From: Parasphingorhabdus sp. SCSIO 66989
Lineage (GTDB): Bacteria; Pseudomonadota; Alphaproteobacteria; Sphingomonadales; Sphingomonadaceae
Direction: 5' to 3'
Length of the DNA: 64,000 nt
Assembly (NCBI RefSeq): GCF_032852305.1
Contig: NZ_CP136594.1
Coordinates: 1,773,501 to 1,837,500, forward strand
Part shown: positions 1 to 64,000 of the stretch, one piece after another
How the letters are laid out: each line of letters begins with the position of its first letter
Numbering within the stretch: position 1 is the first letter of the stretch
Position numbers and translations under genes: made by a program
Notes under the pieces: generated by a model
Seen by the model: the letters and a program-made list of their open reading frames with translations, nothing else
Databases searched by the model: none
Told to the model about the DNA's origin: nothing

Positions 1-2
1 TC

Positions 3-1277
3 GCATCCAATATTGCGCGCGTGGAATATAGCCTTTTGCCGGGCGATCTTCGCGAGATTTCAGCCGCCAGCTTTGAGGAAGCCTGGCGCGAGGAACTGGG
101 GCCAGTTCCTGAGGCGCAGTCCTTTACGATCACATCTGCACTGTTCTCGATCGGCGAACCGGTCAATGTACAACTCACCCACCCGGATACGGAGGATCTG
201 GAACGCGCTACGAACGAACTGATGAGCGAACTGGGTCGTTTCTCTGGCGTTTTCAATATTGAAAGCGATCAGGATGAGGGCATGCAGGAGATTGAACTGC
301 GCCTGAAGCCTTCTGCGCGTACCTTGGGCGTGACGCTGCAGGATGTTGCCAGTCAGGTCCGCGCAGCCTTTTTTGGCAGCGAGGCGGTGCGGGTACAGCG
401 TGGGCGTGAAGATGTACGGGTCTATGTAAGACTGCCTGAAGACGAACGTGATTCCATAGCCGATGTCCAGCGCTTCCGTGTGCGCGTTCCGGGTGGCGAT
501 GTAGCTCTCGGCTCATTGGCAGATGTTTCCTTCTCGCAAGCACCATCGGTGATCCGCCGCGAGGATGGCCGCCGGATTACCACGGTTACAGCCGATGTCG
601 ATGTCGATGTCATCACAGGGCAAGAAGTGGCGCGCCAGCTGGAGCGCGAGATCGTGCCGCGCCTGCAGAATGATTATCCGGGGCTGACCTATGCCTTTGG
701 CGGCGAGCAGGAAGAACAGCAATCATCCTTCGATGCGTTATTGGGCGCTTTCGGTATCGCGATGATCGTTGTCTACGCGTTGCTGGCGATACCGTTCCGT
801 TCCTATGTCCAGCCGCTGATCATCATGGCTGCCATTCCCTTCGGTATGATCGGCGCGCTGATCGGGCATCTGGTACTGGGTCTCTCGCTCGGTATTCTCA
901 GTATGTTCGGTCTGATCGCGCTGTCCGGTGTGATCATCAACGGTTCTCTGGTGATGATTGATTTCACCAACGAGAATCTGGAGCGCGGGATGAAACCGGC
1001 GGAAGCAGTGGTCGCAGCAGCCAAATCGCGTTTTCGGCCGATCTTTTTGACAGCACTAACGACCTTTTTGGGCGTTGCTCCGATCACTTTTGAAACAAGC
1101 ATCCAGGCACAATTCCTGATCCCGATGTCGGCAAGCTTGGGCTTTGGTGTGCTGTTTGGAACACTGATCCTGCAGGTACTTGTTCCTGCTCTGGTGGTGG
1201 TTCAGGATCAGGCGGTAAATGGCTTTAAAAGATGGTTCCGTTCATTGCGTGACGTAGAGACAGCTCCAGCAGAGTGA
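3..1277 (+). CDS. RND-family efflux pump inner-membrane subunit, C-terminal part (5' end outside window)
   Basis: The reading frame is open to the left edge, so the start lies outside the window; the GTG at 21 is only an internal codon. The roughly 420 visible residues match the second half of an AcrB/MexF-type proton-driven transporter. A periplasmic porter portion (with NVQLTHPD and the LGVTLQDVASQVR segment) is followed by a cluster of membrane helices (AFGIAMIVVYALLAIPFRSY, PLIIMAAIPFGMIGALIGH, LSMFGLIALSGVIINGSLVM). Next comes the conserved cytoplasmic loop with SRFRPIFLTALTTFLGVAPI, then the last two helices. It acts in the inner membrane, normally with a periplasmic adaptor and an outer-membrane channel, which would lie upstream if present. 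The substrate cannot be told from this part. The gene converges on the HxlR gene 31 bases downstream. Family is secure; exact subfamily is not. Confidence 0.9.
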   Translation, partial: ASNIARVEYSLLPGDLREISAASFEEAWREELGPVPEAQSFTITSALFSIGEPVNVQLTHPDTEDLERATNELMSELGRFSGVFNIESDQDEGMQEIELRLKPSARTLGVTLQDVASQVRAAFFGSEAVRVQRGREDVRVYVRLPEDERDSIADVQRFRVRVPGGDVALGSLADVSFSQAPSVIRREDGRRITTVTADVDVDVITGQEVARQLEREIVPRLQNDYPGLTYAFGGEQEEQQSSFDALLGAFGIAMIVVYALLAIPFRSYVQPLIIMAAIPFGMIGALIGHLVLGLSLGILSMFGLIALSGVIINGSLVMIDFTNENLERGMKPAEAVVAAAKSRFRPIFLTALTTFLGVAPITFETSIQAQFLIPMSASLGFGVLFGTLILQVLVPALVVVQDQAVNGFKRWFRSLRDVETAPAE

Positions 1278-1308
1278 TGGCCTATGTGCCATTTGCCTCG
1301 TGAGAAAT

Positions 1309-1683
1309 TCAAACCTGTTGGGCTGAGTCCGGCAGGCTCTCGCTCCAGATGCGTAGCTCTTCCAGAAAGCCCAACGCGGTGCGTCCCAAAGACGTAATCG
1401 AATATTGCACCGATACCGGCGATGTTGCGACGACTTCGCGCTGCACCAGTCCGCGCTGTTCTAATTGGCGAAGCCGTTCGGTGATCATCTTCTTGCTGGC
1501 ACCGCCAATCATGCGCGCCAGATCGTTAAAACGGACAGGTTCATCTTTCAGGTGCCATAATATCGATCCGGTCCATTTGCCGCCGATAATGCGCATGCCA
1601 CGCTCAATGGCGCAGGGCTCCAGACAGGCATTTTCCGCCTGTCGTCGGCCATGGCTATCTTCGATTATCCGTCCGCTGCCCAT
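1309..1683 (-). CDS. HxlR-family winged-helix transcriptional regulator
   Basis: A 124-residue protein of the usual HxlR/YodB size. The family core is plain: an N-terminal Cys (NACLEPC) before IERGMRIIGGKWTGSILWHL, then RFNDLARMIGGASKKMITERLRQLEQRGLVQRE (helix-turn-helix and recognition helix, given here as consecutive family motifs), and a wing ending SITSLGRTAL. Several family members sense electrophiles or quinones through the N-terminal Cys; whether this one does is inference. It is divergent from a quinone-reductase-like gene and a GST gene, the classic layout for an HxlR regulator and its targets, and a 24-base palindrome lies just upstream of its start. Probably it represses itself and the divergent pair. 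Confidence 0.88.
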   Translation of the reverse strand: MGSGRIIEDSHGRRQAENACLEPCAIERGMRIIGGKWTGSILWHLKDEPVRFNDLARMIGGASKKMITERLRQLEQRGLVQREVVATSPVSVQYSITSLGRTALGFLEELRIWSESLPDSAQQV

Positions 1684-1696
1684 GATGTTTCCAAGG

Positions 1697-1720
1697 TTAC
1701 AAAAAGTATACTGGTTGTAA
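1697..1720. promoter_or_regulatory. Candidate HxlR operator in the divergent promoter
   Basis: A two-part palindrome with a single centre at 1708.5: outer arms TTACAA (1697-1702) and TTGTAA (1715-1720) around AGTATACT (1705-1712), with only the two-base linkers breaking symmetry. It lies 14 bases upstream of the HxlR start codon and 76 bases upstream of the MdaB-like gene, where both promoters must be. Its size and symmetry fit a winged-helix dimer site. Binding by the neighbouring regulator is inferred. Confidence 0.6.
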
Positions 1721-1795
1721 TTCTATCTCTAGGGCGCAAATAGGCGCGAAAGACGAATCCGTCAAGCAATCGCCAATTCAGAAAGTGCATATTCC

Positions 1796-2401
1796 ATGAG
1801 CAAAATCTTTATCATCAATGGCCATCAGCCTTATCCATTTTCCAAGGGCGAGCTCAATGCCGCGTTTATCGATAGGGCCGAGACATTCTTTGCTGATCAA
1901 GGGCATGAGGTTCGCATGACCCATGTCGCAGAAGATTATAATGCCGAGCAGGAGGTCGCCAATCATCAATGGGCTGATATTGTCCTGATGCAGTTTCCGG
2001 TCAATTGGATGGGCGTTTCCTGGTCGTTCAAAAAATATATGGATGATGTCTATTCCGCTGGCATGGATGGCCGCTTGTGCGCCGGCGATGGCCGCACCAC
2101 CGAGGCACCCAAGGCCAATTATGGCATGGGCGGTACATTGACCGGTACGAGTTATATGATCTCGGCAACGCTGAATGCCCCTGCAGAGGCGTTTAATGAT
2201 CCTTCAGAACCGTTTTTTGAAGGCATGTCACTCGATGACCTGCTGCGTCCAGTACATCTCAACGCCAAGTTTTTCGGGATGAAGCCGTTGCCAAGTTTTG
2301 CCGCTTTCGATGTCATGAAAAACCCGGAAATCGAGAATGATTTCAAGCGCTTTGACGCACATCTGGCTGATGTTTTTGCAAAGGAACCTGCCCATGTCTG
2401 A
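1796..2401 (+). CDS. mdaB: MdaB-like NAD(P)H:quinone oxidoreductase (flavodoxin fold)
   Basis: 201 residues, the expected length for the MdaB/NQO-like family. The N-terminus KIFIINGHQPYPFSKGELN is the flavin-phosphate loop region of this family, followed by DIVLMQFPVNWMGVSWSFKK, the FMN/quinone contact segment, and GGTLTGTSYMISATLNAP. These soluble flavoproteins reduce quinones by two electrons, protecting against quinone and electrophile stress. It is divergent from the HxlR regulator and its stop overlaps the start of a GST gene by eight bases, so the two are probably co-expressed under HxlR control. Function is assigned by family, not demonstrated. Confidence 0.85.
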   Translation: MSKIFIINGHQPYPFSKGELNAAFIDRAETFFADQGHEVRMTHVAEDYNAEQEVANHQWADIVLMQFPVNWMGVSWSFKKYMDDVYSAGMDGRLCAGDGRTTEAPKANYGMGGTLTGTSYMISATLNAPAEAFNDPSEPFFEGMSLDDLLRPVHLNAKFFGMKPLPSFAAFDVMKNPEIENDFKRFDAHLADVFAKEPAHV

Positions 2402-3113
2402 AGCCGATATCCATCTCTATACTGCCGCGACAATGAACGGCTATAAGCCGGTTATCTTCCTCGAAGAAGCGGGCATTCCCTATGATCTGACCTTTATCGA
2501 CTTCGCCAAGAAGGAGCAGAAGGCCCCGGATTATATGCAGCTCAACCCCAATGGCCGCATCCCGACGATAGTTGATCGCTCAAATGGTGATTTTGCGGTT
2601 TTTGAAAGCGGTGCCATCCTTTGGTATCTGGCCGAGAAATATGGCAAATTCCTGCCCGAAGAAGCCAATGCCAAATCGGAAGCCCTGCAATGGCTGATGT
2701 TCCAGATGGGCGGCATTGGCCCGATGATGGGGCAGGCGATGTATTTTCAGCGGATTGCTGCGCCCAATGGCCATGAGGAGCCGTTCTCGATCAAACGCTA
2801 TGTCGATGAGACACGGCGCCTGCTTGAGGTGCTGGATACGCGCCTGGCAGGACGCGAATGGCTGGCCGCTGATCAATACACCATTGCAGATATGGCGACC
2901 TATCCCTGGGCGCGCGCCTATGTCTGGGCCAAGGTAGAGATTGACGGTCTCGACAATCTCAAAGCCTGGTTTGGCCGCATTGACGCCCGACCCAAGGTGC
3001 AGAAAGCACTGACTATCCCCAAAGCGCAGCCAGCTTTTTGGGGCCAGGCCGATGAGAGCGAATTCCTCAAGGAAAACGCCGCGCGTTTCGCCTCGGATGT
3101 GAAAAAGGACTGA
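2394..3113 (+). CDS. Glutathione S-transferase, nu-class-like (YfcG/YghU type)
   Basis: 239 residues from the ATG at 2394, which lies inside the end of the mdaB-like gene; a longer frame from 2337 has no homology in its extra part. The thioredoxin-like domain (residues about 1-85) carries MNGYKPVIFLEE, NPNGRIPTIVD and FESGAILWYLAEKYG, the glutathione-binding features. The helical C-terminal domain has the N-capping region QYTIADMATYPW. Cytosolic nu-class enzymes act as disulfide-bond reductases or peroxidases rather than classical transferases. Pairing with a quinone reductase behind an HxlR regulator suggests detoxification of electrophiles. A rho-independent terminator follows. Confidence 0.88.
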   Translation: MSEADIHLYTAATMNGYKPVIFLEEAGIPYDLTFIDFAKKEQKAPDYMQLNPNGRIPTIVDRSNGDFAVFESGAILWYLAEKYGKFLPEEANAKSEALQWLMFQMGGIGPMMGQAMYFQRIAAPNGHEEPFSIKRYVDETRRLLEVLDTRLAGREWLAADQYTIADMATYPWARAYVWAKVEIDGLDNLKAWFGRIDARPKVQKALTIPKAQPAFWGQADESEFLKENAARFASDVKKD

Positions 3114-3155
3114 CCCTCAATCTTGGGATACTGGCTGATAAGGCCAGTCAGTTGC

Positions 3156-3197
3156 GGCCAGAATCAGGCGTTTTCAAGCGCCTGATTCTGGCTTTTT
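3156..3197 (+). terminator. Rho-independent terminator after the mdaB-GST pair
   Basis: A perfect 14-bp stem (GCCAGAATCAGGCG at 3157-3170 with its complement ending at 3192) closes a short loop and is followed by TTTTT at 3193-3197. A smaller inverted repeat (ACTGGC/GCCAGT) lies just before it, at 3130-3149. It separates the pair from the DUF4403 gene. Confidence 0.85.
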
Positions 3198-3297
3198 CAT
3201 TTGGCGTGCAAAGGCCTTGCAGTCGGTTTTGCTTTCTCAGGGCCAGCCATGTGATAGGATAGGATCAATTATCTGCTGCAGCTTACGGGAACAGGCA

Positions 3298-4854
3298 TTG
3301 GGCAACAGACTGAAAAAGGCAGGGCTGGTCTGCACCGCCGCTATAGTGCTGGGCGCGATCATCTATGGGGTTGTCGGTGCAACCATTGTCGGTGCGGCGC
3401 CCCGGCCATCGCGAATTTCGCCGGAAATGCTCAATACTGACCGCACCTCGACCGTGCGTATTCCGGTGAGTGGCAGCCTTAGCTATCTGGCAGAGATACT
3501 CAACGCCGAGGTGCCGCAGCGGCTGACCACCATCAACCAGCCGAAACAGATTTGCCTCAAGACCAAGTCAAAGTTGCTGCCGGATATATCCTGTCGCCTC
3601 AAAGGCTTTGTTGATCGCGGGCGCATCACGCTTTCCGGCTCCGGCAAGACCATGACCATCGCTATTCCGGTCAATCTGCGTGTCGAGGTGCTGGATATTG
3701 GCGATATAATCAAGCGTGAGACGGTTACCGGAGCGATGCAGGTGCTGATGCGGGTACAGCCGCAATTGTCGCGCGATTGGCGGACCACGGCCACGGTCGA
3801 TATTGAATATCGCTGGACCGATGAAATTGGCATCGATGCGCTGGGCCAGCGCATCACCTTTGGATCGCGGATAGAGCCGGAAATCCGCAAGGTCGCCAAG
3901 AAGATAGAACAGCGCTTGCCGCAGCTTATCCAAAGCCTCAATGCGCGGCAAAAGGTGGAGAGCATCTGGCATGCGGGCTTTACCGTGGAGCGGGCCAAGT
4001 CTGACCCGGAAATCTGGGTGCGGTTTACGCCGCAGGAGATTGGCATGGCGGACTATGTGTTTCGCGATGGCCAGCTGATTGTTGATCTGGCGGTGCAGGC
4101 GCAGACCGAGACCATCTTTGGTCCCGAGCCGGAAAAGCCGGAAAAAACACCGCTTCCTGATCTGATGGAGCAGCCACCGGCAAGGGGCATCAATGTGCAG
4201 GTGCCGGTCTATATTCCCTATGATGTGTTTGAAAAACCGCTGACCGATATTGTCGGCATGGGGGAGTATCGCCAAGTGACGCTGGAGGATGGCACCACCA
4301 CCGAGGCGCGGTTCAATTCTATCGAGATTTTCGGCACAGAAGGCGGCAGGCTGGCGATTGGGTTGGACGTTTCGATAAAGTCCCCGGTGCCGCTGATCAA
4401 TGAGGTGGAAGGCGAGATTTGGGTGGTGGCCAAGCCGAAGCTGGACGTGGCGGCCAAAACCATCGGTATCAGTGATCTGGAAGTCATCAGCCAGACCGAC
4501 AGCACCGCGTTCAATCTGCTTGCCGGAGCAATCAGCGCCGCAGAGATTGACGAGGAACTGATTGCCCAGATCCGCTATGATTTCAGCGATCATTATCAGG
4601 AGGGGCTGGTCAAGGCCGATGAATGGCTGGCAGCAGAACCGTTGGAAGGCTTTGTGTTCAACGGCAGTTTAGAAGGCGCCGATCTTAAAGAACTGCATGT
4701 TGCGCCCGATGGTATGGTGATTGAGGTCTGGGCGCGCGGGAAAGGGCGGTTGCACTATGCTCCGGCAGAGGCGGATGGATTGGTCGCGGCGCGCCGGGCG
4801 CGCAGGGTGAAGCGGGAAGCGGAAAAGGCTGCGGCGGCCAATGCGGCTGATTAG
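3298..4854 (+). CDS. DUF4403 family protein, membrane-anchored and exported
   Basis: There is no ATG near the 5' end. A TTG at 3298, giving LGNRLKKAGLV and then a single hydrophobic helix (CTAAIVLGAIIYGVVGATIVGAA), is preceded by a weak GGGA site and is preferred to the TTG at 3217, which adds 27 unlikely residues. From 3298 the product is 518 residues. The rest is a beta-rich periplasmic domain with duplicated halves: RIPVSGSLSYLAEILNAEVP near the start and VQVPVYIPYDVFEKPLTDIV in the middle both match the DUF4403 repeat. The C-terminus is charged and Ala/Lys-rich. No biochemical role is established for the family; a tubular lipid-binding-like fold has been suggested, which I treat as speculation. 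It converges on the channel gene. Confidence 0.75.
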   Translation: MGNRLKKAGLVCTAAIVLGAIIYGVVGATIVGAAPRPSRISPEMLNTDRTSTVRIPVSGSLSYLAEILNAEVPQRLTTINQPKQICLKTKSKLLPDISCRLKGFVDRGRITLSGSGKTMTIAIPVNLRVEVLDIGDIIKRETVTGAMQVLMRVQPQLSRDWRTTATVDIEYRWTDEIGIDALGQRITFGSRIEPEIRKVAKKIEQRLPQLIQSLNARQKVESIWHAGFTVERAKSDPEIWVRFTPQEIGMADYVFRDGQLIVDLAVQAQTETIFGPEPEKPEKTPLPDLMEQPPARGINVQVPVYIPYDVFEKPLTDIVGMGEYRQVTLEDGTTTEARFNSIEIFGTEGGRLAIGLDVSIKSPVPLINEVEGEIWVVAKPKLDVAAKTIGISDLEVISQTDSTAFNLLAGAISAAEIDEELIAQIRYDFSDHYQEGLVKADEWLAAEPLEGFVFNGSLEGADLKELHVAPDGMVIEVWARGKGRLHYAPAEADGLVAARRARRVKREAEKAAAANAAD

Positions 4855-4872
4855 GGACAAGGCGCCGGTGCG

Positions 4873-5319
4873 TTAATCGTCATCCGCATCATATCCTCGC
4901 TGATAATCCAGATGCAGGCGCGAGATAAACTCAATCAGAAACGCCGTGGTCAGGCTGAACATAATCAGGCCATTGGCTGCAGAGAAGCCAGACAAGAGTC
5001 GCCATTTCTGGCCAATGATGATGTCGCCAAAGCCCAGCGTCGTGAAGGATACAATGGAGAAATAAAGCGATTTCTCAAGTGTTTGGAAGATATCGAGAAA
5101 CAGAAAGGTGAGGGCCCATAGCCACATGCCGATCACCAGTGAAATCAGCAACCAGAACACCACCGCCACCAGTTCCACCATAAACCGCCAAATGCGGTGC
5201 CCGTCTTTGAGCCAGGCGGCATTTCTGGTGACAAATTGCGTTGCCATGCCAATAAAAAACACCTCAACGATAACGGTCAGGCAGATGAGCAGTGATCCGA
5301 TAAGAAACTGAATCAGCAT
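4873..5319 (-). CDS. Two-helix ion channel family protein (K+-channel-like)
   Basis: 148 residues with the pore signature SIVSFTTLGFGD at about residues 89-100; TTLGFGD is a K+-type selectivity filter variant. An N-terminal helix (FLIGSLLICLTVIVEVFFIGMA), a second helix (VELVAVVFWLLISLVIGMWLWAL) and a post-filter helix (GLIMFSLTTAFLIEFI) flank it. There is no C-terminal RCK/TrkA domain, so ligand gating is not evident. It should sit in the inner membrane as a tetramer. It lies 56 bases downstream of galK on the same strand and could be read through from the gal genes, but no functional tie to galactose is implied. Confidence 0.8.
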   Translation of the reverse strand: MLIQFLIGSLLICLTVIVEVFFIGMATQFVTRNAAWLKDGHRIWRFMVELVAVVFWLLISLVIGMWLWALTFLFLDIFQTLEKSLYFSIVSFTTLGFGDIIIGQKWRLLSGFSAANGLIMFSLTTAFLIEFISRLHLDYQRGYDADDD

Positions 5320-5375
5320 GTGCCGCTGTCTTTCCTCTACTTAAAATGACGATGCCAAGGGTTGCCGCAACTTGA

Positions 5376-6446
5376 TCAGTAAAGCAATGACGCGCTTGGG
5401 TGGTGCTTGCCAAGCTGTTGCCACCATTCGTGTTTTTTCCCTTTGGCTAATAGGGCCACTATACAACCGCCAAATCCTGCACCGGTAATCCTTGCGCCAT
5501 AGGCGCCCACGGTTACTGCGTCCGCGACAAGCTGATCGATCTCGGGCGTCGAGGCCTCAAAATCCCGCGCCATGGACATATGTCCTTGTTGCATCAAAGC
5601 GCCGAAACTCTCTGTAGACGCCGTTTCTATTGCGTCCACCGCCAGCAAAACACGGCTTTGTTCGCTGGCAATATGGCGGACGCGGCGCGTCAATGTCGCG
5701 CTGTCTAGCTTTGGTAGCGGATCGCGTCCCGCAAGGTCGGTAAGATATTGAATTTTCAGCGCTTGGCGGGCCGCTTCGGTTTCTTCCACACGCTGATGAT
5801 AACGCCCATCTGCCAATTCGCGATGCTGTCCGGAATGTACCACCGCTACCTCCCAGCCCTGTGGTAAAGGTAATGGCGTAAAGTCCAGCGACCGGCAGTT
5901 GAGCAGCAGAATCTCGCCTGGGGCGGGCGCGGCTATTGCCATCTGATCCATAATCCCGCAAGGTACACCAATATACTGATTTTCAACTGTTTGTGCCAAT
6001 TTGGCCAGCTCGGTTACTGGCAAGCCTTTGGGTGCGAATGCCTTGAGTGTGGCAATGATAGTCGCAGCCGATGACGACAAGCCTGCTCCTACTGGAATAG
6101 CGCTATCACAGTATATTGCAGCAGCCCCCTTCAGCCAGCCTTGCGCGCGTGCCGCTTCGAGTGCGCCTGCTACATAGTCGCTCCAGTGACTGGCCTTGGG
6201 TGCGCCGCAGCTATGCCTGGCAATATCTTCAAACTGAGCAGACTTTATGCGATCTTCTCCGCCTCTAATGGACGCAGCTGCAAGGCAAATTCCAAAGGGA
6301 AGGGCCATGGGCAGAACGTGGCCGCCATGCAGATCAATATGCTCCCCGAGCAGATTGACGCGGCCGGGGGCAAAAGTGGTTACGTCGGGTGACCGGCCAA
6401 AGCTTTCTGCGAATTGCCGTGGAATATCTTTTCGCTCAACGGTCAT
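5376..6446 (-). CDS. galK: Galactokinase
   Basis: 356 residues, GHMP kinase family; phosphorylates alpha-D-galactose at C1 in the Leloir pathway. The sugar-binding signature is GRVNLLGEHIDLHGG at residues 28-42, with E35, H36 and D38 retained. The ATP loop is PVGAGLSSSAA at 118-128, the catalytic Asp lies in GIMDQM (D167), and GARITGAGFGGC is the C-terminal GHMP motif. The usual T-D-Y-N of the signature reads I-D-L-H here, a mild departure that also occurs in divergent galactokinases. The ATG overlaps the galT stop by four bases (ATGA), so translation is coupled. No epimerase or mutarotase gene is adjacent. Confidence 0.92.
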   Translation of the reverse strand: MTVERKDIPRQFAESFGRSPDVTTFAPGRVNLLGEHIDLHGGHVLPMALPFGICLAAASIRGGEDRIKSAQFEDIARHSCGAPKASHWSDYVAGALEAARAQGWLKGAAAIYCDSAIPVGAGLSSSAATIIATLKAFAPKGLPVTELAKLAQTVENQYIGVPCGIMDQMAIAAPAPGEILLLNCRSLDFTPLPLPQGWEVAVVHSGQHRELADGRYHQRVEETEAARQALKIQYLTDLAGRDPLPKLDSATLTRRVRHIASEQSRVLLAVDAIETASTESFGALMQQGHMSMARDFEASTPEIDQLVADAVTVGAYGARITGAGFGGCIVALLAKGKKHEWWQQLGKHHPSASLLY

Positions 6447-7543
6447 GCAAAGACCGCGCGTAGATGTTCTGCTGCTTCTTCCGGGGCGATATCGACAGTG
6501 AAGATGCCCGTCGCCTGCTCGACCGATGCGAGATATTTGACTCGCTTTGCATCGCGTAACATCGGATAGAATTGCGCGGTGAAGTGATAGGGTGCGTCAT
6601 GCTCTGTGGGCGCGGCATGCAGACTCATCATATACGGCATGGGTCGGGTAAATAGAGCGTCATAGGCGGCCTGCATCCGGCCTAACAAATCAGCAAAATC
6701 AGAGACTTGTTGCGCAGAAAATGTCCATGGGCCGGGCAATGCGGTTTTCGGGATTATCCAACACTCATAAGGGAAGCGGGCAAAGGGCGGGACCATGGCA
6801 ATCATGGTCCCATTGGCGGCGACTTGCTGGGCTTCTCCCCAGCTATCCATGGCGCTGACCAGGTCGAAGCCATTGGCAAACACTTTGGCGGCCTGTTCTT
6901 GTGGCTTGGGTACAATCGGGAACCCGTAGATTTGGCCATGCGGGTGATGCAGTGTTGCGCCAATCTCTGTGCCGCGATTTTCGAAGGGAAGGATATAGGC
7001 AAGGCCCATTTCACGCATCGCGGTATAGCGATCAATCCATGCTTCGACCAGCAGGATGCGTTGCTCCATTGTCAGATTGGAGAGGCGGGTTTCGCTGTCG
7101 GCGCTGTATACGATAACTTCGCATTTGCCCTTCGCCGCCAATCTCTGATGTGTCTCGTCAGCGGTCGGCGGATCAGCCGCATCCCGGTGCAGGCTGGGGA
7201 AGCGATTGTCGAATACAGCCAGCTCAAAATCGGTAAAGGGTATCTCGGTCTCGCCGCCGCCTTTGCGCATCGGGGCGAGGGGGTTATCTGCTGGATTGGG
7301 CAGATGCGTGCGGTTTTGCCGGTGGCCAGCATACACCGCATATTCCCCGCGCAAGGGATGCCAGCGCAATTCACCGCCGGGCGCAATCTTGCCTGAACTC
7401 TCCGGGAAAGGCGGGAGGTTGTGAGGTTTGTGACCGTAAAGATAGAGGCTGCGGCCATCGGCCTTCTGGTGATGGCGGCGAAAGACCGGGCCGGCCGCAC
7501 CGGGGCTGCTGATGATTTTAGCGGTGTCGGACATGGCTTGCAT
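6443..7543 (-). CDS. galT: Galactose-1-phosphate uridylyltransferase
   Basis: 366 residues from the first ATG; a second ATG at 7534 (MSDTAK) is equally plausible because neither has a strong ribosome-binding site. The HIT-superfamily active site is HPHGQIYGFP near residues 200-209, with the middle His (about H202) as the uridylylated nucleophile. The conserved VFDNRFPSL lies at 110-118. It transfers UMP from UDP-glucose to galactose-1-phosphate. It is the promoter-proximal gene of galT-galK and is divergent from the GH42 gene 58 bases away, so the three form one galactoside-use locus. Confidence 0.93.
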   Translation of the reverse strand: MQAMSDTAKIISSPGAAGPVFRRHHQKADGRSLYLYGHKPHNLPPFPESSGKIAPGGELRWHPLRGEYAVYAGHRQNRTHLPNPADNPLAPMRKGGGETEIPFTDFELAVFDNRFPSLHRDAADPPTADETHQRLAAKGKCEVIVYSADSETRLSNLTMEQRILLVEAWIDRYTAMREMGLAYILPFENRGTEIGATLHHPHGQIYGFPIVPKPQEQAAKVFANGFDLVSAMDSWGEAQQVAANGTMIAMVPPFARFPYECWIIPKTALPGPWTFSAQQVSDFADLLGRMQAAYDALFTRPMPYMMSLHAAPTEHDAPYHFTAQFYPMLRDAKRVKYLASVEQATGIFTVDIAPEEAAEHLRAVFA

Positions 7544-7601
7544 GCAAAGCCGATCCGGCTAAGGCTGACAAGCAATAATCACGCCGCATCAGAGGTTTCT
7601 T
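7544..7601. promoter_or_regulatory. Divergent gal / beta-galactosidase promoter region
   Basis: Only 58 bases separate the galT and GH42 start codons, so the two promoters must overlap each other or the 5' ends of the genes. An AGAGG ribosome-binding site precedes the GH42 ATG by seven bases. I could not pick out confident -35/-10 boxes or an operator, and no regulator gene lies in the locus. Confidence 0.45.
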
Positions 7602-9578
7602 ATGGCAAACACCCAAAATCCGGTCTCTATGGCGCTGGGCGTTTGCTATTATCCCGAGCATTGGCCGGAGGAGATGTGGCCTACCGACTTTGCCCGAATG
7701 AAGGCGCTGGGTATTTCCCAAGTGCGGATCGGCGAGTTTGCCTGGAGCAGGCTCGAGCCTGATCCGGGTCGTTTTGATTGGGGTTGGCTTGATCGGGTCA
7801 TGGATATTGCAGGTGACCATGATCTTGGCATCATTCTCGGACCCCCCACTGCAACGCCGCCCAAATGGCTGATTGACAGCGTGCCTGATATTTTGGCGCA
7901 TGATCGCCATGGTCAACCACGGCGTTTTGGCTCGCGCCGGCATTATTGTTTCTCTTCAGAGAATTACCGTGTGCACTCTCGCCGCATCACCCATGCTTTG
8001 GCCGAGCGATATGCGCAGCACCCAGCGCTTGTAATGTGGCAGACCGATAATGAATATGGCTGTCATGATACGGTTTTGAGCTACTCGCCAATGGCGGCGC
8101 AAGCGTTCAGGGGGTGGCTGGCGCAGCGCTATGGCTCGGTCGCAGCGCTCAATGCCGCATGGGGCAATGTCTTTTGGAGCATGGAGTATCGCAGTTTTGC
8201 CGAGATTGATCTGCCCAATTCTACAGTGACCGAACCCAATCCCTCCCATGTCATGGATTTTCGGCGCTTCTCCTCAGATCAAGTCCGCAGCTTCAATGCC
8301 GAGCAATGCGCGATTTTGCGCGAACATGCCCCTGATATCCCGATAAGCCATAACTTTATGGGGCATTTCGCCGACTTTGATCATCATGCCCTTGGCCGCG
8401 ATCTGGATATGGCGACATGGGATAGCTATCCGCTTGGCTTTCTCGATCAGGAAGCGCTCTATAGTGCTGAGGATAAGGCGCGCTATCGCCGCCGGGGACA
8501 CCCTGACTTCGCCGCTTTCCATCACGATCTTTATCGCGGATGTGCACCCAAATGGGGCGTGATGGAGCAACAGCCCGGCCCGGTAAACTGGGCACCACAT
8601 AATGCTATGCCGGACAAGGGAATGGTGCGGTTATGGAGCTGGGAAGCCTTTGCTCAAGGGGCTTCTCTGTTAAGCTGGTTTCGCTGGCGACAAGCCCCAT
8701 TTGCCCAAGAGCAAATGCATGCCGGATTGCGCTTGCCCGATGATACGCCCGCACCGGTCTGGGAAGAGCTGGAAGGCATTGCTGATGACCTGGAACGGAT
8801 CGGCCCGACACATCCGCAACAAGCCGAAGTCGCGATCCTGTTTGATTATGCTGCGCAGTGGATGATTGAAACCCAGCCACAGGGCAGAGGCTTCTCCTAT
8901 AGCGCTCAGGCATTTGCGCTCTATTCCGCGCTGCGACAGCTAGGGCAATCAATCGACATTATCGGACCCGATGCCGCCTTGACAGGTTACAAGGCGGTGT
9001 TTGTGCCCAGCCTGCCTCACATTCCCGAGGCGTTGCGGCAACGCCTTGCCGCCTTTGACGGCATGCTCTGCCTATTCCCGCGCTGTGGCAGCAAAACAGA
9101 GGCGTTGACTGTTGTGGAGCATCTGCCGCCGGGTCCGCTGAAAGACATTATCCCGATCCGGGTTGAACAGGTGGAATCCTTGCCAGCGGATATGGTGATT
9201 GCGGTGCGGCATGAGACGGGGTGCTATAATGCCCATCATTGGCGCGAACAGATTGTCAGCGATCTGACGCCTTTGGCACATTTCCAGGATGGCGGCGGAG
9301 CATGGTATGCTTCGGGCAATGTGCACTATGTTGCTTGCTGGCCGGGACCGGATTTTATGCAGCTGGTGGTGCAGGACGTGCTGCAACATGCCGGTACAGA
9401 ATGCGTCCTATTGCCCGAAGGCGTCAGGCTGCGGCGGCACGGAGATCTGCGGATATTGGTAAACTATGCGGATGCTCCGGTAGATTGCGCCAGATATGGC
9501 GGGCCAAAAGCCAATGCGGACTATCTTTTAGGTGCTGCACGGACGCCACCCTGTGATCTATCGATCTGGCGCGGCTGA
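7602..9578 (+). CDS. Beta-galactosidase, glycoside hydrolase family 42
   Basis: 658 residues, the full length for GH42. The TIM barrel starts with GVCYYPEHWPEEMWPTD and RIGEFAWSRLEPDPG. The acid/base glutamate is E151 in QTDNEYG and the nucleophile is E322 in WGVMEQQPGPVNW, close to the spacing in characterised members. A trimerisation domain (from about residue 400, EVAILFDYAAQWMIE) and a small C-terminal beta domain follow. There is no signal peptide, so it should act in the cytoplasm on imported beta-galactosides. The galactose released would feed galK and galT, which diverge from it. A transporter is not present in the window. Confidence 0.93.
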   Translation: MANTQNPVSMALGVCYYPEHWPEEMWPTDFARMKALGISQVRIGEFAWSRLEPDPGRFDWGWLDRVMDIAGDHDLGIILGPPTATPPKWLIDSVPDILAHDRHGQPRRFGSRRHYCFSSENYRVHSRRITHALAERYAQHPALVMWQTDNEYGCHDTVLSYSPMAAQAFRGWLAQRYGSVAALNAAWGNVFWSMEYRSFAEIDLPNSTVTEPNPSHVMDFRRFSSDQVRSFNAEQCAILREHAPDIPISHNFMGHFADFDHHALGRDLDMATWDSYPLGFLDQEALYSAEDKARYRRRGHPDFAAFHHDLYRGCAPKWGVMEQQPGPVNWAPHNAMPDKGMVRLWSWEAFAQGASLLSWFRWRQAPFAQEQMHAGLRLPDDTPAPVWEELEGIADDLERIGPTHPQQAEVAILFDYAAQWMIETQPQGRGFSYSAQAFALYSALRQLGQSIDIIGPDAALTGYKAVFVPSLPHIPEALRQRLAAFDGMLCLFPRCGSKTEALTVVEHLPPGPLKDIIPIRVEQVESLPADMVIAVRHETGCYNAHHWREQIVSDLTPLAHFQDGGGAWYASGNVHYVACWPGPDFMQLVVQDVLQHAGTECVLLPEGVRLRRHGDLRILVNYADAPVDCARYGGPKANADYLLGAARTPPCDLSIWRG

Positions 9579-9602
9579 TTCACAGCTAACCAAGGCGATA
9601 GA

Positions 9603-9638
9603 GCAACACTATCAGCTATTAGTGTTGCCAATTGGCAA
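9603..9638. promoter_or_regulatory. Overlapping palindromes upstream of the giant adhesin gene
   Basis: GCAACACT (9603-9610) and AGTGTTGC (9621-9628) form a perfect 8-bp inverted repeat. Its right arm overlaps a second, perfect 14-base palindrome, TTGCCAATTGGCAA (9625-9638). There is no T-run, so this is not a clear terminator for the GH42 gene. It may be a regulator-binding site for the adhesin promoter about 160 bases downstream, or a weak stem-loop ending the upstream transcript. Confidence 0.4.
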
Positions 9639-9771
9639 TTCCTCATCTGTAAAATCGCCTTTCAGCGTGTACCGTAATGACACAGGCGTGCTGCCTTGAG
9701 CAGAGGTGCGCTGCATCAATACCATGCAATGTCACGGCCACCTTTCACAGTTTTTCAGTCGTTTACAGAGC

Positions 9772-9801
9772 TGATTTTTTTAAACTCGCCCTCTTTATAA
9801 T
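9772..9801 (+). promoter_or_regulatory. Candidate promoter of the giant adhesin gene
   Basis: A consensus -10 hexamer TATAAT lies at 9796-9801 in an AT-rich stretch. The -35 position is poor (TGATTT or GATTTT, spacing 17-18), as expected for an activated promoter. Transcription from here would leave an untranslated leader of about 180 bases before the ATG at 9990. Confidence 0.4.
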
Positions 9802-9809
9802 TCTAACAT

Positions 9810-9859
9810 CCAAAACGGTTTTACAATAATTGTTTTGGTCCGAACCCAATCTTGTTCGG
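9810..9859 (+). promoter_or_regulatory. Two stem-loops in the adhesin 5' leader
   Basis: CCAAAAC (9810-9816) pairs with GTTTTGG (9832-9838), and CCGAAC (9840-9845) pairs with GTTCGG (9854-9859). They sit at the very start of the predicted transcript, where they could stabilise the mRNA or take part in post-transcriptional control. No known riboswitch was recognised. The rest of the 411-base gap (9579-9989) shows nothing further. Confidence 0.35.
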
Positions 9860-9989
9860 TTTGTTCCTCTTTGTTCACCCTTCTATTTGGCACGATGAAC
9901 AAGAACTCTATGGTCTGCAAATACAGCCCCTCCAATATGCGGCGTTTTTGCAAGGCCAGGTAACCAAATTACATGCACAGGGGACCACC

Positions 9990-12900
9990 ATGCGAAACAA
10001 CATCGAAGCTAATGCAGCTGCAGAAAGCCACATTCCGTATAATCAGGATCGCGGCGGCCGCGTTGTAAAGACCAACTGGGGTGCGGGCAGCTATGCGCCG
10101 ACGATGCGCTTCTTTGGCGGCCTGATGTCTGGTGCCAGTGCGACGTCAATGGCGCTGGCGGCGATGTTTGCCGGTACGATGATGGTGGTGCCCACCGATA
10201 CCGCAATCGCCGGCGATCGCTGTGTGCTTCAGGACCGTGGGACGGGCGGTAGCACCACCGGTGGCCCTGATTTTGGTGGTCGGGCGAACGGGCTTGATGC
10301 GCTGGCCTGCGGAAACGAGGCGCGCACTGATGGTAATCGCGCGGTGGCTGTAGGCTTTGATGCCAATGCGCTTGAAGCCAATGCGATTGCTATCGGCGCC
10401 CGCGCCACGGTTGTGGCCGGGTCAGCAAGTGCAATCGCCATCGGTCGGGACACAAGGGTCAATGCCAGCGCGAGCCGCGCTGTTCTTATGGGAGCCGGGT
10501 CAACAATCGGAAACGGGGCCGGCACCTCTTCTGTCGATTCGGTAGTTATTGGGTCGAACTCTACCCTTGTTGGCGCGTCTTCGACCATCATTGGTACCGA
10601 AAACACGTTAACCGGCAACTTCTCATTTGCAGTAGGTGACAATCTCAACCTTACTGGTGATTCATCGGTGGCGGTTGGTTCCAATGCTGACATGGTTGGC
10701 AACTTCTCTGTGGGCGTTGGTGCCTCAACCGATGTCGATGGTGACCTTGCGACTGGCGTCGGGAGTGGCGCGACCGCTCAAGGAACTGAGGCCACTGCGC
10801 TGGGCTTCCGTTCCAACGCGACGGGGCTTTATGCGACATCATTGGGTTCGCGCGCCAACGCTTTAGCCCAAGGGGCGATTGCCATTGGTGGCGATGGTGA
10901 TGATAGCGCTTTTGCCGGGGGCACCACCTCGATAGGTGCAGAGGCTTTAGGCCTCAACGCAATCGCTATTGGTGTCGATAGCTATTCCAGCAGCCAGAAT
11001 TCGGTTGCGCTGGGAACGAATAGTCAGGCCACGAACCTTAACGGTATCGCCATCGGCACAAGTGCCGCGGCGAATAACACCAATGCGATCGCCATCGGTG
11101 ATGACTCGGACGCTGAGTTTTTCGGGGTGGCTGTGGGTTCCATCTCGCAGGCAACTGGTCAGTCTTCGCTTGCGCTCGGTCGCGATGCCCAAGCCAGTCA
11201 GTTGGAGGCCGTAGCGGCGGGTTTTGAATCGCGGGCCAGTGGCCAGCGTGCTATAGCTGTTGGCGGGCAAAGTCAGGCGACGGCTGATGATGCCATTGCT
11301 GTAGGTTCTGACAGCATAGCCAGCGGTGTAGATGCCATCGCTATTGGCCGCAACGCCGTCTCGCTTGGCTCCGTGGCTTTGGGTGCCGGTGCGCAGGCAT
11401 CGGGTGGTTCAGCCTTTGGTGACGGCGCAATTGCGGGAACCGACGGTGCGGGTAACGCGCAGTCAACCGGCAACACCGCTATTGGTGAAGGTGCGACAGC
11501 CAATGTGGTAAACAACACCACCGCGCTGGGTGATGGTGCAATTGCCAATGTCACGGCAGGCGATGTCGCTCTGGGTGCAGGCAGCATTACCGCCGCCCCC
11601 AATTTGGTTGGGAGCACCACCATTGGCGGCCTTACGCTGGATGCTACCCAGTATGCCGGCTCGGCTTCAAGTGTCGTTTCCGTTGGTTCTGCCGGTGCTG
11701 AGCGCCAGATCACCAATGTCGCGCCCGGTCGTGTGACTGCGACCAGCACCGATGCGATCAATGGTTCGCAGCTGTTTGAGCTGGCAGAGCAAGTATCCAC
11801 GATTTCCAGCGGTGGCGGCGGCGCGATTGACTATGTGAACGTCAATGGCACCGCCACCGGCGCAGGCTCTAACACCGCCGCCAATTCCGGCGCGCTCGGT
11901 GTTGAATCGATTGCAATTGGTGACAGCACAAGTGCGGCCAATAACGGTGATATCGCGATTGGTCGCGACGCCAGCGCGGCCGGTGCCAACACGGTTGCCT
12001 TGGGCGTGGCCAGTGAGACACTGGGTCAGGAATCGGTTTCCATCGGTCTGCTTGCCGGTGCAAATGGTGTTGCAGGTAGTTCTTTCAATACCGCCATTGG
12101 TGGGCGCAGTGGTCAGAATGTGGATGGCACGGGAAATGCCGCTATTGGCACCAACGCGGGCAACAATGTCTCTGGTGACCAGAACTTTGCAGGCGGTTTG
12201 GGGGCCGGAACGGGCGTTCAGGGAGTCGACAATGTGTCGCTTGGCACGGATGCTGGCGATTTTGTTACAGGCAATCGCAACATTGCTCTTGGTGTGAGAT
12301 CGCTCGCGGGAACAAATGCTGCTGCGGTCACCGGGGAACAAAATGTCGCCATTGGTTTTGGCGCGCTGAGCGGAACTTCGGGCAACAATAATGTCGCCAT
12401 CGGCCGCGAGGTGAACAATATTGGTGGCGAGATCAACAGCACAACCGCGATCGGCGACGATGCAGAAACGCGGCGGGACAATGCGACCGCAATTGGCCTC
12501 GCTTCACGGGCCAATGCTACAGAGGGTGATGTCGCACTGGGTTGGGGATCATCCACGAGCGCGTCCACGGGCGCAGCCTATTTCACGCAAGATGCCAATG
12601 GCACGCGCGGCATTGTCTCCGTTGGTGATCGCCGCATTCAGGGCGTTCTTGCCGGTTCTGCTCCGACGGAAGCAGTCAATGTTTCACAGCTAAGCGGCGT
12701 TGCCGAGGCGATTGACGGCTTCGTGTCGCCAACCAACAGTCTTTTCGATGAAACCGCCAATGGCGCGCCAACGACCGGCCCTGTCCTGACCGTCGATGTT
12801 GATGGCGATGGCACTGCCGAGAATTTCAACACCATTGAGGAAGCGGTGCAAAATGTCGCCGCCAATGCGGGTGGTGAATCCCAGTTTGTTACCGAGGATT

Positions 12901-15900
12901 TCGATAATAGCGCCCGGCCAACTGCAACCGGCAACGACTCATCTGCGGGCGGTAATGCTGCGCGTGCATTGGGTGATCGTTCGGTTGCAATCGGTAATGC
13001 CAGCAGCGCGCTGCGAGTCGCAGGAGTTGCGATCGGCAGCGGTGCCACAACTAACGGTGCGCACAGTGTTGCCATTGGTGGTGATTATTCCGGTGACTCT
13101 GCGAGCACGAATGGGGACTTAACCACCGCCGTCGGTGCCGGTTCTACTGCTAACGGATTTGGTACGTCCGCTTTCGGCACAAATGCTGAGGCGCGAAATA
13201 CCCTTGCGCTGGCCGTCGGTTTTAATTCCACTGCCGAGGGCGTTGCAAGTATCGCCATTGCCGGCGCCCAAGCTGGACCTAACGGTCAGGGCACGATCGG
13301 GATCGGCCCGACGCTAGTTGATAACTCAAGCATCGGTATAGGTGAAGCCTCAATTTCTGGTGTGCAGCGATTTACAACCCCGTTTGATCCTATCGATCCG
13401 AATGCAGTTGGTAGCTACAATATTGCAATTGGTTTTACTTCAACTGCAAATACAGGCGATAATAATGTCGCTTTGGGTAGAGATGCTCTTTCGCAAGGAG
13501 GTAATGCAACCGCTCTCGGTTTCGGCGCACAGGCCACTGCCGCAGGCGCATTTGCGGGCGGGTCCGGGGCGCAGGCTAGCGGTGTCGACGCGATTGCTAT
13601 CGGCACGGGTGCGATTTCGCTCGGCTCGCAAGCCATTGGCGCAGGTGCACAAGCTTCAGGTGGCGGTGCGGCCTTTGGTGATGGCGCGATTGCCGGTACT
13701 GACGGCGCAGGCAATGCACAGTCCGCTGGAAACACAGCGATCGGTGAGGGTGCTACGGCCAATGTCGTCGGCAACACCACCGCGCTCGGCTTTGGGGCTA
13801 CCGCAGCTGTAACCGCAGGCGATGTGGCTCTGGGTGCGAATAGTGTCACCACCGCAGCTGCCGGTACGTCTTATGTCACCGGCGTAGCTGATCTGGGTGG
13901 CGGTGTCGTTTCCGTTGGCTCAACGGGTGCAGAACGCCGCATTCAGAATGTCGCTGCCGGTGCGGCGGCGACCGATGCGGTCAATGTCAGCCAGTTGCAA
14001 CAACAGACCGAGAATATCGACGCGATCATTTCGCCGACGAACAATATCTTTGATGATACCACTGGCCAGCTTGCTGGCGGAGATGTCGTCACGGTTGATG
14101 GCACTGGCTATGGTTCGGTTGAGGAGGCTGTGCAGGCTGTCGCCGACGGGGCTGAGATTGATTATGTCAATGTCAACGGCACCACCACCGGCGCAGGCTC
14201 GAACGATGCTGACAATTCCGGCGCGCTTGGGGCCAATGCGATCGCCATTGGTGACAGTGCACTTGCTCAGGATGCAAGCTCTACTGCTATCGGTACGGGC
14301 GCAAACAGCGGGGCGGTTAACTCCATCGCTATGGGTACCGGTGCGAATACCGCAACCGACGCGAATGCCAGTGTCGCAATCGGCCTGAATGCCGAAACCC
14401 TTGCCGGGGCTGGTTCAGGCGTTGCAATCGGCAACGGCTCATCCTCAGGTGCTGTTGGTGCTGTTGCGATTGGTAGTCAGGCAAATGGAGAAGGCGCTAA
14501 CAGCTTTGCGGGTGGTACAAATGCCCGTGCTCTGGGCGGTACTTCGGTTGCGCTGGGTAACCAGACGCTTGCTGACGGTACAAGCAGTGTGGCCGTTGGT
14601 ACCAACGCGCAAGCCAATCAGATCGGAACGGTTGCCGTTGGTCAATTGTCGACTGCATCACAATCGCGCGCAGTTGCGGTTGGTCGTGAAAGTCTCGCCG
14701 ATCAGACTGGTGCGACCGCTATCGGTACGTTGACCGATGCTACCGGCACAAACGCAACCGCTATCGGTTCGGGCGCACAGGCGACCGCCAATGGCGCATT
14801 CGCGGGTGGCTTCGGTGCAGAGGCCAGTGGCGCTGACGCGATTGCTATCGGCACGGGTGCCATCTCGCTCGGCTCGCAGGCTATCGGTGCCGGTGCGCAG
14901 GCGTCCGGCGGCGGCGTAGCGCTTGGTGATAATGCGATTGCGGGCACCGATGGTGGTGCGACCCCGGTTGCTCTCACCGCACGTAACGTCGCTCTGGGTG
15001 AAGGCGCGATTGCCAGCACCATCGATGACAGTGTAGCGCTGGGTGCGAATAGTGTGGACGGCGGGATTAACCTAGTCGGAGATACGACGGTTGGTGGCGT
15101 TACCCTTACCGCAACAGATTATGCCGGCTCAGCGGCCAGCGTTGTTTCAGTTGGTGACGCTGCCAACAATATCGAGCGTCAGATCACCAATGTTGCGCCG
15201 GGTCGCGTCACCGATACCAGCACCGACGCGATCAACGGTTCGCAGCTCTTCGCGCTGACCGAACAGGTCGCAAATGGCGCGGGCAGCCAGTTTATCACAC
15301 AAGGTTTCGCACCTGCCAATGCACCCGTCGCATCAGGTGGACGAGCGTCTGCCGGTGGTCAGGATGCGGTTGCTGCTGGTGCCAATAGTGTCGCTCTCGG
15401 CGCGGATTCAGGTACTGATGCGGCAAGCTCTGGCTCGGTCGCTTTGGGCTTTGACAGCAGCGTGACCAATGCCTTTGGCGGCGTCGCGATCGGCGGTGCC
15501 TCTGAAGCCACCCAGGAAATGGGTGTTAGTGTCGGTGCTTTCTCGGAGGCTTCCGGCCGCGGCGCAATCGCTATTGGTGGCTCGACAGCCGTGTCTGATC
15601 CCAATGGCGCAACTGGTTCGGGCGCGGATTCCATTGCTATCGGTGTGACCAGCAGCGCAAGCCAGGCAGAGGCGATCGCTATCGGTCGTGAGGCTTCGGC
15701 TTCTGTGGCTGGATCGGTCGCGCTTGGCGCGCGCAGCACCACGGGCGCGGCAGTGGCCGTGACCGATGCGACGGTCGGCGGCACGACATTCGGTACAAAC
15801 ACGACTGCGGGTACCTTCGCAGGCTCCGCACCGACGAGCGTTGTTTCGGTTGGTTCCGCTGGTAATGAGCGCCAGATCACCAATGTCGCTGCCGGTCAGA

Positions 15901-18900
15901 TCACCGAGACTTCGACCGATGCAATCAACGGTTCGCAGCTTTGGGCTGTTGCCGATGTGGTTGATAACATCGCAACCGGTGAGACTGGTCCGTTCGTATC
16001 CGAGAATGCGGCAGGTGATCCTGCGCCTTCGAATACTGGCACTGACGCGGTTGCTGGCGGCTTTGGCGCACAGGCCAATGCAGCGCAGGCAACGGCTATC
16101 GGTAATGATAGTCAGGCAAATGTCGACCGCGCAACCGCGCTGGGCTTTGGGGCCCAGGCTAACGCTGCTGCGGCAACTGCCCTTGGTACTGCCTCTGTTG
16201 CCGCGACGGATGACGCAACGGCGGTTGGCTTTTCGGCTGACGCGCTTGGTGCTGACTCCACGGCAGTCGGCGCAACCGCTCTTGCGGGCGGCAATGTTTC
16301 GGCAGTCGTTGGCTTTGAAGCCACGGATAATTCTGTGGCCAACTCGACCGTCCTGGGTAGCAATGCAAGCATTGCTGCGGGCGTGACGCAGCGCAGCGTT
16401 GCGCTGGGTCAGGGCTCGACGGTTGCCGCTGATGTTAACGGAACCGCTGATGTTACCATCACCAATACCGATGGCAGCACCACCTTTGGCGGCTTTGCCG
16501 GAACCGCGCCTGTTGGTGCGGTGTCGGTTGGCTCTGCTGGTAATGAGCGTGTGATCACCAATGTTGCGGCGGGCGCGGTCACCGCGACCTCGACCGATGC
16601 GATCAACGGTTCGCAACTGTTCTCGGTCGCGACCGAGGTGAACAACAATGCGCAGGATATTGCCAATATCGTCAATAATGGCGCAGGCAGCCAGTTTGTC
16701 ACAGAAGACTTTGCTGGTTCGACAGCTCCTAATGCGAGCGGAACCAACGCTTCGGCAGGTGGTGATGGTGCTGTTGCCAGCGCCGAATCCGCCTTGGCCT
16801 TGGGTGTCGGAGCGACCGCCAGTGATGGCACCAGCAACATCGCCATTGGTGATGGTGCATTGGCAGACGGCAATATTGCAGGAACGGGTAACGCGCTTGC
16901 TATTGGTACAAATGCCGATGCCGGTGAGACCGGTTCCATTGCCTTGGGTGCGGACAGCTCGGTTGGAGATGTCGCAAGCAATGGTGTTGCTATTGGTACC
17001 AATGCGTCAGTTGGAACCGATTCTGACGGTTCGGTCGTGCTGGGTGCCGGCGCAACCGCGCTTGCAGCTGGCGATGCGAATCTCGATCCTGCTGTGACCA
17101 GCACTGCTGGATCTACCGTAATCGGCGCGGGAGCGGAATCACGCAGCACTGGAACCGTTGCTCTTGGTGATCGCGCTTTGGCTGAAGGTATTGCCGCGAT
17201 CGCTTCAGGTTCTCGTGCAGTTGCTAACGGGGCAGGCGCCATTGCTACCGGTAATCGTGCACAAGCGACCGCTGATCGTTCAATCGCCATGGGTGTTGAT
17301 GGCACAGACGGTAACGCTTTGGGTGCCATTGCAGGCGGAGTAGACTCCGTCGCAATAGGTACCGACGCGACTACGCTTAATGCCAACGATGTAGCTCTGG
17401 GTTCCAACAGCGTGACCGCTGCCGCTGTCCAGGTGGACACTGCGACGGTTGGAGGTACGACTTTTGGCGACAACACGACTGCGGGAACCTTTGCGGGTAA
17501 TACGCCGAGCAGCGTTGTCTCGGTCGGTTCTGTTGGTAATGAGCGTCAGATCACTAACGTGGCTGCCGGTCAGATCACCGAGACTTCAACCGATGCGATC
17601 AACGGTTCGCAGCTTTGGGCTGTTGCCGATGTGGTTGATGACCTGGCAACCGGTGAGGCTGGTCCGTTTGTATCGGACAATACTGCCGGTGCGGCTGATC
17701 CAACGGCAGCGGGTGCAGATGCCTCTGCTGGTGGCTTTGGCGCGGTTGCCGATGGTGCGGCTTCGACCGTAATCGGTAACAGCGCGCTCGACAATGGCGT
17801 GGCCAACTCCACTGTACTGGGTAATGGCGCAAGCATTACTGCCGGTGTTACGCAGAGCAGTGTTGCTCTGGGTCAGGGTTCGACTGTTGCCGCTGATGTC
17901 GTTGGAACCACCGATGTCACCATCGGTGCCGTGGGCAGCAGCACAACCTTTGGCGGTTTTGCCGGAACTACGCCTGCTGGCGCGGTATCGGTTGGCACTG
18001 CTGGTGGTGAGCGGGTGATCACCAATGTTGCTGCCGGTGCAGTGACCGCGACTTCGACCGATGCGATCAACGGTTCGCAACTGTTCTCGGTCGCGACCGA
18101 GGTGAACAACAATACGCAGGATATTGCCAATATCACCAATGGCACAACGCAGCTGCCTTACTTCAAGGCGAACTCGACGCTGCCAGGTGATCCGGATGCG
18201 CAGGCTAATGGCGATGATGCGATTGCTATTGGTACAAGTTCGGTTGCTGATGGCAATTTTTCAGTTGCGATTGGTGCGGGCTCTGAAGTCACTACTGGCC
18301 AAGGAATAGCTATAGGTCAGTCAGCATCATCTCTCGACGCACATGCGATATCAATCGGACTTAGCAGCCGTGCGAATGGTGATGGAGCCGTGTCGCTGGG
18401 TAGACGGGCCAACTCTTTCGGATCATCTGCTGTCGCGTTAGGCTCTGAAACCGCAGCCCTTGCTGAGACTGCTACTGCAATAGGTTTCGCTTCGCGAGCG
18501 AACGACCTAAGCTCTACGGCGATTGGTTACCTCGCCGACAGCTTCGGAGACAACTCCATCGCGATGGGTACCCGCGCCACTACGGCAATGGGGGCCAATG
18601 ATGCGGTTGCCATCGGCACGAGCGCACAGGGCGGCGCGGTCAACGCCATCGCAATCGGCAACGCGGCGAACGCCACTGCCGTTGGCGATGTTGCTCTGGG
18701 TTCAGGCAGCGTAACCGCAGCGGCGGTTGATACGCCGAATGTCACGATCGCGGGTACGACCTATGACTTTGCTGGCAGCTCTGCAGCTGGCGGTACGGCA
18801 CCGGCAAGCGTGGTTTCGGTTGGTGATGCAGGCGCTGAGCGTCAGATCACTAACGTGGCTGCTGGTCAGATCACGGCAACTTCAACCGATGCCGTCAACG

Positions 18901-21900
18901 GCTCGCAACTGTTCGCCACCAATCAGGCGGTCGAACAGCTTGCAACGGGTCAAGTTGGTCCTTTCGTATCGGAGAATGCAGGTGGTGATCCTGCCCCGTC
19001 CAATATCGGGCCAAACTCTGTAGCGGGTGGCTTTGGCGCTGTGGCAAATGGTGCTGGAGCGACGGCAGTTGGTAACGACTCCACTGCAACGGGCGATGAT
19101 GCGACAGCATTCGGCTTTGCAGCAGACGCGCTGGGTGTGGACTCAACGGCAATCGGTGCGACCGCAGTTGCTGGCGGCAACGGGTCGGTCGTCGTGGGCT
19201 TCCAGGCCGTAGACAACGCTGTGGCTAACTCGACTGTGCTTGGCAATGGCGCAAGCATTGCTGCGGGCGTGACGCAGAACAGCGTTGCTCTGGGTCAGGG
19301 CTCGACGGTTGCGGCTGACGTGACCGGAACCACCGATGTTACCATCACCAACACCGATGGCAGCACGACCTTTGGCGGCTTTGCCGGAACCACGCCTGCT
19401 GGCGCGGTCTCTGTTGGCTCTGTAGGCAATGAGCGTGTGATCACCAATGTTGCTGCCGGTGCGGTGACCGCGACTTCGACCGATGCGATCAACGGTTCGC
19501 AACTCTTCTCGGTCGCGACAGAGGTGAACAACAACGCGCAGGCCATCGCCAATGGCGCTGGCAGCCAGTTCATCACGGAGGACTTCCCCAATAGCGTTGT
19601 ACCAACCGCAACCGGGTTAGATGCCTCTGCGGGCGGTAACAATGCCCGTGCGCTGGGAAATCAGTCGGTTGCTATCGGTGATCAGGCTCTCGCACAGGAG
19701 CAGACTTCAATCGCTATTGGTGGCGAATCGAGTGTTACCAGTGGCCCGAGCGGTATTGCTATCGGCTTTAGAGCAAGCGCCGTTGGCGACGGCGTCGGCG
19801 GTGGTGGTGTTGTTATTGGTGATAACGCTTCGGCTATTGGCTCCAGCACAGTCGCTGTGGGCCGCGGTAACCAGGCCTTGTCCAATGGGTCGACCGTAGT
19901 AGGTAACGGCAGCTCGGTTGGTACTGGTTCGGACAGCGGTATCGCTATCGGTAACAATGCTGCTGTAGCCGATAACGCACTTCGCGGTGTGGCGATTGGT
20001 GACGGCGCGGGTGCAGACGCTGAAGACTCGATGGCCTTCGGGTCACGCGCCAGCGCGCAATATGCGGGCAGCGTTGCCATTGGTGCAGACAGTGACACCG
20101 GCGCTGCGGCACCGATGGGCACCGGCTATGTCACGGGCGATGCGGCCCCGGCATCGGTGGTCAGCTTCGGCTCTGCAGGTAATGAGCGTCGTCTGACCAA
20201 TGTAGCCGCTGGTTCGGATGCGACCGATGCGGTCAATGTCAGCCAGCTGCAGCAGCAGACGGAGAATATCGACAACATCATCTCGCCGACCAACGACATC
20301 TTTGATGATACCACTGGTCAGCTGGTGGGCGGCGATGTCGTGACGGTTGATGGCACTGGCTATGGTTCGGTCGAAGAAGCCGTTCAGGCTGTTGCAGGTA
20401 ACACCGGCCAGTTTGTCACCAACAACTTTGCGGGCACCACCGCTCCGGTGGCAAGTGCGGCCGGTGCTTCTGCCGGTGGCGATGGCGCTGAGGCGACAGG
20501 AATCGACGCTGTTGCCATTGGTCGTATTGCCAATGCTTCGGGCGAAGCCGCGACTGCAGTTGGCTCTGAAACCATAGCATCCGGCACGGGCGCATCTGCC
20601 TTTGGTGACGATGCCAACGCTCTGGCTGATTTCTCGACGGCCTTGGGTGACGGTGCGGATGTTAACGGTGTACTGAGCGCGGGCGGTGTGGCTGTTGGTG
20701 CCGACGCTGAAGTGAACAACGCTCAAGGCGGTGTCGCTATTGGTAGTGGGGCACGTGTCGGTGATCCGGCGACGCCTACGACTGTTGCGGCCGGAGGTGT
20801 TGCTATTGGTGGCTTGGCGCGCGCCAATAATGCCACCACCACAGCAGTGGGTACGGGCGCGATTGCCAACAATGTTGGTGATGTTGCTCTGGGTTCAGGC
20901 AGCGTGAGCGCGGCGGCTAACCCGACCGCGAATGCAACAATCGCAGGCACGACCTACAACTTTGCCGGGGATGCCCCGACCAGTGTTGTCTCCGTTGGTG
21001 CGGTTGGCGCTGAGCGTCAAATCACCAACGTCGCTGCCGGTCAGATCACGGCAACGTCAACTGATGCCGTCAACGGCTCGCAACTGTTCGCCACCAATCA
21101 GGCGGTTGAACAGATTGCAACGGGTCAGGTAGGTCCGTTCGTATCGGAGAATGCCGCAGGCGATCCTGATCCATCCAATGCCGGCATTGATGCGGTTGCA
21201 GGTGGCTTTGGTGCGCAGGCTAATGCCGCTCAGGCGACCGCTGTTGGTAATGACAGTCAGGCGAATGCAGCCAATGCGGCAGCCTTTGGTTATGATGCTC
21301 AGGCGAACGTCGCCAATGCTGTTGCGTTGGGCTCCGGCGCGCGTGCACTGGGTGTTGGTGATGTGGCCATCGGCGCAGGTACGGTTACCGCCGCCTCCGC
21401 TGGTGCGGCCTATGGCACTGCTGCGACGAACCCCGGCAACGGTGTGGTCAGTGTAGGTGACCGCCGTATTCAGGGCGTTGCTGATGGCTCTGCCGATGAT
21501 GAGGCAGTCAATGTCGCTCAGCTGCGTAACCAGGCTGACGAGATTGATGCTCTGCTCGGCAGCAATGACCTGCTGGATGCCAATGGCGATCCAACCGGCA
21601 ATACGCTGGCGACAATCGGTACTGCTCCACAGACAACCGTTCAGGGTGCGCTCGAAGCGCAGGATGTGATTGTTACCGAACAGGGCAACAGTACAGCATC
21701 TTCGTTCAGCACGGCTTCGACCTATGACGAAACCACAGGTACGGTGACGGCAAGCCTCGATTATGATGGCACCACCTACAACAATGTTCAGGAGGTGGTG
21801 AACAACATCGAAGGTGACATCACCAATATCACCAATGGTGATGTTGGCCTGGTACAGCAAGCGGGTGTTCCGGGTGCGGGCAACGCCAACCCGATTACGG

Positions 21901-24596
21901 TTGGTGCGGCTACTGGCGGCACGGTCGTTGACTTTACCGGCACGGACGGTGAGCGGACGCTTAGCGGTGTGGCTGCTGGTACTGCTGGAACCGATGCGGT
22001 GAACATCGATCAGGCGCAGGCTGCGGCTGATGCGGGTGCGGCAACCTTTGGCGGCGGTGCTGCCTTTGACGTTGCAACCGGAGTTGCAACCGCACCAACC
22101 TTCACCGTGGGTAATGTCGACTCCGACAATGTCGCCGATGCGATTACCGCAGCGGACGACAAGGCAGACCAAACCGGTGGCGACACCGCGACGGCCTTTG
22201 GCGGCGCATCGACCTATGACCCCAATACGGGCGAATTGGTTGCAAGCCTCGATTACGATGGTGGCACGTTCGACAATGTTCAGGATGTCGTGAACAACAT
22301 CGAAGGCGACATCACCAATATCACCAACGGTACTGATGGTCCGTTCCGCTCCGAAAACGCAGCTATGGATGCTGATCCGTCGAATGTCGGTGAAAATGCT
22401 GTAGCGGGTGGCTTCGGTGCTGTCGCAGATGCCGATGGCGCGACCGCGGTTGGTAATGACTCTGTGGCTGCGGGAGACGATGCAACAGCACTGGGCTTCT
22501 CTGCTCAGGCAAATGGTCTGGAATCGACGGCCCTCGGCGCGACATCGTCTGCACAGGGTGCGGGCTCCGTAGCCATTGGCTATGGTGCAGATGCAACCGC
22601 TGACGGTGATATCGCGCTTGGCGCTGGCACGGTCACTGCCGCTTCCACCGATGCCTCATATGGCACCGCGGAAGCTGCTCCGACCACGGGCGTTGCCTCG
22701 GTTGGTGGTCGTCGTATCCAGGGTGTCGCTGCTGGTGCCGCAGATGATGAGGCGGTCAACGTCGCTCAGTTGCGTAACCAAGCGGATGCGATCAATGATG
22801 TGATCGGTCAGGATGTCATCAACCCGGATGGTACCAACAATACCACCAATATCGTGTTCAACACACCTGATGGCACCACCGCTGGTGATGTCACCACGGC
22901 GATCGAGAACATCACAACCTCGGTTGACGATAACAGCACAGAGATCAACAATATCATCAACGGTAATGTCGGTCTGGTGCAGCAGGACGGTGATATTGAT
23001 CCGACCAATACCAACCCGATTACGGTTGGTGCGGAAACCGGTGGCACGGAAGTGGACTTCGCCAATGCCAATGATGAAGATCGTGTTCTGACCAGTGTTG
23101 CTGACGGTGCGATTGATGCGACATCGACCGATGCCATTAACGGTTCGCAGCTGTTCGGCGTTGGTGACAACGTCAACAACTTCTTCGGTTCCGGTGATGT
23201 CTTTGCCGGCGTCGATCCGGTGTTCGTAACGCCCAATGGCGGCACTGCGAACAATGTGGCGGATGCCTTCCAGGAGGTCTCTACACAGGTTGATGGCAAC
23301 ACCACCAATATCACCAACAACACCACGGCGATTGAGAACATCACCAACGGCACCGCTGGCCTGGTTCAGCAGGAAGGTGGCGCTCCGGGTGATGGCCTGA
23401 TCACGGTAGGTGCGGAAACCCAGGGTACGGAAGTATCTCTGGCCAATTCCGATGGTGCCGATCGCACGCTTTCGGGCGTTGCCGATGGCGAGGTCAGCGA
23501 TACATCGAATGAGGCGGTCAATGGCTCGCAGCTGTTCGCAACCAATGAGTTGGTTGAGGGCAACACAACGGCCATCGAAAACCTCGATAATCGGGTGACG
23601 ACCAATGAGACCAATATCGCCGGTAACACCACCGCGATTGAGAACCTCGACAACCGCGTCACGACCAACGAGACCAATATTGCGGGCAACACGACCGCGA
23701 TTGAAAATCTTGATGGTCGGGTCACGAATAACGAGACCAATATCGCGGGCAACACCACGGCGATTGAGAATATCGATGGTCGGGTAACCAACAACCGCAC
23801 CGATATTGACAATCTGATCAATGGTACTGCCGGTCTGGTGCAGCAGGATCCAACCACTCGTGAAATAACCGTGGGTGCGGATACTGATGGTGACCGTATT
23901 ATTCTCAACAATAATGCCGGAGAAACCCGGACGGTTGCAGGCGTTACCGATGGTCTGATCTCTGCAGACTCAACCGAGGCAGTGAATGGCTCACAGCTAT
24001 TCGCCACCAATGAGAAGGTCACGCAGAACATGATGGACATTGCCGCCAATCATGTGAAGATCCAGAACAATACCAATGCGATCAATGATCTGAACAACAC
24101 CGCGGTGCGCTATGACACTGATATGAACGGTGCTCCGATCAACCAGATCACTCTGGGTCAGAGCGCTGGACTTGATGGCCCGGTCATCATCCGCAATGTC
24201 GCCAATGGCGTTGCCGATAATGATGCGGTCAATGTCGGTCAGCTGCGTGATGCGGTGCGTGAAGCCAATGACTATACCGATGCACGGGTCATGGAATTGG
24301 CGACACAGGTTGATGGTCGTTTGAACGATCTTGAGTTCAACCTGGCTGACTACCGTCAGGAAGCACAGGCCGGTATCGCGTCGGTCATGGCGAGCTCGCA
24401 AATTCGCTATGATGACCGTCCGGGCAAATTGTCCATCGGTGCCGGTGTTGGTGGCTTCCTGGGTCAGATTTCGGTCGCCTCGGGTATCGGTTACACCAAT
24501 GAAGATCAGGACGTCCGCATCAATGCTGGCTTCGGTTACAACCCGGCCCGCAACGAAGCGACCTGGGGCGCAGGTGCAACCTTCACCCTGAACTGA
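9990..24596 (+). CDS. Giant trimeric autotransporter adhesin (YadA-like, type Vc)
   Basis: About 4,868 residues. The ATG at 9990 has an AGGGGA ribosome-binding site six bases upstream; a TTG at 9852 adds 46 unrelated residues and is rejected. Residues 1-74 form a long export signal (basic/polar first 50, hydrophobic core about 51-68, likely cleavage after AIA at 74). Head repeats of the SVAIGxxAxA type with YadA-like turns fill most of residues 110 to 4,250. They are cut by about 19 neck-type motifs (TDAINGSQLF, DAVNVSQL, EAVNVAQLRNQ), the first near residue 586 and the last near 4,745. Stalk sequence (ITNGTxGLVQQ, FGG-like modules, coiled coil) dominates from about 4,270. The last 105 residues are the YadA anchor (KLSIGAGVGGFLGQISVASG, then GFGYNPARNEATWGAGATF). 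It would be displayed as a homotrimer for adhesion or biofilm. Lys is nearly absent, and the only Cys I noticed are C78 and C107 at the exposed tip. Confidence 0.95.
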   Translation: MRNNIEANAAAESHIPYNQDRGGRVVKTNWGAGSYAPTMRFFGGLMSGASATSMALAAMFAGTMMVVPTDTAIAGDRCVLQDRGTGGSTTGGPDFGGRANGLDALACGNEARTDGNRAVAVGFDANALEANAIAIGARATVVAGSASAIAIGRDTRVNASASRAVLMGAGSTIGNGAGTSSVDSVVIGSNSTLVGASSTIIGTENTLTGNFSFAVGDNLNLTGDSSVAVGSNADMVGNFSVGVGASTDVDGDLATGVGSGATAQGTEATALGFRSNATGLYATSLGSRANALAQGAIAIGGDGDDSAFAGGTTSIGAEALGLNAIAIGVDSYSSSQNSVALGTNSQATNLNGIAIGTSAAANNTNAIAIGDDSDAEFFGVAVGSISQATGQSSLALGRDAQASQLEAVAAGFESRASGQRAIAVGGQSQATADDAIAVGSDSIASGVDAIAIGRNAVSLGSVALGAGAQASGGSAFGDGAIAGTDGAGNAQSTGNTAIGEGATANVVNNTTALGDGAIANVTAGDVALGAGSITAAPNLVGSTTIGGLTLDATQYAGSASSVVSVGSAGAERQITNVAPGRVTATSTDAINGSQLFELAEQVSTISSGGGGAIDYVNVNGTATGAGSNTAANSGALGVESIAIGDSTSAANNGDIAIGRDASAAGANTVALGVASETLGQESVSIGLLAGANGVAGSSFNTAIGGRSGQNVDGTGNAAIGTNAGNNVSGDQNFAGGLGAGTGVQGVDNVSLGTDAGDFVTGNRNIALGVRSLAGTNAAAVTGEQNVAIGFGALSGTSGNNNVAIGREVNNIGGEINSTTAIGDDAETRRDNATAIGLASRANATEGDVALGWGSSTSASTGAAYFTQDANGTRGIVSVGDRRIQGVLAGSAPTEAVNVSQLSGVAEAIDGFVSPTNSLFDETANGAPTTGPVLTVDVDGDGTAENFNTIEEAVQNVAANAGGESQFVTEDFDNSARPTATGNDSSAGGNAARALGDRSVAIGNASSALRVAGVAIGSGATTNGAHSVAIGGDYSGDSASTNGDLTTAVGAGSTANGFGTSAFGTNAEARNTLALAVGFNSTAEGVASIAIAGAQAGPNGQGTIGIGPTLVDNSSIGIGEASISGVQRFTTPFDPIDPNAVGSYNIAIGFTSTANTGDNNVALGRDALSQGGNATALGFGAQATAAGAFAGGSGAQASGVDAIAIGTGAISLGSQAIGAGAQASGGGAAFGDGAIAGTDGAGNAQSAGNTAIGEGATANVVGNTTALGFGATAAVTAGDVALGANSVTTAAAGTSYVTGVADLGGGVVSVGSTGAERRIQNVAAGAAATDAVNVSQLQQQTENIDAIISPTNNIFDDTTGQLAGGDVVTVDGTGYGSVEEAVQAVADGAEIDYVNVNGTTTGAGSNDADNSGALGANAIAIGDSALAQDASSTAIGTGANSGAVNSIAMGTGANTATDANASVAIGLNAETLAGAGSGVAIGNGSSSGAVGAVAIGSQANGEGANSFAGGTNARALGGTSVALGNQTLADGTSSVAVGTNAQANQIGTVAVGQLSTASQSRAVAVGRESLADQTGATAIGTLTDATGTNATAIGSGAQATANGAFAGGFGAEASGADAIAIGTGAISLGSQAIGAGAQASGGGVALGDNAIAGTDGGATPVALTARNVALGEGAIASTIDDSVALGANSVDGGINLVGDTTVGGVTLTATDYAGSAASVVSVGDAANNIERQITNVAPGRVTDTSTDAINGSQLFALTEQVANGAGSQFITQGFAPANAPVASGGRASAGGQDAVAAGANSVALGADSGTDAASSGSVALGFDSSVTNAFGGVAIGGASEATQEMGVSVGAFSEASGRGAIAIGGSTAVSDPNGATGSGADSIAIGVTSSASQAEAIAIGREASASVAGSVALGARSTTGAAVAVTDATVGGTTFGTNTTAGTFAGSAPTSVVSVGSAGNERQITNVAAGQITETSTDAINGSQLWAVADVVDNIATGETGPFVSENAAGDPAPSNTGTDAVAGGFGAQANAAQATAIGNDSQANVDRATALGFGAQANAAAATALGTASVAATDDATAVGFSADALGADSTAVGATALAGGNVSAVVGFEATDNSVANSTVLGSNASIAAGVTQRSVALGQGSTVAADVNGTADVTITNTDGSTTFGGFAGTAPVGAVSVGSAGNERVITNVAAGAVTATSTDAINGSQLFSVATEVNNNAQDIANIVNNGAGSQFVTEDFAGSTAPNASGTNASAGGDGAVASAESALALGVGATASDGTSNIAIGDGALADGNIAGTGNALAIGTNADAGETGSIALGADSSVGDVASNGVAIGTNASVGTDSDGSVVLGAGATALAAGDANLDPAVTSTAGSTVIGAGAESRSTGTVALGDRALAEGIAAIASGSRAVANGAGAIATGNRAQATADRSIAMGVDGTDGNALGAIAGGVDSVAIGTDATTLNANDVALGSNSVTAAAVQVDTATVGGTTFGDNTTAGTFAGNTPSSVVSVGSVGNERQITNVAAGQITETSTDAINGSQLWAVADVVDDLATGEAGPFVSDNTAGAADPTAAGADASAGGFGAVADGAASTVIGNSALDNGVANSTVLGNGASITAGVTQSSVALGQGSTVAADVVGTTDVTIGAVGSSTTFGGFAGTTPAGAVSVGTAGGERVITNVAAGAVTATSTDAINGSQLFSVATEVNNNTQDIANITNGTTQLPYFKANSTLPGDPDAQANGDDAIAIGTSSVADGNFSVAIGAGSEVTTGQGIAIGQSASSLDAHAISIGLSSRANGDGAVSLGRRANSFGSSAVALGSETAALAETATAIGFASRANDLSSTAIGYLADSFGDNSIAMGTRATTAMGANDAVAIGTSAQGGAVNAIAIGNAANATAVGDVALGSGSVTAAAVDTPNVTIAGTTYDFAGSSAAGGTAPASVVSVGDAGAERQITNVAAGQITATSTDAVNGSQLFATNQAVEQLATGQVGPFVSENAGGDPAPSNIGPNSVAGGFGAVANGAGATAVGNDSTATGDDATAFGFAADALGVDSTAIGATAVAGGNGSVVVGFQAVDNAVANSTVLGNGASIAAGVTQNSVALGQGSTVAADVTGTTDVTITNTDGSTTFGGFAGTTPAGAVSVGSVGNERVITNVAAGAVTATSTDAINGSQLFSVATEVNNNAQAIANGAGSQFITEDFPNSVVPTATGLDASAGGNNARALGNQSVAIGDQALAQEQTSIAIGGESSVTSGPSGIAIGFRASAVGDGVGGGGVVIGDNASAIGSSTVAVGRGNQALSNGSTVVGNGSSVGTGSDSGIAIGNNAAVADNALRGVAIGDGAGADAEDSMAFGSRASAQYAGSVAIGADSDTGAAAPMGTGYVTGDAAPASVVSFGSAGNERRLTNVAAGSDATDAVNVSQLQQQTENIDNIISPTNDIFDDTTGQLVGGDVVTVDGTGYGSVEEAVQAVAGNTGQFVTNNFAGTTAPVASAAGASAGGDGAEATGIDAVAIGRIANASGEAATAVGSETIASGTGASAFGDDANALADFSTALGDGADVNGVLSAGGVAVGADAEVNNAQGGVAIGSGARVGDPATPTTVAAGGVAIGGLARANNATTTAVGTGAIANNVGDVALGSGSVSAAANPTANATIAGTTYNFAGDAPTSVVSVGAVGAERQITNVAAGQITATSTDAVNGSQLFATNQAVEQIATGQVGPFVSENAAGDPDPSNAGIDAVAGGFGAQANAAQATAVGNDSQANAANAAAFGYDAQANVANAVALGSGARALGVGDVAIGAGTVTAASAGAAYGTAATNPGNGVVSVGDRRIQGVADGSADDEAVNVAQLRNQADEIDALLGSNDLLDANGDPTGNTLATIGTAPQTTVQGALEAQDVIVTEQGNSTASSFSTASTYDETTGTVTASLDYDGTTYNNVQEVVNNIEGDITNITNGDVGLVQQAGVPGAGNANPITVGAATGGTVVDFTGTDGERTLSGVAAGTAGTDAVNIDQAQAAADAGAATFGGGAAFDVATGVATAPTFTVGNVDSDNVADAITAADDKADQTGGDTATAFGGASTYDPNTGELVASLDYDGGTFDNVQDVVNNIEGDITNITNGTDGPFRSENAAMDADPSNVGENAVAGGFGAVADADGATAVGNDSVAAGDDATALGFSAQANGLESTALGATSSAQGAGSVAIGYGADATADGDIALGAGTVTAASTDASYGTAEAAPTTGVASVGGRRIQGVAAGAADDEAVNVAQLRNQADAINDVIGQDVINPDGTNNTTNIVFNTPDGTTAGDVTTAIENITTSVDDNSTEINNIINGNVGLVQQDGDIDPTNTNPITVGAETGGTEVDFANANDEDRVLTSVADGAIDATSTDAINGSQLFGVGDNVNNFFGSGDVFAGVDPVFVTPNGGTANNVADAFQEVSTQVDGNTTNITNNTTAIENITNGTAGLVQQEGGAPGDGLITVGAETQGTEVSLANSDGADRTLSGVADGEVSDTSNEAVNGSQLFATNELVEGNTTAIENLDNRVTTNETNIAGNTTAIENLDNRVTTNETNIAGNTTAIENLDGRVTNNETNIAGNTTAIENIDGRVTNNRTDIDNLINGTAGLVQQDPTTREITVGADTDGDRIILNNNAGETRTVAGVTDGLISADSTEAVNGSQLFATNEKVTQNMMDIAANHVKIQNNTNAINDLNNTAVRYDTDMNGAPINQITLGQSAGLDGPVIIRNVANGVADNDAVNVGQLRDAVREANDYTDARVMELATQVDGRLNDLEFNLADYRQEAQAGIASVMASSQIRYDDRPGKLSIGAGVGGFLGQISVASGIGYTNEDQDVRINAGFGYNPARNEATWGAGATFTLN
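23559..23810 (+). repeat. Four tandem 63-bp repeats coding a coiled-coil stalk segment
   Basis: Four in-frame units begin at 23559, 23622, 23685 and 23748. Each codes a 21-residue unit of the form NTTAIENLDNRVTTNETNI plus AG, i.e. exactly three heptads. Units one to three differ mainly by synonymous changes and N/G swaps; the fourth diverges at its end (NNRTDIDNL). They correspond to about residues 4,524-4,607, just before the last ITNGTAGLVQQ-type module. Such repeats can change copy number and so stalk length. They are coding sequence, not CRISPR. Confidence 0.9.
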
Positions 24597-24644
24597 TCCT
24601 TCACGTCATTACCCCTTCGCTCTTTCTCCTAGGGGAGCGAAAAG

Positions 24645-24684
24645 ATGGGGCGGTGCCAGAGATGGCGCCGCCCCATTTCTTTTG
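24645..24684 (+). terminator. Rho-independent terminator of the giant adhesin gene
   Basis: A 13-bp stem with one G-T wobble (ATGGGGCGG at 24645-24653 with CCGCCCCAT at 24668-24676) has a six-base loop and is followed by TTCTTTTG. It lies 48 bases after the adhesin stop, showing that the adhesin is a single-gene transcript. Confidence 0.85.
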
Positions 24685-24785
24685 TCTCATGGTTTTGGAC
24701 GCTTGGCGGAACAACATTCCGCGCATGGCATTGTCCAGCATATATGTTATGACCCATGGATCAGGTTGTGATGGAGGGTAGTGTG

Positions 24786-25397
24786 ATGCTGAAACGCGGA
24801 ATTGCCATATGCATATGTGCCATACTGGCAGCCTGTAGCGCTCCGCAGAGCGAACCACAGCCCTTAACGGGCGATTGGACGCTGGTTCCGGAAAGCTCTC
24901 AGATCGCGTTCGTGTCTATCAAGGCGGGCAATGTCGGCGAGGCGCATAGCTTCAAGACCGAAAGCGGCGTGGTTGATGGCACAGGCAAGGCCGAAATCAG
25001 CATTGACCTCAGCAGTGTCGATACCGCCGTTGACATACGCGATGAACGGATGCGCGAGTTTCTGTTTCAGGTTGATCAGTTTCCCAGCGCGACGATAACT
25101 GCGCAAATTGACCCGGAAACCATGAAGACGCTCGATATTGGTGAGCAGCAGATTGCGAGCACCGAGCTATCGCTTTCACTGCATGGCATCGAGGCGGATT
25201 TTGACAGCGATCTTGCGGTGACCCGGATTTCGGAAAACCGCGTATTGGTAGAGACTACAAAGCCGGTGATCATCGATGCAACCCAATTTGCGCTCGGCGA
25301 CGGCCTGGAAAAGCTGCGCGAGCTTGCTGAATTGCCTTCGATCAGCCCGGCTGTGCCGGTGACGGCGACATTGATATTTGCCCGTAACGACAAATAG
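24786..25397 (+). CDS. YceI family lipoprotein
   Basis: 203 residues from the ATG at 24786, preceded by GGAGGG with good spacing; an upstream ATG at 24756 would bury the signal. The N-terminus MLKRGIAICICAILAAC has a lipobox LAAC with C17 as the acylated residue, so it is a lipoprotein. The mature part is a YceI lipocalin-like domain: LTGDWTLVPESSQIAFVSIK, then DLSSVDTAVDIRDERMREFLF, FPSATITAQI and the end DGLEKLRELAELPSISPAVP. YceI proteins bind isoprenoid-like lipids in the periplasm; the ligand here is unknown. It stands alone between the adhesin terminator and a DUF2147 gene 56 bases downstream. Confidence 0.87.
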   Translation: MLKRGIAICICAILAACSAPQSEPQPLTGDWTLVPESSQIAFVSIKAGNVGEAHSFKTESGVVDGTGKAEISIDLSSVDTAVDIRDERMREFLFQVDQFPSATITAQIDPETMKTLDIGEQQIASTELSLSLHGIEADFDSDLAVTRISENRVLVETTKPVIIDATQFALGDGLEKLRELAELPSISPAVPVTATLIFARNDK

Positions 25398-25453
25398 GCG
25401 CTTGCCTGTTAATCCGAGCCTCGCCACAAATGAGGTGAACTACTGAGCAGCTA

Positions 25454-25882
25454 ATGAGACAGCATATGCCCAGGCTTTTCCGGTTATCACTGTCATTTGT
25501 CGCCTTGCTAGGGATATTCAGCACCGATTTGGTGGTCGCTCAAGAAACCTTTGGCACTTGGCGTAACCCGTCAGGCAGTGTCCATATCGAAATCTACACC
25601 TGCGGCGATTTTCGCTGCGGCCGCGTGGTTTGGGCCAGCGAAAAGGCGATTAAGGACGCGAAAAAGGGTACAGATGATCCGCTGATCGGCATGACGATAT
25701 TGCGCAATTTCGCGGAAGATCGCAAAGGCATTTGGCGGGGCAGGGCCTTTGTTGCCGATAAGGGACGTGAAGTATCCGGTAGTGCTGAAATACTGGATGC
25801 CGACCGGCTCAAGATCAAAGGTTGTCTGCTAGGGCGTGTAGGCTGTCGGTCTCAAGTCTGGACCAGATTGTCTGCAGAGTAA
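25454..25882 (+). CDS. DUF2147 family exported protein
   Basis: 142 residues. A signal peptide (LFRLSLSFVALLGIFSTDLVVAQ) is followed by the DUF2147 domain. It begins with FGTWRNPSGSVHIEIYTCG, continues with GRVVWASEKAIKD and PLIGMTILRNF, and ends KIKGCLLGRVGCRSQVWTR. Four Cys in the mature protein could form two disulfides. The family is a small periplasmic beta-barrel of unknown function. The stop codon (25880-25882) directly abuts the 3' CCA end of a convergent tRNA-Pro gene, so the two transcripts must read into each other. Confidence 0.82.
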   Translation: MRQHMPRLFRLSLSFVALLGIFSTDLVVAQETFGTWRNPSGSVHIEIYTCGDFRCGRVVWASEKAIKDAKKGTDDPLIGMTILRNFAEDRKGIWRGRAFVADKGREVSGSAEILDADRLKIKGCLLGRVGCRSQVWTRLSAE

Positions 25883-25959
25883 TGGTCGGGGAGAGAGGAT
25901 TCGAACCTCCGGCCCCTGCCTCCCGAAGACAGTGCTCTACCAGGCTGAGCTACTCCCCG
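25883..25959 (-). tRNA. tRNA-Pro (anticodon CGG)
   Basis: 77 bases on the minus strand including an encoded CCA. The acceptor stem CGGGGAG pairs with CTCCCCG and the D stem is GCTC/GAGC. The anticodon loop TTCGGGA gives CGG, reading the proline codon CCG. The T arm is GGAGG-TTCGAAT-CCTCT. All cloverleaf parts can be read directly. Confidence 0.95.
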
Positions 25960-26155
25960 ACGGTTCTTTGTCGCGTAAGGCGACAGAAGGCAGGCGAGCG
26001 ATATAGGCAAGGGATTTGGCGGATGCAAGAGGGCAATGCAGACCAGAACGTCGTTGGATAAAGAGCCTGTATCTCTGGTGCGATTTCCGGTTTTATCCTA
26101 GACACTGGCGAAGCCCATTTTCGAGTCCCGATGCAAAGAAAGCCGCTATTGCCAC

Positions 26156-27085
26156 ATGCATTATGAAGACCAGTATCTTGATCTGATGCGCACCATCTGG
26201 CGCGATGGCGTTCGGCGCGGTGACCGTACTGGAACGGGAACACGCGCTGTCTTCGGCGCGACTATGCGCTTCTCCTTGGCGGATGGCGCGATTCCTCTGC
26301 TGACCACCAAGCGGGTGTACTGGAAAACTGCGGCGCGCGAGATGCTATGGTTTCTGTCTGGTGATACCAATATCCGGCCTCTGGTTGCGCAGAAGGTGCA
26401 TATCTGGACCGACTGGCCGCTCGCCAAGTATCGCGAGGCGACTGGCGAGGATATCAGTCGCGACGATTTTGAGGCGAAGATCATCGAAGATGATGCATTC
26501 GCTGCTGAATGGGGCGATTTGGGCCCGGTCTATGGCAAGCAATGGGTGGACTGGCCGGTTTATGATGCCGCGCCCGAAGCCGGTGAGGGGCTATATCGTC
26601 GCCGCGCAAAGGGCATCAACCAGATCGCCGAATTGGTCAGCAGCCTGCGCGATAATCCTGGTTCACGCCGTCATATCTTTGAAGGCTGGAACGTTGCCGA
26701 GCTCGATCAGATGGCGCTTCCGCCTTGCCACAAAACCTATCAGTTTTTTGTCGCTGATGGACGTCTGACCTGCCTGCTCTATCAGCGCTCATGCGACGTC
26801 GCGTTGGGCGTGCCGTTCAATATCTTCTCTGCTGCTCTGCTGACCTATATGCTGGCGCAGCAAACCGATCTCGCGCCCGGGGAATTGATCTGGAATGGCG
26901 GCGATGTGCATCTCTACGAAAATCACGAATCGCTGGTGACGGAACAGCTTTCACGGACACCTTCAGGCGATCCAACACTGGAAATTGTCCGCAAGCCTTC
27001 GGACATATTCAGTTACCGGATTGAGGATTTTGTGGTGCATGATTACGCGCCGCAATCCCATATCGCTGCACCTGTTGCGGTTTAG
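26156..27085 (+). CDS. thyA: Thymidylate synthase (ThyA type)
   Basis: 309 residues. It converts dUMP to dTMP using 5,10-methylene-THF. Clear landmarks are RGDRTGTGTRAVFGATMRF at the folate/phosphate end, TTKRVYWKTAAREMLWFLSG, GPVYGKQW, the nucleophile Cys in LPPCHKTYQFFV, and QRSCDVALGVPFNI with the phosphate-binding Arg-Ser. It is slightly longer than the E. coli enzyme because of an insert around residues 95-150, a common variant. It lies alone, with 196 bases between it and tRNA-Pro. The start ATG lacks a strong ribosome-binding site. Confidence 0.95.
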   Translation: MHYEDQYLDLMRTIWRDGVRRGDRTGTGTRAVFGATMRFSLADGAIPLLTTKRVYWKTAAREMLWFLSGDTNIRPLVAQKVHIWTDWPLAKYREATGEDISRDDFEAKIIEDDAFAAEWGDLGPVYGKQWVDWPVYDAAPEAGEGLYRRRAKGINQIAELVSSLRDNPGSRRHIFEGWNVAELDQMALPPCHKTYQFFVADGRLTCLLYQRSCDVALGVPFNIFSAALLTYMLAQQTDLAPGELIWNGGDVHLYENHESLVTEQLSRTPSGDPTLEIVRKPSDIFSYRIEDFVVHDYAPQSHIAAPVAV

Positions 27086-27123
27086 AGGTTATTGGGGCAG
27101 AACTATTGCCCTAAATTCGCATT

Positions 27124-27129
27124 TATAAT
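27124..27129 (+). promoter_or_regulatory. Candidate -10 box for the bkd operon
   Basis: A consensus TATAAT hexamer lies 97 bases upstream of the E1-alpha start, in the AT-rich 140-base gap after thyA. No good -35 box is seen at normal spacing, so this is tentative. An imperfect inverted repeat around 27141-27157 (TGCG...CGCA) just downstream could be an operator. Confidence 0.3.
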
Positions 27130-27225
27130 ATTATGACGCCAATGCGTAATTAATGCGCAGCGATATTCCTATGCAGCTGTACTGGGCGCAGAAGATGCCA
27201 GGCAGTCTTTTCACGGGGAGAGGAC

Positions 27226-28518
27226 ATGGCTGACCAAGACGACAAACCCATGGCAGGGGCTAAGCCCAATTTGCCACCCTTGTCATTGCATGTACCCGAG
27301 CCGCAATTCCGCCCCGGCGATGACGTGGATTACAGCAATGTCGACATCCCGCCCGCTGGTAAACAGCCACGCCCGGATATTGGCGCGACACCCTATGACA
27401 TGCGCGAAATGGTCTATGATCTGGTGCGTGTCTTGGATGATGATGGCAAAGCGGTTGGCCCTTGGGACCCCAAGCTAAAGCCTGACGTCCTTATCAAAAT
27501 GCTGGAAAATATGGCGCTGGTCCGTGCTTTTGACGAGCGCCTCTTCCGTGCGCAGCGCCAAGGTAAGACCAGCTTCTATATGAAATGCCGCGGCGAAGAG
27601 GCGACCTCTGTATGCGCGGCTTTTGCGCTCGCCTCGGATGATATGGTCTTCCCCAGTTACCGCCAGCAAGGGGTATTGATCGCACGCGGTTATCCGCTGG
27701 TGGAGATGGTCAACCAGATCTACTCCAATAAGGGCGACAAGCTGAAAGGTCGGCAGTTGCCGATCATGTATTGCTCGCGCGAGCACAGCTTTTTCACAAT
27801 TTCGGGCAATCTGGCGACACAATATCCGCAGGCCGTGGGTTGGGCGATGGCGAGCGCGATCAAAGGTGACACCCGCATCGCGGCGACATGGTGTGGCGAG
27901 GGCTCTACTGCTGAGGGCGATTTTCACAGCGCGGCGACTTTTGCAGCCGTCTATAATGCGCCGGTGATCCTCAATGTGATCAATAACCAATGGGCGATTT
28001 CCAGCTTTTCCGGCTTTGCCGGGGCTGAGCGGACAACCTTTGCCGCGCGCGCCACTGGCTATGGCATGGCGGGTCTTCGCGTCGATGGCAATGACGCGCT
28101 GGCGGTCTATGCGGCGACACAATGGGCCGCCGAACGCGCGCGCACTAACCAGGGGCCGACGCTGATTGAGTATTTCACCTATCGCGCTGAGGGGCACAGC
28201 ACGTCCGATGATCCCTCCGCCTATCGCAGCGCCGATGAGAGCAAGGAATGGCCGCTAGGTGACCCGATCAACCGTTTGAAACAGCATCTGATTCAATTGG
28301 GCGAATGGGACGAAGATCGTCATGCCGCGATGGATGAGCGGCTCGCCAATGACGTGAAGGCCGCGACCAAGGAAGCCGAGAAGAACGGCATTCTCGGCCA
28401 TGGTCTGCATCAGCCATTTGAAACTATGTTCCAGGATGTGTTCGAGGAACTGCCCTGGCATCTCAAAGAACAGAGCGAACAGGCCGCGCGCGAACGGGCC
28501 AAGAAATGGCCGGAGTAG
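27226..28518 (+). CDS. bkdA1: Branched-chain 2-oxoacid dehydrogenase E1, alpha subunit
   Basis: 430 residues with a GGGGAGAGGA ribosome-binding region. Thiamine-diphosphate motif: GEGSTAEGDFHSAATFAA, ending with NVINNQWAIS. The substrate loop is YRAEGHSTSDDPSAYRS. The N-terminal extension of about 60 residues (PLSLHVPEPQFRPGDDVDYS) is the form typical of bacterial branched-chain E1-alpha and separates it from pyruvate E1-alpha. With E1-beta it decarboxylates the 2-oxoacids of Val, Leu and Ile in the cytosolic multienzyme complex. It is first of three tightly packed genes. Confidence 0.93.
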   Translation: MADQDDKPMAGAKPNLPPLSLHVPEPQFRPGDDVDYSNVDIPPAGKQPRPDIGATPYDMREMVYDLVRVLDDDGKAVGPWDPKLKPDVLIKMLENMALVRAFDERLFRAQRQGKTSFYMKCRGEEATSVCAAFALASDDMVFPSYRQQGVLIARGYPLVEMVNQIYSNKGDKLKGRQLPIMYCSREHSFFTISGNLATQYPQAVGWAMASAIKGDTRIAATWCGEGSTAEGDFHSAATFAAVYNAPVILNVINNQWAISSFSGFAGAERTTFAARATGYGMAGLRVDGNDALAVYAATQWAAERARTNQGPTLIEYFTYRAEGHSTSDDPSAYRSADESKEWPLGDPINRLKQHLIQLGEWDEDRHAAMDERLANDVKAATKEAEKNGILGHGLHQPFETMFQDVFEELPWHLKEQSEQAARERAKKWPE

Positions 28519-28523
28519 GGGAT

Positions 28524-29606
28524 ATGGACGCATCGCAGGATATGACCCAAACGGCCGACACCGACACCGCGCAAGACACAGCCGCGGACACGGCCAAGCG
28601 CATGAATATGATCGAGGCGATCAACAGCGCTCTGGATATCATGCTCGAGCGTGACCCGAATGTGATCCTGATGGGCGAGGATATCGGCTATTTTGGCGGC
28701 GTATTCCGCTGCACTGCTGGCCTACAGGAAAAGCACGGCAAGACCCGTGTATTCGATACTCCGATCAGCGAATGCGGCATTATCGGCGCTGCGGTGGGGA
28801 TGGGGGCCTATGGCCTGCGCCCGGTGCCGGAGATTCAGTTTGCCGATTATATCTATCCCGGCATTGACCAGCTGATTTCCGAGGCAGCGCGGTTGCGTTA
28901 CCGTTCGGCAGCTGAGTTTATCTCGCCGATGACGGTGCGTTCGCCCTTTGGTGGCGGCATTTTTGGTGGCCAGACGCACAGCCAGTCGCCGGAAAGCCTT
29001 TTCACCCATGTCGCGGGCCTGAAAACCGTCATTCCTTCAACACCTTATGACGCCAAAGGGCTACTGATCGCGTCGATTGAAGACAATGATCCGGTGATCT
29101 TTTTCGAGCCGAAGCGTATCTATAATGGCCCGTTTGACGGCTTTTATGATCAGCCGGTGCAGCCATGGTCCAAGCATCCGGACTCGGTCGTGCCTGAAGA
29201 CTATTACCGCATTGATCTTGGTAAGGCGAAGATTGTGCGTGAAGGGGAGGCGTTCACGGTCCTTGCTTATGGCACCATGGTGCATGTCGCCAAGGCGGTG
29301 GTGGAGCATCATGGCGTCGATGCCGAGATTATAGATCTGCGCACATTGCTGCCGCTCGATATCGAGACGATTGAAGAGTCGGTGAAAAAGACAGGTCGCT
29401 GCCTGATTGTGCATGAGGCAACACGCACCAGCGGTTTTGGCGCAGAACTCTCGGCACTGGTGCAGGAGCGCTGCTTCTATCACTTGGAAGCGCCGATTGA
29501 GCGCGTCACCGGCTTTGACACGCCTTATCCGCATTCGCTCGAATGGGCCTATTTCCCTGGCCCGATCCGTATCGGCGAAGCGATTGAGACACTGCTAAAG
29601 GACTGA
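28524..29606 (+). CDS. bkdA2: Branched-chain 2-oxoacid dehydrogenase E1, beta subunit
   Basis: About 360 residues. The ATG at 28524 has GGAG eight bases upstream; ATG 28506 (overlapping the E1-alpha end) and ATG 28602 (MNMIEAINSAL, where homology begins) are alternatives. Conserved parts: NVILMGEDIGYFGGVFR, RVFDTPISECGIIGAAVGM, QFADYIYPGIDQL, SPFGGGIFGGQTHSQSPES and DLRTLLPLDIETI. The residues before the conserved part are Thr/Asp/Ala-rich and probably disordered. It forms the alpha2-beta2 heterotetramer with the upstream product. Confidence 0.92.
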   Translation: MDASQDMTQTADTDTAQDTAADTAKRMNMIEAINSALDIMLERDPNVILMGEDIGYFGGVFRCTAGLQEKHGKTRVFDTPISECGIIGAAVGMGAYGLRPVPEIQFADYIYPGIDQLISEAARLRYRSAAEFISPMTVRSPFGGGIFGGQTHSQSPESLFTHVAGLKTVIPSTPYDAKGLLIASIEDNDPVIFFEPKRIYNGPFDGFYDQPVQPWSKHPDSVVPEDYYRIDLGKAKIVREGEAFTVLAYGTMVHVAKAVVEHHGVDAEIIDLRTLLPLDIETIEESVKKTGRCLIVHEATRTSGFGAELSALVQERCFYHLEAPIERVTGFDTPYPHSLEWAYFPGPIRIGEAIETLLKD

Positions 29607-29611
29607 TCCCC

Positions 29612-30871
29612 ATGGCAAAATTCATCTATAACCTGCCGGATATTGGCGAAGGCATTGCCGAGGCTGAGATTGTCGCCTGGCATGTGAGCATTGGCGATAC
29701 CGTGTCCGAGGACGACCAGATTGCCGATATGATGACCGACAAGGCGACGGTGGAGATTGAATCACCTGTCACCGGCAAGGTTGTTGCGACCGCTGGCGAG
29801 GTCGGTGATGTGATCGCTATTGGCGGCATGCTGGTGGAGATTGAGGTCGAAGGCGATGTGCCTTCAGATGCTCCTGAAACAGCCGAGCCTGCCGCAGATA
29901 CGCCGCCACCAGCGCCAGAAACTGCCCCTGAACCAACACCAGCGCCTGCTCCGGTAGCTGCACCGACACCCGCACCAGCGCCACCACCCGCTCCGGTGGT
30001 TGTTGCGCATTCGCAGGAAGACGCGAAGGTGCTTGCTTCACCCGCTGTGCGCCAGCGAGCGCGTGAACTGGGAATCAATCTCGCCCGGGTTAAACCCCAG
30101 GCTGATGGCCGTATCCGCCATTCCGATCTCGATGCATTTCTCAGCTATGGCGGCGGCGCAGCCCATGGCGGTCGTGCGCCAGATGAGGCGCTGAAAGTCA
30201 TCGGTATGCGCAAGCGGATTGCGCAGAATATGGCGGAATCCAAGCGCAATATCCCGCATTTCACCTATGTCGAGGAAATTGACGTTACCGCCATGGAAAC
30301 CATGCGCGCCGATATGAATGCGGGCCGCGGCGACCGTCCAAAACTGACCGCACTGCCATTGCTGATCAAGGCGATGTGCCGCACTTTGCGCGACTATCCG
30401 ATGCTCAATGCACGCTATGATGATGAAGCCAATGTCGTCACCCGCTCGGGCGCGGTGCATCTTGGCATTGCGACGCAGACCGATGCTGGCCTGATGGTGC
30501 CCGTTATGCGCGGCGCAGAAAGCATGACCGTCTGGGATATGGCGAGCGAGATTGCCCGCCTCGCCGAAGCGGCACGCACCGGCAAGGCGCGCAGCGATGA
30601 GCTTTCCGGCGGCACGCTAACCTTGACCTCGCTCGGACCGTTGGGCGGTATCAGTACAACGCCGGTGATCAATCGCCCGGAAGTCGCGATTATCGGGCCG
30701 AACAAGATTGTTGAACGCCCGATGGTTGTTGATGGCGAAGTTGTCATCCGCAAGATGATGAATCTCTCTATCTCCTGCGACCATCGCGTGGTGGATGGCT
30801 ATGATGCGGCCAGCTTTGTGCAGGATTTGAAACGGCGAATTGAAACGCCGGTGTTTATCTTTGCGGACTAA
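29612..30871 (+). CDS. bkdB: Branched-chain 2-oxoacid dehydrogenase E2 (lipoyl acyltransferase)
   Basis: 419 residues in classic E2 order. One lipoyl domain occupies residues 1-80, with K44 in TDKATVEIESP as the lipoylation site. A Pro/Ala-rich linker runs from about 85 to 130. A peripheral subunit-binding domain follows (VLASPAVRQRARELGINLARVK, read as two adjoining motifs ending with DGRIRHSDLDAFL). The acyltransferase domain ends in SCDHRVVDGYDAASF, with catalytic H391 and D395. It starts five bases after the E1-beta stop with an AGGA site. No lipoamide dehydrogenase gene follows, so E3 must come from elsewhere. Confidence 0.94.
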   Translation: MAKFIYNLPDIGEGIAEAEIVAWHVSIGDTVSEDDQIADMMTDKATVEIESPVTGKVVATAGEVGDVIAIGGMLVEIEVEGDVPSDAPETAEPAADTPPPAPETAPEPTPAPAPVAAPTPAPAPPPAPVVVAHSQEDAKVLASPAVRQRARELGINLARVKPQADGRIRHSDLDAFLSYGGGAAHGGRAPDEALKVIGMRKRIAQNMAESKRNIPHFTYVEEIDVTAMETMRADMNAGRGDRPKLTALPLLIKAMCRTLRDYPMLNARYDDEANVVTRSGAVHLGIATQTDAGLMVPVMRGAESMTVWDMASEIARLAEAARTGKARSDELSGGTLTLTSLGPLGGISTTPVINRPEVAIIGPNKIVERPMVVDGEVVIRKMMNLSISCDHRVVDGYDAASFVQDLKRRIETPVFIFAD

Positions 30872-30899
30872 TAGCTTCTAATTAGACAAGCTAGACATC

Positions 30900-30971
30900 C
30901 GTTCGCCTCGAGCGAAGTCGAGAGGCCAGAGCGTGCCGAGAGCAGTGTCTCGACTACGCTCGACACGAACG
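30900..30971. repeat. Imperfect palindromic intergenic repeat (family 1)
   Basis: A 24-base left arm (30900-30923, starting CGTTCGCCTCGAGCG) and right arm (30948-30971, ending GCTCGACACGAACG) are inverted copies differing at three positions, around a 24-base spacer. The CTCGAnn...GCTCGACACGAACG pattern is a familiar dispersed element in sphingomonad genomes. It lies between the convergent E2 and 1,701-residue protein genes and may end transcription from both sides. Confidence 0.8.
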
Positions 30972-30992
30972 TATTCTAGCCAATGCATACCT

Positions 30993-33900
30993 TTATCGCC
31001 CTAACAGATTCGCAATGCTCTGCTGATCAAACTTCAGGCGGAAGGTCACAAATGGCCCGCTTCGGGTGTAGCGGCTTTCTTCAAAGTCACGGTCTTCAAA
31101 ACCGACAAAGTTGTAACCCACTGAGATATAGCCATTTTGGAACGGGGTGACGCCAATGGTCGGGCCACCGGCCCAGGCGATGCTGTCGGCATTGGTGCCG
31201 ATGCGCACTGTGCCTGCAGCGCCGGCATCGATGGTGTCGCTCAGGTCAAAGCGGAAATCCGCGCCGACGACATTGCTCCAACCCTCGACATCATCCGGGC
31301 CAAAGCGGTCGAACACATATCGCGTGCCCCAGAAGATGCTGTATTCGCCGCGTTCGACAAAGCTGCGGTCGCGACTGCCTAATGTCCCATCGCGCTCATC
31401 GATAGGCGTGTAGTTGATGCTGACACTGTTGATCAGGCGGCGCGAAGTCACATCGCCATCAACGGTAAGCAGCGCGCCGCCAATCGGCCCGGCTTCCCCG
31501 GCGACAGCATTGCGTACACTGTCCTCGCGGAACTCAAGACGCTGTAACCATGACCAGCGGCTATTGTCCGGGCGATGCGCCCAGCTCAATTCACCTTCAA
31601 TCGTGTCGGTGCGGGGACCACCATCCTGTTCGGCGCGGAAATAGCTGAACAGGCCGCCCAGATTGCTGCCATTGCCAATCTGCTTCAGCGCGGCGCTGGT
31701 AAAGCCATAGCGGTCACCCAGGCCACCGGCGCGATATTCAGCACGGCTTGCCCAGCTCCAGTTTTTGTGGCGATAGGTCGCGCCCGCGGTGACGGCGACA
31801 AAGTCCTCTGTAAGGCCGCCGGTCTGCGGCAGGAAACCGCCACTGGCGACTGGCTGGAGCGGGTTGATCACATTGGCTTCGTCGATAGCGCCATTGAGTG
31901 TCTGGTTGCCATCAAGTGAGAAATCGACCGACCATTTTTCGCTCAGCTTTAATGATTGCGAGAAACCATAAGCGGCGAAGCTGCGCGGGCCGAATTCGGA
32001 GATATCCTGCTGATTGGCTGTGGCGAGGAAGCGACCACCGGCCCACGGGGTAACCTCAAAGCCGATTTGCGCGTTCTGCGCATCAAAATTCTCACCATCG
32101 GTAATCTCATAGCTGCCCAAAATCCGGACATCTTTGGTAATCGCATAGCGCGCTCCCAGGCGGTGGCGCGCCGGGAAGTCGGTGCTCTCATCCTGTCCGC
32201 CAATGGCGAAAGAGGTCTGTGCATCGAGCTCAAGCTTATTATCGAGCAGCCGCTGCGATCCGCCAAAGGTGGCGATCGTCGAGCGGTTGATTCGGCCATC
32301 GGCAAAGCGATCCTCGGCATGGGTCACGCCTCCGCGCAGTGATGTCTTGTCCGCACGATATTCCAGTTCGGCACTGGCGGCACGGCGACGTGCGTCGGTA
32401 ATCAGGAAATCCTCCTGATAACCGGTGACCGCAAGGTTGACCTTGTCGGTGAACCGGTAACGGGTATCAACGCCGAACTTGCGGGTACCGCTCTCAACGG
32501 CGTTCTGCTGGCCCAGGCCAAAATTGTTCGACTGACGGCGGACATAGGCGAGTATGTCAAAATCAGCACCATGATGCTCAGCCTCAACCAGCCATGCGGT
32601 CGCGGTTCCTGCGTCAGGCTGGCCGGTGGCGGTATCGCTTTCGCCATCAGTCACGGCGAACTCTGCGCGCACTTCGGTTTTCAGGTCCGGGCGATAGCGC
32701 AGATCGACGCCGCCCAAATTGGTGCTGGTATCGGCGGTTTCGTCATGAATTGCGGTGGCGGCGACCTGGAGCTTCTGGTCCTTGCTGCGCCAGCTGACCC
32801 GGCCACCGGCATTGGTGGCGCGCTGGCCAACGCCATCCACCTCATATTCGGCGATGATGAATTGCGGGTCGAGATTGATCCGGCTCAGCACCGGCTCACG
32901 GAAGCGCAGCGTACCGGCGATATAGTCGATATCATAATCTATATGGCGGGTCAGCTGGGTCTCGTTGACGATCCGCTCCGAGCGGAAACGGTCGCGCACC
33001 TGCAGCACGATGCGCTCGGAATTGATGATGATATCACGCGCAGAAAGCGCATAGGGACCGGTGAGGCCATTGCCTTGAATTTCCTCACGACGGAAACGGA
33101 AGGGCGTATCGGCGCCGAAAACGGTCGCAGATACCTGGTCCGAACGATATTCGGCTTTGATCCCGTTAAACGCGCGCTGATAGCGTGAGAGCTGCGATTC
33201 GCCCAGGCCGGTCTCATAATCGCCAAAGAGGGCATAAAATTGCGGACGCTCAAGGCGGATATAGAGGCGGCGAAGGCTGGCCGCGTCAAAGCGCTGCTCT
33301 GAGCGGTCGGCATAGATGGTGTAATAGCTGCGTGGATCGATGACGCCGCCAAAATCGGTCTCATCGCGTTCCTTGTCGCTGTCATAGGCCATGGTCAGCA
33401 GCCATTTGCCGAGGATCTTACCCTTTGCGTAAAGCGCTACGCGGCCATCCAGGTTTATGCTGTCATCATCATCGGCCAGCGCCTCAAGGCGGCTGTCTAA
33501 CGTATTGAAGCCAACAGTGCCGGCGGCAAAACCGACCACTGTCCATGGACGATCACCCGGTTCCAACCAGGTCTCTACCCGCTGCGGTCGGCTGACTTCG
33601 CCATCCTGGAAATTGAAATCTACCGAGACGGTGCCCGATGCTGTGGTCGGAGCGAGTTCGATATAGGCGATGCCTTCATCACCCTGAACCCGCCAAACCG
33701 GGCGCGCACGCTCAAGGCCGGAGAGCTGCTCTGCCTGTTGCGCATCAACCTCGATAGCGGGCGTATAGGGCGCAGGGACCGCAAAATCGCCTACCGCACC
33801 GTTGCGCACGGGTTTACCATCACGATCGGTCAGGCGCACCGCAATGACAGGGCGGGTGATGCCGTCCGCGATGAGCACCGATTCCTGCTTGAGGAATTCC

Positions 33901-36098
33901 GCATTGAGCGGGCTGGCGGAATAGTGGACGTCACGCGTAAGTTCCTCGACCACATTGCCGCCGCGATTGAGGACGCGCGCGCGCAGTGTGTTGGTGCGAT
34001 CGCGCAGTCCGATGCCGCGCCACAGGCTAACGACCCAGCGGCCATCGGGGCTTTTGCGGACACCTTCATAGGTGAGGGCATCGACCATCTCACCATTGAT
34101 AGTGAGGTCAACCGATTGGCCCGGCATATGCTTGATTGCGACGCGAATAGCTTTGGAGCGCGGGTTATGATCAGGTGTTGGGAACAGCCAGCCAATGCCC
34201 GCCTGTTCACCTGCAAACCAGTCACGATCACTGCCTGCAGCTTCCTGATCGGTCAGCACCTTGGGACGCACCTTTACCGGCGCAGATGATTCAGGTGCTT
34301 CGCGGGCTGTGGTTTTGCGTGCGCGGAAGTCAGCGCGCTTCAACATACCGCCCTGACCCTCGACAAAGCGTGAGATATTGCTGCCTGCGCTGCGCGTATT
34401 CTGCGCGCAGTTGACTGGTTCCATGTCGAGCGGGAAGGTAGAAGGATCAACCTGCACCACATGCAAGCCGGGCAATACGCCCTCGAAATGATAGCGGCCA
34501 TCCTGATCCGTGATGGCAAAGCGGCCATCCTGCATCATCACGCGCACACCGGCTATGCCATTGGCACCGCGAGGATCGACAGTGCACGCACCATCGGTGA
34601 TACGGCCCGTGATGGTAAAGCGGTCGCTGATCGCGTCGCGCGCGATGCGGGTAAAGGCTTCGGCGATATTGCTCTGCGTTCCGCGAGAGCCGCGCGCAGT
34701 CGCCTGGTTTACGATATCGCCGGGCAGGGCATCGGGCCGCACCTCGGTAAGATAGGTCAATAAGCCAGCACCGCCCGGTCCCAGCGCAGGCACGATCACG
34801 GTGAACCGGCGGCCATCCGGAGTTATATCCGCGGCGATGCGTTCGCCATTATAGCGAATGGTATCAGCCCGCAACCGCAGTGCAATCGGCAGCTCGTCGG
34901 TAATGGTTACTGTACCCGTGTTGAGCAGCGGGTCATTGTTACTGACTGTAATGCGATATTGCAGCACATCGCCCGGTATCGCCAGATTGGCGGATACTGT
35001 CTTTTCAAGTGAGATCGCTGCGCCGGGTTGATCCAGTGGAATGTCCAGTTGAACCGGTTCCGGGTCGGAAAGGTTGAAAATGCCGCCATAGGAGCCATCA
35101 TCAATGATGAATGGCTCGCCGTCAGGGCGGCGCAATGGGGCCAGTTCCTGCGCCGTGCGCTCAGAGGCCCATGTGTACGGTTCTGGCGGCTCTACGACAA
35201 CACGATAATCGCCCGGACGCGCAAATGGGAAGCGATAATGGCCGGGGTCAAATTCATAGGTTGCACCGCTGCTGTCTGTTACCGTCGATCCACTGATTAT
35301 GGTGGACGGGAATGCCGAAACGCCATCATTGCCGAACACTTCTGCCGGGCGTCCGGTGGCATTGTCGATCAGCGTGACACGTGCGCCTGAAACGGGCGCA
35401 CCATCATAGCTGTCAAAGACGACTCCAAAAGGATCGATCAGCACTTCGACATCCAATGTGCTGAGCAAGTTACCGCCAACATCGTCGAGGATGTCAATCT
35501 GTAGGGCACTTCCGGGCGCCACGGATAGCACGCAATTGCGTTCAACCGCTGCGGGCGGAACTGCTATCGTATTGATATATCCAACAAATTCACCGCTATT
35601 GGCTGCCGTCTCGGTGACGGTAATCACCTCGCGGTCGCCTGCTTTGGTGACCAGCTCGATATCAAAACGTTCGACCAGGCTCGCATCAGTGTTACGCGCC
35701 TGCGCATTGAGTAAGATAACCAGCGGTTCATTTGGGGTTATTGCCGTGCGCGGAGCAAGTGAAGCCGGGCTGGTCTGTATCCCGGAAAAAACGCCGGAAA
35801 ACTCGACCGGTATAGACCCGTCATTGGTTCGGCATTGTGTCGGCGGAAGGTCCATCTGGACCGCGCCAGGGGGATCATCAAACTGAAATGTTGTGATCGT
35901 AATCGGGTCTTCAGGGGGTTCTTCTATGGCAAAGTCTACCTGGTTCGACGGTCGCGATATGCGTCCGCCGATTCCATCCCATTCGATTGTCGCAGTATTG
36001 CTGATGGTCTGGGCCGTCGCTTCACCTATTGGCAAAGCGAGGCCCAGGCCAGCAATCGCGAGCGCGATGGGCTTAACAAAGGTAGCCAGGGCTTTCAT
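30993..36098 (-). CDS. Large exported protein with DUF11/Ig-like modules and predicted outer-membrane beta-barrel
   Basis: 1,701 residues. A signal peptide (MKALATFVKPIALAIAGLGL... ending TAQ at 30) is followed by ISNTATIEWDGIGG, a module also found in the 342- and 369-residue proteins upstream. Then come a carboxypeptidase-regulatory-like domain (about 220-330, GAPVSGARVTLIDNATG), a DUF11 domain (about 365-480, DVLQYRITVSNNDP), a second regulatory-like domain (about 495-590, GVRVMMQDGRFAITDQDGRY) and Ig-like sequence to about 880. From about 900 to the end, alternating polar/hydrophobic strands (RLYIRLERPQFYALFGDYET, SATVFGADTPFRFRREEI, VRILGSYEITDG) look like a large outer-membrane barrel ending GPFVTFRLKFDQQ. 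No TonB box or plug was recognised. The start has no nearby Shine-Dalgarno; AAGGAG lies 35 bases upstream inside a hairpin. Function unknown; surface display or export of its neighbours is inference. Confidence 0.72.
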   Translation of the reverse strand: MKALATFVKPIALAIAGLGLALPIGEATAQTISNTATIEWDGIGGRISRPSNQVDFAIEEPPEDPITITTFQFDDPPGAVQMDLPPTQCRTNDGSIPVEFSGVFSGIQTSPASLAPRTAITPNEPLVILLNAQARNTDASLVERFDIELVTKAGDREVITVTETAANSGEFVGYINTIAVPPAAVERNCVLSVAPGSALQIDILDDVGGNLLSTLDVEVLIDPFGVVFDSYDGAPVSGARVTLIDNATGRPAEVFGNDGVSAFPSTIISGSTVTDSSGATYEFDPGHYRFPFARPGDYRVVVEPPEPYTWASERTAQELAPLRRPDGEPFIIDDGSYGGIFNLSDPEPVQLDIPLDQPGAAISLEKTVSANLAIPGDVLQYRITVSNNDPLLNTGTVTITDELPIALRLRADTIRYNGERIAADITPDGRRFTVIVPALGPGGAGLLTYLTEVRPDALPGDIVNQATARGSRGTQSNIAEAFTRIARDAISDRFTITGRITDGACTVDPRGANGIAGVRVMMQDGRFAITDQDGRYHFEGVLPGLHVVQVDPSTFPLDMEPVNCAQNTRSAGSNISRFVEGQGGMLKRADFRARKTTAREAPESSAPVKVRPKVLTDQEAAGSDRDWFAGEQAGIGWLFPTPDHNPRSKAIRVAIKHMPGQSVDLTINGEMVDALTYEGVRKSPDGRWVVSLWRGIGLRDRTNTLRARVLNRGGNVVEELTRDVHYSASPLNAEFLKQESVLIADGITRPVIAVRLTDRDGKPVRNGAVGDFAVPAPYTPAIEVDAQQAEQLSGLERARPVWRVQGDEGIAYIELAPTTASGTVSVDFNFQDGEVSRPQRVETWLEPGDRPWTVVGFAAGTVGFNTLDSRLEALADDDDSINLDGRVALYAKGKILGKWLLTMAYDSDKERDETDFGGVIDPRSYYTIYADRSEQRFDAASLRRLYIRLERPQFYALFGDYETGLGESQLSRYQRAFNGIKAEYRSDQVSATVFGADTPFRFRREEIQGNGLTGPYALSARDIIINSERIVLQVRDRFRSERIVNETQLTRHIDYDIDYIAGTLRFREPVLSRINLDPQFIIAEYEVDGVGQRATNAGGRVSWRSKDQKLQVAATAIHDETADTSTNLGGVDLRYRPDLKTEVRAEFAVTDGESDTATGQPDAGTATAWLVEAEHHGADFDILAYVRRQSNNFGLGQQNAVESGTRKFGVDTRYRFTDKVNLAVTGYQEDFLITDARRRAASAELEYRADKTSLRGGVTHAEDRFADGRINRSTIATFGGSQRLLDNKLELDAQTSFAIGGQDESTDFPARHRLGARYAITKDVRILGSYEITDGENFDAQNAQIGFEVTPWAGGRFLATANQQDISEFGPRSFAAYGFSQSLKLSEKWSVDFSLDGNQTLNGAIDEANVINPLQPVASGGFLPQTGGLTEDFVAVTAGATYRHKNWSWASRAEYRAGGLGDRYGFTSAALKQIGNGSNLGGLFSYFRAEQDGGPRTDTIEGELSWAHRPDNSRWSWLQRLEFREDSVRNAVAGEAGPIGGALLTVDGDVTSRRLINSVSINYTPIDERDGTLGSRDRSFVERGEYSIFWGTRYVFDRFGPDDVEGWSNVVGADFRFDLSDTIDAGAAGTVRIGTNADSIAWAGGPTIGVTPFQNGYISVGYNFVGFEDRDFEESRYTRSGPFVTFRLKFDQQSIANLLGR

Positions 36099-36110
36099 CA
36101 GAACAGGAGA

Positions 36111-36144
36111 GGGTGGTCAGTCGGCTTTCTCCTTATGACCACCC
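36111..36144 (-). promoter_or_regulatory. Hairpin enclosing AAGGAG upstream of the 1,701-residue protein
   Basis: On the minus strand GGGTGGTCA and TGACCACCC form a perfect 9-bp stem with a 16-base loop that contains AAGGAG. It fills the gap between the 369-residue gene's stop and the start of the large gene. CTCTCCT, between the stem and the start codon, could pair with the loop purines. It might dampen read-through or control translation of the barrel protein. Confidence 0.5.
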
Positions 36145-36159
36145 GAACCAGAAGCTCTA

Positions 36160-37269
36160 TTAGTCGACCGTTACCCGGAAGATCAGAGTTTCCGTATCTC
36201 CTGCTGCGACATTGCCGAGATTGCCCGAAACAACCCCACCGGCTTCGCCGAGGGCCGAAGCATCGCCATTAGTACCTGTGCCATCGCATGCCGTAGCTGA
36301 AATCACACCGTTAGGCGCCGGAGGCGTATCGGTGGTGCCATTTGCAGGTGGCGTTGGGGCGGTGGTGTAGAAGGTTACATTGCCGGTATTGTTCAGATCA
36401 TCGCTGATGCTGACCGCTGCGGCATCCGCGCCGCCAGCGGCGTTGGATACGGCGATACAATATTCTACAATAGCACCCGGAATGGCTTTCGGATTGGTCG
36501 TGCCGTTAATCGGGTCCCAAAGAACCTGGCTGGTCTTGGCAACGGTGATGTCAGCAGCCAACACGGTGTAATCGTCGGTTGCGCTGAATGCAGCGTCGCG
36601 ATTGGCATCGGTATCACCAGCGGCATCCGCGAACACGGTTTCAACCGTGTTGGCACCGTCTGCTCCAGTGTCCTCTGTCAGTACTGCACCTAAAGAACCC
36701 GCGCCAGCGCCTTCTCGACCGGTGGCCGTCAGAGTAACAGCTGCAACGTCATCCGTGACCTGGCTTACGGGAATGTCGCCAAGAACAAAGACAGTTATGC
36801 TGGCATCTTCAGCCAGTTCATCAATAAATGTCTCAGTATCGGTGCCGGCGTCATACACACCATTGCCATTGCTATCGACAAAGATCTGCAGGCCAGTTGC
36901 ATCAAAATTGTCAGTGCCACCATTGGGCGCTGCACCGCCAGCCTGGTTAGTAACGCCCAGTTCAAAGTCGAGCACATCGTTAGACGTATTGGTCACGACA
37001 AAGGTGGTTACCTGGTCCTGCTGGTTCGGTGAAACCGAGGTGGTTACGGAGTCCGAGGCGGCTACCGTCAGGTTGATTTTACGGTCAACTACGAACGTAT
37101 CCGAGTTATCAACCGCTGTCTGGGCGACACCGCCGACTTCAAAATTGACGGTCACCTGGTTGGTGATGTCGGTACCGGCAGTCGTACCTTCGGCAAATGC
37201 CGGGCTACTGACCCCGATGGTCAAGGCTACGGCGGAAGCAGCCGCGGCCAGTTTTAGTTTCCTGTTCAT
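36160..37269 (-). CDS. Exported DUF11-like beta-rich protein with a Ca2+-loop-like motif
   Basis: 369 residues. An AGGAG site lies seven bases before the ATG. Signal peptide to about 26 (KLAAAASAVALTIGVSSPAFA). The mature start ITNQVTVNFEVGGVAQ matches a module in the 342- and 1,701-residue proteins. IFVDSNGNGVYDAGTDTE (about 130-150) has the D-x-N-x-N-G-x-x-D spacing of calcium-binding loops, and ELAEDASITVFVLGDIPVS follows, equivalent to the same section in the 342-residue protein. A C-terminal DUF11-like domain begins AKTSQVLWDPINGTTNPKAI and ends ETLIFRVTVD. It is very acidic with few Lys. No anchor is visible. It lies 61 bases upstream of the large barrel gene and probably shares its transcript. 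Confidence 0.68.
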   Translation of the reverse strand: MNRKLKLAAAASAVALTIGVSSPAFAEGTTAGTDITNQVTVNFEVGGVAQTAVDNSDTFVVDRKINLTVAASDSVTTSVSPNQQDQVTTFVVTNTSNDVLDFELGVTNQAGGAAPNGGTDNFDATGLQIFVDSNGNGVYDAGTDTETFIDELAEDASITVFVLGDIPVSQVTDDVAAVTLTATGREGAGAGSLGAVLTEDTGADGANTVETVFADAAGDTDANRDAAFSATDDYTVLAADITVAKTSQVLWDPINGTTNPKAIPGAIVEYCIAVSNAAGGADAAAVSISDDLNNTGNVTFYTTAPTPPANGTTDTPPAPNGVISATACDGTGTNGDASALGEAGGVVSGNLGNVAAGDTETLIFRVTVD

Positions 37270-37336
37270 TCTGGTCTCCTGTGTTAAACTTCGTATTCCC
37301 TTGTTAAGTCCTTGCCGTTTTGGTTTATCCGAACGA

Positions 37337-37367
37337 CAAAAATCGTGGCTATTTCACTACGCCACGA
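37337..37367 (-). terminator. Terminator-like hairpin inside the DUF11 gene set
   Basis: On the minus strand TCGTGGC (37367-37361) pairs perfectly with GCCACGA (37349-37343) and is followed by TTTTTG. The stop codon of the 163-residue gene lies inside the hairpin. It would end, or partly attenuate, transcription between the upstream pair (342 and 163 residues) and the downstream pair (369 and 1,701 residues). Confidence 0.65.
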
Positions 37368-37840
37368 AATGTTAATTTCCCTTCAGAACCTCTTGTTATA
37401 TCTTGTAATATTTTCCACCTAATGTGCGTTACATCGGCGGATGATGCCGCTCTGTAGCGGCCATCACCCAAGGGCACGCGCAACTCATCGAGGGAACCCC
37501 AGCTGTTTCCGCCATCGATGGAAACCTGTTCCTCGCCATCAAGCGTTTCCAGAAACGCGACGGCGCGAGGAAGGGGATTAGTGATGACAAAATCGGATAC
37601 GCGCGTGGCGCTCGCATTGCGGTAATTGATGACAAAGATCAGACGGTCTCCGGGAAGAACCTTGTCGGGGCTCTCCAGTCGGACAGATTGACGATCACCA
37701 AGCTGAGTAATGCGTTCCACAAATACTTGGCTGTTGAGCTCAATGGCACTATTTGCCGATGCAGGAGCCGCGAAACCGCCCAGGCTGGTTATCGCGAGGG
37801 CGGCAAAAAGCTGAATCAGTCGCTTAAAGGTGTGAAGCAT
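37349..37840 (-). CDS. Small exported DUF11-like protein
   Basis: 163 residues. The signal peptide is LIQLFAALAITSLGGFAAPASA (to about 29). The mature part holds one DUF11-like unit: DKVLPGDRLIFVINYRNASA, then VITNPLPRAVAFLET, then SIDGGNSWGSLDELRVP, and TRGSEGKLTFRGVVK at the end. DUF11 units are Ig-like beta sandwiches found in exported and surface proteins. Its ATG overlaps the stop of the 342-residue gene by one base (TGATG), so the two are translationally coupled. The small size suggests a periplasmic subunit or cap rather than a fibre; that is inference. Confidence 0.7.
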   Translation of the reverse strand: MLHTFKRLIQLFAALAITSLGGFAAPASANSAIELNSQVFVERITQLGDRQSVRLESPDKVLPGDRLIFVINYRNASATRVSDFVITNPLPRAVAFLETLDGEEQVSIDGGNSWGSLDELRVPLGDGRYRAASSADVTHIRWKILQDITRGSEGKLTFRGVVK

Positions 37841-38868
37841 CAGTTGACCTCCACCTGAAACGTGATTGTTCTCGTCTGATCGCCGGTAAGATCACCCAAT
37901 TGCACGGCGATCGCGGTGCCATCAAAAGCGCCGCCATCGGCGTCGGCATCGGTATCCGTCAGTGCCGCCCCTTCTAAAGTCAGGGTTTCCGGACGATAGG
38001 TGGTGTTTTCCGGGATTGGGTCACCGACAGTCAAATTGGGCAGGGTGCCGCTGCCTGTGATGGTGGCGACCAGTGTATAGGTGATTACTGACCCCGGAAC
38101 GACTGTCTCCCCGCCAAAAGGATCAGCCACTTGCGCAGACTTTTGCAGGCTGACGCTCGCTGCCTGTACCAGGAAGAAGCCGGGGGCATCATCATCGGCG
38201 CCTGTGGTGCCGACAACGGCATCCCCGCCGCCATCGCCAGCGCCATCAAAGGTTGTGCCTGGTGTGCCGGTTCCGGTGACAGCGGCAGCCGCCAGTGTGA
38301 CCTCGGCGCGATTGCCGTCAACCGGGTCAGAGGGGATATTGCTGATAATGAAGATGGTGACATTGCCGTCGGGGGCCAGCAAAGGATCATTTGAACCCGC
38401 AGCGTAAACTTCATCAACGCCGGGATCAAACACGCCATTATCGTTCGTATCAATAACAATCTGGACAAAATCGGGATCGAAATCATCACCCGGTCGAGCG
38501 GTATCAGGGGTCAGTGTAAACGCTTCCTGACCGTTACCGTTGTTGGTGACAGTGTAGGTCAGGACTTGCTGCGTGGCATCGGGTTGCGTGCCGACATCGC
38601 CAGGATCAGTCGATTCCACCCCCACATCCAGAATCTCGTCGACAATGATCGTGGCCGTATTTGACTCTCGTTCGATACGGTTGCCATTTGCGCCATCATA
38701 GGAGACGCGTGCGGTGTTCTCGATCGGCGTACCCGCTAGCGTGCCTGCCGACGGATTGGCATCTTGTGCCAATGCGATAACAGGCACAACAAAGGCCATG
38801 GCTGAGATGAGTGCAGCCGGCAATATGCGCAAATGCTGCGCAGTTTCAAAAGGTCGTAATGTGGTCAT
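37840..38868 (-). CDS. Exported DUF11-like beta-rich protein with a Ca2+-loop-like motif, first gene of the set
   Basis: 342 residues. Signal peptide ends VIALAQ at about 35. The mature start PIENTARVSYDGANGNRIE is the module shared with the 369- and 1,701-residue proteins. VIDTNDNGVFDPGVDEVY has calcium-loop spacing (D-T-N-D-N-G-x-x-D) and is placed like the loop of the 369-residue protein. GNVTIFIISNIPSDPVDGNR follows. A C-terminal DUF11-like domain runs from VSLQKSAQVADPFGG to TITFQVEVN. The two proteins are therefore paralogues with the same order of parts. AGGGG lies close to the ATG but inside a possible hairpin. It is acidic and has no membrane anchor. Confidence 0.68.
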   Translation of the reverse strand: MTTLRPFETAQHLRILPAALISAMAFVVPVIALAQDANPSAGTLAGTPIENTARVSYDGANGNRIERESNTATIIVDEILDVGVESTDPGDVGTQPDATQQVLTYTVTNNGNGQEAFTLTPDTARPGDDFDPDFVQIVIDTNDNGVFDPGVDEVYAAGSNDPLLAPDGNVTIFIISNIPSDPVDGNRAEVTLAAAAVTGTGTPGTTFDGAGDGGGDAVVGTTGADDDAPGFFLVQAASVSLQKSAQVADPFGGETVVPGSVITYTLVATITGSGTLPNLTVGDPIPENTTYRPETLTLEGAALTDTDADADGGAFDGTAIAVQLGDLTGDQTRTITFQVEVN

Positions 38869-38870
38869 TG

Positions 38871-38894
38871 CCCCTAATCCAATTGCTCTAGGGG
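38871..38894 (-). promoter_or_regulatory. Short inverted repeat over the ribosome-binding site of the 342-residue gene
   Basis: CCCCTA and TAGGGG (minus strand) bracket a 12-base loop, two bases upstream of the ATG. The TAGGGG arm is the only Shine-Dalgarno-like sequence, so the hairpin would hide it. The stem is only six bp, so the effect may be slight. The rest of the 226-base gap to the next gene is AT-rich and must hold both divergent promoters, but I could not assign boxes. Confidence 0.35.
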
Positions 38895-39094
38895 CTTATC
38901 TCAACAAAAGGACAAAAAAAGGTTAACGCGCGGCAAACCATAATATAGAGATGGCACAGATAAGCATCTGTAAAAAAAGGATTATAAGAAATTCTGACAG
39001 GATTTTACATCCACTATGGACACGTCTTTTCGGCCATTGCGGGGTAAAGGGAAGTAAAATTGGCAAGTCACCGCCATTGGGCTAAAGATCGGTA

Positions 39095-40291
39095 ATGGAT
39101 ATTCAGGAATCTCAAGGAGAATCGCTCGAGCGTAATCGGCTATTGGCGTCTGTAGCCGTTATTGGCGGAACCGCGTTGCTTCTGGGAGCACCGTTTGCCT
39201 TGCGCGCCGGGAGCGAGTTCTTTCTGCCGCTGACTGTGGCCTTGATCCTATCCATCGCTCTGGTGCCCTTGCTGGAATGGCTTGAGCGGCATCGCATTCC
39301 GTCCGCGCTGGCTGCATTTCTGTGCGTTATAGCGTTTCTGGTGGTAGCCAATGGGGCCTTGGCATTGATCATCGTGCCTGCGACAACCTGGTTCATAAAC
39401 CTTCCCGGGCGTATCCCGAAAATTACCTCAAACCTACAGCCATTGATTGATTTTTATGCGGATGCTCAACGCTATCTGGATGAAACTTTACAAATGATGC
39501 GAACTGAGGCTGTGGCGGAAGTGCAGAAGGTTACGACCGATTCCCCAACCTCGCTAATCGACGTTTTTATCAGCGCTGCACCTGCTGTCGGCATCCAGAT
39601 GGTCTTTGCCATATTGGTGATCTTTTTCTTCCTGGCAGGCTGGACCCGGCTGCGGACAGGCGCGATTAACAGCCGTGGCAGTTTTACCGGGGCTATGGCG
39701 ACGGCACGGGTGATACAGAATGTTGTTTCGGCAACATCGGCCTATCTGACGACCATTACCCTGATTAACATCCTGCTGGGAGTGTCAGTGGGCTTTGTCT
39801 TGTATCTGATTGGCATGGAATCTCCGGCGATGTGGGGTGGAATTGTCGCCTTGCTCAATTTTATTCCCTATTTGGGGCCGGTTCTGGCGGCAATCATGTT
39901 GGCGCTCGGCGGTTTGATGACCTTTGATGATCTGACATGGGCGCTGTTACCTGCAATTATTCAGATTAGTTTTCATACGATTGAGGCCAATCTGGTGACA
40001 CCAATGATCCTTGGCCGTCGGTTGACGATGAATCCTTTGTTGATCCTAATCTCACTCAGCTTTTGGAGCTGGATTTGGGGGACATTGGGTGCGCTACTGG
40101 CAGTTCCTTTACTCATTATTATTCAAACTATCATAGCTGCGGCGGGCAAACCTGATATTGCAGGCTTTCTGTTTGAATCCGGTACTTTGACTAGGGGGCA
40201 CAACGGAGAATCGCGCGCTTCATCGACCTCAGATGCGGATGGCAAAATCCAAAATGCAGCGGAGACAGGAAAAGTGACGTCGGACAGTTGA
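39095..40291 (+). CDS. AI-2E family transporter (PerM/TqsA-like membrane protein)
   Basis: 398 residues with about eight membrane helices. The helix pair near 25-75 (FFLPLTVALILSIALVPLLEWLERH) and the later GIVALLNFIPYLGPVLAAIM with LVTPMILGRRLTMNPLLILI are the family signatures. A soluble segment (about 105-165, LPGRIPKITSNLQPLIDFYA) follows the third helix, as usual. Members export small molecules or exchange ions; calling this one an autoinducer-2 exporter would be unsafe. The last 45 residues are hydrophilic and cytoplasmic. It is divergent from the DUF11 set, and tRNA-Asp lies 57 bases downstream. Confidence 0.87.
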   Translation: MDIQESQGESLERNRLLASVAVIGGTALLLGAPFALRAGSEFFLPLTVALILSIALVPLLEWLERHRIPSALAAFLCVIAFLVVANGALALIIVPATTWFINLPGRIPKITSNLQPLIDFYADAQRYLDETLQMMRTEAVAEVQKVTTDSPTSLIDVFISAAPAVGIQMVFAILVIFFFLAGWTRLRTGAINSRGSFTGAMATARVIQNVVSATSAYLTTITLINILLGVSVGFVLYLIGMESPAMWGGIVALLNFIPYLGPVLAAIMLALGGLMTFDDLTWALLPAIIQISFHTIEANLVTPMILGRRLTMNPLLILISLSFWSWIWGTLGALLAVPLLIIIQTIIAAAGKPDIAGFLFESGTLTRGHNGESRASSTSDADGKIQNAAETGKVTSDS

Positions 40292-40348
40292 CAGGCGTCC
40301 GTGCCTCCGTTAACTGCCGCGCTTCCAACGCAGATGTCGCGTACATAT

Positions 40349-40421
<73 letters not shown>

Positions 40422-40425
<4 letters not shown>

Positions 40426-40445
40426 CTTTCGGTAAAGTGGCTTTT
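40422..40445 (+). terminator. Rho-independent terminator abutting tRNA-Asp
   Basis: GCCACTTT (40422-40429), a CGGT loop, AAAGTGGC (40434-40441), then TTTT. The left arm includes the discriminator base and CCA of the tRNA, so the terminator is built directly onto the mature 3' end. Confidence 0.85.
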
Positions 40446-40481
40446 CCTTACAACATTACTGACAAACTGGATTGGCCCAGA

Positions 40482-40691
40482 TTATTGGCCAAATTTTCCT
40501 GTTTCCATCCAGGTGAGGATAGGCCGCACCGGGAAGACCCAGACGATGCCTGCTACTAGATAAAACACCATTTGCAGCAATATCGGCCAACCGACAATGC
40601 CATCAGCGACATTGATGACAATCACCGACCAGATGGCGATAATCATTAATATGGCGATAATACCCATAGGCTTGCGCAGCGTTGGCTTCAT
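40482..40691 (-). CDS. DUF2842 family small membrane protein
   Basis: 69 residues from the ATG at 40691 (MKPTLRKPMGIIAILMI); a longer frame from 40883 overlaps the upstream gene and is not used. Two membrane helices (IIAILMIIAIWSVIVINVAD and QMVFYLVAGIVWVFPV) are followed by RPILTWMETGKF, the conserved end of DUF2842. The family is typical of Alphaproteobacteria and has no known function. It starts one base after the stop of the 5-formyl-THF cyclo-ligase gene and is surely co-transcribed with it. Confidence 0.85.
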   Translation of the reverse strand: MKPTLRKPMGIIAILMIIAIWSVIVINVADGIVGWPILLQMVFYLVAGIVWVFPVRPILTWMETGKFGQ

Positions 40692-40692
40692 C

Positions 40693-41313
40693 TTATCGTT
40701 CCTGTGTTTGCGCTGCGGCATAGACGCGCAAGCGCGATGAGGCGGGGGTGATGACACCTTCCTGGGTGATGATGCAGTCGAGCAGCTGATCATGCGCTTC
40801 CAAGGGAATTGCCTCGCATTGCTGTACAGACCACGCCAGACCGATCCGCAAGACGTCAGGGTGGCGCGCGAAGTAGTGATCATAATGTCCGCCGCCTTGG
40901 CCTAAACGCCTGCCATTACTGTCAAAGCCGACAAGTGGGGCTATCAGCAAATCTGGCGTCACTTCTTGCGCTTGTGCCAATGGCTGCATGACGTCAAAAG
41001 GACCACGCTCCAATGGTTCACCCGGGTTCCAGCGGCGAAAAACCATATCGACATCACGCGTGGCGAAATAGGGTAGTGCTAAACATTTCCCTCTATTAAC
41101 AAAAAGGTTATGATAGATTTCTGTTGTCGCTTCTGAAGTTATCGCGTGGTAGCTTCCGACTATTTTCGTGTCATCGAATATGGCGCGTACCGGACCGGGG
41201 GTAGCCGAAAAGCAAAGCTCTTTCGCTGATGGCGATAATGCAGCGAAAAAGCTGTTCCGCCGCTTGCGGAGCATGGCGCGTAAGGCCGCTTTTTCGGTGC
41301 TGATATCGTTCAA
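40693..41313 (-). CDS. 5-formyltetrahydrofolate cyclo-ligase
   Basis: 206 residues. It turns 5-formyl-THF into 5,10-methenyl-THF using ATP. Family marks are KAALRAMLRKRRNSF near the start, VGSYHAITSEATTE, LLIAPLVGFDSNGRRLGQGG followed by GHYDHYFAR (nucleotide and substrate site), and IGLAWSVQQCEAIPLEAHD. It lies just downstream of 6S RNA, as E. coli ygfA does. Its mRNA probably begins with or reads through the 6S RNA. Confidence 0.93.
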   Translation of the reverse strand: MNDISTEKAALRAMLRKRRNSFFAALSPSAKELCFSATPGPVRAIFDDTKIVGSYHAITSEATTEIYHNLFVNRGKCLALPYFATRDVDMVFRRWNPGEPLERGPFDVMQPLAQAQEVTPDLLIAPLVGFDSNGRRLGQGGGHYDHYFARHPDVLRIGLAWSVQQCEAIPLEAHDQLLDCIITQEGVITPASSRLRVYAAAQTQER

Positions 41314-41345
41314 ATCGCAATATCCTGCCTATGCTCACAAATATT

Positions 41346-41511
41346 GGGTGGCGGAACCGCGTGCGTCGTTTGCTGGAATATCCTCTGACGCCAAAACGTC
41401 AGGTGGGCGCCATGTGCATTGGGCCAAGGCCCAAACAGGGACGGCTCCCTTAGGAAGATGTATCGCCTCAGGGATGTTCTCGTCAGCTCGTACGCGGCAG
41501 TCCCGCCATCT
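41346..41511 (-). ncRNA. ssrS: 6S RNA
   Basis: On the minus strand the 5' arm GGCGGGACTGCCGCGTACG pairs with the 3' arm (CGCACGCGGTTCCGCC), forming the closing stem. The side of the central bubble reads CCCTGAGGCGATACATC, matching the conserved CCCTGAGCCGATAT of E. coli 6S RNA. Inner hairpins GGGCCTTGGCCC and CTGACGTTTTGGCGTCAG are clear. It sits between zapA and the 5-formyl-THF cyclo-ligase gene, the usual location. It binds sigma-70-type RNA polymerase in stationary phase. Ends are estimated to within about ten bases. Confidence 0.88.
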
Positions 41512-41517
41512 GGCTAT

Positions 41518-41859
41518 TTAGGCGTTCGGTTCTGGCTTCTCAAGGGTGTCGGCCAGCGTCTCGACACGTTCTGCCAGGCGCTCCAGTCCCTGAATGGCAC
41601 CTTCAGGCAAGGAATCGGCATCAGACTTGTCCGGGGCTGGCGCCGCGCCATTCTGCGCTTGTTGCTCCTTTACGCTGTCTGCAAGGAACAGAGCCGCATA
41701 GAGCAATCCGCGCACCTCGGTCATGCCTGTGCCGCCTGATGAGGCCCTGCGGACCTGTTCATCCACCATTGCGGCCAAAGACAGGACATTGTCCTCCTCG
41801 CCATCGGGGCAGGTTACCGGATAGCTGTGTCCGCCGATTTCCAGAGTCAGATTGGCCAT
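41518..41859 (-). CDS. zapA: Cell division protein ZapA
   Basis: 113 residues from the ATG at 41859 (MANLTLEIGGHSYPVTCPDG), the usual ZapA start; an ATG at 41892 would overlap the upstream gene. LSLAAMVDEQVRRASS and VRGLLYAALFLADSVKEQQ form the dimer core. The C-terminal half holds an Ala/Asp-rich linker and a coiled coil (GLERLAERVETLADTLE). It cross-links FtsZ filaments at mid-cell. It starts one base after the stop of the small coiled-coil gene upstream, and 6S RNA follows directly. Confidence 0.88.
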   Translation of the reverse strand: MANLTLEIGGHSYPVTCPDGEEDNVLSLAAMVDEQVRRASSGGTGMTEVRGLLYAALFLADSVKEQQAQNGAAPAPDKSDADSLPEGAIQGLERLAERVETLADTLEKPEPNA

Positions 41860-41860
41860 T

Positions 41861-42070
41861 TTATGCGCTTTCGGCCTTGATGATGCGATCAATGCGGCTC
41901 ACGGCATCCTCTGCCGCTTCGCGCAGCCGGTCATATTCGGAACGTGACACATAGTCCTCTTCTGAAGGCGCACTATCGTCCTTGGCCTTTACGGAATCCA
42001 AATTGCTTTCCAATCGGCTGATCGCGCGTTCCAACCGGCCAATAGCAAGAATAAGATTATCTTCGCTCAT
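41861..42070 (-). CDS. Small coiled-coil protein upstream of zapA
   Basis: 69 residues (MSEDNLILAIGRLERAISRL to the end RIDRIIKAESA), from the ATG at 42070. It is almost wholly helical with heptads broken by a charged linker (KAKDDSAPSEEDYVSRSEYD). It is one base from zapA in the same direction. A small coiled-coil gene at this place is usual in Alphaproteobacteria and may act with ZapA in cell division; that role is inference from position. The longer frame to 42196 has no support. Confidence 0.7.
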   Translation of the reverse strand: MSEDNLILAIGRLERAISRLESNLDSVKAKDDSAPSEEDYVSRSEYDRLREAAEDAVSRIDRIIKAESA

Positions 42071-42271
42071 TCGGTCTGGATAGCATCGCTGCGGACAAAG
42101 TCCAATGCTTGCAACAGCATGTATTGCAACATGCACGATCATCTCATGCGCAAAGCGGCGGCGCTGTGTCTTGACGGGCCTTCTCAGGCATCGCAAAGGA
42201 TCGGCTCAACTTACGAATCGCCGCTGTACTCACCCAGTGCAGCCCTGATGCAAGGAAAGCCGTTTCGCCTT

Positions 42272-44266
42272 ATGACTGAACCGACCATGTCTCAGGAATC
42301 TGCAAGTTTTGAAGAGTGCGCTAACGCCATTCGCGCCCTTTCCATGGATGCCGTGCAACAGGCGAAGAGCGGCCATCCCGGTATGCCCATGGGCATGGCG
42401 GATGTCGCGACGGTGCTGTTTCAGGAATATCTGAAATTTGATCCGGCTGATCCTGATTGGGCTGATCGCGATCGTTTCGTCCTGTCTGCAGGTCATGGCT
42501 CGATGCTTATCTATTCGCTGCTGCACCTCACCGGCTATGCGCGTCCGACAATGGACGATATCCGCAGTTTCCGGCAATTAGGCAGCCCTTGTGCCGGGCA
42601 TCCGGAGAATTTTGAGCTTCCCGGTGTGGAATCGACCACCGGGCCATTGGGGCAGGGACTCGCCATGGCGGTTGGCATGGCGATGGCTGAGCGGCGGCTT
42701 TCTGCTGAATTTGGGGCCGATCTGGTGGATCACCGTACATGGGTGATCGCTGGTGATGGTTGTTTGATGGAAGGCATCAACCATGAGGCGGTTGGCCTTG
42801 CCGGACATCTCGGTCTGGGCAAGCTGAATGTGCTTTGGGATGACAATGCCATCACCATTGATGGCGCGACAGACCTTTCCACCAGCGAGGACGTTTCTGG
42901 CCGCTATCGTGAGTCAGGATGGCATGTTGTTGAGTGCGACGGTCATGATCCCGCAGCCATCCGTGCGGCCATGGATGAAGCCATTGCCGATGCGCGGCCT
43001 TCATTGATTGCCTGCAAGACGATTATCGGCAAAGGCGCACCGAACAAGCAGGGCACCGCCGCTACCCATGGCGCGCCCCTTGGCGAGGATGAAATTTCCG
43101 CCGCGCGCCGCGAATTGGACTGGCCGCATGCCGCCTTTACTGTGCCGGACAATGTGCTTGAAAGCTGGCGTCAGGCGGGTGCACGGCATCAGGAAGTGCA
43201 TAAAGCATGGCAAGAACGCCTCGCAACTGATTCAAACAAAGATGAATTTAAGCGCCGCATGGCGGGTGATCTGCCTGAGCGTCTAGGTCTGAACCGCCAT
43301 ATCGATGCGCTGCTTAAGGAGCCGCAAAAGGTTGCTACGCGCAAGGCGTCCGAAATGGCGCTGTCCGCGATTAACGCCAACGTGCCCGAAACCATGGGCG
43401 GTTCTGCAGACCTCACCGGCTCTAACAATACCAAAACCGGGGATATGACTGCCTTTACCGCCGATAACCCAGCCGGTCGCTATGTCTATTACGGCATCCG
43501 TGAATTCGGTATGGCAGCCGCGATGAACGGAATGGCGCTGCATGGCGGGCTGATCCCTTATGGCGGCACATTTCTGGTGTTCACTGATTATTGCCGCTCG
43601 GCCATCCGTCTTTCCGCGATCCAGAAGCAGCGGGTCATTTATGTGATGACGCATGACAGCATCGGCCTTGGCGAAGATGGCCCGACGCACCAGCCGGTCG
43701 AGCATGTGATGAGCCTGCGCATGATGCCCAATGTTGATGTGCTGCGTCCCGCTGATGTCGTGGAAACGGCGGAATGCTGGGAAATTGCGCTGCGAAACAA
43801 GGATAAGCCGACAATTCTCGCACTGACCCGTCAGGGACTACGGCAATTCCGTATGGAGCCATCGGAAAGCAACCGCTGCGCCAAAGGGGCCTATCGCATC
43901 AAAAGCGCCGGCCATGTCCGCCGCGCGGTACTGGTCGCGACCGGTTCCGAAGTGTCCCTGGCACTGGAAGCCGCAGAAAGACTCGAGAAACAGGCCATTG
44001 GGTGTGATGTTGTCTCGATGCCAAGCTGGCGTCATTTTAACGAGCAGCCGCAAAGCTATCGCGACGAGATACTCCCCGCTGAGGCGCTGATTGTTTCCAT
44101 TGAGGCGGGTGTGACGCTGGGTTGGGAACGCTATATCGGTCGTGATGGTCTATCCATTGGCATAAACAGTTTCGGGGCCTCTGCACCGGGCGACGATCTG
44201 TTCAAGCATTTCGGCTTTGACGCAGAGGCCATCACCGCGAAGATTATCGACAAATTGGCCGACTGA
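42272..44266 (+). CDS. tkt: Transketolase
   Basis: 664 residues from the ATG at 42272 (MTEPTMSQES), with AAGGAAA about 12 bases upstream; ATG 42287 is an alternative, and the frame back to 42119 has no homology. Substrate and cofactor marks are MDAVQQAKSGHPGMPMGMAD, GHGSMLIYSLLHLTGY and the thiamine-diphosphate motif GDGCLMEGINHEAVGLAGH, ending WDDNAITIDG. The pyrimidine domain has YYGIREFGMAAAMNG, and HDSIGLGEDGPTHQPVEH completes it. It shifts two-carbon units in the pentose phosphate pathway. It heads a glycolysis cluster and diverges from the zapA genes. Confidence 0.95.
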   Translation: MTEPTMSQESASFEECANAIRALSMDAVQQAKSGHPGMPMGMADVATVLFQEYLKFDPADPDWADRDRFVLSAGHGSMLIYSLLHLTGYARPTMDDIRSFRQLGSPCAGHPENFELPGVESTTGPLGQGLAMAVGMAMAERRLSAEFGADLVDHRTWVIAGDGCLMEGINHEAVGLAGHLGLGKLNVLWDDNAITIDGATDLSTSEDVSGRYRESGWHVVECDGHDPAAIRAAMDEAIADARPSLIACKTIIGKGAPNKQGTAATHGAPLGEDEISAARRELDWPHAAFTVPDNVLESWRQAGARHQEVHKAWQERLATDSNKDEFKRRMAGDLPERLGLNRHIDALLKEPQKVATRKASEMALSAINANVPETMGGSADLTGSNNTKTGDMTAFTADNPAGRYVYYGIREFGMAAAMNGMALHGGLIPYGGTFLVFTDYCRSAIRLSAIQKQRVIYVMTHDSIGLGEDGPTHQPVEHVMSLRMMPNVDVLRPADVVETAECWEIALRNKDKPTILALTRQGLRQFRMEPSESNRCAKGAYRIKSAGHVRRAVLVATGSEVSLALEAAERLEKQAIGCDVVSMPSWRHFNEQPQSYRDEILPAEALIVSIEAGVTLGWERYIGRDGLSIGINSFGASAPGDDLFKHFGFDAEAITAKIIDKLAD

Positions 44267-44335
44267 GAGGCGGCAAGGATTAAGCGGATCACGCGCAAAA
44301 GCGCGGTTCCATAGAATGTTAGCAGGAGCAAAGAC

Positions 44336-45343
44336 ATGACAGTCAAGGTATCGATCAACGGATTTGGGCGCATTGGACGGCTCGTTGCCCGCGCACTTCT
44401 GGCCCGCCCGGACAGCGGCCTTGAGCTGGTTTCGATCAACGATCTGGCCGATGCCAAATCCAACGCCCTGCTGTTCAAGCGGGACTCGGTGCACGGCTCT
44501 TTTGTCGGAGATGTCCATGATGATGGCGACCATATGGTAGTCAATGGCCATCGCATTCGTGTCACTGCAGAGCGCGATCCAGGCAATTTGCCGCACAAGG
44601 AAATGGGTGTTGATATCGTACTGGAATGCACTGGTTTCTTCCAGTCAAAAGAAGCCGCGCAACCGCATATTGATGCTGGCGCGAAGCGGGTATTGATCTC
44701 TGCCCCTGCCAAAAATGTTGATAAAACCGTGGTCTATGGCGTCAATCATGACGTCTTGACGTCAGATGACCTTATCGTCTCGAATGCCAGCTGCACCACC
44801 AACTGCCTCGCGCCGGTTGCCAAGGTTTGCCACGAGACTGTTGGTATTGAGCGCGGCTTTATGACCACCATTCACAGCTATACCAATGATCAGCGCATTC
44901 TCGACCAGATCCACAAGGATATGCGTCGTGCCCGTGGTGCCGCCATGTCGATGATCCCGACCACTACCGGCGCTGCCCGTGCGGTCGGTCTGGTGCTTCC
45001 AGAACTGAACGGCAAGCTGGATGGCTCCTCGGTGCGTGTCCCGACACCAAATGTCAGCCTGGTTGATCTGACGTTTACGCCGTCGCGTGATACCAGCGTT
45101 GAGGAAATCAACGGCGCGTTGAAGGCTGCTGCGGAAGGCCCGCTTAAAGGTGTTCTGAACTATAGCGAAGAACCTCTTGTATCGATTGACTATAATGGCG
45201 ACCCGCATAGCTCCAGCATCGATGGTCTGGAAACGGCCGTTATGGAAGGCAAGCTGGTCCGCGTGGTTAGTTGGTATGACAATGAATGGGGCTTCTCCAA
45301 CCGCATGATCGATACCGCAGGCGTGATGGCGGGCTTGCTGTAA
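44336..45343 (+). CDS. gap: Glyceraldehyde-3-phosphate dehydrogenase, type I
   Basis: 335 residues with an AGCAGGAGC ribosome-binding region. The NAD fold is [17 protein letters not shown]. The active site is SNASCTTNC with nucleophile C153, and the base is H180 in [23 protein letters not shown] closes the catalytic domain. It catalyses the oxidative phosphorylation step of glycolysis and is placed between tkt and pgk. Confidence 0.96.
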
Positions 45344-45376
45344 GGCCTCCAGAATAAAGCTTCGGGGGAGGGGATT

Positions 45377-46561
45377 ATGGCTGATTTCAAGACACTCGAT
45401 GATATCGGTGCTGTTGCCGGGCATCCGGTGCTGGTGCGTGTCGACCTGAATGTGCCGATGGCCGATGGTGTCGTAACCGATGACACAAGGCTACGTGCAT
45501 TGGTGCCGACAGTGAGTGAGCTCGCCGATAAGGGCGCCAAAGTGCTCCTATTGGCGCATTTCGGTCGTCCCAAAGGGATAGCCAACCCTGAGTATTCGCT
45601 CCAGCCCTTAGTAGAGCCCTTAAGCAATGTGCTGGGCCGTCCGGTGGGTTTTCTCGCATCGCCTGAGCGCCATGCCATCGATATTGTCGAGGGTGGTCAT
45701 ATCATCGTTCTGGAAAACAGCCGCTTCTACCCTGGCGAAGAAAAGAATGATGCCGAACTGGCGCATCAAATGGCCAGTTTTGGCGATTTCTACGTCAATG
45801 ATGCCTTTTCAGCCGCGCATCGTGCCCATGTCACCACCGAAGGACTAGCGCATTTGCTTCCGGCCTTTGCCGGGCGTGCGTTGGAGGCTGAACTAAACGC
45901 GCTGGATCAGGCATTGGGCAATCCCGAGCATCCGGTCGCTGCCATTGTCGGTGGTGCCAAGGTCTCCACCAAGCTTGATGTATTGCGCAATCTGGTCGCC
46001 AAGGTCGATCATCTGATCATCGGTGGCGGCATGGCCAACACCTTTTTGGCCGCGCAAGGCGTCGATGTTGGCAAATCACTGTGCGAGCATGATCTGGCCG
46101 ATACCGCCAATGCGATTATGCGGGCTGCCGATAGTGCGGGATGCACCGTACACCTTCCCTATGATGTTGTTGTCGCTAAGGAATTCGCCGCCAACGCACC
46201 GAGCCGCAAGGTCAATGTGCATGAGGTCGGCGCGGACGATATGATCCTCGATATTGGTGCGTCGGCAGTCGAGGCGCTGGCGGATGTCCTGAAAACCTGC
46301 CGCACATTGGTATGGAACGGTCCTTTGGGCGCGTTTGAAACCCCGCCTTTTGATGCGGCTACCGTCTCTCTGGCGCAGACTGCAGCCGCACTCACTCAGG
46401 AAGGCCAGTTGGCCAGCATCGCTGGTGGCGGGGATACTGTGGCCGCGCTTAATCAGGCGGGTGTTGCCGAACAATTCAGCTTCGTCTCGACCGCAGGCGG
46501 TGCGTTCCTCGAATGGATGGAAGGTCGCGAATTGCCCGGAGTGGCCGCGCTCAAACAATGA
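45377..46561 (+). CDS. pgk: Phosphoglycerate kinase
   Basis: 394 residues. [20 protein letters not shown] is the N-terminal 3-phosphoglycerate site, with [11 protein letters not shown] and [10 protein letters not shown] following. [18 protein letters not shown] and [11 protein letters not shown] mark the nucleotide domain, and [12 protein letters not shown] the C-terminal loop. It makes ATP from 1,3-bisphosphoglycerate. Its stop overlaps the start of a GNAT gene by four bases. Confidence 0.96.
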
Positions 46562-47067
46562 TTATCCGCCCGCTCAAGGATGACGACCGTTCGGTGATAG
46601 CCGATATTCATGCCTTGAGCTGGCAGCAAAGCTATCGCCAGCAAATGCCTGCGGATTTCCTTGATAACGAACTGCCGGATATCATGCGCAAGCGCTGGCG
46701 GGATGCCGAGATCAAAGACAAGGATATCGTCCTGGTCGCCGAGGAAGATGGCAATATTGCGGGCTTTGTCGCAGCATGGGATGGCGAGCCCGTCTATCTC
46801 GACAATCTGCATGTGCTGAAAAAGCATCGCTCATCGGGCATTGGTCGCCAGCTTATGGGTGCTACAGCGCGGCAGGCGGTGGAAAACGGGCGCGAGGGCA
46901 TTGAACTCCATGTTGTGATTGGCAATGACCGGGCCAAGGCGCTGTATCTCGCGATGGGGGGTGAGATTATGGCGGAAGAAGACAAGGTTCTAACAGGGAT
47001 AACCGTGCCGCATTACCGCATTGGTTGGGCGGATTGCGGGACATTGATTGCAAGAACAGGCATATGA
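46558..47067 (+). CDS. GNAT family N-acetyltransferase
   Basis: 169 residues from the ATG at 46558, which overlaps the pgk stop (ATGA). The start [20 protein letters not shown] and [20 protein letters not shown] (acetyl-CoA pyrophosphate loop, R-x-x-G-I-G-x-x-L) with [20 protein letters not shown] are typical GNAT features. The substrate is unknown. Translational coupling to pgk within a glycolysis cluster is notable, because GNATs can modify proteins or small molecules, but no target can be named. Confidence 0.86.
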
Positions 47068-47082
47068 GCGAAGGGGATCACC

Positions 47083-47970
47083 ATGGCTAATGCACAAATG
47101 ATGGAACAAATGGCAAAGAGCGCCGGATTTATCGCTGCGCTCGACCAGAGTGGTGGCTCCACGCCCAAGGCTTTGCGTGGTTATGGCGTTGCCGAAGATG
47201 CCTATAGCAATGATGAGGAAATGTTCGCGCTGATCCATGATATGCGCAGCCGCATTGTTACATCGCCCTGCTTTAATGGCGAGAAGGTTATCGGCGCGAT
47301 CCTGTTTGAGCGCACCATGGATGGTGATGCCGATGGTACGCCGGTGCCGCAAAAGCTTTGGGAGCGCGGCGTTGTTCCGTTTCTCAAGGTTGATAAGGGT
47401 CTGGAAGACGAAGCCGATGGCGTGCAGCTGATGAAGCCGATGCCTGAACTGGATGCGCTGTGCGAACGCGGTGTTTCCAAGGGTATTTTCGGCACCAAGA
47501 TGCGGTCGGTGATCCATCAGGCGTCACCCAGCGGCATCAAGGCGATTGTTGACCAGCAATTTGCGGTCGCATCGCAAATTGGCAAGCATGGCCTGATGCC
47601 GATCATCGAACCGGAAGTGAACATCAAAAGCGAGAGCCGCGCCGAATGTGACGCGATCTTGCATGATGAGCTAAAATCCGCGCTCGATGCTCTGCCCGAA
47701 GGCGAGCAGGTTATGCTGAAGCTGTCTATCCCGGCGGAAGCCAATCTCTATTCCGATCTGGTGGCGCATCCCAATGTGTTACGCGTCGTTGCTCTGTCGG
47801 GTGGTTTTTCGCGCGATGAGGCGTGCAGCGAACTGACCAAGAACCAAGGTATGATCGCCAGCTTCTCCCGTGCGCTGCTGCAGGATCTGCGTCATGATAT
47901 GGATGATGGCGGTTTTGATTCAGCGCTGGGCGGCGCGATTGACGAGATTTACGAAGCTTCGGCAACCTGA
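47083..47970 (+). CDS. fda: Fructose-bisphosphate aldolase, class I
   Basis: 295 residues, the size of the short bacterial class I aldolases. GFIAALDQSGGSTPKALRGY, PFLKVDKGLED, GTKMRSVIHQASPSGI, LMPIIEPEVNI and VMLKLSIPAEANLY are its marks; the Schiff-base Lys is expected in the last of these. There is no metal-binding class II signature. It completes the tkt-gap-pgk-aldolase set for triose/hexose interconversion. Confidence 0.93.
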   Translation: MANAQMMEQMAKSAGFIAALDQSGGSTPKALRGYGVAEDAYSNDEEMFALIHDMRSRIVTSPCFNGEKVIGAILFERTMDGDADGTPVPQKLWERGVVPFLKVDKGLEDEADGVQLMKPMPELDALCERGVSKGIFGTKMRSVIHQASPSGIKAIVDQQFAVASQIGKHGLMPIIEPEVNIKSESRAECDAILHDELKSALDALPEGEQVMLKLSIPAEANLYSDLVAHPNVLRVVALSGGFSRDEACSELTKNQGMIASFSRALLQDLRHDMDDGGFDSALGGAIDEIYEASAT

Positions 47971-47985
47971 TTGCGGATTACGGCC

Positions 47986-48648
47986 ATGAACGATGCTAAA
48001 TGGTCAGAGGTTGATAATTATATCACCAATCATCTGATTGGCGATGATCCGGTCCAGCGGCAGGTGCTGGAGCGAAATCGTGAAGCTGGTCTACCACCTA
48101 TCGATGTTTCGACGCCACAGGGACGGATGCTGGAGCTGCTTATCAAAGGTGTAGGCGGCAAGAATGTGCTGGAGATAGGCACATTGGGCGGCTTCTCGAC
48201 AATCTGGCTGGCAAGAGGATTGTCTGAAGACGGTCGAGTGGTCAGCCTCGAATTAGAACCTGAATACGCCAAAGTGGCGCGTGAGAATATCGCTTCTGCC
48301 GGGGTGCTGCCCAGTGTCGAAGTAAAGATAGGGCAGGCCGCAGACTCCCTTGCAGAACTTGCAGAGAGTGGTAGCCATTTCGATTTCGCCTTTGTCGATG
48401 CTGATAAGGAGAACTATCCGGTATATCTCGATTGGTGCTGTCGGTTGGTGCGCTCTGGCGGGATGATCGTGTTCGATAATGTTGTCCGCGAAGGCGAGAT
48501 ACTCAATCCGCAAAGCGCTGATCCCAAGGTTCCGGGAACGCGGCAGCTTTATGAGAAGATAGCCGGTCGCGATGATGTTGAAGCAACAGCTATTCAGACT
48601 GTCGGTGAGAAGCACTGGGACGGGTTCTTGCTCGCAATAGTGAAATAG
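47986..48648 (+). CDS. Class I SAM-dependent O-methyltransferase (catechol-OMT-like)
   Basis: 220 residues from ATG 47986; a TTG directly after the aldolase stop (47971) would add five residues. The SAM motif is VLEIGTLGGFSTIWLAR. FVDADKENYPVYLDW and GGMIVFDNVVREGEI carry the metal-binding acidic residues (D..DN) of the cation-dependent family 3 O-methyltransferases. The N-terminal helices (VQRQVLERNREAGLPPIDVS) match. The substrate is unknown, probably a catechol-like compound. It lies between the aldolase and thiE genes in one direction with short gaps. Confidence 0.85.
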   Translation: MNDAKWSEVDNYITNHLIGDDPVQRQVLERNREAGLPPIDVSTPQGRMLELLIKGVGGKNVLEIGTLGGFSTIWLARGLSEDGRVVSLELEPEYAKVARENIASAGVLPSVEVKIGQAADSLAELAESGSHFDFAFVDADKENYPVYLDWCCRLVRSGGMIVFDNVVREGEILNPQSADPKVPGTRQLYEKIAGRDDVEATAIQTVGEKHWDGFLLAIVK

Positions 48649-48653
48649 GGCGA

Positions 48654-49313
48654 ATGTCGATGGACAACATTCCACCATGCCAGCTTTATCTGATTTCACC
48701 GCTCGACGTGGGTGGCGATTTCCCCCAGCAGCTCGAGGCAGCATTGAAAACCGGCGAGGTCGCTGCGTTTCAGTTCCGGGTGAAAGGGTTGGAGCAGCAT
48801 GAGGCCGCGCGCCTTGCTGAGCCGTTGCAGGCGATTTGTGCCGAGCATGATTGTGCCTTTATCGTCAACGATGACATTGCACTGGCCAAACGGCTAAATG
48901 CCGATGGGGTGCATTTGGGCCAATCCGACGGAACGGTTGCCGAAGCGCGTGAGGCTTTGGGTAAGGATACGCAAATTGGCGTGACCTGCCATGCCAGCCG
49001 CGATCTAGGGCTTGATGCAGGCGACGCGGGCGCGGATTATGTTGCCTTTGGCGCGTTTTTTGACAGCCAGACCAAGGACACCCAGCATCGGGCATCGACC
49101 GAGCTGATCCAATGGTGGTCATTGATGGTGGAACTGCCCTGTGTCGCTATCGGCGGAATTACGCCCGATAATGCCGGGCCGATTGTGGCTGCGGGTGCCG
49201 ATTTTCTGGCGGTAAGTGGCGCGGTATGGAATGATCCTGGAGGGCCAGCGGCAGCAGTCGAGCGTTTTGCCGAAACGATTGCCGCCAATCCACCGCCTAG
49301 CGTCGATGACTAA
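48654..49313 (+). CDS. thiE: Thiamine phosphate synthase
   Basis: 219 residues; ATG 48654 or 48660 (MSMD) cannot be told apart. TIM-barrel marks are FQFRVKGLEQHEAARLA, FIVNDDIALAKRLNADGVHL followed by GQSD, GVTCHASRDLGLDAGDAGAD, YVAFGAFFDSQTKDT and VAIGGITPDNAG. It joins HMP-PP and the thiazole phosphate to give thiamine phosphate. No TPP riboswitch is seen in the five-base gap before it, so control would come from an upstream promoter. It serves the thiamine-diphosphate enzymes coded nearby (transketolase and bkd E1) only in a general sense. Confidence 0.9.
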   Translation: MSMDNIPPCQLYLISPLDVGGDFPQQLEAALKTGEVAAFQFRVKGLEQHEAARLAEPLQAICAEHDCAFIVNDDIALAKRLNADGVHLGQSDGTVAEAREALGKDTQIGVTCHASRDLGLDAGDAGADYVAFGAFFDSQTKDTQHRASTELIQWWSLMVELPCVAIGGITPDNAGPIVAAGADFLAVSGAVWNDPGGPAAAVERFAETIAANPPPSVDD

Positions 49314-49327
49314 TCCACAGCGCAGGG

Positions 49328-49522
49328 TTAGGCGGAGACCGTGCCTTTATTTCTTCGGACGTGCCGTCCCAGCCGCTTCAAATAGCTGGTAAAATCCTCC
49401 TCAAATGCGGCGCATTCCGGCACAGGTCTGTCGGCTGGCAATGGCTCGGGCAGGGGCATAGGTGTCGTCTTGCCGAACAATCCCGCTGCCTTGATACTTT
49501 TTGCTTTCACTTCCTTTTTCAT
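49328..49522 (-). CDS. Small basic hypothetical protein
   Basis: 64 residues from the ATG at 49522, which has GAGGG eight bases upstream; a GTG at 49540 is less likely. The sequence starts MKKEVKAKSIKAAGLFGKTT, has a Pro-rich middle (PMPLPEPLPADRPVPE) and a basic end (LKRLGRHVRRNKGTVSA). No signal peptide or membrane segment. I do not recognise a family. The good ribosome-binding site supports it being real. It converges on thiE and is divergent from efp. Confidence 0.5.
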   Translation of the reverse strand: MKKEVKAKSIKAAGLFGKTTPMPLPEPLPADRPVPECAAFEEDFTSYLKRLGRHVRRNKGTVSA

Positions 49523-49760
49523 TTTCGTGTCCCTCAACACCAGCCTTATAGGCCCTTATTCGCTTAACTGTAAAATTATTTAACAGATTCGCGCTGTGAT
49601 GCATTGCATGAAACGGACATTTATCTCGCATTTGGCAATATTGTCAGGATCGCGGTGCTGGCAGGTCACAAACCTTGCCAATGCCGCATCGGCGCTATAG
49701 AGGCGCGCAAATACGCACAAAACAACAGGGCAATGCCCCTATCAGACAGGCAGAAATTTC

Positions 49761-50321
49761 ATGAAAATCAGTGGTGTCGATATCCGCCCCGGTAATATCC
49801 TGGAATATGAGAACGGTCTCTGGAAAGTCGCGAAAATCCAGCATACCCAGCCGGGCAAAGGCGGCGCCTATATGCAGGTTGAGATGAAAAACCTGATCGA
49901 TGGCCGCAAAACCAATGTGCGTTTCCGCTCGGCTGACACGGTGGAGAAGGTGCGGCTGGACACCAAGGACTTTCAGTTTCTCTTCGCTGATGGCGAAATG
50001 CTGACCTTTATGGACAAGGAAAATTACGAGCAGATCATGCTGCCGACTGATCTGTTGGGCGATGCAGCGGCTTTTCTTCAGGATGGCATGGACGTGATGC
50101 TCGAGTTGTATGAGGAAAAGCCGATCTCTGTGCAGCTTCCCGATCAGGTTGAGGCGGAGATTGTTGAGGCCGATGCTGTGGTTAAAGGCCAGACCGCATC
50201 TTCCAGCTATAAGCCCGCCGTGCTCGACAATGGCGTGCGCGTGATGGTGCCGCCGCATATTGAAAGCGGAACGCGTATCGTTGTCGATGTCTATGAACGT
50301 ACCTATGTCGGCAAAGCCTGA
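49761..50321 (+). CDS. efp: Elongation factor P
   Basis: 186 residues in three beta domains. The tip loop [13 protein letters not shown] places K33 where EF-P is lysylated or otherwise modified to relieve stalling at polyproline; the modifying enzyme is not in the window. [20 protein letters not shown], then [13 protein letters not shown] and the C-terminal [17 protein letters not shown] are family marks. It stands 220 bases from the divergent small ORF and 22 bases before the inositol-phosphatase gene. Confidence 0.95.
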
Positions 50322-50343
50322 GACCGAGGCAGGGACGTAAGCA

Positions 50344-51168
50344 ATGCCAGCATTATCAGGCCTGATGCGTATCATGGAGCGCGCCGCGCGCAAGGCGGGG
50401 ACGCGCCTGCGCCGCGACTTTGGCGAAGTGGAGCATTTACAGGTTTCCAAAAAAGGTCCGGCGGACTTTGTTTCCAAGGCCGATCAACGGGCCGAGCGGA
50501 CTATCTATGATGAGCTGCTTTCAGCGCGGCCCGATTGGGGCTTTGTGCTGGAAGAGGGCGGTATCATCGAAGGCGATCCGACGCGCCCGCGCTGGATTAT
50601 CGATCCGCTCGATGGCACCATCAATTTTCTCCACGGCATCCCGCATTTCGCGATTTCCATTGCGGCGCAGGAACCCAAGCTGGACGGTTCCGGCTGGGGC
50701 GATGTCATTGCCGGGCTGGTTTATCAGCCGCTCACCGATGAAAGCTATTGGGCCGAACGCAATCAGGGTGCCTGGCTGGGCGATCGCAGATTGCGCGTTT
50801 CAGCACGCAAGCGTCTCGATGAAGCACTGGTGGCCACTGGCGTTCCGTTTATGGGCCACGGCGATTTTGCTGAATGGTCGCGGATTTTTGGCGCCATCGG
50901 CCCGGAAGTCGCAGGCATAAGACGCTATGGCTCCGCTGCTCTTGATCTCGCCTGGCTTGCGGCTGGTCGTTATGACGGCTTTTGGGAAAGCGGACTGAAT
51001 AGCTGGGACGTCGCTGCTGGAATATTGCTGGTGCGCGAGGCCAAAGGCTTTGTCACCGATTATCGCGGCACGCCCGATGCCATGGGCAAACAGCAGCTAT
51101 TGGCGGCCAATGACCAGCTACACAGCCGCATGCACAAGATTGTTGCAGGAGCTTTACGCAACGCCTGA
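50344..51168 (+). CDS. suhB: Inositol monophosphatase family protein (SuhB-like)
   Basis: 274 residues. Metal-site motifs are FVSKADQRAE, LEEGG, and WIIDPLDGTINFLHGIPHFA, with the third metal Asp in GLNSWDVAAGILLVREAKG. RYGSAALDLAWLAAGRYDGF is the conserved region before it. It hydrolyses inositol phosphates or related sugar phosphates with Mg2+; E. coli SuhB also works in rRNA transcription. Which role applies here is unknown. It follows efp by 22 bases and is probably co-transcribed. Confidence 0.9.
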   Translation: MPALSGLMRIMERAARKAGTRLRRDFGEVEHLQVSKKGPADFVSKADQRAERTIYDELLSARPDWGFVLEEGGIIEGDPTRPRWIIDPLDGTINFLHGIPHFAISIAAQEPKLDGSGWGDVIAGLVYQPLTDESYWAERNQGAWLGDRRLRVSARKRLDEALVATGVPFMGHGDFAEWSRIFGAIGPEVAGIRRYGSAALDLAWLAAGRYDGFWESGLNSWDVAAGILLVREAKGFVTDYRGTPDAMGKQQLLAANDQLHSRMHKIVAGALRNA

Positions 51169-51430
51169 TTTGCTCCTGATTGTGCGACTGCACCATTTTC
51201 GAGCTTTTTGATGCCAATTTACACCGCTTTATGCTACGCAAAGTGGCAGATGGTGCGGTGCAATAATCATTCTTTGACGGGCCTAACCGAAGCCGTTGAA
51301 CGTAATAGTTTTTCACTATGCATTTGTGATGGCAAAAAAACCGAGTCTATGGCTTGCGATGCGCAACCCTCTCGCTTAGAAGCCCGTCAGTTTAGCGCGC
51401 TGCGTAGTACAGATTGATCAAGGTGTTTGT
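51169..51430 (+). promoter_or_regulatory. Intergenic region with the nuo operon promoter
   Basis: These 262 bases must hold the promoter for nuoA onwards. GCACCAT (near 51190) and ATGGTGC (near 51249) form a long-range inverted repeat that may end the efp-suhB transcript. TTGAAC near 51296 with TATGCA about 15 bases later is a weak promoter candidate. A 69-residue ORF here (51208-51417) has no support. Confidence 0.3.
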
Positions 51431-51805
51431 GTGGTCGACCTTATTGAATATCTGCCGATCCTGATTTTTGGCGGAATTGCTGTCGGTATATCCGTCCTTT
51501 TCGTCTTTCTGCCCATGGGCGTTTCGCGTTTAACCGGCGTGCATAATCCAACGGTCGACAAACTTACCGAATATGAGTGCGGCTTTCCGGCTTTTGAGGA
51601 TTCGCGCAGCCAGTTTGATGTGCGCTTCTATCTGGTGGCAATCCTGTTCATTATTTTCGACCTTGAGGCGGCCTATCTCTTCCCCTGGGCGGTGTCGCTT
51701 GAGGAAATTGGCTGGGCCGGCTGGCTCACCATGATGGTATTCCTGTTCGAGCTGATTGTGGGCTTTGCCTATGCCTGGAAAGTCGGCGCGCTGGAATGGG
51801 AGTAA
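51431..51805 (+). CDS. nuoA: NADH-quinone oxidoreductase subunit A
   Basis: 124 residues from a GTG start. Three membrane helices, with the conserved matrix loop [20 protein letters not shown] (ND3 loop, including the switch Cys) between helices one and two, and [20 protein letters not shown] with the conserved acidic residues. It is the membrane-arm hinge of complex I and the first gene of the operon. Confidence 0.95.
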
Positions 51806-51815
51806 GGACAGAGCA

Positions 51816-52358
51816 ATGAATGATATTTCCCCCAATGCTCCGCTTGCTGAAAACACTCCGCCGGATGAGGCCTTTTTCAAGGACTTGAATGCCGAGGTGA
51901 ATGATAAGGGCTTTCTGGTCACTTCGACCGAAGAGCTGTTCCAATGGGCGCGTACCGGCTCTTTATGGTGGATGACCTTCGGACTCGCCTGCTGCGCGGT
52001 CGAGATGATCCATGTCAACATGCCGCGCTATGATATGGAGCGCTTTGGCGCTGCGCCGCGCGCTTCACCGCGCCAGTCGGATGTTATGATTGTCGCCGGC
52101 ACGCTGTGCAACAAGATGGCCCCGGCGATGCGCCGGGTTTATGATCAGATGTCCGATCCGAAATATGTTATTTCGATGGGGTCCTGCGCCAATGGCGGCG
52201 GCTATTATCATTATAGCTATTCGGTGGTGCGGGGCTGTGATCGCATTGTCCCGGTGGATATCTATGTGCCGGGTTGCCCGCCAACCGCAGAGGCTCTGCT
52301 TTATGGCGTGATGCAGCTACAGCGCAAAATTCGCCGCGTCGGTACGTTGGAGCGGTAA
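51816..52358 (+). CDS. nuoB: NADH-quinone oxidoreductase subunit B
   Basis: 180 residues from ATG 51816 with AAGGACAG upstream; the longer frame overlaps nuoA and is rejected. It holds iron-sulfur cluster N2: the twin Cys of [14 protein letters not shown], with [16 protein letters not shown] and [16 protein letters not shown]-like [14 protein letters not shown] completing the ligands. It forms the quinone site with NuoD. It starts ten bases after nuoA. Confidence 0.96.
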
Positions 52359-52361
52359 TCC

Positions 52362-52991
52362 ATGGCGCATAGTGCACCCCATATCGCGCCGCGTGAAGGC
52401 ATAGTTGATACGCTCAAGACTAGCCTGGGCGCGCAGCTGATTGATGTGATCGAGGCCAAGGACGAGCTTTCATTGGTTGTGCAGCGCGACGCAGTGGCGG
52501 ATGTGTTGCAGATTCTGCGTGATGAGCATGATTATCAGCAGCTGATGGAGATTGCCGGGGTTGATTATCCTGATCGCGCCGAACGGTTTGAAGTCTGCTA
52601 TCATCTGCTCAGCCTGACGCTTAATCATCGCATCCGTATCAAGGTGAGCACCGATGAGGATCATCCGGTTCCCAGCGTGACCCATCTTTGGCCCGTGGCC
52701 GGTTGGCTCGAACGCGAGGTGTTTGACCTTTACGGGGTGATATTCAGCGGCAACCCTGATCTGCGCCGTATCCTCACCGATTATGGCTTTAAGGGCCATC
52801 CTTTCCGCAAGGATTTCCCGCTGACCGGCTATGTCGAGATGCGCTATTCCGAGGAAGCCAAGCGCGTCATCTATGAACCGGTCGAACTGGCGCAGGATTT
52901 CCGCAGCTTTGACTTCACCTCGCCATGGGAAGGCGCAGATTATGTGCTGCCCGGCGATGAGAAGGCCGAGGGCGAGGGGGAAGAGAAGTGA
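52362..52991 (+). CDS. nuoC: NADH-quinone oxidoreductase subunit C
   Basis: 209 residues, a separate 30-kDa subunit as in Alphaproteobacteria and mitochondria. [20 protein letters not shown], then [20 protein letters not shown] and the end DFTSPWEG are the family marks. It belongs to the peripheral arm next to NuoD. The last residues are acidic ([12 protein letters not shown]). A palindromic repeat follows, so nuoC and nuoD are separated by an unusual 112 bases. Confidence 0.95.
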
Positions 52992-53035
52992 TGGTTTTAT
53001 TCTCCCTCAATACGGTGCCGACTCTTGTTTTTATT

Positions 53036-53093
53036 CGTCACCCTGAACTTGTTTCAGGGTCTCAGGAGATGCTGAAACAAGTTCAGCATGACG
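53036..53093. repeat. Palindromic repeat between nuoC and nuoD (family 2)
   Basis: Arms of 22 bases (53036-53057 and 53072-53093) are inverted copies with two mismatches: CGTCACCCTGAACTTGTTT versus the reverse complement of AAACAAGTTCAGCATGACG, around a 14-base loop. The same CC/TG swap at the outer arm occurs in family 1. It ends one base before the GAGG ribosome-binding site of nuoD, so the RNA hairpin would sit right at the initiation site. Confidence 0.85.
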
Positions 53094-53103
53094 AGGTGCT
53101 TTA

Positions 53104-54336
53104 ATGGCGAACTATATCGAAGAAATGCTCGGCGAAGCGAGTGAAGCCGATCCCGAAGTCGGCGATCTGGAAATCCAGAACTACACTATCAATTTCGGCC
53201 CGCAGCACCCGGCGGCGCACGGCGTGCTCCGCATGGTAATGGAGCTTGATGGCGAGATTATCGAGCGCGTCGATCCGCATGTCGGCCTTTTGCATCGCGG
53301 CACCGAGAAGCTGATCGAGTACAAGACCTATTTGCAAGCGCTACCCTATTTTGACCGGCTCGATTATTGCTCGCCGCTGGCGCAGGAATATAGCTATGTG
53401 CTGGCGATCGAGAAGTTGCTCGATCTCGAGGTGCCCGAGCGGGCGCAATATCTGCGTGTGCTGTTTGCCGAGCTGACCCGTATCTGCAACCATATGCTCA
53501 ATATCGGCGCGCATGTCATGGATGTTGGTGCGATGACACCAAACATCTGGATCTTTGAAATCCGTGAGCAATGCCTGGAATTTTTCGAGCGGGCTTCGGG
53601 CGCGCGGATGCACAGTGCCTGGTTCCGCCCCGGTGGCGTGCATCAGGATGTGCCGCTGAAACTGCTCACCGATATTGCTGACTGGCTCGACGAATTCCCC
53701 AAGCTGTTCGAAGACGCGATGAGCCTCGTCACCGATAACCGCATCTTCAAGCAGCGCAATGTCGATATCGCCACGGTCAGCAAGGATGATGCGATCAAAT
53801 GGGGCTTTTCCGGCCCGATGATCCGCGGTTCGGGCATCGCCTGGGACCTGCGCAAATCGCAGCCTTATGATGTTTATGACCGGATGGAATTTGATGTGCC
53901 GGTGGGGACACGTGGCGATTGCTATGACCGCTTCATGGTCCGCGTCGAGGAAGTGCGCCAGTCAGCACGGATTATGCGCCAGTGCCTGCAGCAAATGCCC
54001 GAAGGCCCGATTGCCTCAACCGACCGCAAGGTCGTACCGCCCAAGCGCGGTGAGATGAAGCAGTCGATGGAAGCGCTGATCCATCACTTCAAGCTCTACA
54101 CCGAGGGTTTCCATGTGCCCGCTGGCGAAGTCTATGTCGCCACCGAAAGCCCCAAGGGCGAGTTCGGGGTATATCTTGTCGCCGATGGCAGCAACAAACC
54201 CTATCGCTGCAAAATCCGTCCGACGGCGTTCTCGCATCTGCAGGCGATGGATTTCATGTGTAAAGGCCATATGCTGCCCGACGCCACCGCCATTCTCGGC
54301 GCGATTGACGTTGTATTCGGGGAGTGTGATCGGTGA
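53104..54336 (+). CDS. nuoD: NADH-quinone oxidoreductase subunit D
   Basis: 410 residues, the 49-kDa subunit. [20 protein letters not shown] and [20 protein letters not shown] form the quinone-site region; [23 protein letters not shown]-equivalent loop residues and the C-terminal DVVFGECDR are conserved. It builds the quinone chamber with NuoB. A GAGG site lies eight bases before the ATG. The stop overlaps the GTG of a small coiled-coil gene by four bases (GTGA). Confidence 0.96.
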
Positions 54337-54560
54337 CTGAGAACGTCGAGAATCTGATCCTTGAGCGCCTAAAGCGCATAGACCAGCGTCTTGGCACTAT
54401 GGAGGGCGACATTCAGGATCTGAAAATTCGTATGACAGCGATGGAAGAGCATATGGCTGGTTTGTTTACGTCCATGGCCGGAGTGCACAGCCGACTTGAT
54501 CGTTTCGATGAGCGGCTTTCCCGTGTCGAGAAGCGTCTCGACTTGCAGGATGCGAACTGA
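54333..54560 (+). CDS. Small coiled-coil protein in the nuo operon, copy A
   Basis: 75 residues starting at a GTG that overlaps the nuoD stop and ending one base into the nuoE ATG, so it is coupled on both sides. It is nearly all coiled coil: [39 protein letters not shown] and [19 protein letters not shown]. Copy B, after nuoE, has the same length and clear similarity along its length. No signal or membrane segment. It is not a known complex I subunit. Similar small proteins occur in alphaproteobacterial genomes as hypotheticals. An assembly or regulatory role is only inference from position. Confidence 0.82.
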
Positions 54561-55228
54561 TGGCTGATACTTCCAACATCCCCGATGAAGCCGAAGTCCG
54601 CGCCCGCTGGGGTGGTTTCGCCTTTACCGCTGCCAATGACAAGCAAGCCAAGATCATCGTTGCGCGCTATCCTGAAGGGCGTCAGCGCTCGGCGGTGATG
54701 CCATTGCTTGATCTGGCGCAGCGTCAGGTCGGTGCTGAAACCGAAACACAAGGCTGGCTGCCTGTTCCGGTGATCGAATATGTCGCCGATTATCTCGATA
54801 TGCCGTTTATGCGCGCTTATGAGGTCGCGACCTTCTACACCATGTACAATCTCGTGCCGGTCGGCCGTTATCATGTGCAGGTCTGCGGCACCACGCCGTG
54901 TATGCTGCGCGGATCGGATGACGTCATGGCCGCGTGCAAGAATAAGGGCATGGTCAAGGGCAAGACCACGCCGGATGGTATGTTCACCCTGACCGAGGTG
55001 GAATGCATGGGCAATTGCTCTTCCGCACCGATGTTCCAGATCAATGACGATAATTATGAAGACCTAGACTATGACAGCGCGACCGCCATTCTCGAGGCCC
55101 TAGCCAATGGCGAGCAGCCCAAAACCGGCAGCCAGATAGAGGGACGCCAGTCGAGCGAGCCGGAAGGCGGGCCGACAACGCTGAAAGATATGGTGGATGC
55201 CAATCACGACTATCGGGGAGAGTGGTGA
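54560..55228 (+). CDS. nuoE: NADH-quinone oxidoreductase subunit E
   Basis: 222 residues, 24-kDa subunit. The 2Fe-2S ligands are in QVCGTTPCMLRGSDDVM and EVECMGNCSSAPMFQIND (thioredoxin-like fold). The helical N-terminal domain has KIIVARYPEGRQRSAVMPLL and the ATFYTMYNLVPVG turn. The C-terminal tail (about 170-222) is polar and extended. It starts inside the stop of coiled-coil copy A and ends overlapping copy B's ATG. Confidence 0.95.
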   Translation: MADTSNIPDEAEVRARWGGFAFTAANDKQAKIIVARYPEGRQRSAVMPLLDLAQRQVGAETETQGWLPVPVIEYVADYLDMPFMRAYEVATFYTMYNLVPVGRYHVQVCGTTPCMLRGSDDVMAACKNKGMVKGKTTPDGMFTLTEVECMGNCSSAPMFQINDDNYEDLDYDSATAILEALANGEQPKTGSQIEGRQSSEPEGGPTTLKDMVDANHDYRGEW

Positions 55229-55455
55229 TGGCTGATAATGAGAGCCTTGTGCTGGAAATCCTAAAGCGATTGCAAGCTGATATGGCTGAGATCAAAGAAG
55301 ATATATCGGATATCAAGCTGCGTGTTACAGCTACCGAAGAACATCTCTCGACTCTGATGATGTCGGTTTCGGGCGTTAATCACCGCCTCGACCGCTTGGA
55401 AAAACGCGTAGAGCGTATTGAAAACCGCCTCGATCTTGCGGAGTCTGATCAATGA
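55228..55455 (+). CDS. Small coiled-coil protein in the nuo operon, copy B
   Basis: 75 residues from ATG 55228 (overlapping the nuoE stop, TGATG), ending in an ATGA overlap with nuo[40 protein letters not shown] and [20 protein letters not shown] align throughout with copy A (for example TAxEEH, HxRLDR, RLDL at matching positions). The two must be duplicates, each placed after a peripheral-arm subunit gene. They could pair with each other. No function is known. Confidence 0.82.
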
Positions 55456-56783
55456 GCTTCGATTTCCTTCAGGATAAAGATCGCATCTTTACCAATGTCT
55501 ATGGCTTTCAGAACTGGGGCCTGAAGGCAGCGCAGGCGCGTGGTGATTGGGACAAAACCAAAGACCTGATCGCGCTCGGCAATGACAAGATCATCGACGA
55601 GATAAAGGCATCAGGACTACGGGGTCGTGGTGGTGCGGGTTTCCCGACCGGTCTCAAATGGTCATTTATGCCCAAGGAAGCGCCGAAAGACGCCAAGGGC
55701 AATCCGCGACCCAGCTTTCTGGTTATAAACGCAGATGAGTCCGAACCGGGCAGCTGCAAGGACCGCGAGATTATCCGCCATGATCCGCATAAGCTGATCG
55801 AGGGCGCGCTGGTCGCTGGTTTCGCGATGCGCGCGCGGGCCGCCTATATCTATATTCGCGGCGAATATATCCGCGAGGCGGAAACGCTGCAGGCGGCGGT
55901 GGAAGAGGCTTATGCTGCCGGGTTGCTCGGCAAAAATGCGGCAAAATCCGGCTATGATTTCGATGTCTTCGTCCATCGCGGGGCAGGGGCGTATATTTGC
56001 GGCGAAGAGACCGCGATGATCGAGAGCCTGGAAGGCAAGAAGGGCCAACCGCGCCTCAAACCGCCCTTCCCGGCAGGCGCAGGGCTTTATGGTTGCCCGA
56101 CTACGGTTAACAATGTCGAGAGCATCGCCGTGGTGCCGACGATCCTGCGGCGCGGTGCCAGCTGGTTCAACGGTTTTGGGCGCGAGAATAATCACGGCAC
56201 AAAACTGTTCCAGATTTCCGGCCATGTCGACAAGCCGTGCGTTGTCGAAGAGGCGATGAGCATTCCGTTCAAGGATCTGATCGAAAAGCATTGCGGCGGC
56301 ATTACCGGCGGATGGGACAATCTGCTGGCGGTCATCCCCGGCGGCTCCTCGGTGCCGCTGATCCCGGCCGAGCAGATTATGGATGCGCCGATGGACTTTG
56401 ACGGGCTCAAAGACCTCGGTTCGGGCCTTGGTACGGCGGCGGTTATCGTGATGGACAAGTCCACCGATATTATTCAGGCGATCAGCCGCATCAGCTATTT
56501 CTACAAGCATGAAAGCTGCGGACAGTGCACCCCGTGTCGTGAGGGCACAGGTTGGATGTGGCGCGTGATGGAAAAAATGCGCACTGGCGATGCCGATATC
56601 GGCGATATTGACACGCTGTTTGAAGTCACCAAACAGGTTGAAGGACACACTATCTGCGCCCTAGGCGATGCCGCGGCATGGCCAATTCAGGGCCTGATCC
56701 GCCACTTCCGCCCCGAAATGGAACGCCGCATCCGCGAGCGTCAGGGCGGCGGTTCCGATGCAATGATGGAGGCGGCGGAATGA
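55452..56783 (+). CDS. nuoF: NADH-quinone oxidoreductase subunit F
   Basis: 443 residues, 51-kDa subunit. NADH/FMN site: [35 protein letters not shown], and [19 protein letters not shown]-type sequence. The N3 4Fe-4S ligands are in [15 protein letters not shown], with the fourth Cys in [13 protein letters not shown]. It takes electrons from NADH. The stop overlaps the start of the exported-protein gene (ATGA). Confidence 0.96.
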
Positions 56784-57379
56784 GGGTCGCTTTTTTGCCT
56801 GTCGCTGTCGGAATAATGCTGACAACAAGTTCAGTCGCTGCTCAGGAGACGGCAGTTATCGATTTGAATGCGAAGCCAGCGCCTTTCTCTCAGAGCGATT
56901 ATGACAACCTCCTTGCATGTACTTTGCGTGAGCAGCCGGAAAAAACGCGCCGCTATTCTGAATATCATTTGCTTAGACGTAACAATCAAACCGTCGAAGA
57001 GAATGAGGCTGATCCTGACAGTGGATTGATGATGGAAGCCATCGGCGATTGTTTTGAATTTGAAAATGGCAAGCCGATTCCGTTCTCGTTGAACGCTTTG
57101 GTTAGTGACTGGGGCAAGGCATATGAGGTGTACGGTCGAAGTGGGATACAAGGAACCATGGTTTTCAAGAATGCCGCGGAGCTTGCTGATTGTGCCGTCC
57201 TTTATCACCGGGCGTTGGTGGATGAGATGCTCTCCCTTCCCCGTCCAATGGGAGCAATCCAATATCTTAATGACTTTATGGGTTCGCAATGTCTGACCGA
57301 AGGCGCAGTGAAGTTGAACCTAGATGAATTCTATGCGGCGATTGACCAGCAGATCAAAGATGATGGAGCTGCCGAATAA
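56780..57379 (+). CDS. Exported hypothetical protein between nuoF and nuoG
   Basis: 199 residues from ATG 56780, overlapping the nuoF stop (ATGA); its own stop overlaps the nuoG ATG (TAATG). The signal peptide [20 protein letters not shown] ends AQ at about 22, so it is exported although complex I's peripheral arm is cytoplasmic. Four Cys in the mature part ([31 protein letters not shown]) could form two disulfides. It looks helical. Base composition is lower than its neighbours: 27 G+C in the 60 bases from 57001. It may be a recent insertion. I do not recognise a family. Confidence 0.78.
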
Positions 57380-59391
57380 TGCCTAAAGTCACCGTAGATG
57401 GCGTAGAACTGGAAGTCCCGCAGGGCGCGACTGTGCTGCAGGCTTGTGAGCTTGCAGGCAAGGAAATCCCGCGTTTTTGTTATCATGAGCGCCTGTCCAT
57501 TGCCGGCAATTGCCGCATGTGTCTGGTCGAGGTGAAACCTGGGCCGCCCAAGCCGCAGGCGAGCTGTGCGCTGCCTGCTGCCGAAGGACAGGAAATCCGC
57601 ACCGATAGCGAGATGGTCAAGAAGGCGCGCGAAGGCGTGATGGAATTTCTGCTGATCAACCATCCGCTCGACTGCCCGATTTGCGATCAGGGCGGCGAGT
57701 GCGATTTGCAGGATCAGGCCATGGCCTATGGTCGCGGATCGACGCGTTATGAAGAGAATAAGCGCGCCGTTACCGAAAAATATATGGGCCCGATCGTCAA
57801 GACGATCATGACCCGCTGCATCCACTGCACCCGCTGTGTGCGCTTTGCCGAGGAAGTGGCGGGCGTTGAGGATATCGGCGCGATTGGTCGCGGCGAGAAT
57901 ATGCAGATCACCAGCTATCTTGAACATGCGGTGCAGTCTGAGCTTTCGGGTAACGTGGTTGATCTCTGCCCGGTCGGTGCGCTGACCAGCAAGCCCTATG
58001 CTTTCGAGGCGCGTCCTTGGGAGCTGAAAAAAACGCTCGGCATTGATGTCATGGATGCGGTCGGCACCAATGTCCGTTTTGACAGCCGGGGCCGCGAGGT
58101 TCTGCGGGTTTTGCCGCGGGTCAATGATGATGTGAATGAGGAATGGGCAACCGACAAGACGCGCTATGCCATTGATGGCCTGATGCGGCGGCGTCTCGAT
58201 AAGCCCTATATCCGCAAATCCGGCAAGCTGGTTGAAGCAAGCTGGGACGAGGCGTTCAAGGCGATAGCCAAAAAGGCCAAAGATGCCGGCTCTTCGGTCG
58301 CGGCGATTGCAGGTGATCTGGTCGATTGCGAAACCATGTTTGCCGCGCGCGAGCTGGTCGGGGCGATGGGCTCTAACTTGCTCGAAGGCCGTCAGACGGG
58401 CATGGCCTATGACGTTTCCAATATGGCGGCGGTCAATTTCAATTCCGGTCTGAATGGCATTGAGACCGCTGACGCTATCCTGCTGATTGGCACTAATATC
58501 CGCTGGGAAGCACCGCTTGCCAATACCCGCATCCGCAAGGCGATCAAGCGCGGCGCGAAGGTCTTTGCCATTGGTCCCGAGGTTGATTTGACCTATAAGG
58601 TTGAGTGGCTGGGCGAGGACCTTAAAGTGCTGAAACGCCTGCCGAAAAAGCTCAGTGATGCGCTGAAAGCGGCGGAGCGTCCGGCGGTGATTGTCGGCGG
58701 TGCGGCGCTGGCGATTGATGGCGCGCATGGCGCGGCGCTGAAGCTGGCGGACAAGTTCAACATGGTCCGTGATGACTGGAACGGCTTTAACGTGCTGCAT
58801 TTCTCCGCCGCGCGTATGGGCGGGCTGATGCTCGGCTATGCGCAGCCCGGTGGTATGGCTGACATTGTTGCGGCCAAACCTAAGCTGACCTTCCTGCTGG
58901 GTGCCGATGAGGTCGACTTCACGGCGTTTGAAGACAGCTTCAAGGTGTTTATCGGCCATCATGGTGACAAGGGCGCGCATGCGGCGGATATTATTCTGCC
59001 AGCAGCCGCCTATCCCGAGAAAAACGGCACCTATGTCAATCTGGAAGGCCGGGTGCAATTCTCCGACAAGGCGGTGTTCGCCCCGGGTGATGCCCGCGAA
59101 GACTGGTCGATCCTGCGTGCGCTTTCCGATGTGCTGGGGCATACCCTGCCATTTAACAGCTTTGCCGAATGTCGCGCGGCGATGGTGGCTGCCGTGCCGG
59201 AACTGGCGGAAGAAGGCGTAATCGATTTTGAATGGGCGCCGCCCAAGCTGGACGACAAACCCGAAGGTGCAGTGCGCTATCCGATTGAGGATTTCTACCT
59301 CACCAACGCGATTGCCCGGGCGAGCCAGACAATGCAGCGCTGTTCTGCGGAATTGCTCAATGCCGATGATATGCTGGAGGCGGCGGAATGA
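57379..59391 (+). CDS. nuoG: NADH-quinone oxidoreductase subunit G
   Basis: 670 residues, the short alphaproteobacterial form of the 75-kDa subunit. N1b 2Fe-2S: RFCYHERLSIAGNCRMCLVE. The His-Cys cluster is in HPLDCPICDQGGECDLQDQA. The N4-type ligands are in MTRCIHCTRCVRFAEEVAG, with VVDLCPVGALTSKP. A molybdopterin-oxidoreductase-like domain without cofactor fills the rest (KTRYAIDGLMRRRLDKPYI, AYPEKNGTYVNLEGRVQ). It carries electrons along the peripheral arm. A 124-base gap with a palindromic repeat follows. Confidence 0.96.
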   Translation: MPKVTVDGVELEVPQGATVLQACELAGKEIPRFCYHERLSIAGNCRMCLVEVKPGPPKPQASCALPAAEGQEIRTDSEMVKKAREGVMEFLLINHPLDCPICDQGGECDLQDQAMAYGRGSTRYEENKRAVTEKYMGPIVKTIMTRCIHCTRCVRFAEEVAGVEDIGAIGRGENMQITSYLEHAVQSELSGNVVDLCPVGALTSKPYAFEARPWELKKTLGIDVMDAVGTNVRFDSRGREVLRVLPRVNDDVNEEWATDKTRYAIDGLMRRRLDKPYIRKSGKLVEASWDEAFKAIAKKAKDAGSSVAAIAGDLVDCETMFAARELVGAMGSNLLEGRQTGMAYDVSNMAAVNFNSGLNGIETADAILLIGTNIRWEAPLANTRIRKAIKRGAKVFAIGPEVDLTYKVEWLGEDLKVLKRLPKKLSDALKAAERPAVIVGGAALAIDGAHGAALKLADKFNMVRDDWNGFNVLHFSAARMGGLMLGYAQPGGMADIVAAKPKLTFLLGADEVDFTAFEDSFKVFIGHHGDKGAHAADIILPAAAYPEKNGTYVNLEGRVQFSDKAVFAPGDAREDWSILRALSDVLGHTLPFNSFAECRAAMVAAVPELAEEGVIDFEWAPPKLDDKPEGAVRYPIEDFYLTNAIARASQTMQRCSAELLNADDMLEAAE

Positions 59392-59413
59392 CCGGAACCT
59401 CCATCCAACCTAA

Positions 59414-59499
59414 TGTCGTTCCCGCGAAGGCGGGAACCCAGGGCGTAACGCACACGCTCGTTCTTGTTGCTCTGGACCCCCGCTTTCGCGGGGGTGACG
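59414..59499. repeat. Double palindromic repeat between nuoG and nuoH (family 3)
   Basis: Two self-complementary cores, TTCCCGCGAAGGCGGGAA (59419-59436) and CCCCCGCTTTCGCGGGGG (59477-59494), lie in opposed 28-base arms (59414-59441 and 59472-59499) that match each other at 20 of 28 positions by my count. The CCCGC-GAAGG-CGGGAA...CTGGA form is a well-known dispersed alphaproteobacterial repeat. It ends just before the GGAG site of nuoH, as family 2 does before nuoD. Confidence 0.85.
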
Positions 59500-59515
59500 G
59501 TGAAGGAGTAGTGGC

Positions 59516-60562
59516 GTGACCGAATTTTTCCAATCCTTCGGCCTCAGCTATGAAGCGGCCTGGTTTATCGCCACCATAGCGGGCATCCTGCTGATCGCGC
59601 TGCCGGTGATGCTGGCAGTGGCCTATATCATCTATTTTGACCGTAAGGTTATCGCCGCGATTTCGCTGCGCCGTGGCCCCAATGTGGTCGGGCCTTTCGG
59701 CCTGTTGCAGAGCTTTGCTGATGGCCTGAAGGTATTCCTGCAGGAAACCATCATCCCGTCCAGCGCCAATAAGGGCCTGTTCCTGCTGGCGCCGATCATC
59801 ACCTTTACTGTGGCGCTGATGGCCTGGGCGGTGATCCCGTTCAGCCCGGAAATGGTACTGGCGGATATCAATGTCGGCCTGCTCTATGTGCTGGCGATCA
59901 GCTCACTGGGTGTTTACGGCGTGGTGATTTCCGGTTGGGCATCCAATTCGAAATATCCCTTCTTTTCCGCCATGCGCGCCGCGGCGCAGATGATTTCCTA
60001 TGAGGTTTCGATCGGCTTTGTTCTGATCTGCGTCGTATTATTTGCGGGCACCTTTAATCTCAACGGCATTATCGAGGCGCAGCGCGGCCATGGGCTGGGC
60101 TTTGTCAACGCCTATGGGTTCAACCTGCTGCTCTTCCCGATGTGGGTGGTGTTCTTCATCTCCTCACTGGCGGAAACCGCGCGCGCGCCGTTTGACCTGA
60201 CCGAAGCGGAATCCGAGCTGGTTGCCGGGTATCAGACCGAATATAGCTCAATGAGCTTCGCGCTGTTCTGGCTTGGTGAATATGCCAATATCCTGCTGAT
60301 GTGCGCGCTCAATGTCATCCTGTTCTGGGGTGGCTGGCTGCCGCCATTCGACTGGGAACCGCTTTATGCGGTGCCGGGCATCATCTGGCTGTTTCTCAAA
60401 ATGTTCCTCACCTTCTTCCTGTTCTCCTGGATATGGGCGACGGTGCCGCGCTATCGCTATGACCAGTTGATGCGTCTGGGCTGGAAAATCTTCCTGCCGC
60501 TGTCGCTGCTGTTCGTGGTGCTGACCAGTGGTTGGGTAATGTACACAAAGGTTGGGTTATGA
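59516..60562 (+). CDS. nuoH: NADH-quinone oxidoreductase subunit H
   Basis: 348 residues from a GTG with GGAG upstream. About eight helices; [20 protein letters not shown] and [20 protein letters not shown] form the quinone-entry loop, and [20 protein letters not shown] with QTEYSS is the conserved acidic loop. It links the quinone site to the membrane arm. Its stop overlaps nuoI (ATGA). Confidence 0.96.
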
Positions 60563-61038
60563 TTCAGACTATCAAAGCCTTTACGCTTTACGAATTTATC
60601 CTCGCGCATGCCAAGACGCTGCGTTACTTCTTCAAACCGAAGAAGACGGTGAACTATCCCTATGAGAAGAACCCGATTTCGCCGCGGTTCCGGGGTGAGC
60701 ATGCGCTGCGTCGTTATCCCAATGGCGAGGAGCGTTGCATTGCCTGCAAGCTGTGCGAGGCGGTGTGTCCGGCACAGGCGATCACCATTGAGGCCGAGCC
60801 GCGCGATGATGGGTCACGCCGCACCACGCGCTATGACATCGACATGACCAAGTGCATTTATTGCGGTTTCTGTCAGGAGGCCTGTCCGGTCGACGCCATC
60901 GTTGAGGGGCCGAATTTTGAATATGCGACGGAAACGCGCGAGGAACTGATTTACGACAAATACAAGCTGCTGGAGAATGGCGACAAGTGGGAGCGGGCGA
61001 TTGCCGCAAACCTTGAAGCCGACGCTCCCTATCGTTAA
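60559..61038 (+). CDS. nuoI: NADH-quinone oxidoreductase subunit I
   Basis: 159 residues from ATG 60559, overlapping nuoH; the frame from 60532 is not needed. Two 4Fe-4S motifs, [17 protein letters not shown] and [17 protein letters not shown], bind N6a and N6b. [18 protein letters not shown] precedes them. A family-typical C-terminal tail reads [18 protein letters not shown]. It passes electrons to NuoB. Confidence 0.96.
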
Positions 61039-61148
61039 ACGCTGCGCAACAGAATCAACCGGCACCATATAGGTGCGCCACTTTCGACTATTACTGCTCT
61101 GATAAGACCTTGCCTCGGGCCGGGTCCGGGGCCCACAGGGATCAGGAT

Positions 61149-61763
61149 TTGATACAGATATTTGCCTTCTACCTGTTTGCTGCGATCCTGATTGCCTCCG
61201 GGGCATTCGTCATCCTGTCGCGCAACCCGGTGCATAGTGTATTGTGGCTGATTATGGCGTTCTTCAACGCTGCTGGCCTGATGATTTTGGTCGGTGCCGA
61301 GCTGATCGCCATGCTGCTGGTGATTGTCTATGTCGGCGCGGTGGCGGTGCTGTTCCTGTTTGTCGTGATGATGCTCGACATTGATTTTGCCGAACTGCGC
61401 GCAGGTTTTATCAAAAATGTGCCGCTTGGACTGGCACTGGCCTTTTTGTTCCTGGCCGAGTTGATCCTTGGCATTGGTGCCTATCAGGCGGGTAGTGTCA
61501 CTCTGGCCGATAGTGCGGTTAATCCGGCTCGTGATGGCGCAACCAACACCCAGGCTGTTGGCGAACTGCTCTACGGCAAATATCCATTCCTGTTTGAAGC
61601 GGCGGGCGTAATCCTGCTGGTCGCTATGGTCGGCGCGATTGTGTTGACCCTGCGTCAGCGCGCCGGCGTGCGGCCGCAAAATGTTGCGCGTCAGGTCAGC
61701 CGTCGCCCGGAAGAAGCGGTCCGCAATACCCAGCCCGAAGTCGGCAAGGGGGTATCGCTATGA
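61149..61763 (+). CDS. nuoJ: NADH-quinone oxidoreductase subunit J
   Basis: 204 residues. The start is the TTG at 61149 with AGGG eight bases upstream, giving a first helix [20 protein letters not shown]; a TTG at 61110 would add 13 polar residues. Five helices; the pi-bulge helix reads [20 protein letters not shown]. The C-terminal tail ([20 protein letters not shown]) is cytoplasmic. It lies 110 bases after nuoI, a wider gap than most here, with no hairpin I could identify. Confidence 0.93.
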
Positions 61764-62065
61764 TCGGCATTGAACATTATCTCGTCGTCAGCTCCATCCT
61801 TTTCGTAATGGGCGTTCTCGGCATCTTCCTCAATCGCAAAAATGTGATCGTCATCCTGCTGTCGATCGAGCTGATCTTGCTGGCATGCAATATCAACCTC
61901 GTCGCCTTCAGCGCCTTTCTCGGCGATATGACCGGGCAGGTTTTCGCCATGTTCGTGCTGACCGTATCGGCGGGGGAGGCGGCTATTGGCCTCGCCATTC
62001 TCGTTATCTATTTCCGCAAACGCGGCACCATCGCTGTTGATGATGTCAACCGGATGAAGGGCTGA
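61760..62065 (+). CDS. nuoK: NADH-quinone oxidoreductase subunit K
   Basis: 101 residues, ATGA overlap with nuoJ. Three helices with the conserved proton-path glutamates in [20 protein letters not shown] and [20 protein letters not shown]. It is part of the membrane-arm proton channel. nuoL starts five bases later. Confidence 0.96.
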
Positions 62066-62070
62066 ACCTC

Positions 62071-64000
62071 GTGGACATTCAGTTGATCGTCTTCCTGCCG
62101 CTTATCGCGGCCATTATCGCAGGGCTGGGCAACCGGGCCATTGGCAATATTCCCGCAAAGGTGGTGACGACAGGCGCACTGCTGGTCTCCTGTGCGCTCA
62201 GTTGGCCGATCTTTATCGGCTTTCTCACCGGCGATGCCGGAGCGTATGTCGCGCCGGTACTGACATGGGTTTCTTCGGGCGCGCTGCAATTTGACTGGGC
62301 GCTGCGCGTCGACACTATGACCGCAGTGATGCTGGTTGTGGTCACCAGCGTTTCCTCATTGGTGCACCTCTATAGCTGGGGCTATATGGAGGAAGACCCG
62401 GATCAGCCGCGTTTCTTCGCCTATTTGTCGCTGTTCACCTTTGCCATGCTGATGCTGGTGACGGCGGATAATCTGGTGCAGATGTTCTTTGGCTGGGAAG
62501 GCGTGGGTCTGGCGTCGTATCTGCTGATCGGCTTCTGGTTCAAAAAGCCCAGCGCCAATGCCGCCGCGATCAAGGCTTTCGTCGTCAACCGTGTCGGCGA
62601 TTTGGGCTTTATGCTCGGCATTTTCGGCACCTTTCTGGTGTTCCAGACGGTGTCTATCCCGGAAATTCTCGAGGCCGCGCCTGCTATGGCAGGCTCAACC
62701 ATCGGTTTCCTCGGCTATCGTCTCGATACGATGACAGTGCTGTGCCTGTTGCTGTTTGTCGGCGCGATGGGCAAATCGGCACAGCTTGGCCTGCACACCT
62801 GGCTGCCCGACGCGATGGAAGGCCCGACGCCGGTGTCGGCTTTGATCCATGCCGCGACCATGGTGACCGCGGGCGTCTTCATGGTCTGCCGCCTGTCGCC
62901 GATGTTTGAGGCCAGCGATGTTGCTCTGACAGTTGTGACGGTTATCGGCGCTTGCACCGCGATCTTTGCCGCTACAGTCGGTCTGGTGCAGACCGATATC
63001 AAGCGGGTGATCGCCTATTCGACCTGCTCACAGCTCGGCTATATGTTCTTCGCTGCAGGCGTTGGTGCTTACAATGTCGCGATGTTCCACCTGTTCACCC
63101 ACGCTTTCTTCAAGGCGCTACTATTCCTCGGCGCCGGTTCAGTGATCCATGCGATGCACCATGAGCAAGACATGCGTTACTATGGTGGCCTGCGCAAACA
63201 TATCCCGATCACCTTCTGGGCGATGATGGCGGGCACGCTCGCAATTACCGGTGTTGGTGTGTACTGGCTGCACGCAGGCTTTGCCGGGTTCCACTCCAAG
63301 GATGCGATTATCGAAGCCGCCTTTGCCAGCGGCACCGGGGCAGGGCAGTTTGCCTTCTGGATCGGTGTTTCCGCAGCGCTTCTCACCAGCTTCTATAGCT
63401 GGCGTCTGATGTTCCTGACTTTCTGGGGCACGCCGCGCTGGATCCAGTCCGAGCATATTCAGCACAGCGTCCACAAAACGCCAGAAGAAGCAGGCGCGGA
63501 TCAGACCGGCGGCTATCATCCGCATGAAAGTCCCTGGGTGATGTTGCTGCCGCTTTTGGTGCTGTCCGTGGGCGCGGTGTTTGCCGGTTATGTGTTCAGC
63601 CATGCCTTTATCGAGGAGGGCGCGTTCTGGAACGGTTCGCTCGCCTATAATGCCGGGCTGATGCACGATATGCATGAGGTTCCGCTTTGGGTGAAACTCT
63701 CGGCAACCATTGCGATGCTGATCGGCCTCGCCACCGCTTACTGGATGTATATGACAGGCGAGGGCAAGGCCGAAGCTTTGGCCAGCCGGATGCGCGGGCT
63801 TTACAACTTCCTGCTCAACAAATGGTATTTTGATGAGCTGTACGACCTGATCTTTGTCCGCCCTGCCTTTGCGCTTGGCCGTTTGTTCTGGAAAGCGGGC
63901 GATCAGGGCACGATTGACCGTTTCGGCCCCAATGGCGCCGCCAGTGTGGTCAGCATGGGCAGCCGCATGGTGGTCAAAATGCAATCGGGATATCTCTACA
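62071..64000 (+). CDS. nuoL: NADH-quinone oxidoreductase subunit L (3' end outside window)
   Basis: The frame opens with GTG at 62071 ([20 protein letters not shown]) and stays open to the right edge, giving 643 codons. Antiporter-type features are present: [20 protein letters not shown] with the key Glu, [20 protein letters not shown] with the key Lys, [20 protein letters not shown] and [20 protein letters not shown]. The last visible residues ([11 protein letters not shown]) are the conserved start of the final lateral-helix and anchor region, so little is missing. It is the distal proton pump of complex I; nuoM and nuoN are expected next. Confidence 0.95.

Follow-up and report, generated by a model that had tools for sequence, protein, structure and literature searches.

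A conserved cassette of DUF11-type genes with a predicted giant barrel and a proposed donor-hairpin surface fibre

Known fibres and the gene cassette

In chaperone-usher pili (FimD/FimH/FimA and the archaic Csu), subunits have an incomplete Ig-like domain, and the next subunit supplies the missing part with its N-terminal extension, according to PMC9452303 and PMC6615685. The same sources describe a tip adhesin that has no donor and an outer-membrane barrel at the base of the pilus. A fibre of another kind is formed by GhlA, a grappling-hook-like protein with 49 DUF11 domains that make up a beads-on-string surface filament (PMC13319060).

We analyzed a stretch of 64,000 nt from Parasphingorhabdus sp. 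SCSIO 66989 (hereafter, the window), which contains four adjoining open reading frames, designated A, B, C, and D (Table 1). These are the four adjacent exported genes described in the first-pass annotation, and they lie where it had placed them. The stop of A and the start of B share one base, followed by gaps of 79 bases between B and C and 61 bases between C and D. Each of the four proteins begins with a signal-peptide-like stretch, as judged by eye.

Table 1. Features of the cassette, given as positions in the 64,000-nt window; all four genes are on the minus strand
Feature	Position	Strand	Remarks
Gene A, shaft-type subunit: putative donor hairpin, middle Ig-like domain, truncated C-terminal DUF11	37840..38868	-	342 aa
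Gene B, single DUF11-like domain, without donor hairpin	37349..37840	-	163 aa
Gene C, putative shaft-type subunit	36160..37269	-	369 aa
Gene D, putative base protein: donor hairpin, full DUF11, CarboxypepD_reg, predicted giant barrel	30993..36098	-	1701 aa
A putative donor hairpin, residues 45-78	38635..38736	-	AF2 strands A 48-58 and 64-75
A truncated C-terminal DUF11, residues 231-342	37843..38178	-	Pfam match stops at profile position 84/114
C putative donor hairpin, residues 31-64	37078..37179	-	
C truncated C-terminal DUF11-like domain, residues 229-369	36163..36585	-	No Pfam hit alone
D putative donor hairpin, residues 29-62	35913..36014	-	N34, A36, S51, and N52 invariant in 12 orthologues
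D internal complete DUF11 domain, residues 362-475	34674..35015	-	Pfam
D CarboxypepD_reg domain, residues 508-555	34434..34577	-	Pfam
D predicted giant beta-barrel, residues about 852-1701	30996..33545	-	AF2, structure comparison

Judged from sequence and prediction, the cassette would resemble chaperone-usher pili in combining an apparently incomplete domain and a putative N-terminal donor with a donor-less putative tip and a predicted basal barrel. In contrast to those pili, its putative donor is a two-stranded DUF11 hairpin, and the barrel protein itself bears a donor. Neither a PapD-like chaperone (PF00345; PapD_N) nor an Usher family barrel (PF00577) was detected in this one genome, with the E. 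coli control positive for both, and D gave no Usher match. We therefore rejected membership of the cassette in the chaperone-usher systems.

A GhlA-type fibre is a single chain, whereas the cassette would split the chain over several genes, each cut within its last DUF11 domain. The same genome also encodes, 5-17 kb beyond the left edge of the window, a 2657-aa protein with Pfam DUF11 matches in eight stretches, one OmpA domain, and no N-terminal hairpin detectable by eye, together with a 1236-aa barrel related to that of D (31% identity over D854-1228). In contrast to the cassette, this pair consists of one covalent chain and a separate barrel gene. The literature searched, whose coverage excluded most subscription journals and preprints, gave no description of the cassette or of DUF11 hairpin donation. 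The sole paper found with both 'DUF11' and 'donor strand' was PMC11952670, in passages on spore appendage anchors; the whole word DUF11 is absent from PMC8343143.

Candidate donor hairpins and truncated DUF11 domains

The related N-terminal module that the first-pass annotation had noted in A, C, and D was located at the hairpin positions listed in Table 1 and is similar in sequence to the beta-hairpin with which a DUF11 domain ends. That annotation had neither identified the module nor noted that C-termini are truncated, and it did not mention a fifth component, E. Assignment of the hairpin to the middle domain of A was rejected, because structural matches to this domain begin at model residue 44-47. 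The middle domain does not include the hairpin and is a complete Ig-like domain in its own right (model residues 45-201; Z 7.5-8.5, rmsd 1.9-4).

In family searches, D passed the cut-offs of both PF01345 (DUF11) and TIGR01451, A passed that of TIGR01451 and fell below that of Pfam, and B fell below both. The earlier description of B as DUF11-like is correct, with a match that is weak for B alone (Pfam DUF11, E 0.12; TIGR01451, E 0.0046). C alone had no DUF11 match in Pfam or NCBIfam. Structure comparison of A using Foldseek and VIA returned multi-Ig proteins of a generic kind, among them integrin alpha chains; Z reached 9.6, but the rmsd was 12 across several domains, and no partner or donor-strand fold was readable from them. 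The C-terminal domain of A aligned with MSCRAMM and Gram-positive pilin domains (RspB, RrgB; 3v10, Z 7.7; 2y1v, Z 7.6), a likeness that is weak and generic. Strand complementation occurs in MSCRAMMs.

Domain ends were read from a 134-position DUF11 model trained only on giant proteins from unrelated loci. A ended at model position 99 of 134 (10-90% range, 97-99) with 0 residues remaining (match in 65 of 74 A proteins), and C ended at position 98 (match in 18 of 75 C proteins). The internal DUF11 domain of D reached a median position of 119, with a match in 80 of 81. The 26 C-terminal ends read in distant cassettes included 12 that stopped at positions 98-100, at most two residues from the C-terminus; three distant ends (L168_7, L169_1, and L201_E) passed position 102 before the C-terminus. 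By this model, the DUF11 domain of A stops at the last residue of the protein, just before the point at which the hairpin of a whole domain would follow, and so does that of C where it is detectable. For B and E, the match stopped at medians of 44 and 36 residues before the C-terminus, respectively; reading by eye and the chimeras described below indicate that their C-terminal DUF11 domains are probably truncated as well.

When isolated hairpins were compared with the last 40 model positions, 50 of 69 from A, 61 of 69 from C, and 32 of 73 from D matched, compared with 18, 18, and 12 shuffled hairpins and 9, 12, and 6 random segments; the hairpins were chosen with a DUF11-like motif, which biases the test in its favour, and the shuffles preserve composition only. 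Chimeras were scored using Pfam DUF11. The C-terminal domain of A scored 24.5 bits alone and 33.5, 31.9, and 32.3 bits with the hairpins of A, C, and D, respectively (controls, 25.4 and 23.0). B rose from 13.7 bits to 22.6, 22.9, and 20.9 bits with the same three hairpins (shuffled, 16.6). C, which had no hit alone, scored 27.1 bits with the A hairpin and 25.9 bits with the C hairpin, and gave no hit with shuffled hairpins or with the D hairpin.

Across loci, gains of more than 3 bits with the A, C, and D hairpins were obtained for A in 62/69, 69/69, and 62/70 cases, for C in 48/69, 64/69, and 51/71, and for B in 33/69, 55/69, and 24/70, compared with at most 8/70 for shuffled hairpins and at most 9/73 for a barrel segment. 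For E, fewer than half of the cases showed a gain above 3 bits (6/25 with the A hairpin and 10/27 with the D hairpin). By these scores, the DUF11 profile is mostly regained when hairpins are added, but not when shuffled ones are. Distance matrices from 60 loci singled out no partners from which to order the subunits, and control middle domains correlated equally. In a search for natural acceptor-donor fusions among long B and E frames of 80 loci, the frames listed were upstream read-through of stop-to-stop frames, not fusions.

The hairpin of A or C could instead complete the C-terminal domain of its own molecule, as in a circularly permuted DUF11 domain, which would make A and C monomers on the surface or in the periplasm, held by D in some other way. 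Both halves are present in A and in C, the self-pairs (A with the A hairpin, C with the C hairpin) score well, and AF2 folds A alone confidently with the hairpin included (pLDDT 94.5), which is compatible with self-closure. However, cross-pairs score as high as self-pairs. Further, in every case read, the acceptor proteins B and E have no donor of their own and D, a donor, offers no acceptor, so that these at least would have to pair between molecules. Self-closure cannot serve B, which has no donor, or D, which has no acceptor; we consider this reading unlikely.

Conservation, the predicted barrel, and protein E

Searches of 59 related genomes placed A, C, and D in an identical set of 14. A and C are paralogues that cross-matched each other, with separate places for both in each of the 14 genomes. 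B was found in the same 14 genomes and in seven more, which carry B without A, C, and D, and a second, solitary B is present in Parasphingorhabdus sp. SCSIO 66989. The solitary B genes of the seven genomes do not fit the picture of a donor-hairpin fibre. Of the named loci, 67 extend more than 3.3 kb upstream of D, and in all of these A, B, and C lay ahead of D on the same strand (63 by script and the other four by reading); in the four read by hand, the open frame of C overlapped that of D in three, and one had two copies of C. A-B-C-D is a conserved cassette, beyond chance co-occurrence, as the first-pass annotation had expected for related genomes. Parasphingorhabdus marina DSM 22363 and Erythrobacter longus DSM 6997 are among the carriers of A-B-C-D. 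That B is simply degenerate was ruled out, since B was kept in 67 of the 67 flanked loci.

A named example, outside Sphingomonadales, of the fibre class proposed below is Acinetobacter haemolyticus plasmid p4. Barrels related to that of D carry TonB-dependent receptor annotation in plasmid records.

The barrel-like C-terminal half that had been noted in D was also predicted by AF2. Long antiparallel strands were abundant in D620-1701 (mean pLDDT 75.6, pTM 0.69), with 40 strands of at least seven residues between D852 and D1691, and the last 850 residues of D are predicted to form a very large outer-membrane barrel. The predicted D barrel resembles SprA (the type 9 translocon) and other giant barrels in having very many strands; SprA has 36. 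SprA was among the Foldseek matches of the D barrel (E 5.4e-6), but with a low TM-score (0.14/0.10) and no sequence match. With D as the query, phmmer found nothing among PDB sequences at E up to 1, and Pfam at E up to 1 gave no match to the Usher (PF00577), C-terminal Autotransporter barrel (type 5a), or T9SS families.

FimD headed the VIA matches of the D barrel (Z 14.2, rmsd 7.1, 324 aligned), which would suit an arrangement in which D is only an usher-like translocon for a separate pilus and B is a chaperone shielding the donor hairpins. B is the sole small single-domain component, and its retention in every flanked locus would also agree with such a role. However, TonB-dependent receptors and porins tied with FimD in this list (Z 13.7-13.3), the Usher and PapD_N searches were negative, D itself bears a donor hairpin, and B also occurs alone; we regard this arrangement as quite improbable. 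The presence of receptors and porins among the best structural neighbours, and the annotation of related barrels, would favour D as a large receptor or porin, with A, B, and C as DUF11-type surface modules whose hairpins are inherited remnants with no linking role. A remnant would not explain why the hairpin is retained at the mature N-terminus, together with the same domain cut site, in many lineages, and this reading appears very unlikely.

A tip-like protein that lacks a hairpin and ends in an acceptor is expected from the donor-hairpin model, and E is such a protein. E of Parasphingorhabdus sp. SCSIO 66989 (668 aa) has no N-terminal hairpin and contains P_proprotein (3-82/86), a first DUF11 (1-108), and a second DUF11 (8-95 of 114). 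E adjoins D in 24 of 66 named loci. The first-pass annotation had proposed that the genes make up a surface or fibre system complete in itself. The predicted barrel and the co-occurrence of the four genes support a barrel-based system of this kind, but E is encoded elsewhere in this genome, unlinked to the cassette.

Proposed donor-hairpin fibre

A, C, and D start with the hairpin, the C-terminal domains appear truncated, B and E have no hairpin, and D has no truncated domain. Given this combination, a donor-hairpin fibre is the likeliest explanation, and we consider that the cassette probably encodes such a surface fibre, in which different molecules would be linked to each other.

The subunits would first be exported by Sec. 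The N-terminal hairpin of one subunit would then complete the truncated C-terminal domain of the preceding one, with E (through adhesive N-terminal domains such as the P-domain) or B as the tip and A and C as the shaft. With its hairpin in the last place, D would fix the fibre to its own barrel, through which the subunits may also exit. Such a fibre would be a non-covalent imitation of DUF11 fibres made from one chain, of which the 2657-aa protein of the same genome is an example. The earlier suggestion that the barrel protein carries small subunits or exports them is supported in part: the sequences point to a specific hairpin linkage, which would place D as the base, and D may also serve in export. 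We propose more tentatively that these fibres could form a chaperone-free class in Sphingomonadales and other classes of Pseudomonadota, in which the DUF11 domain is cut at a constant site, the hairpin comes from the N-terminus of the next subunit, and the barrel both exports and ends the chain.

If this is true, the fibre-building principle would be that a whole hairpin, not one strand, is handed between DUF11 domains, and the membrane anchor would form part of the polymer. Further, short proteins labelled 'DUF11 domain-containing' or 'hypothetical' in databases would acquire a role, and the sequence alone would predict the order of subunits, with the hairpin at the start and the truncated domain at the end. 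The tip variants carry a P-domain or an ice-binding-like domain, and this suggests that aquatic bacteria might adhere to surfaces or ice through them.

Organization and distribution of the four-gene cassette

Four adjacent genes for exported proteins, A to D, had been singled out in the first-pass annotation, and this observation was confirmed. A, B and C preceded D on the same strand in 67/67 loci with more than 3.3 kb of sequence upstream of D (among the best 80 of 311 related stretches retained from a scan of GTDB contigs; four loci by eye). In the window, the A stop and the B start have one base in common, and the remaining intergenic gaps are 79 and 61 bases. By eye, all four products possess a signal-peptide-like N-terminus, and genes resembling a 2-oxo acid dehydrogenase E2 and, on the plus strand, an AI-2E transporter flank the cassette.

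Location of the cassette genes and related features
Feature	Location	Strand	Length (aa)	Remark
A	window 37840-38868	minus	342	first in direction of transcription
B	window 37349-37840	minus	163	second
C	window 36160-37269	minus	369	third
D	window 30993-36098	minus	1701	last
Open frame	window 9852-24596	plus	4914	YadA_stalk matches in 14 stretches, YadA_head in 5
E, own genome	G000:C1:3072869-3074875 (L201:4869-6875)		668	unlinked to cassette
Repeat protein, own genome	L020:1519-9492		2657	DUF11 and DUF7933 repeats, OmpA domain
Barrel, own genome	L020:9498-13208		1236	directly after repeat protein
Both of these genes	G000:C1:1756519-1768208			5-17 kb left of window edge
E-type protein	L164:606-1817			beside D
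D homologue	L163:5962-11583			another class
Solitary B-type gene	L155:8855-9424

Among 59 genomes (own, genus, family and order), A, C and D matched an identical set of 14, and B matched these 14 and seven more (21/59). One genome (G016) carried two complete cassettes. The named hosts were nearly all Sphingomonadales, such as Parasphingorhabdus marina and Erythrobacter longus; one host labelled Woeseia sp. is a bin from a metagenome. Of 299 genomes sampled from the phylum, 54 gave some match to the D model, many through DUF11 only, and at least 850 barrel-half positions were matched in 23 genomes outside the family, 21 of which belong to one family of another class. Outside Alphaproteobacteria, the named carrier of cassette relatives was Acinetobacter haemolyticus plasmid p4 (CP085288.1, L182), with genes for B-like, OmpA-family and E-like proteins, D (2008 aa) and an apparently frameshifted shaft-type gene. 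The 4914-aa frame in the window is a giant trimeric autotransporter adhesin.

Truncated DUF11 domains and donor-like hairpins

A hairpin of the 'NTATV...SNNTATV' kind forms the end of a DUF11 domain. We built a DUF11 model of 134 positions solely from the repeats of four other large proteins. A and C are truncated: the match ran to the last residue of A, at position 99 (10-90% range 97-99; 65/74 A proteins matched), and that to C ended at position 98 (18/75). The match to the internal DUF11 of D reached a median position of 119 (80/81). In B and in E, a tip-like DUF11 protein type without N-terminal hairpin, the match left the last 44 and 36 residues uncovered (43/74 and 15/30 matched), and truncation of these two therefore rests on reading by eye and on the chimeras. 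Among 26 C-terminal ends from eight distant or variant loci and three extra proteins, 12 lay at positions 98-100, at most two residues from the C-terminus; the remaining 14 stopped earlier or sat further from it, with three extending past position 102.

The N-terminal modules matched the last 40 model positions in 50/69 (A), 61/69 (C) and 32/73 (D) cases, compared with 18, 18 and 12 for shuffled modules, which control for composition only; this test is favoured by the motif used to cut out the modules, which is itself DUF11-like. The motif was present in 69/74 A, 69/75 C, 73/81 D, 6/74 B and 3/30 E proteins, and its occurrences in B and E were within domains, none of them N-terminal.

When pieces were joined and scored with the curated Pfam DUF11 model, the A C-terminal domain rose from 24.5 bits alone to 33.5 with the A hairpin, 31.9 with the C hairpin and 32.3 with the D hairpin (25.4 with a shuffled hairpin, 23.0 with another A segment), and B rose from 13.7 to 22.6, 22.9 and 20.9 with these hairpins in the same order (16.6 with a shuffled hairpin). 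C had no score alone, 27.1 bits with the A hairpin and 25.9 with its own, and again none with the D hairpin or a shuffled one; the absent signal with the D hairpin counts against C-D, the simplest order. Across all loci, the A, C and D hairpins gave gains of more than 3 bits in 62/69, 69/69 and 62/70 cases with the A acceptor, 48/69, 64/69 and 51/71 with C, 33/69, 55/69 and 24/70 with B, and 6/25, 17/27 and 10/27 with E. Such gains were seen in no more than 8/70 cases with shuffled hairpins and no more than 9/73 with a barrel segment.

AF2 modelled mature A (60 sequences) with pLDDT 94.5 and pTM 0.79, and both strands of the hairpin (model residues 13-23 and 29-40) were confident. Residues 45-201 aligned with complete Ig-like domains such as 8ayh chain B (Z 8.0, rmsd 2.1, 97 aligned) and residues 203-307 with RspB (Z 7.7) and RrgB (Z 7.6), all middling Z values.

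A proposed fibre with a predicted barrel at its base

A and C carry both donor and acceptor, B and E an acceptor only, and D a donor only, because the DUF11 of D is complete and the predicted barrel occupies the C-terminal end. Self-closure is possible for A and C but not for B, E and D. We propose with moderate confidence a specific, testable mechanism in which donor hairpins would join successive subunits: the simplest structure using every end would run from a tip of B or E through a shaft of A and C, in some order and number, to a base of D.

The cassette had earlier been read as a self-contained surface or fibre system whose small subunits are displayed on, or exported through, the D barrel. 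This reading is partly supported: conservation and the predicted barrel favour the surface or fibre part, and D may act as anchor and exporter. AF2 of D620-1701 (56 sequences; pLDDT 75.6, pTM 0.69) predicted 40 strands of at least 7 residues from D852 onward, which need not all belong to one barrel. The best Foldseek matches of the barrel were the outer-membrane proteins SlpA, LptD, BtuB, FimD and SprA, with TM-scores of 0.1-0.3; by VIA, FimD was top (Z 14.2), yet tied with receptors and porins. The D homologue of L163 has an OmpA domain (residues 716-818) between surface domains and barrel, which suggests that it additionally grips the cell wall.

The model predicts a protein that has adhesive domains at the N-terminus and a truncated end but no hairpin. 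The 668-aa E fits, with a P-domain, a first DUF11 covering profile positions 1-108 of 114 and a truncated last one (8-95), and is a candidate for the tip of the window's fibre. E directly followed D in 24/66 named loci with enough downstream sequence. Ten E proteins were scanned: a P-domain was present in two, and a full ice-binding-like domain in one that comes from a distant cassette. In the E-type protein of L164, a full ice-binding-like domain (PF11999, profile 1-208 of 208) makes up the N-terminal part.

If E is present, B could serve either as another tip or as a chaperone for hairpins. B occurred without A, C and D in seven genomes (G003, G008, G010, G014, G019, G023 and G027), and two such loci (L156 and L157) have the same gene neighbourhood by eye. 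A DUF11 search of the seven gave no match in six and B itself as sole match in the seventh; as it overlooks B in the six, it may overlook hairpins too. The fibre model does not explain the function of solitary B genes.

Relation to pili and single-chain DUF11 fibres

Chaperone-usher pili have in common with the proposed fibre the principle of an incomplete Ig-like subunit, an N-terminal donor and a donor-less tip, but use a single donor strand, a chaperone and an usher (PMC9452303). Chaperone and usher families had no matches in the own genome.

The 2657-aa repeat protein and the 1236-aa barrel, which matches D854-1228 at 31% identity, are probably a covalent sister system of the cassette. Pairs of this kind were common both in the phylum sample and among plasmid records; the latter often annotate the barrel as a TonB-dependent receptor. 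We found no description of a divided DUF11 fibre in the open-licence literature; DUF11 filaments have been described in single-chain form (PMC13319060). We read the A-B-C-D cassette as a divided form of the single-chain DUF11 fibre.
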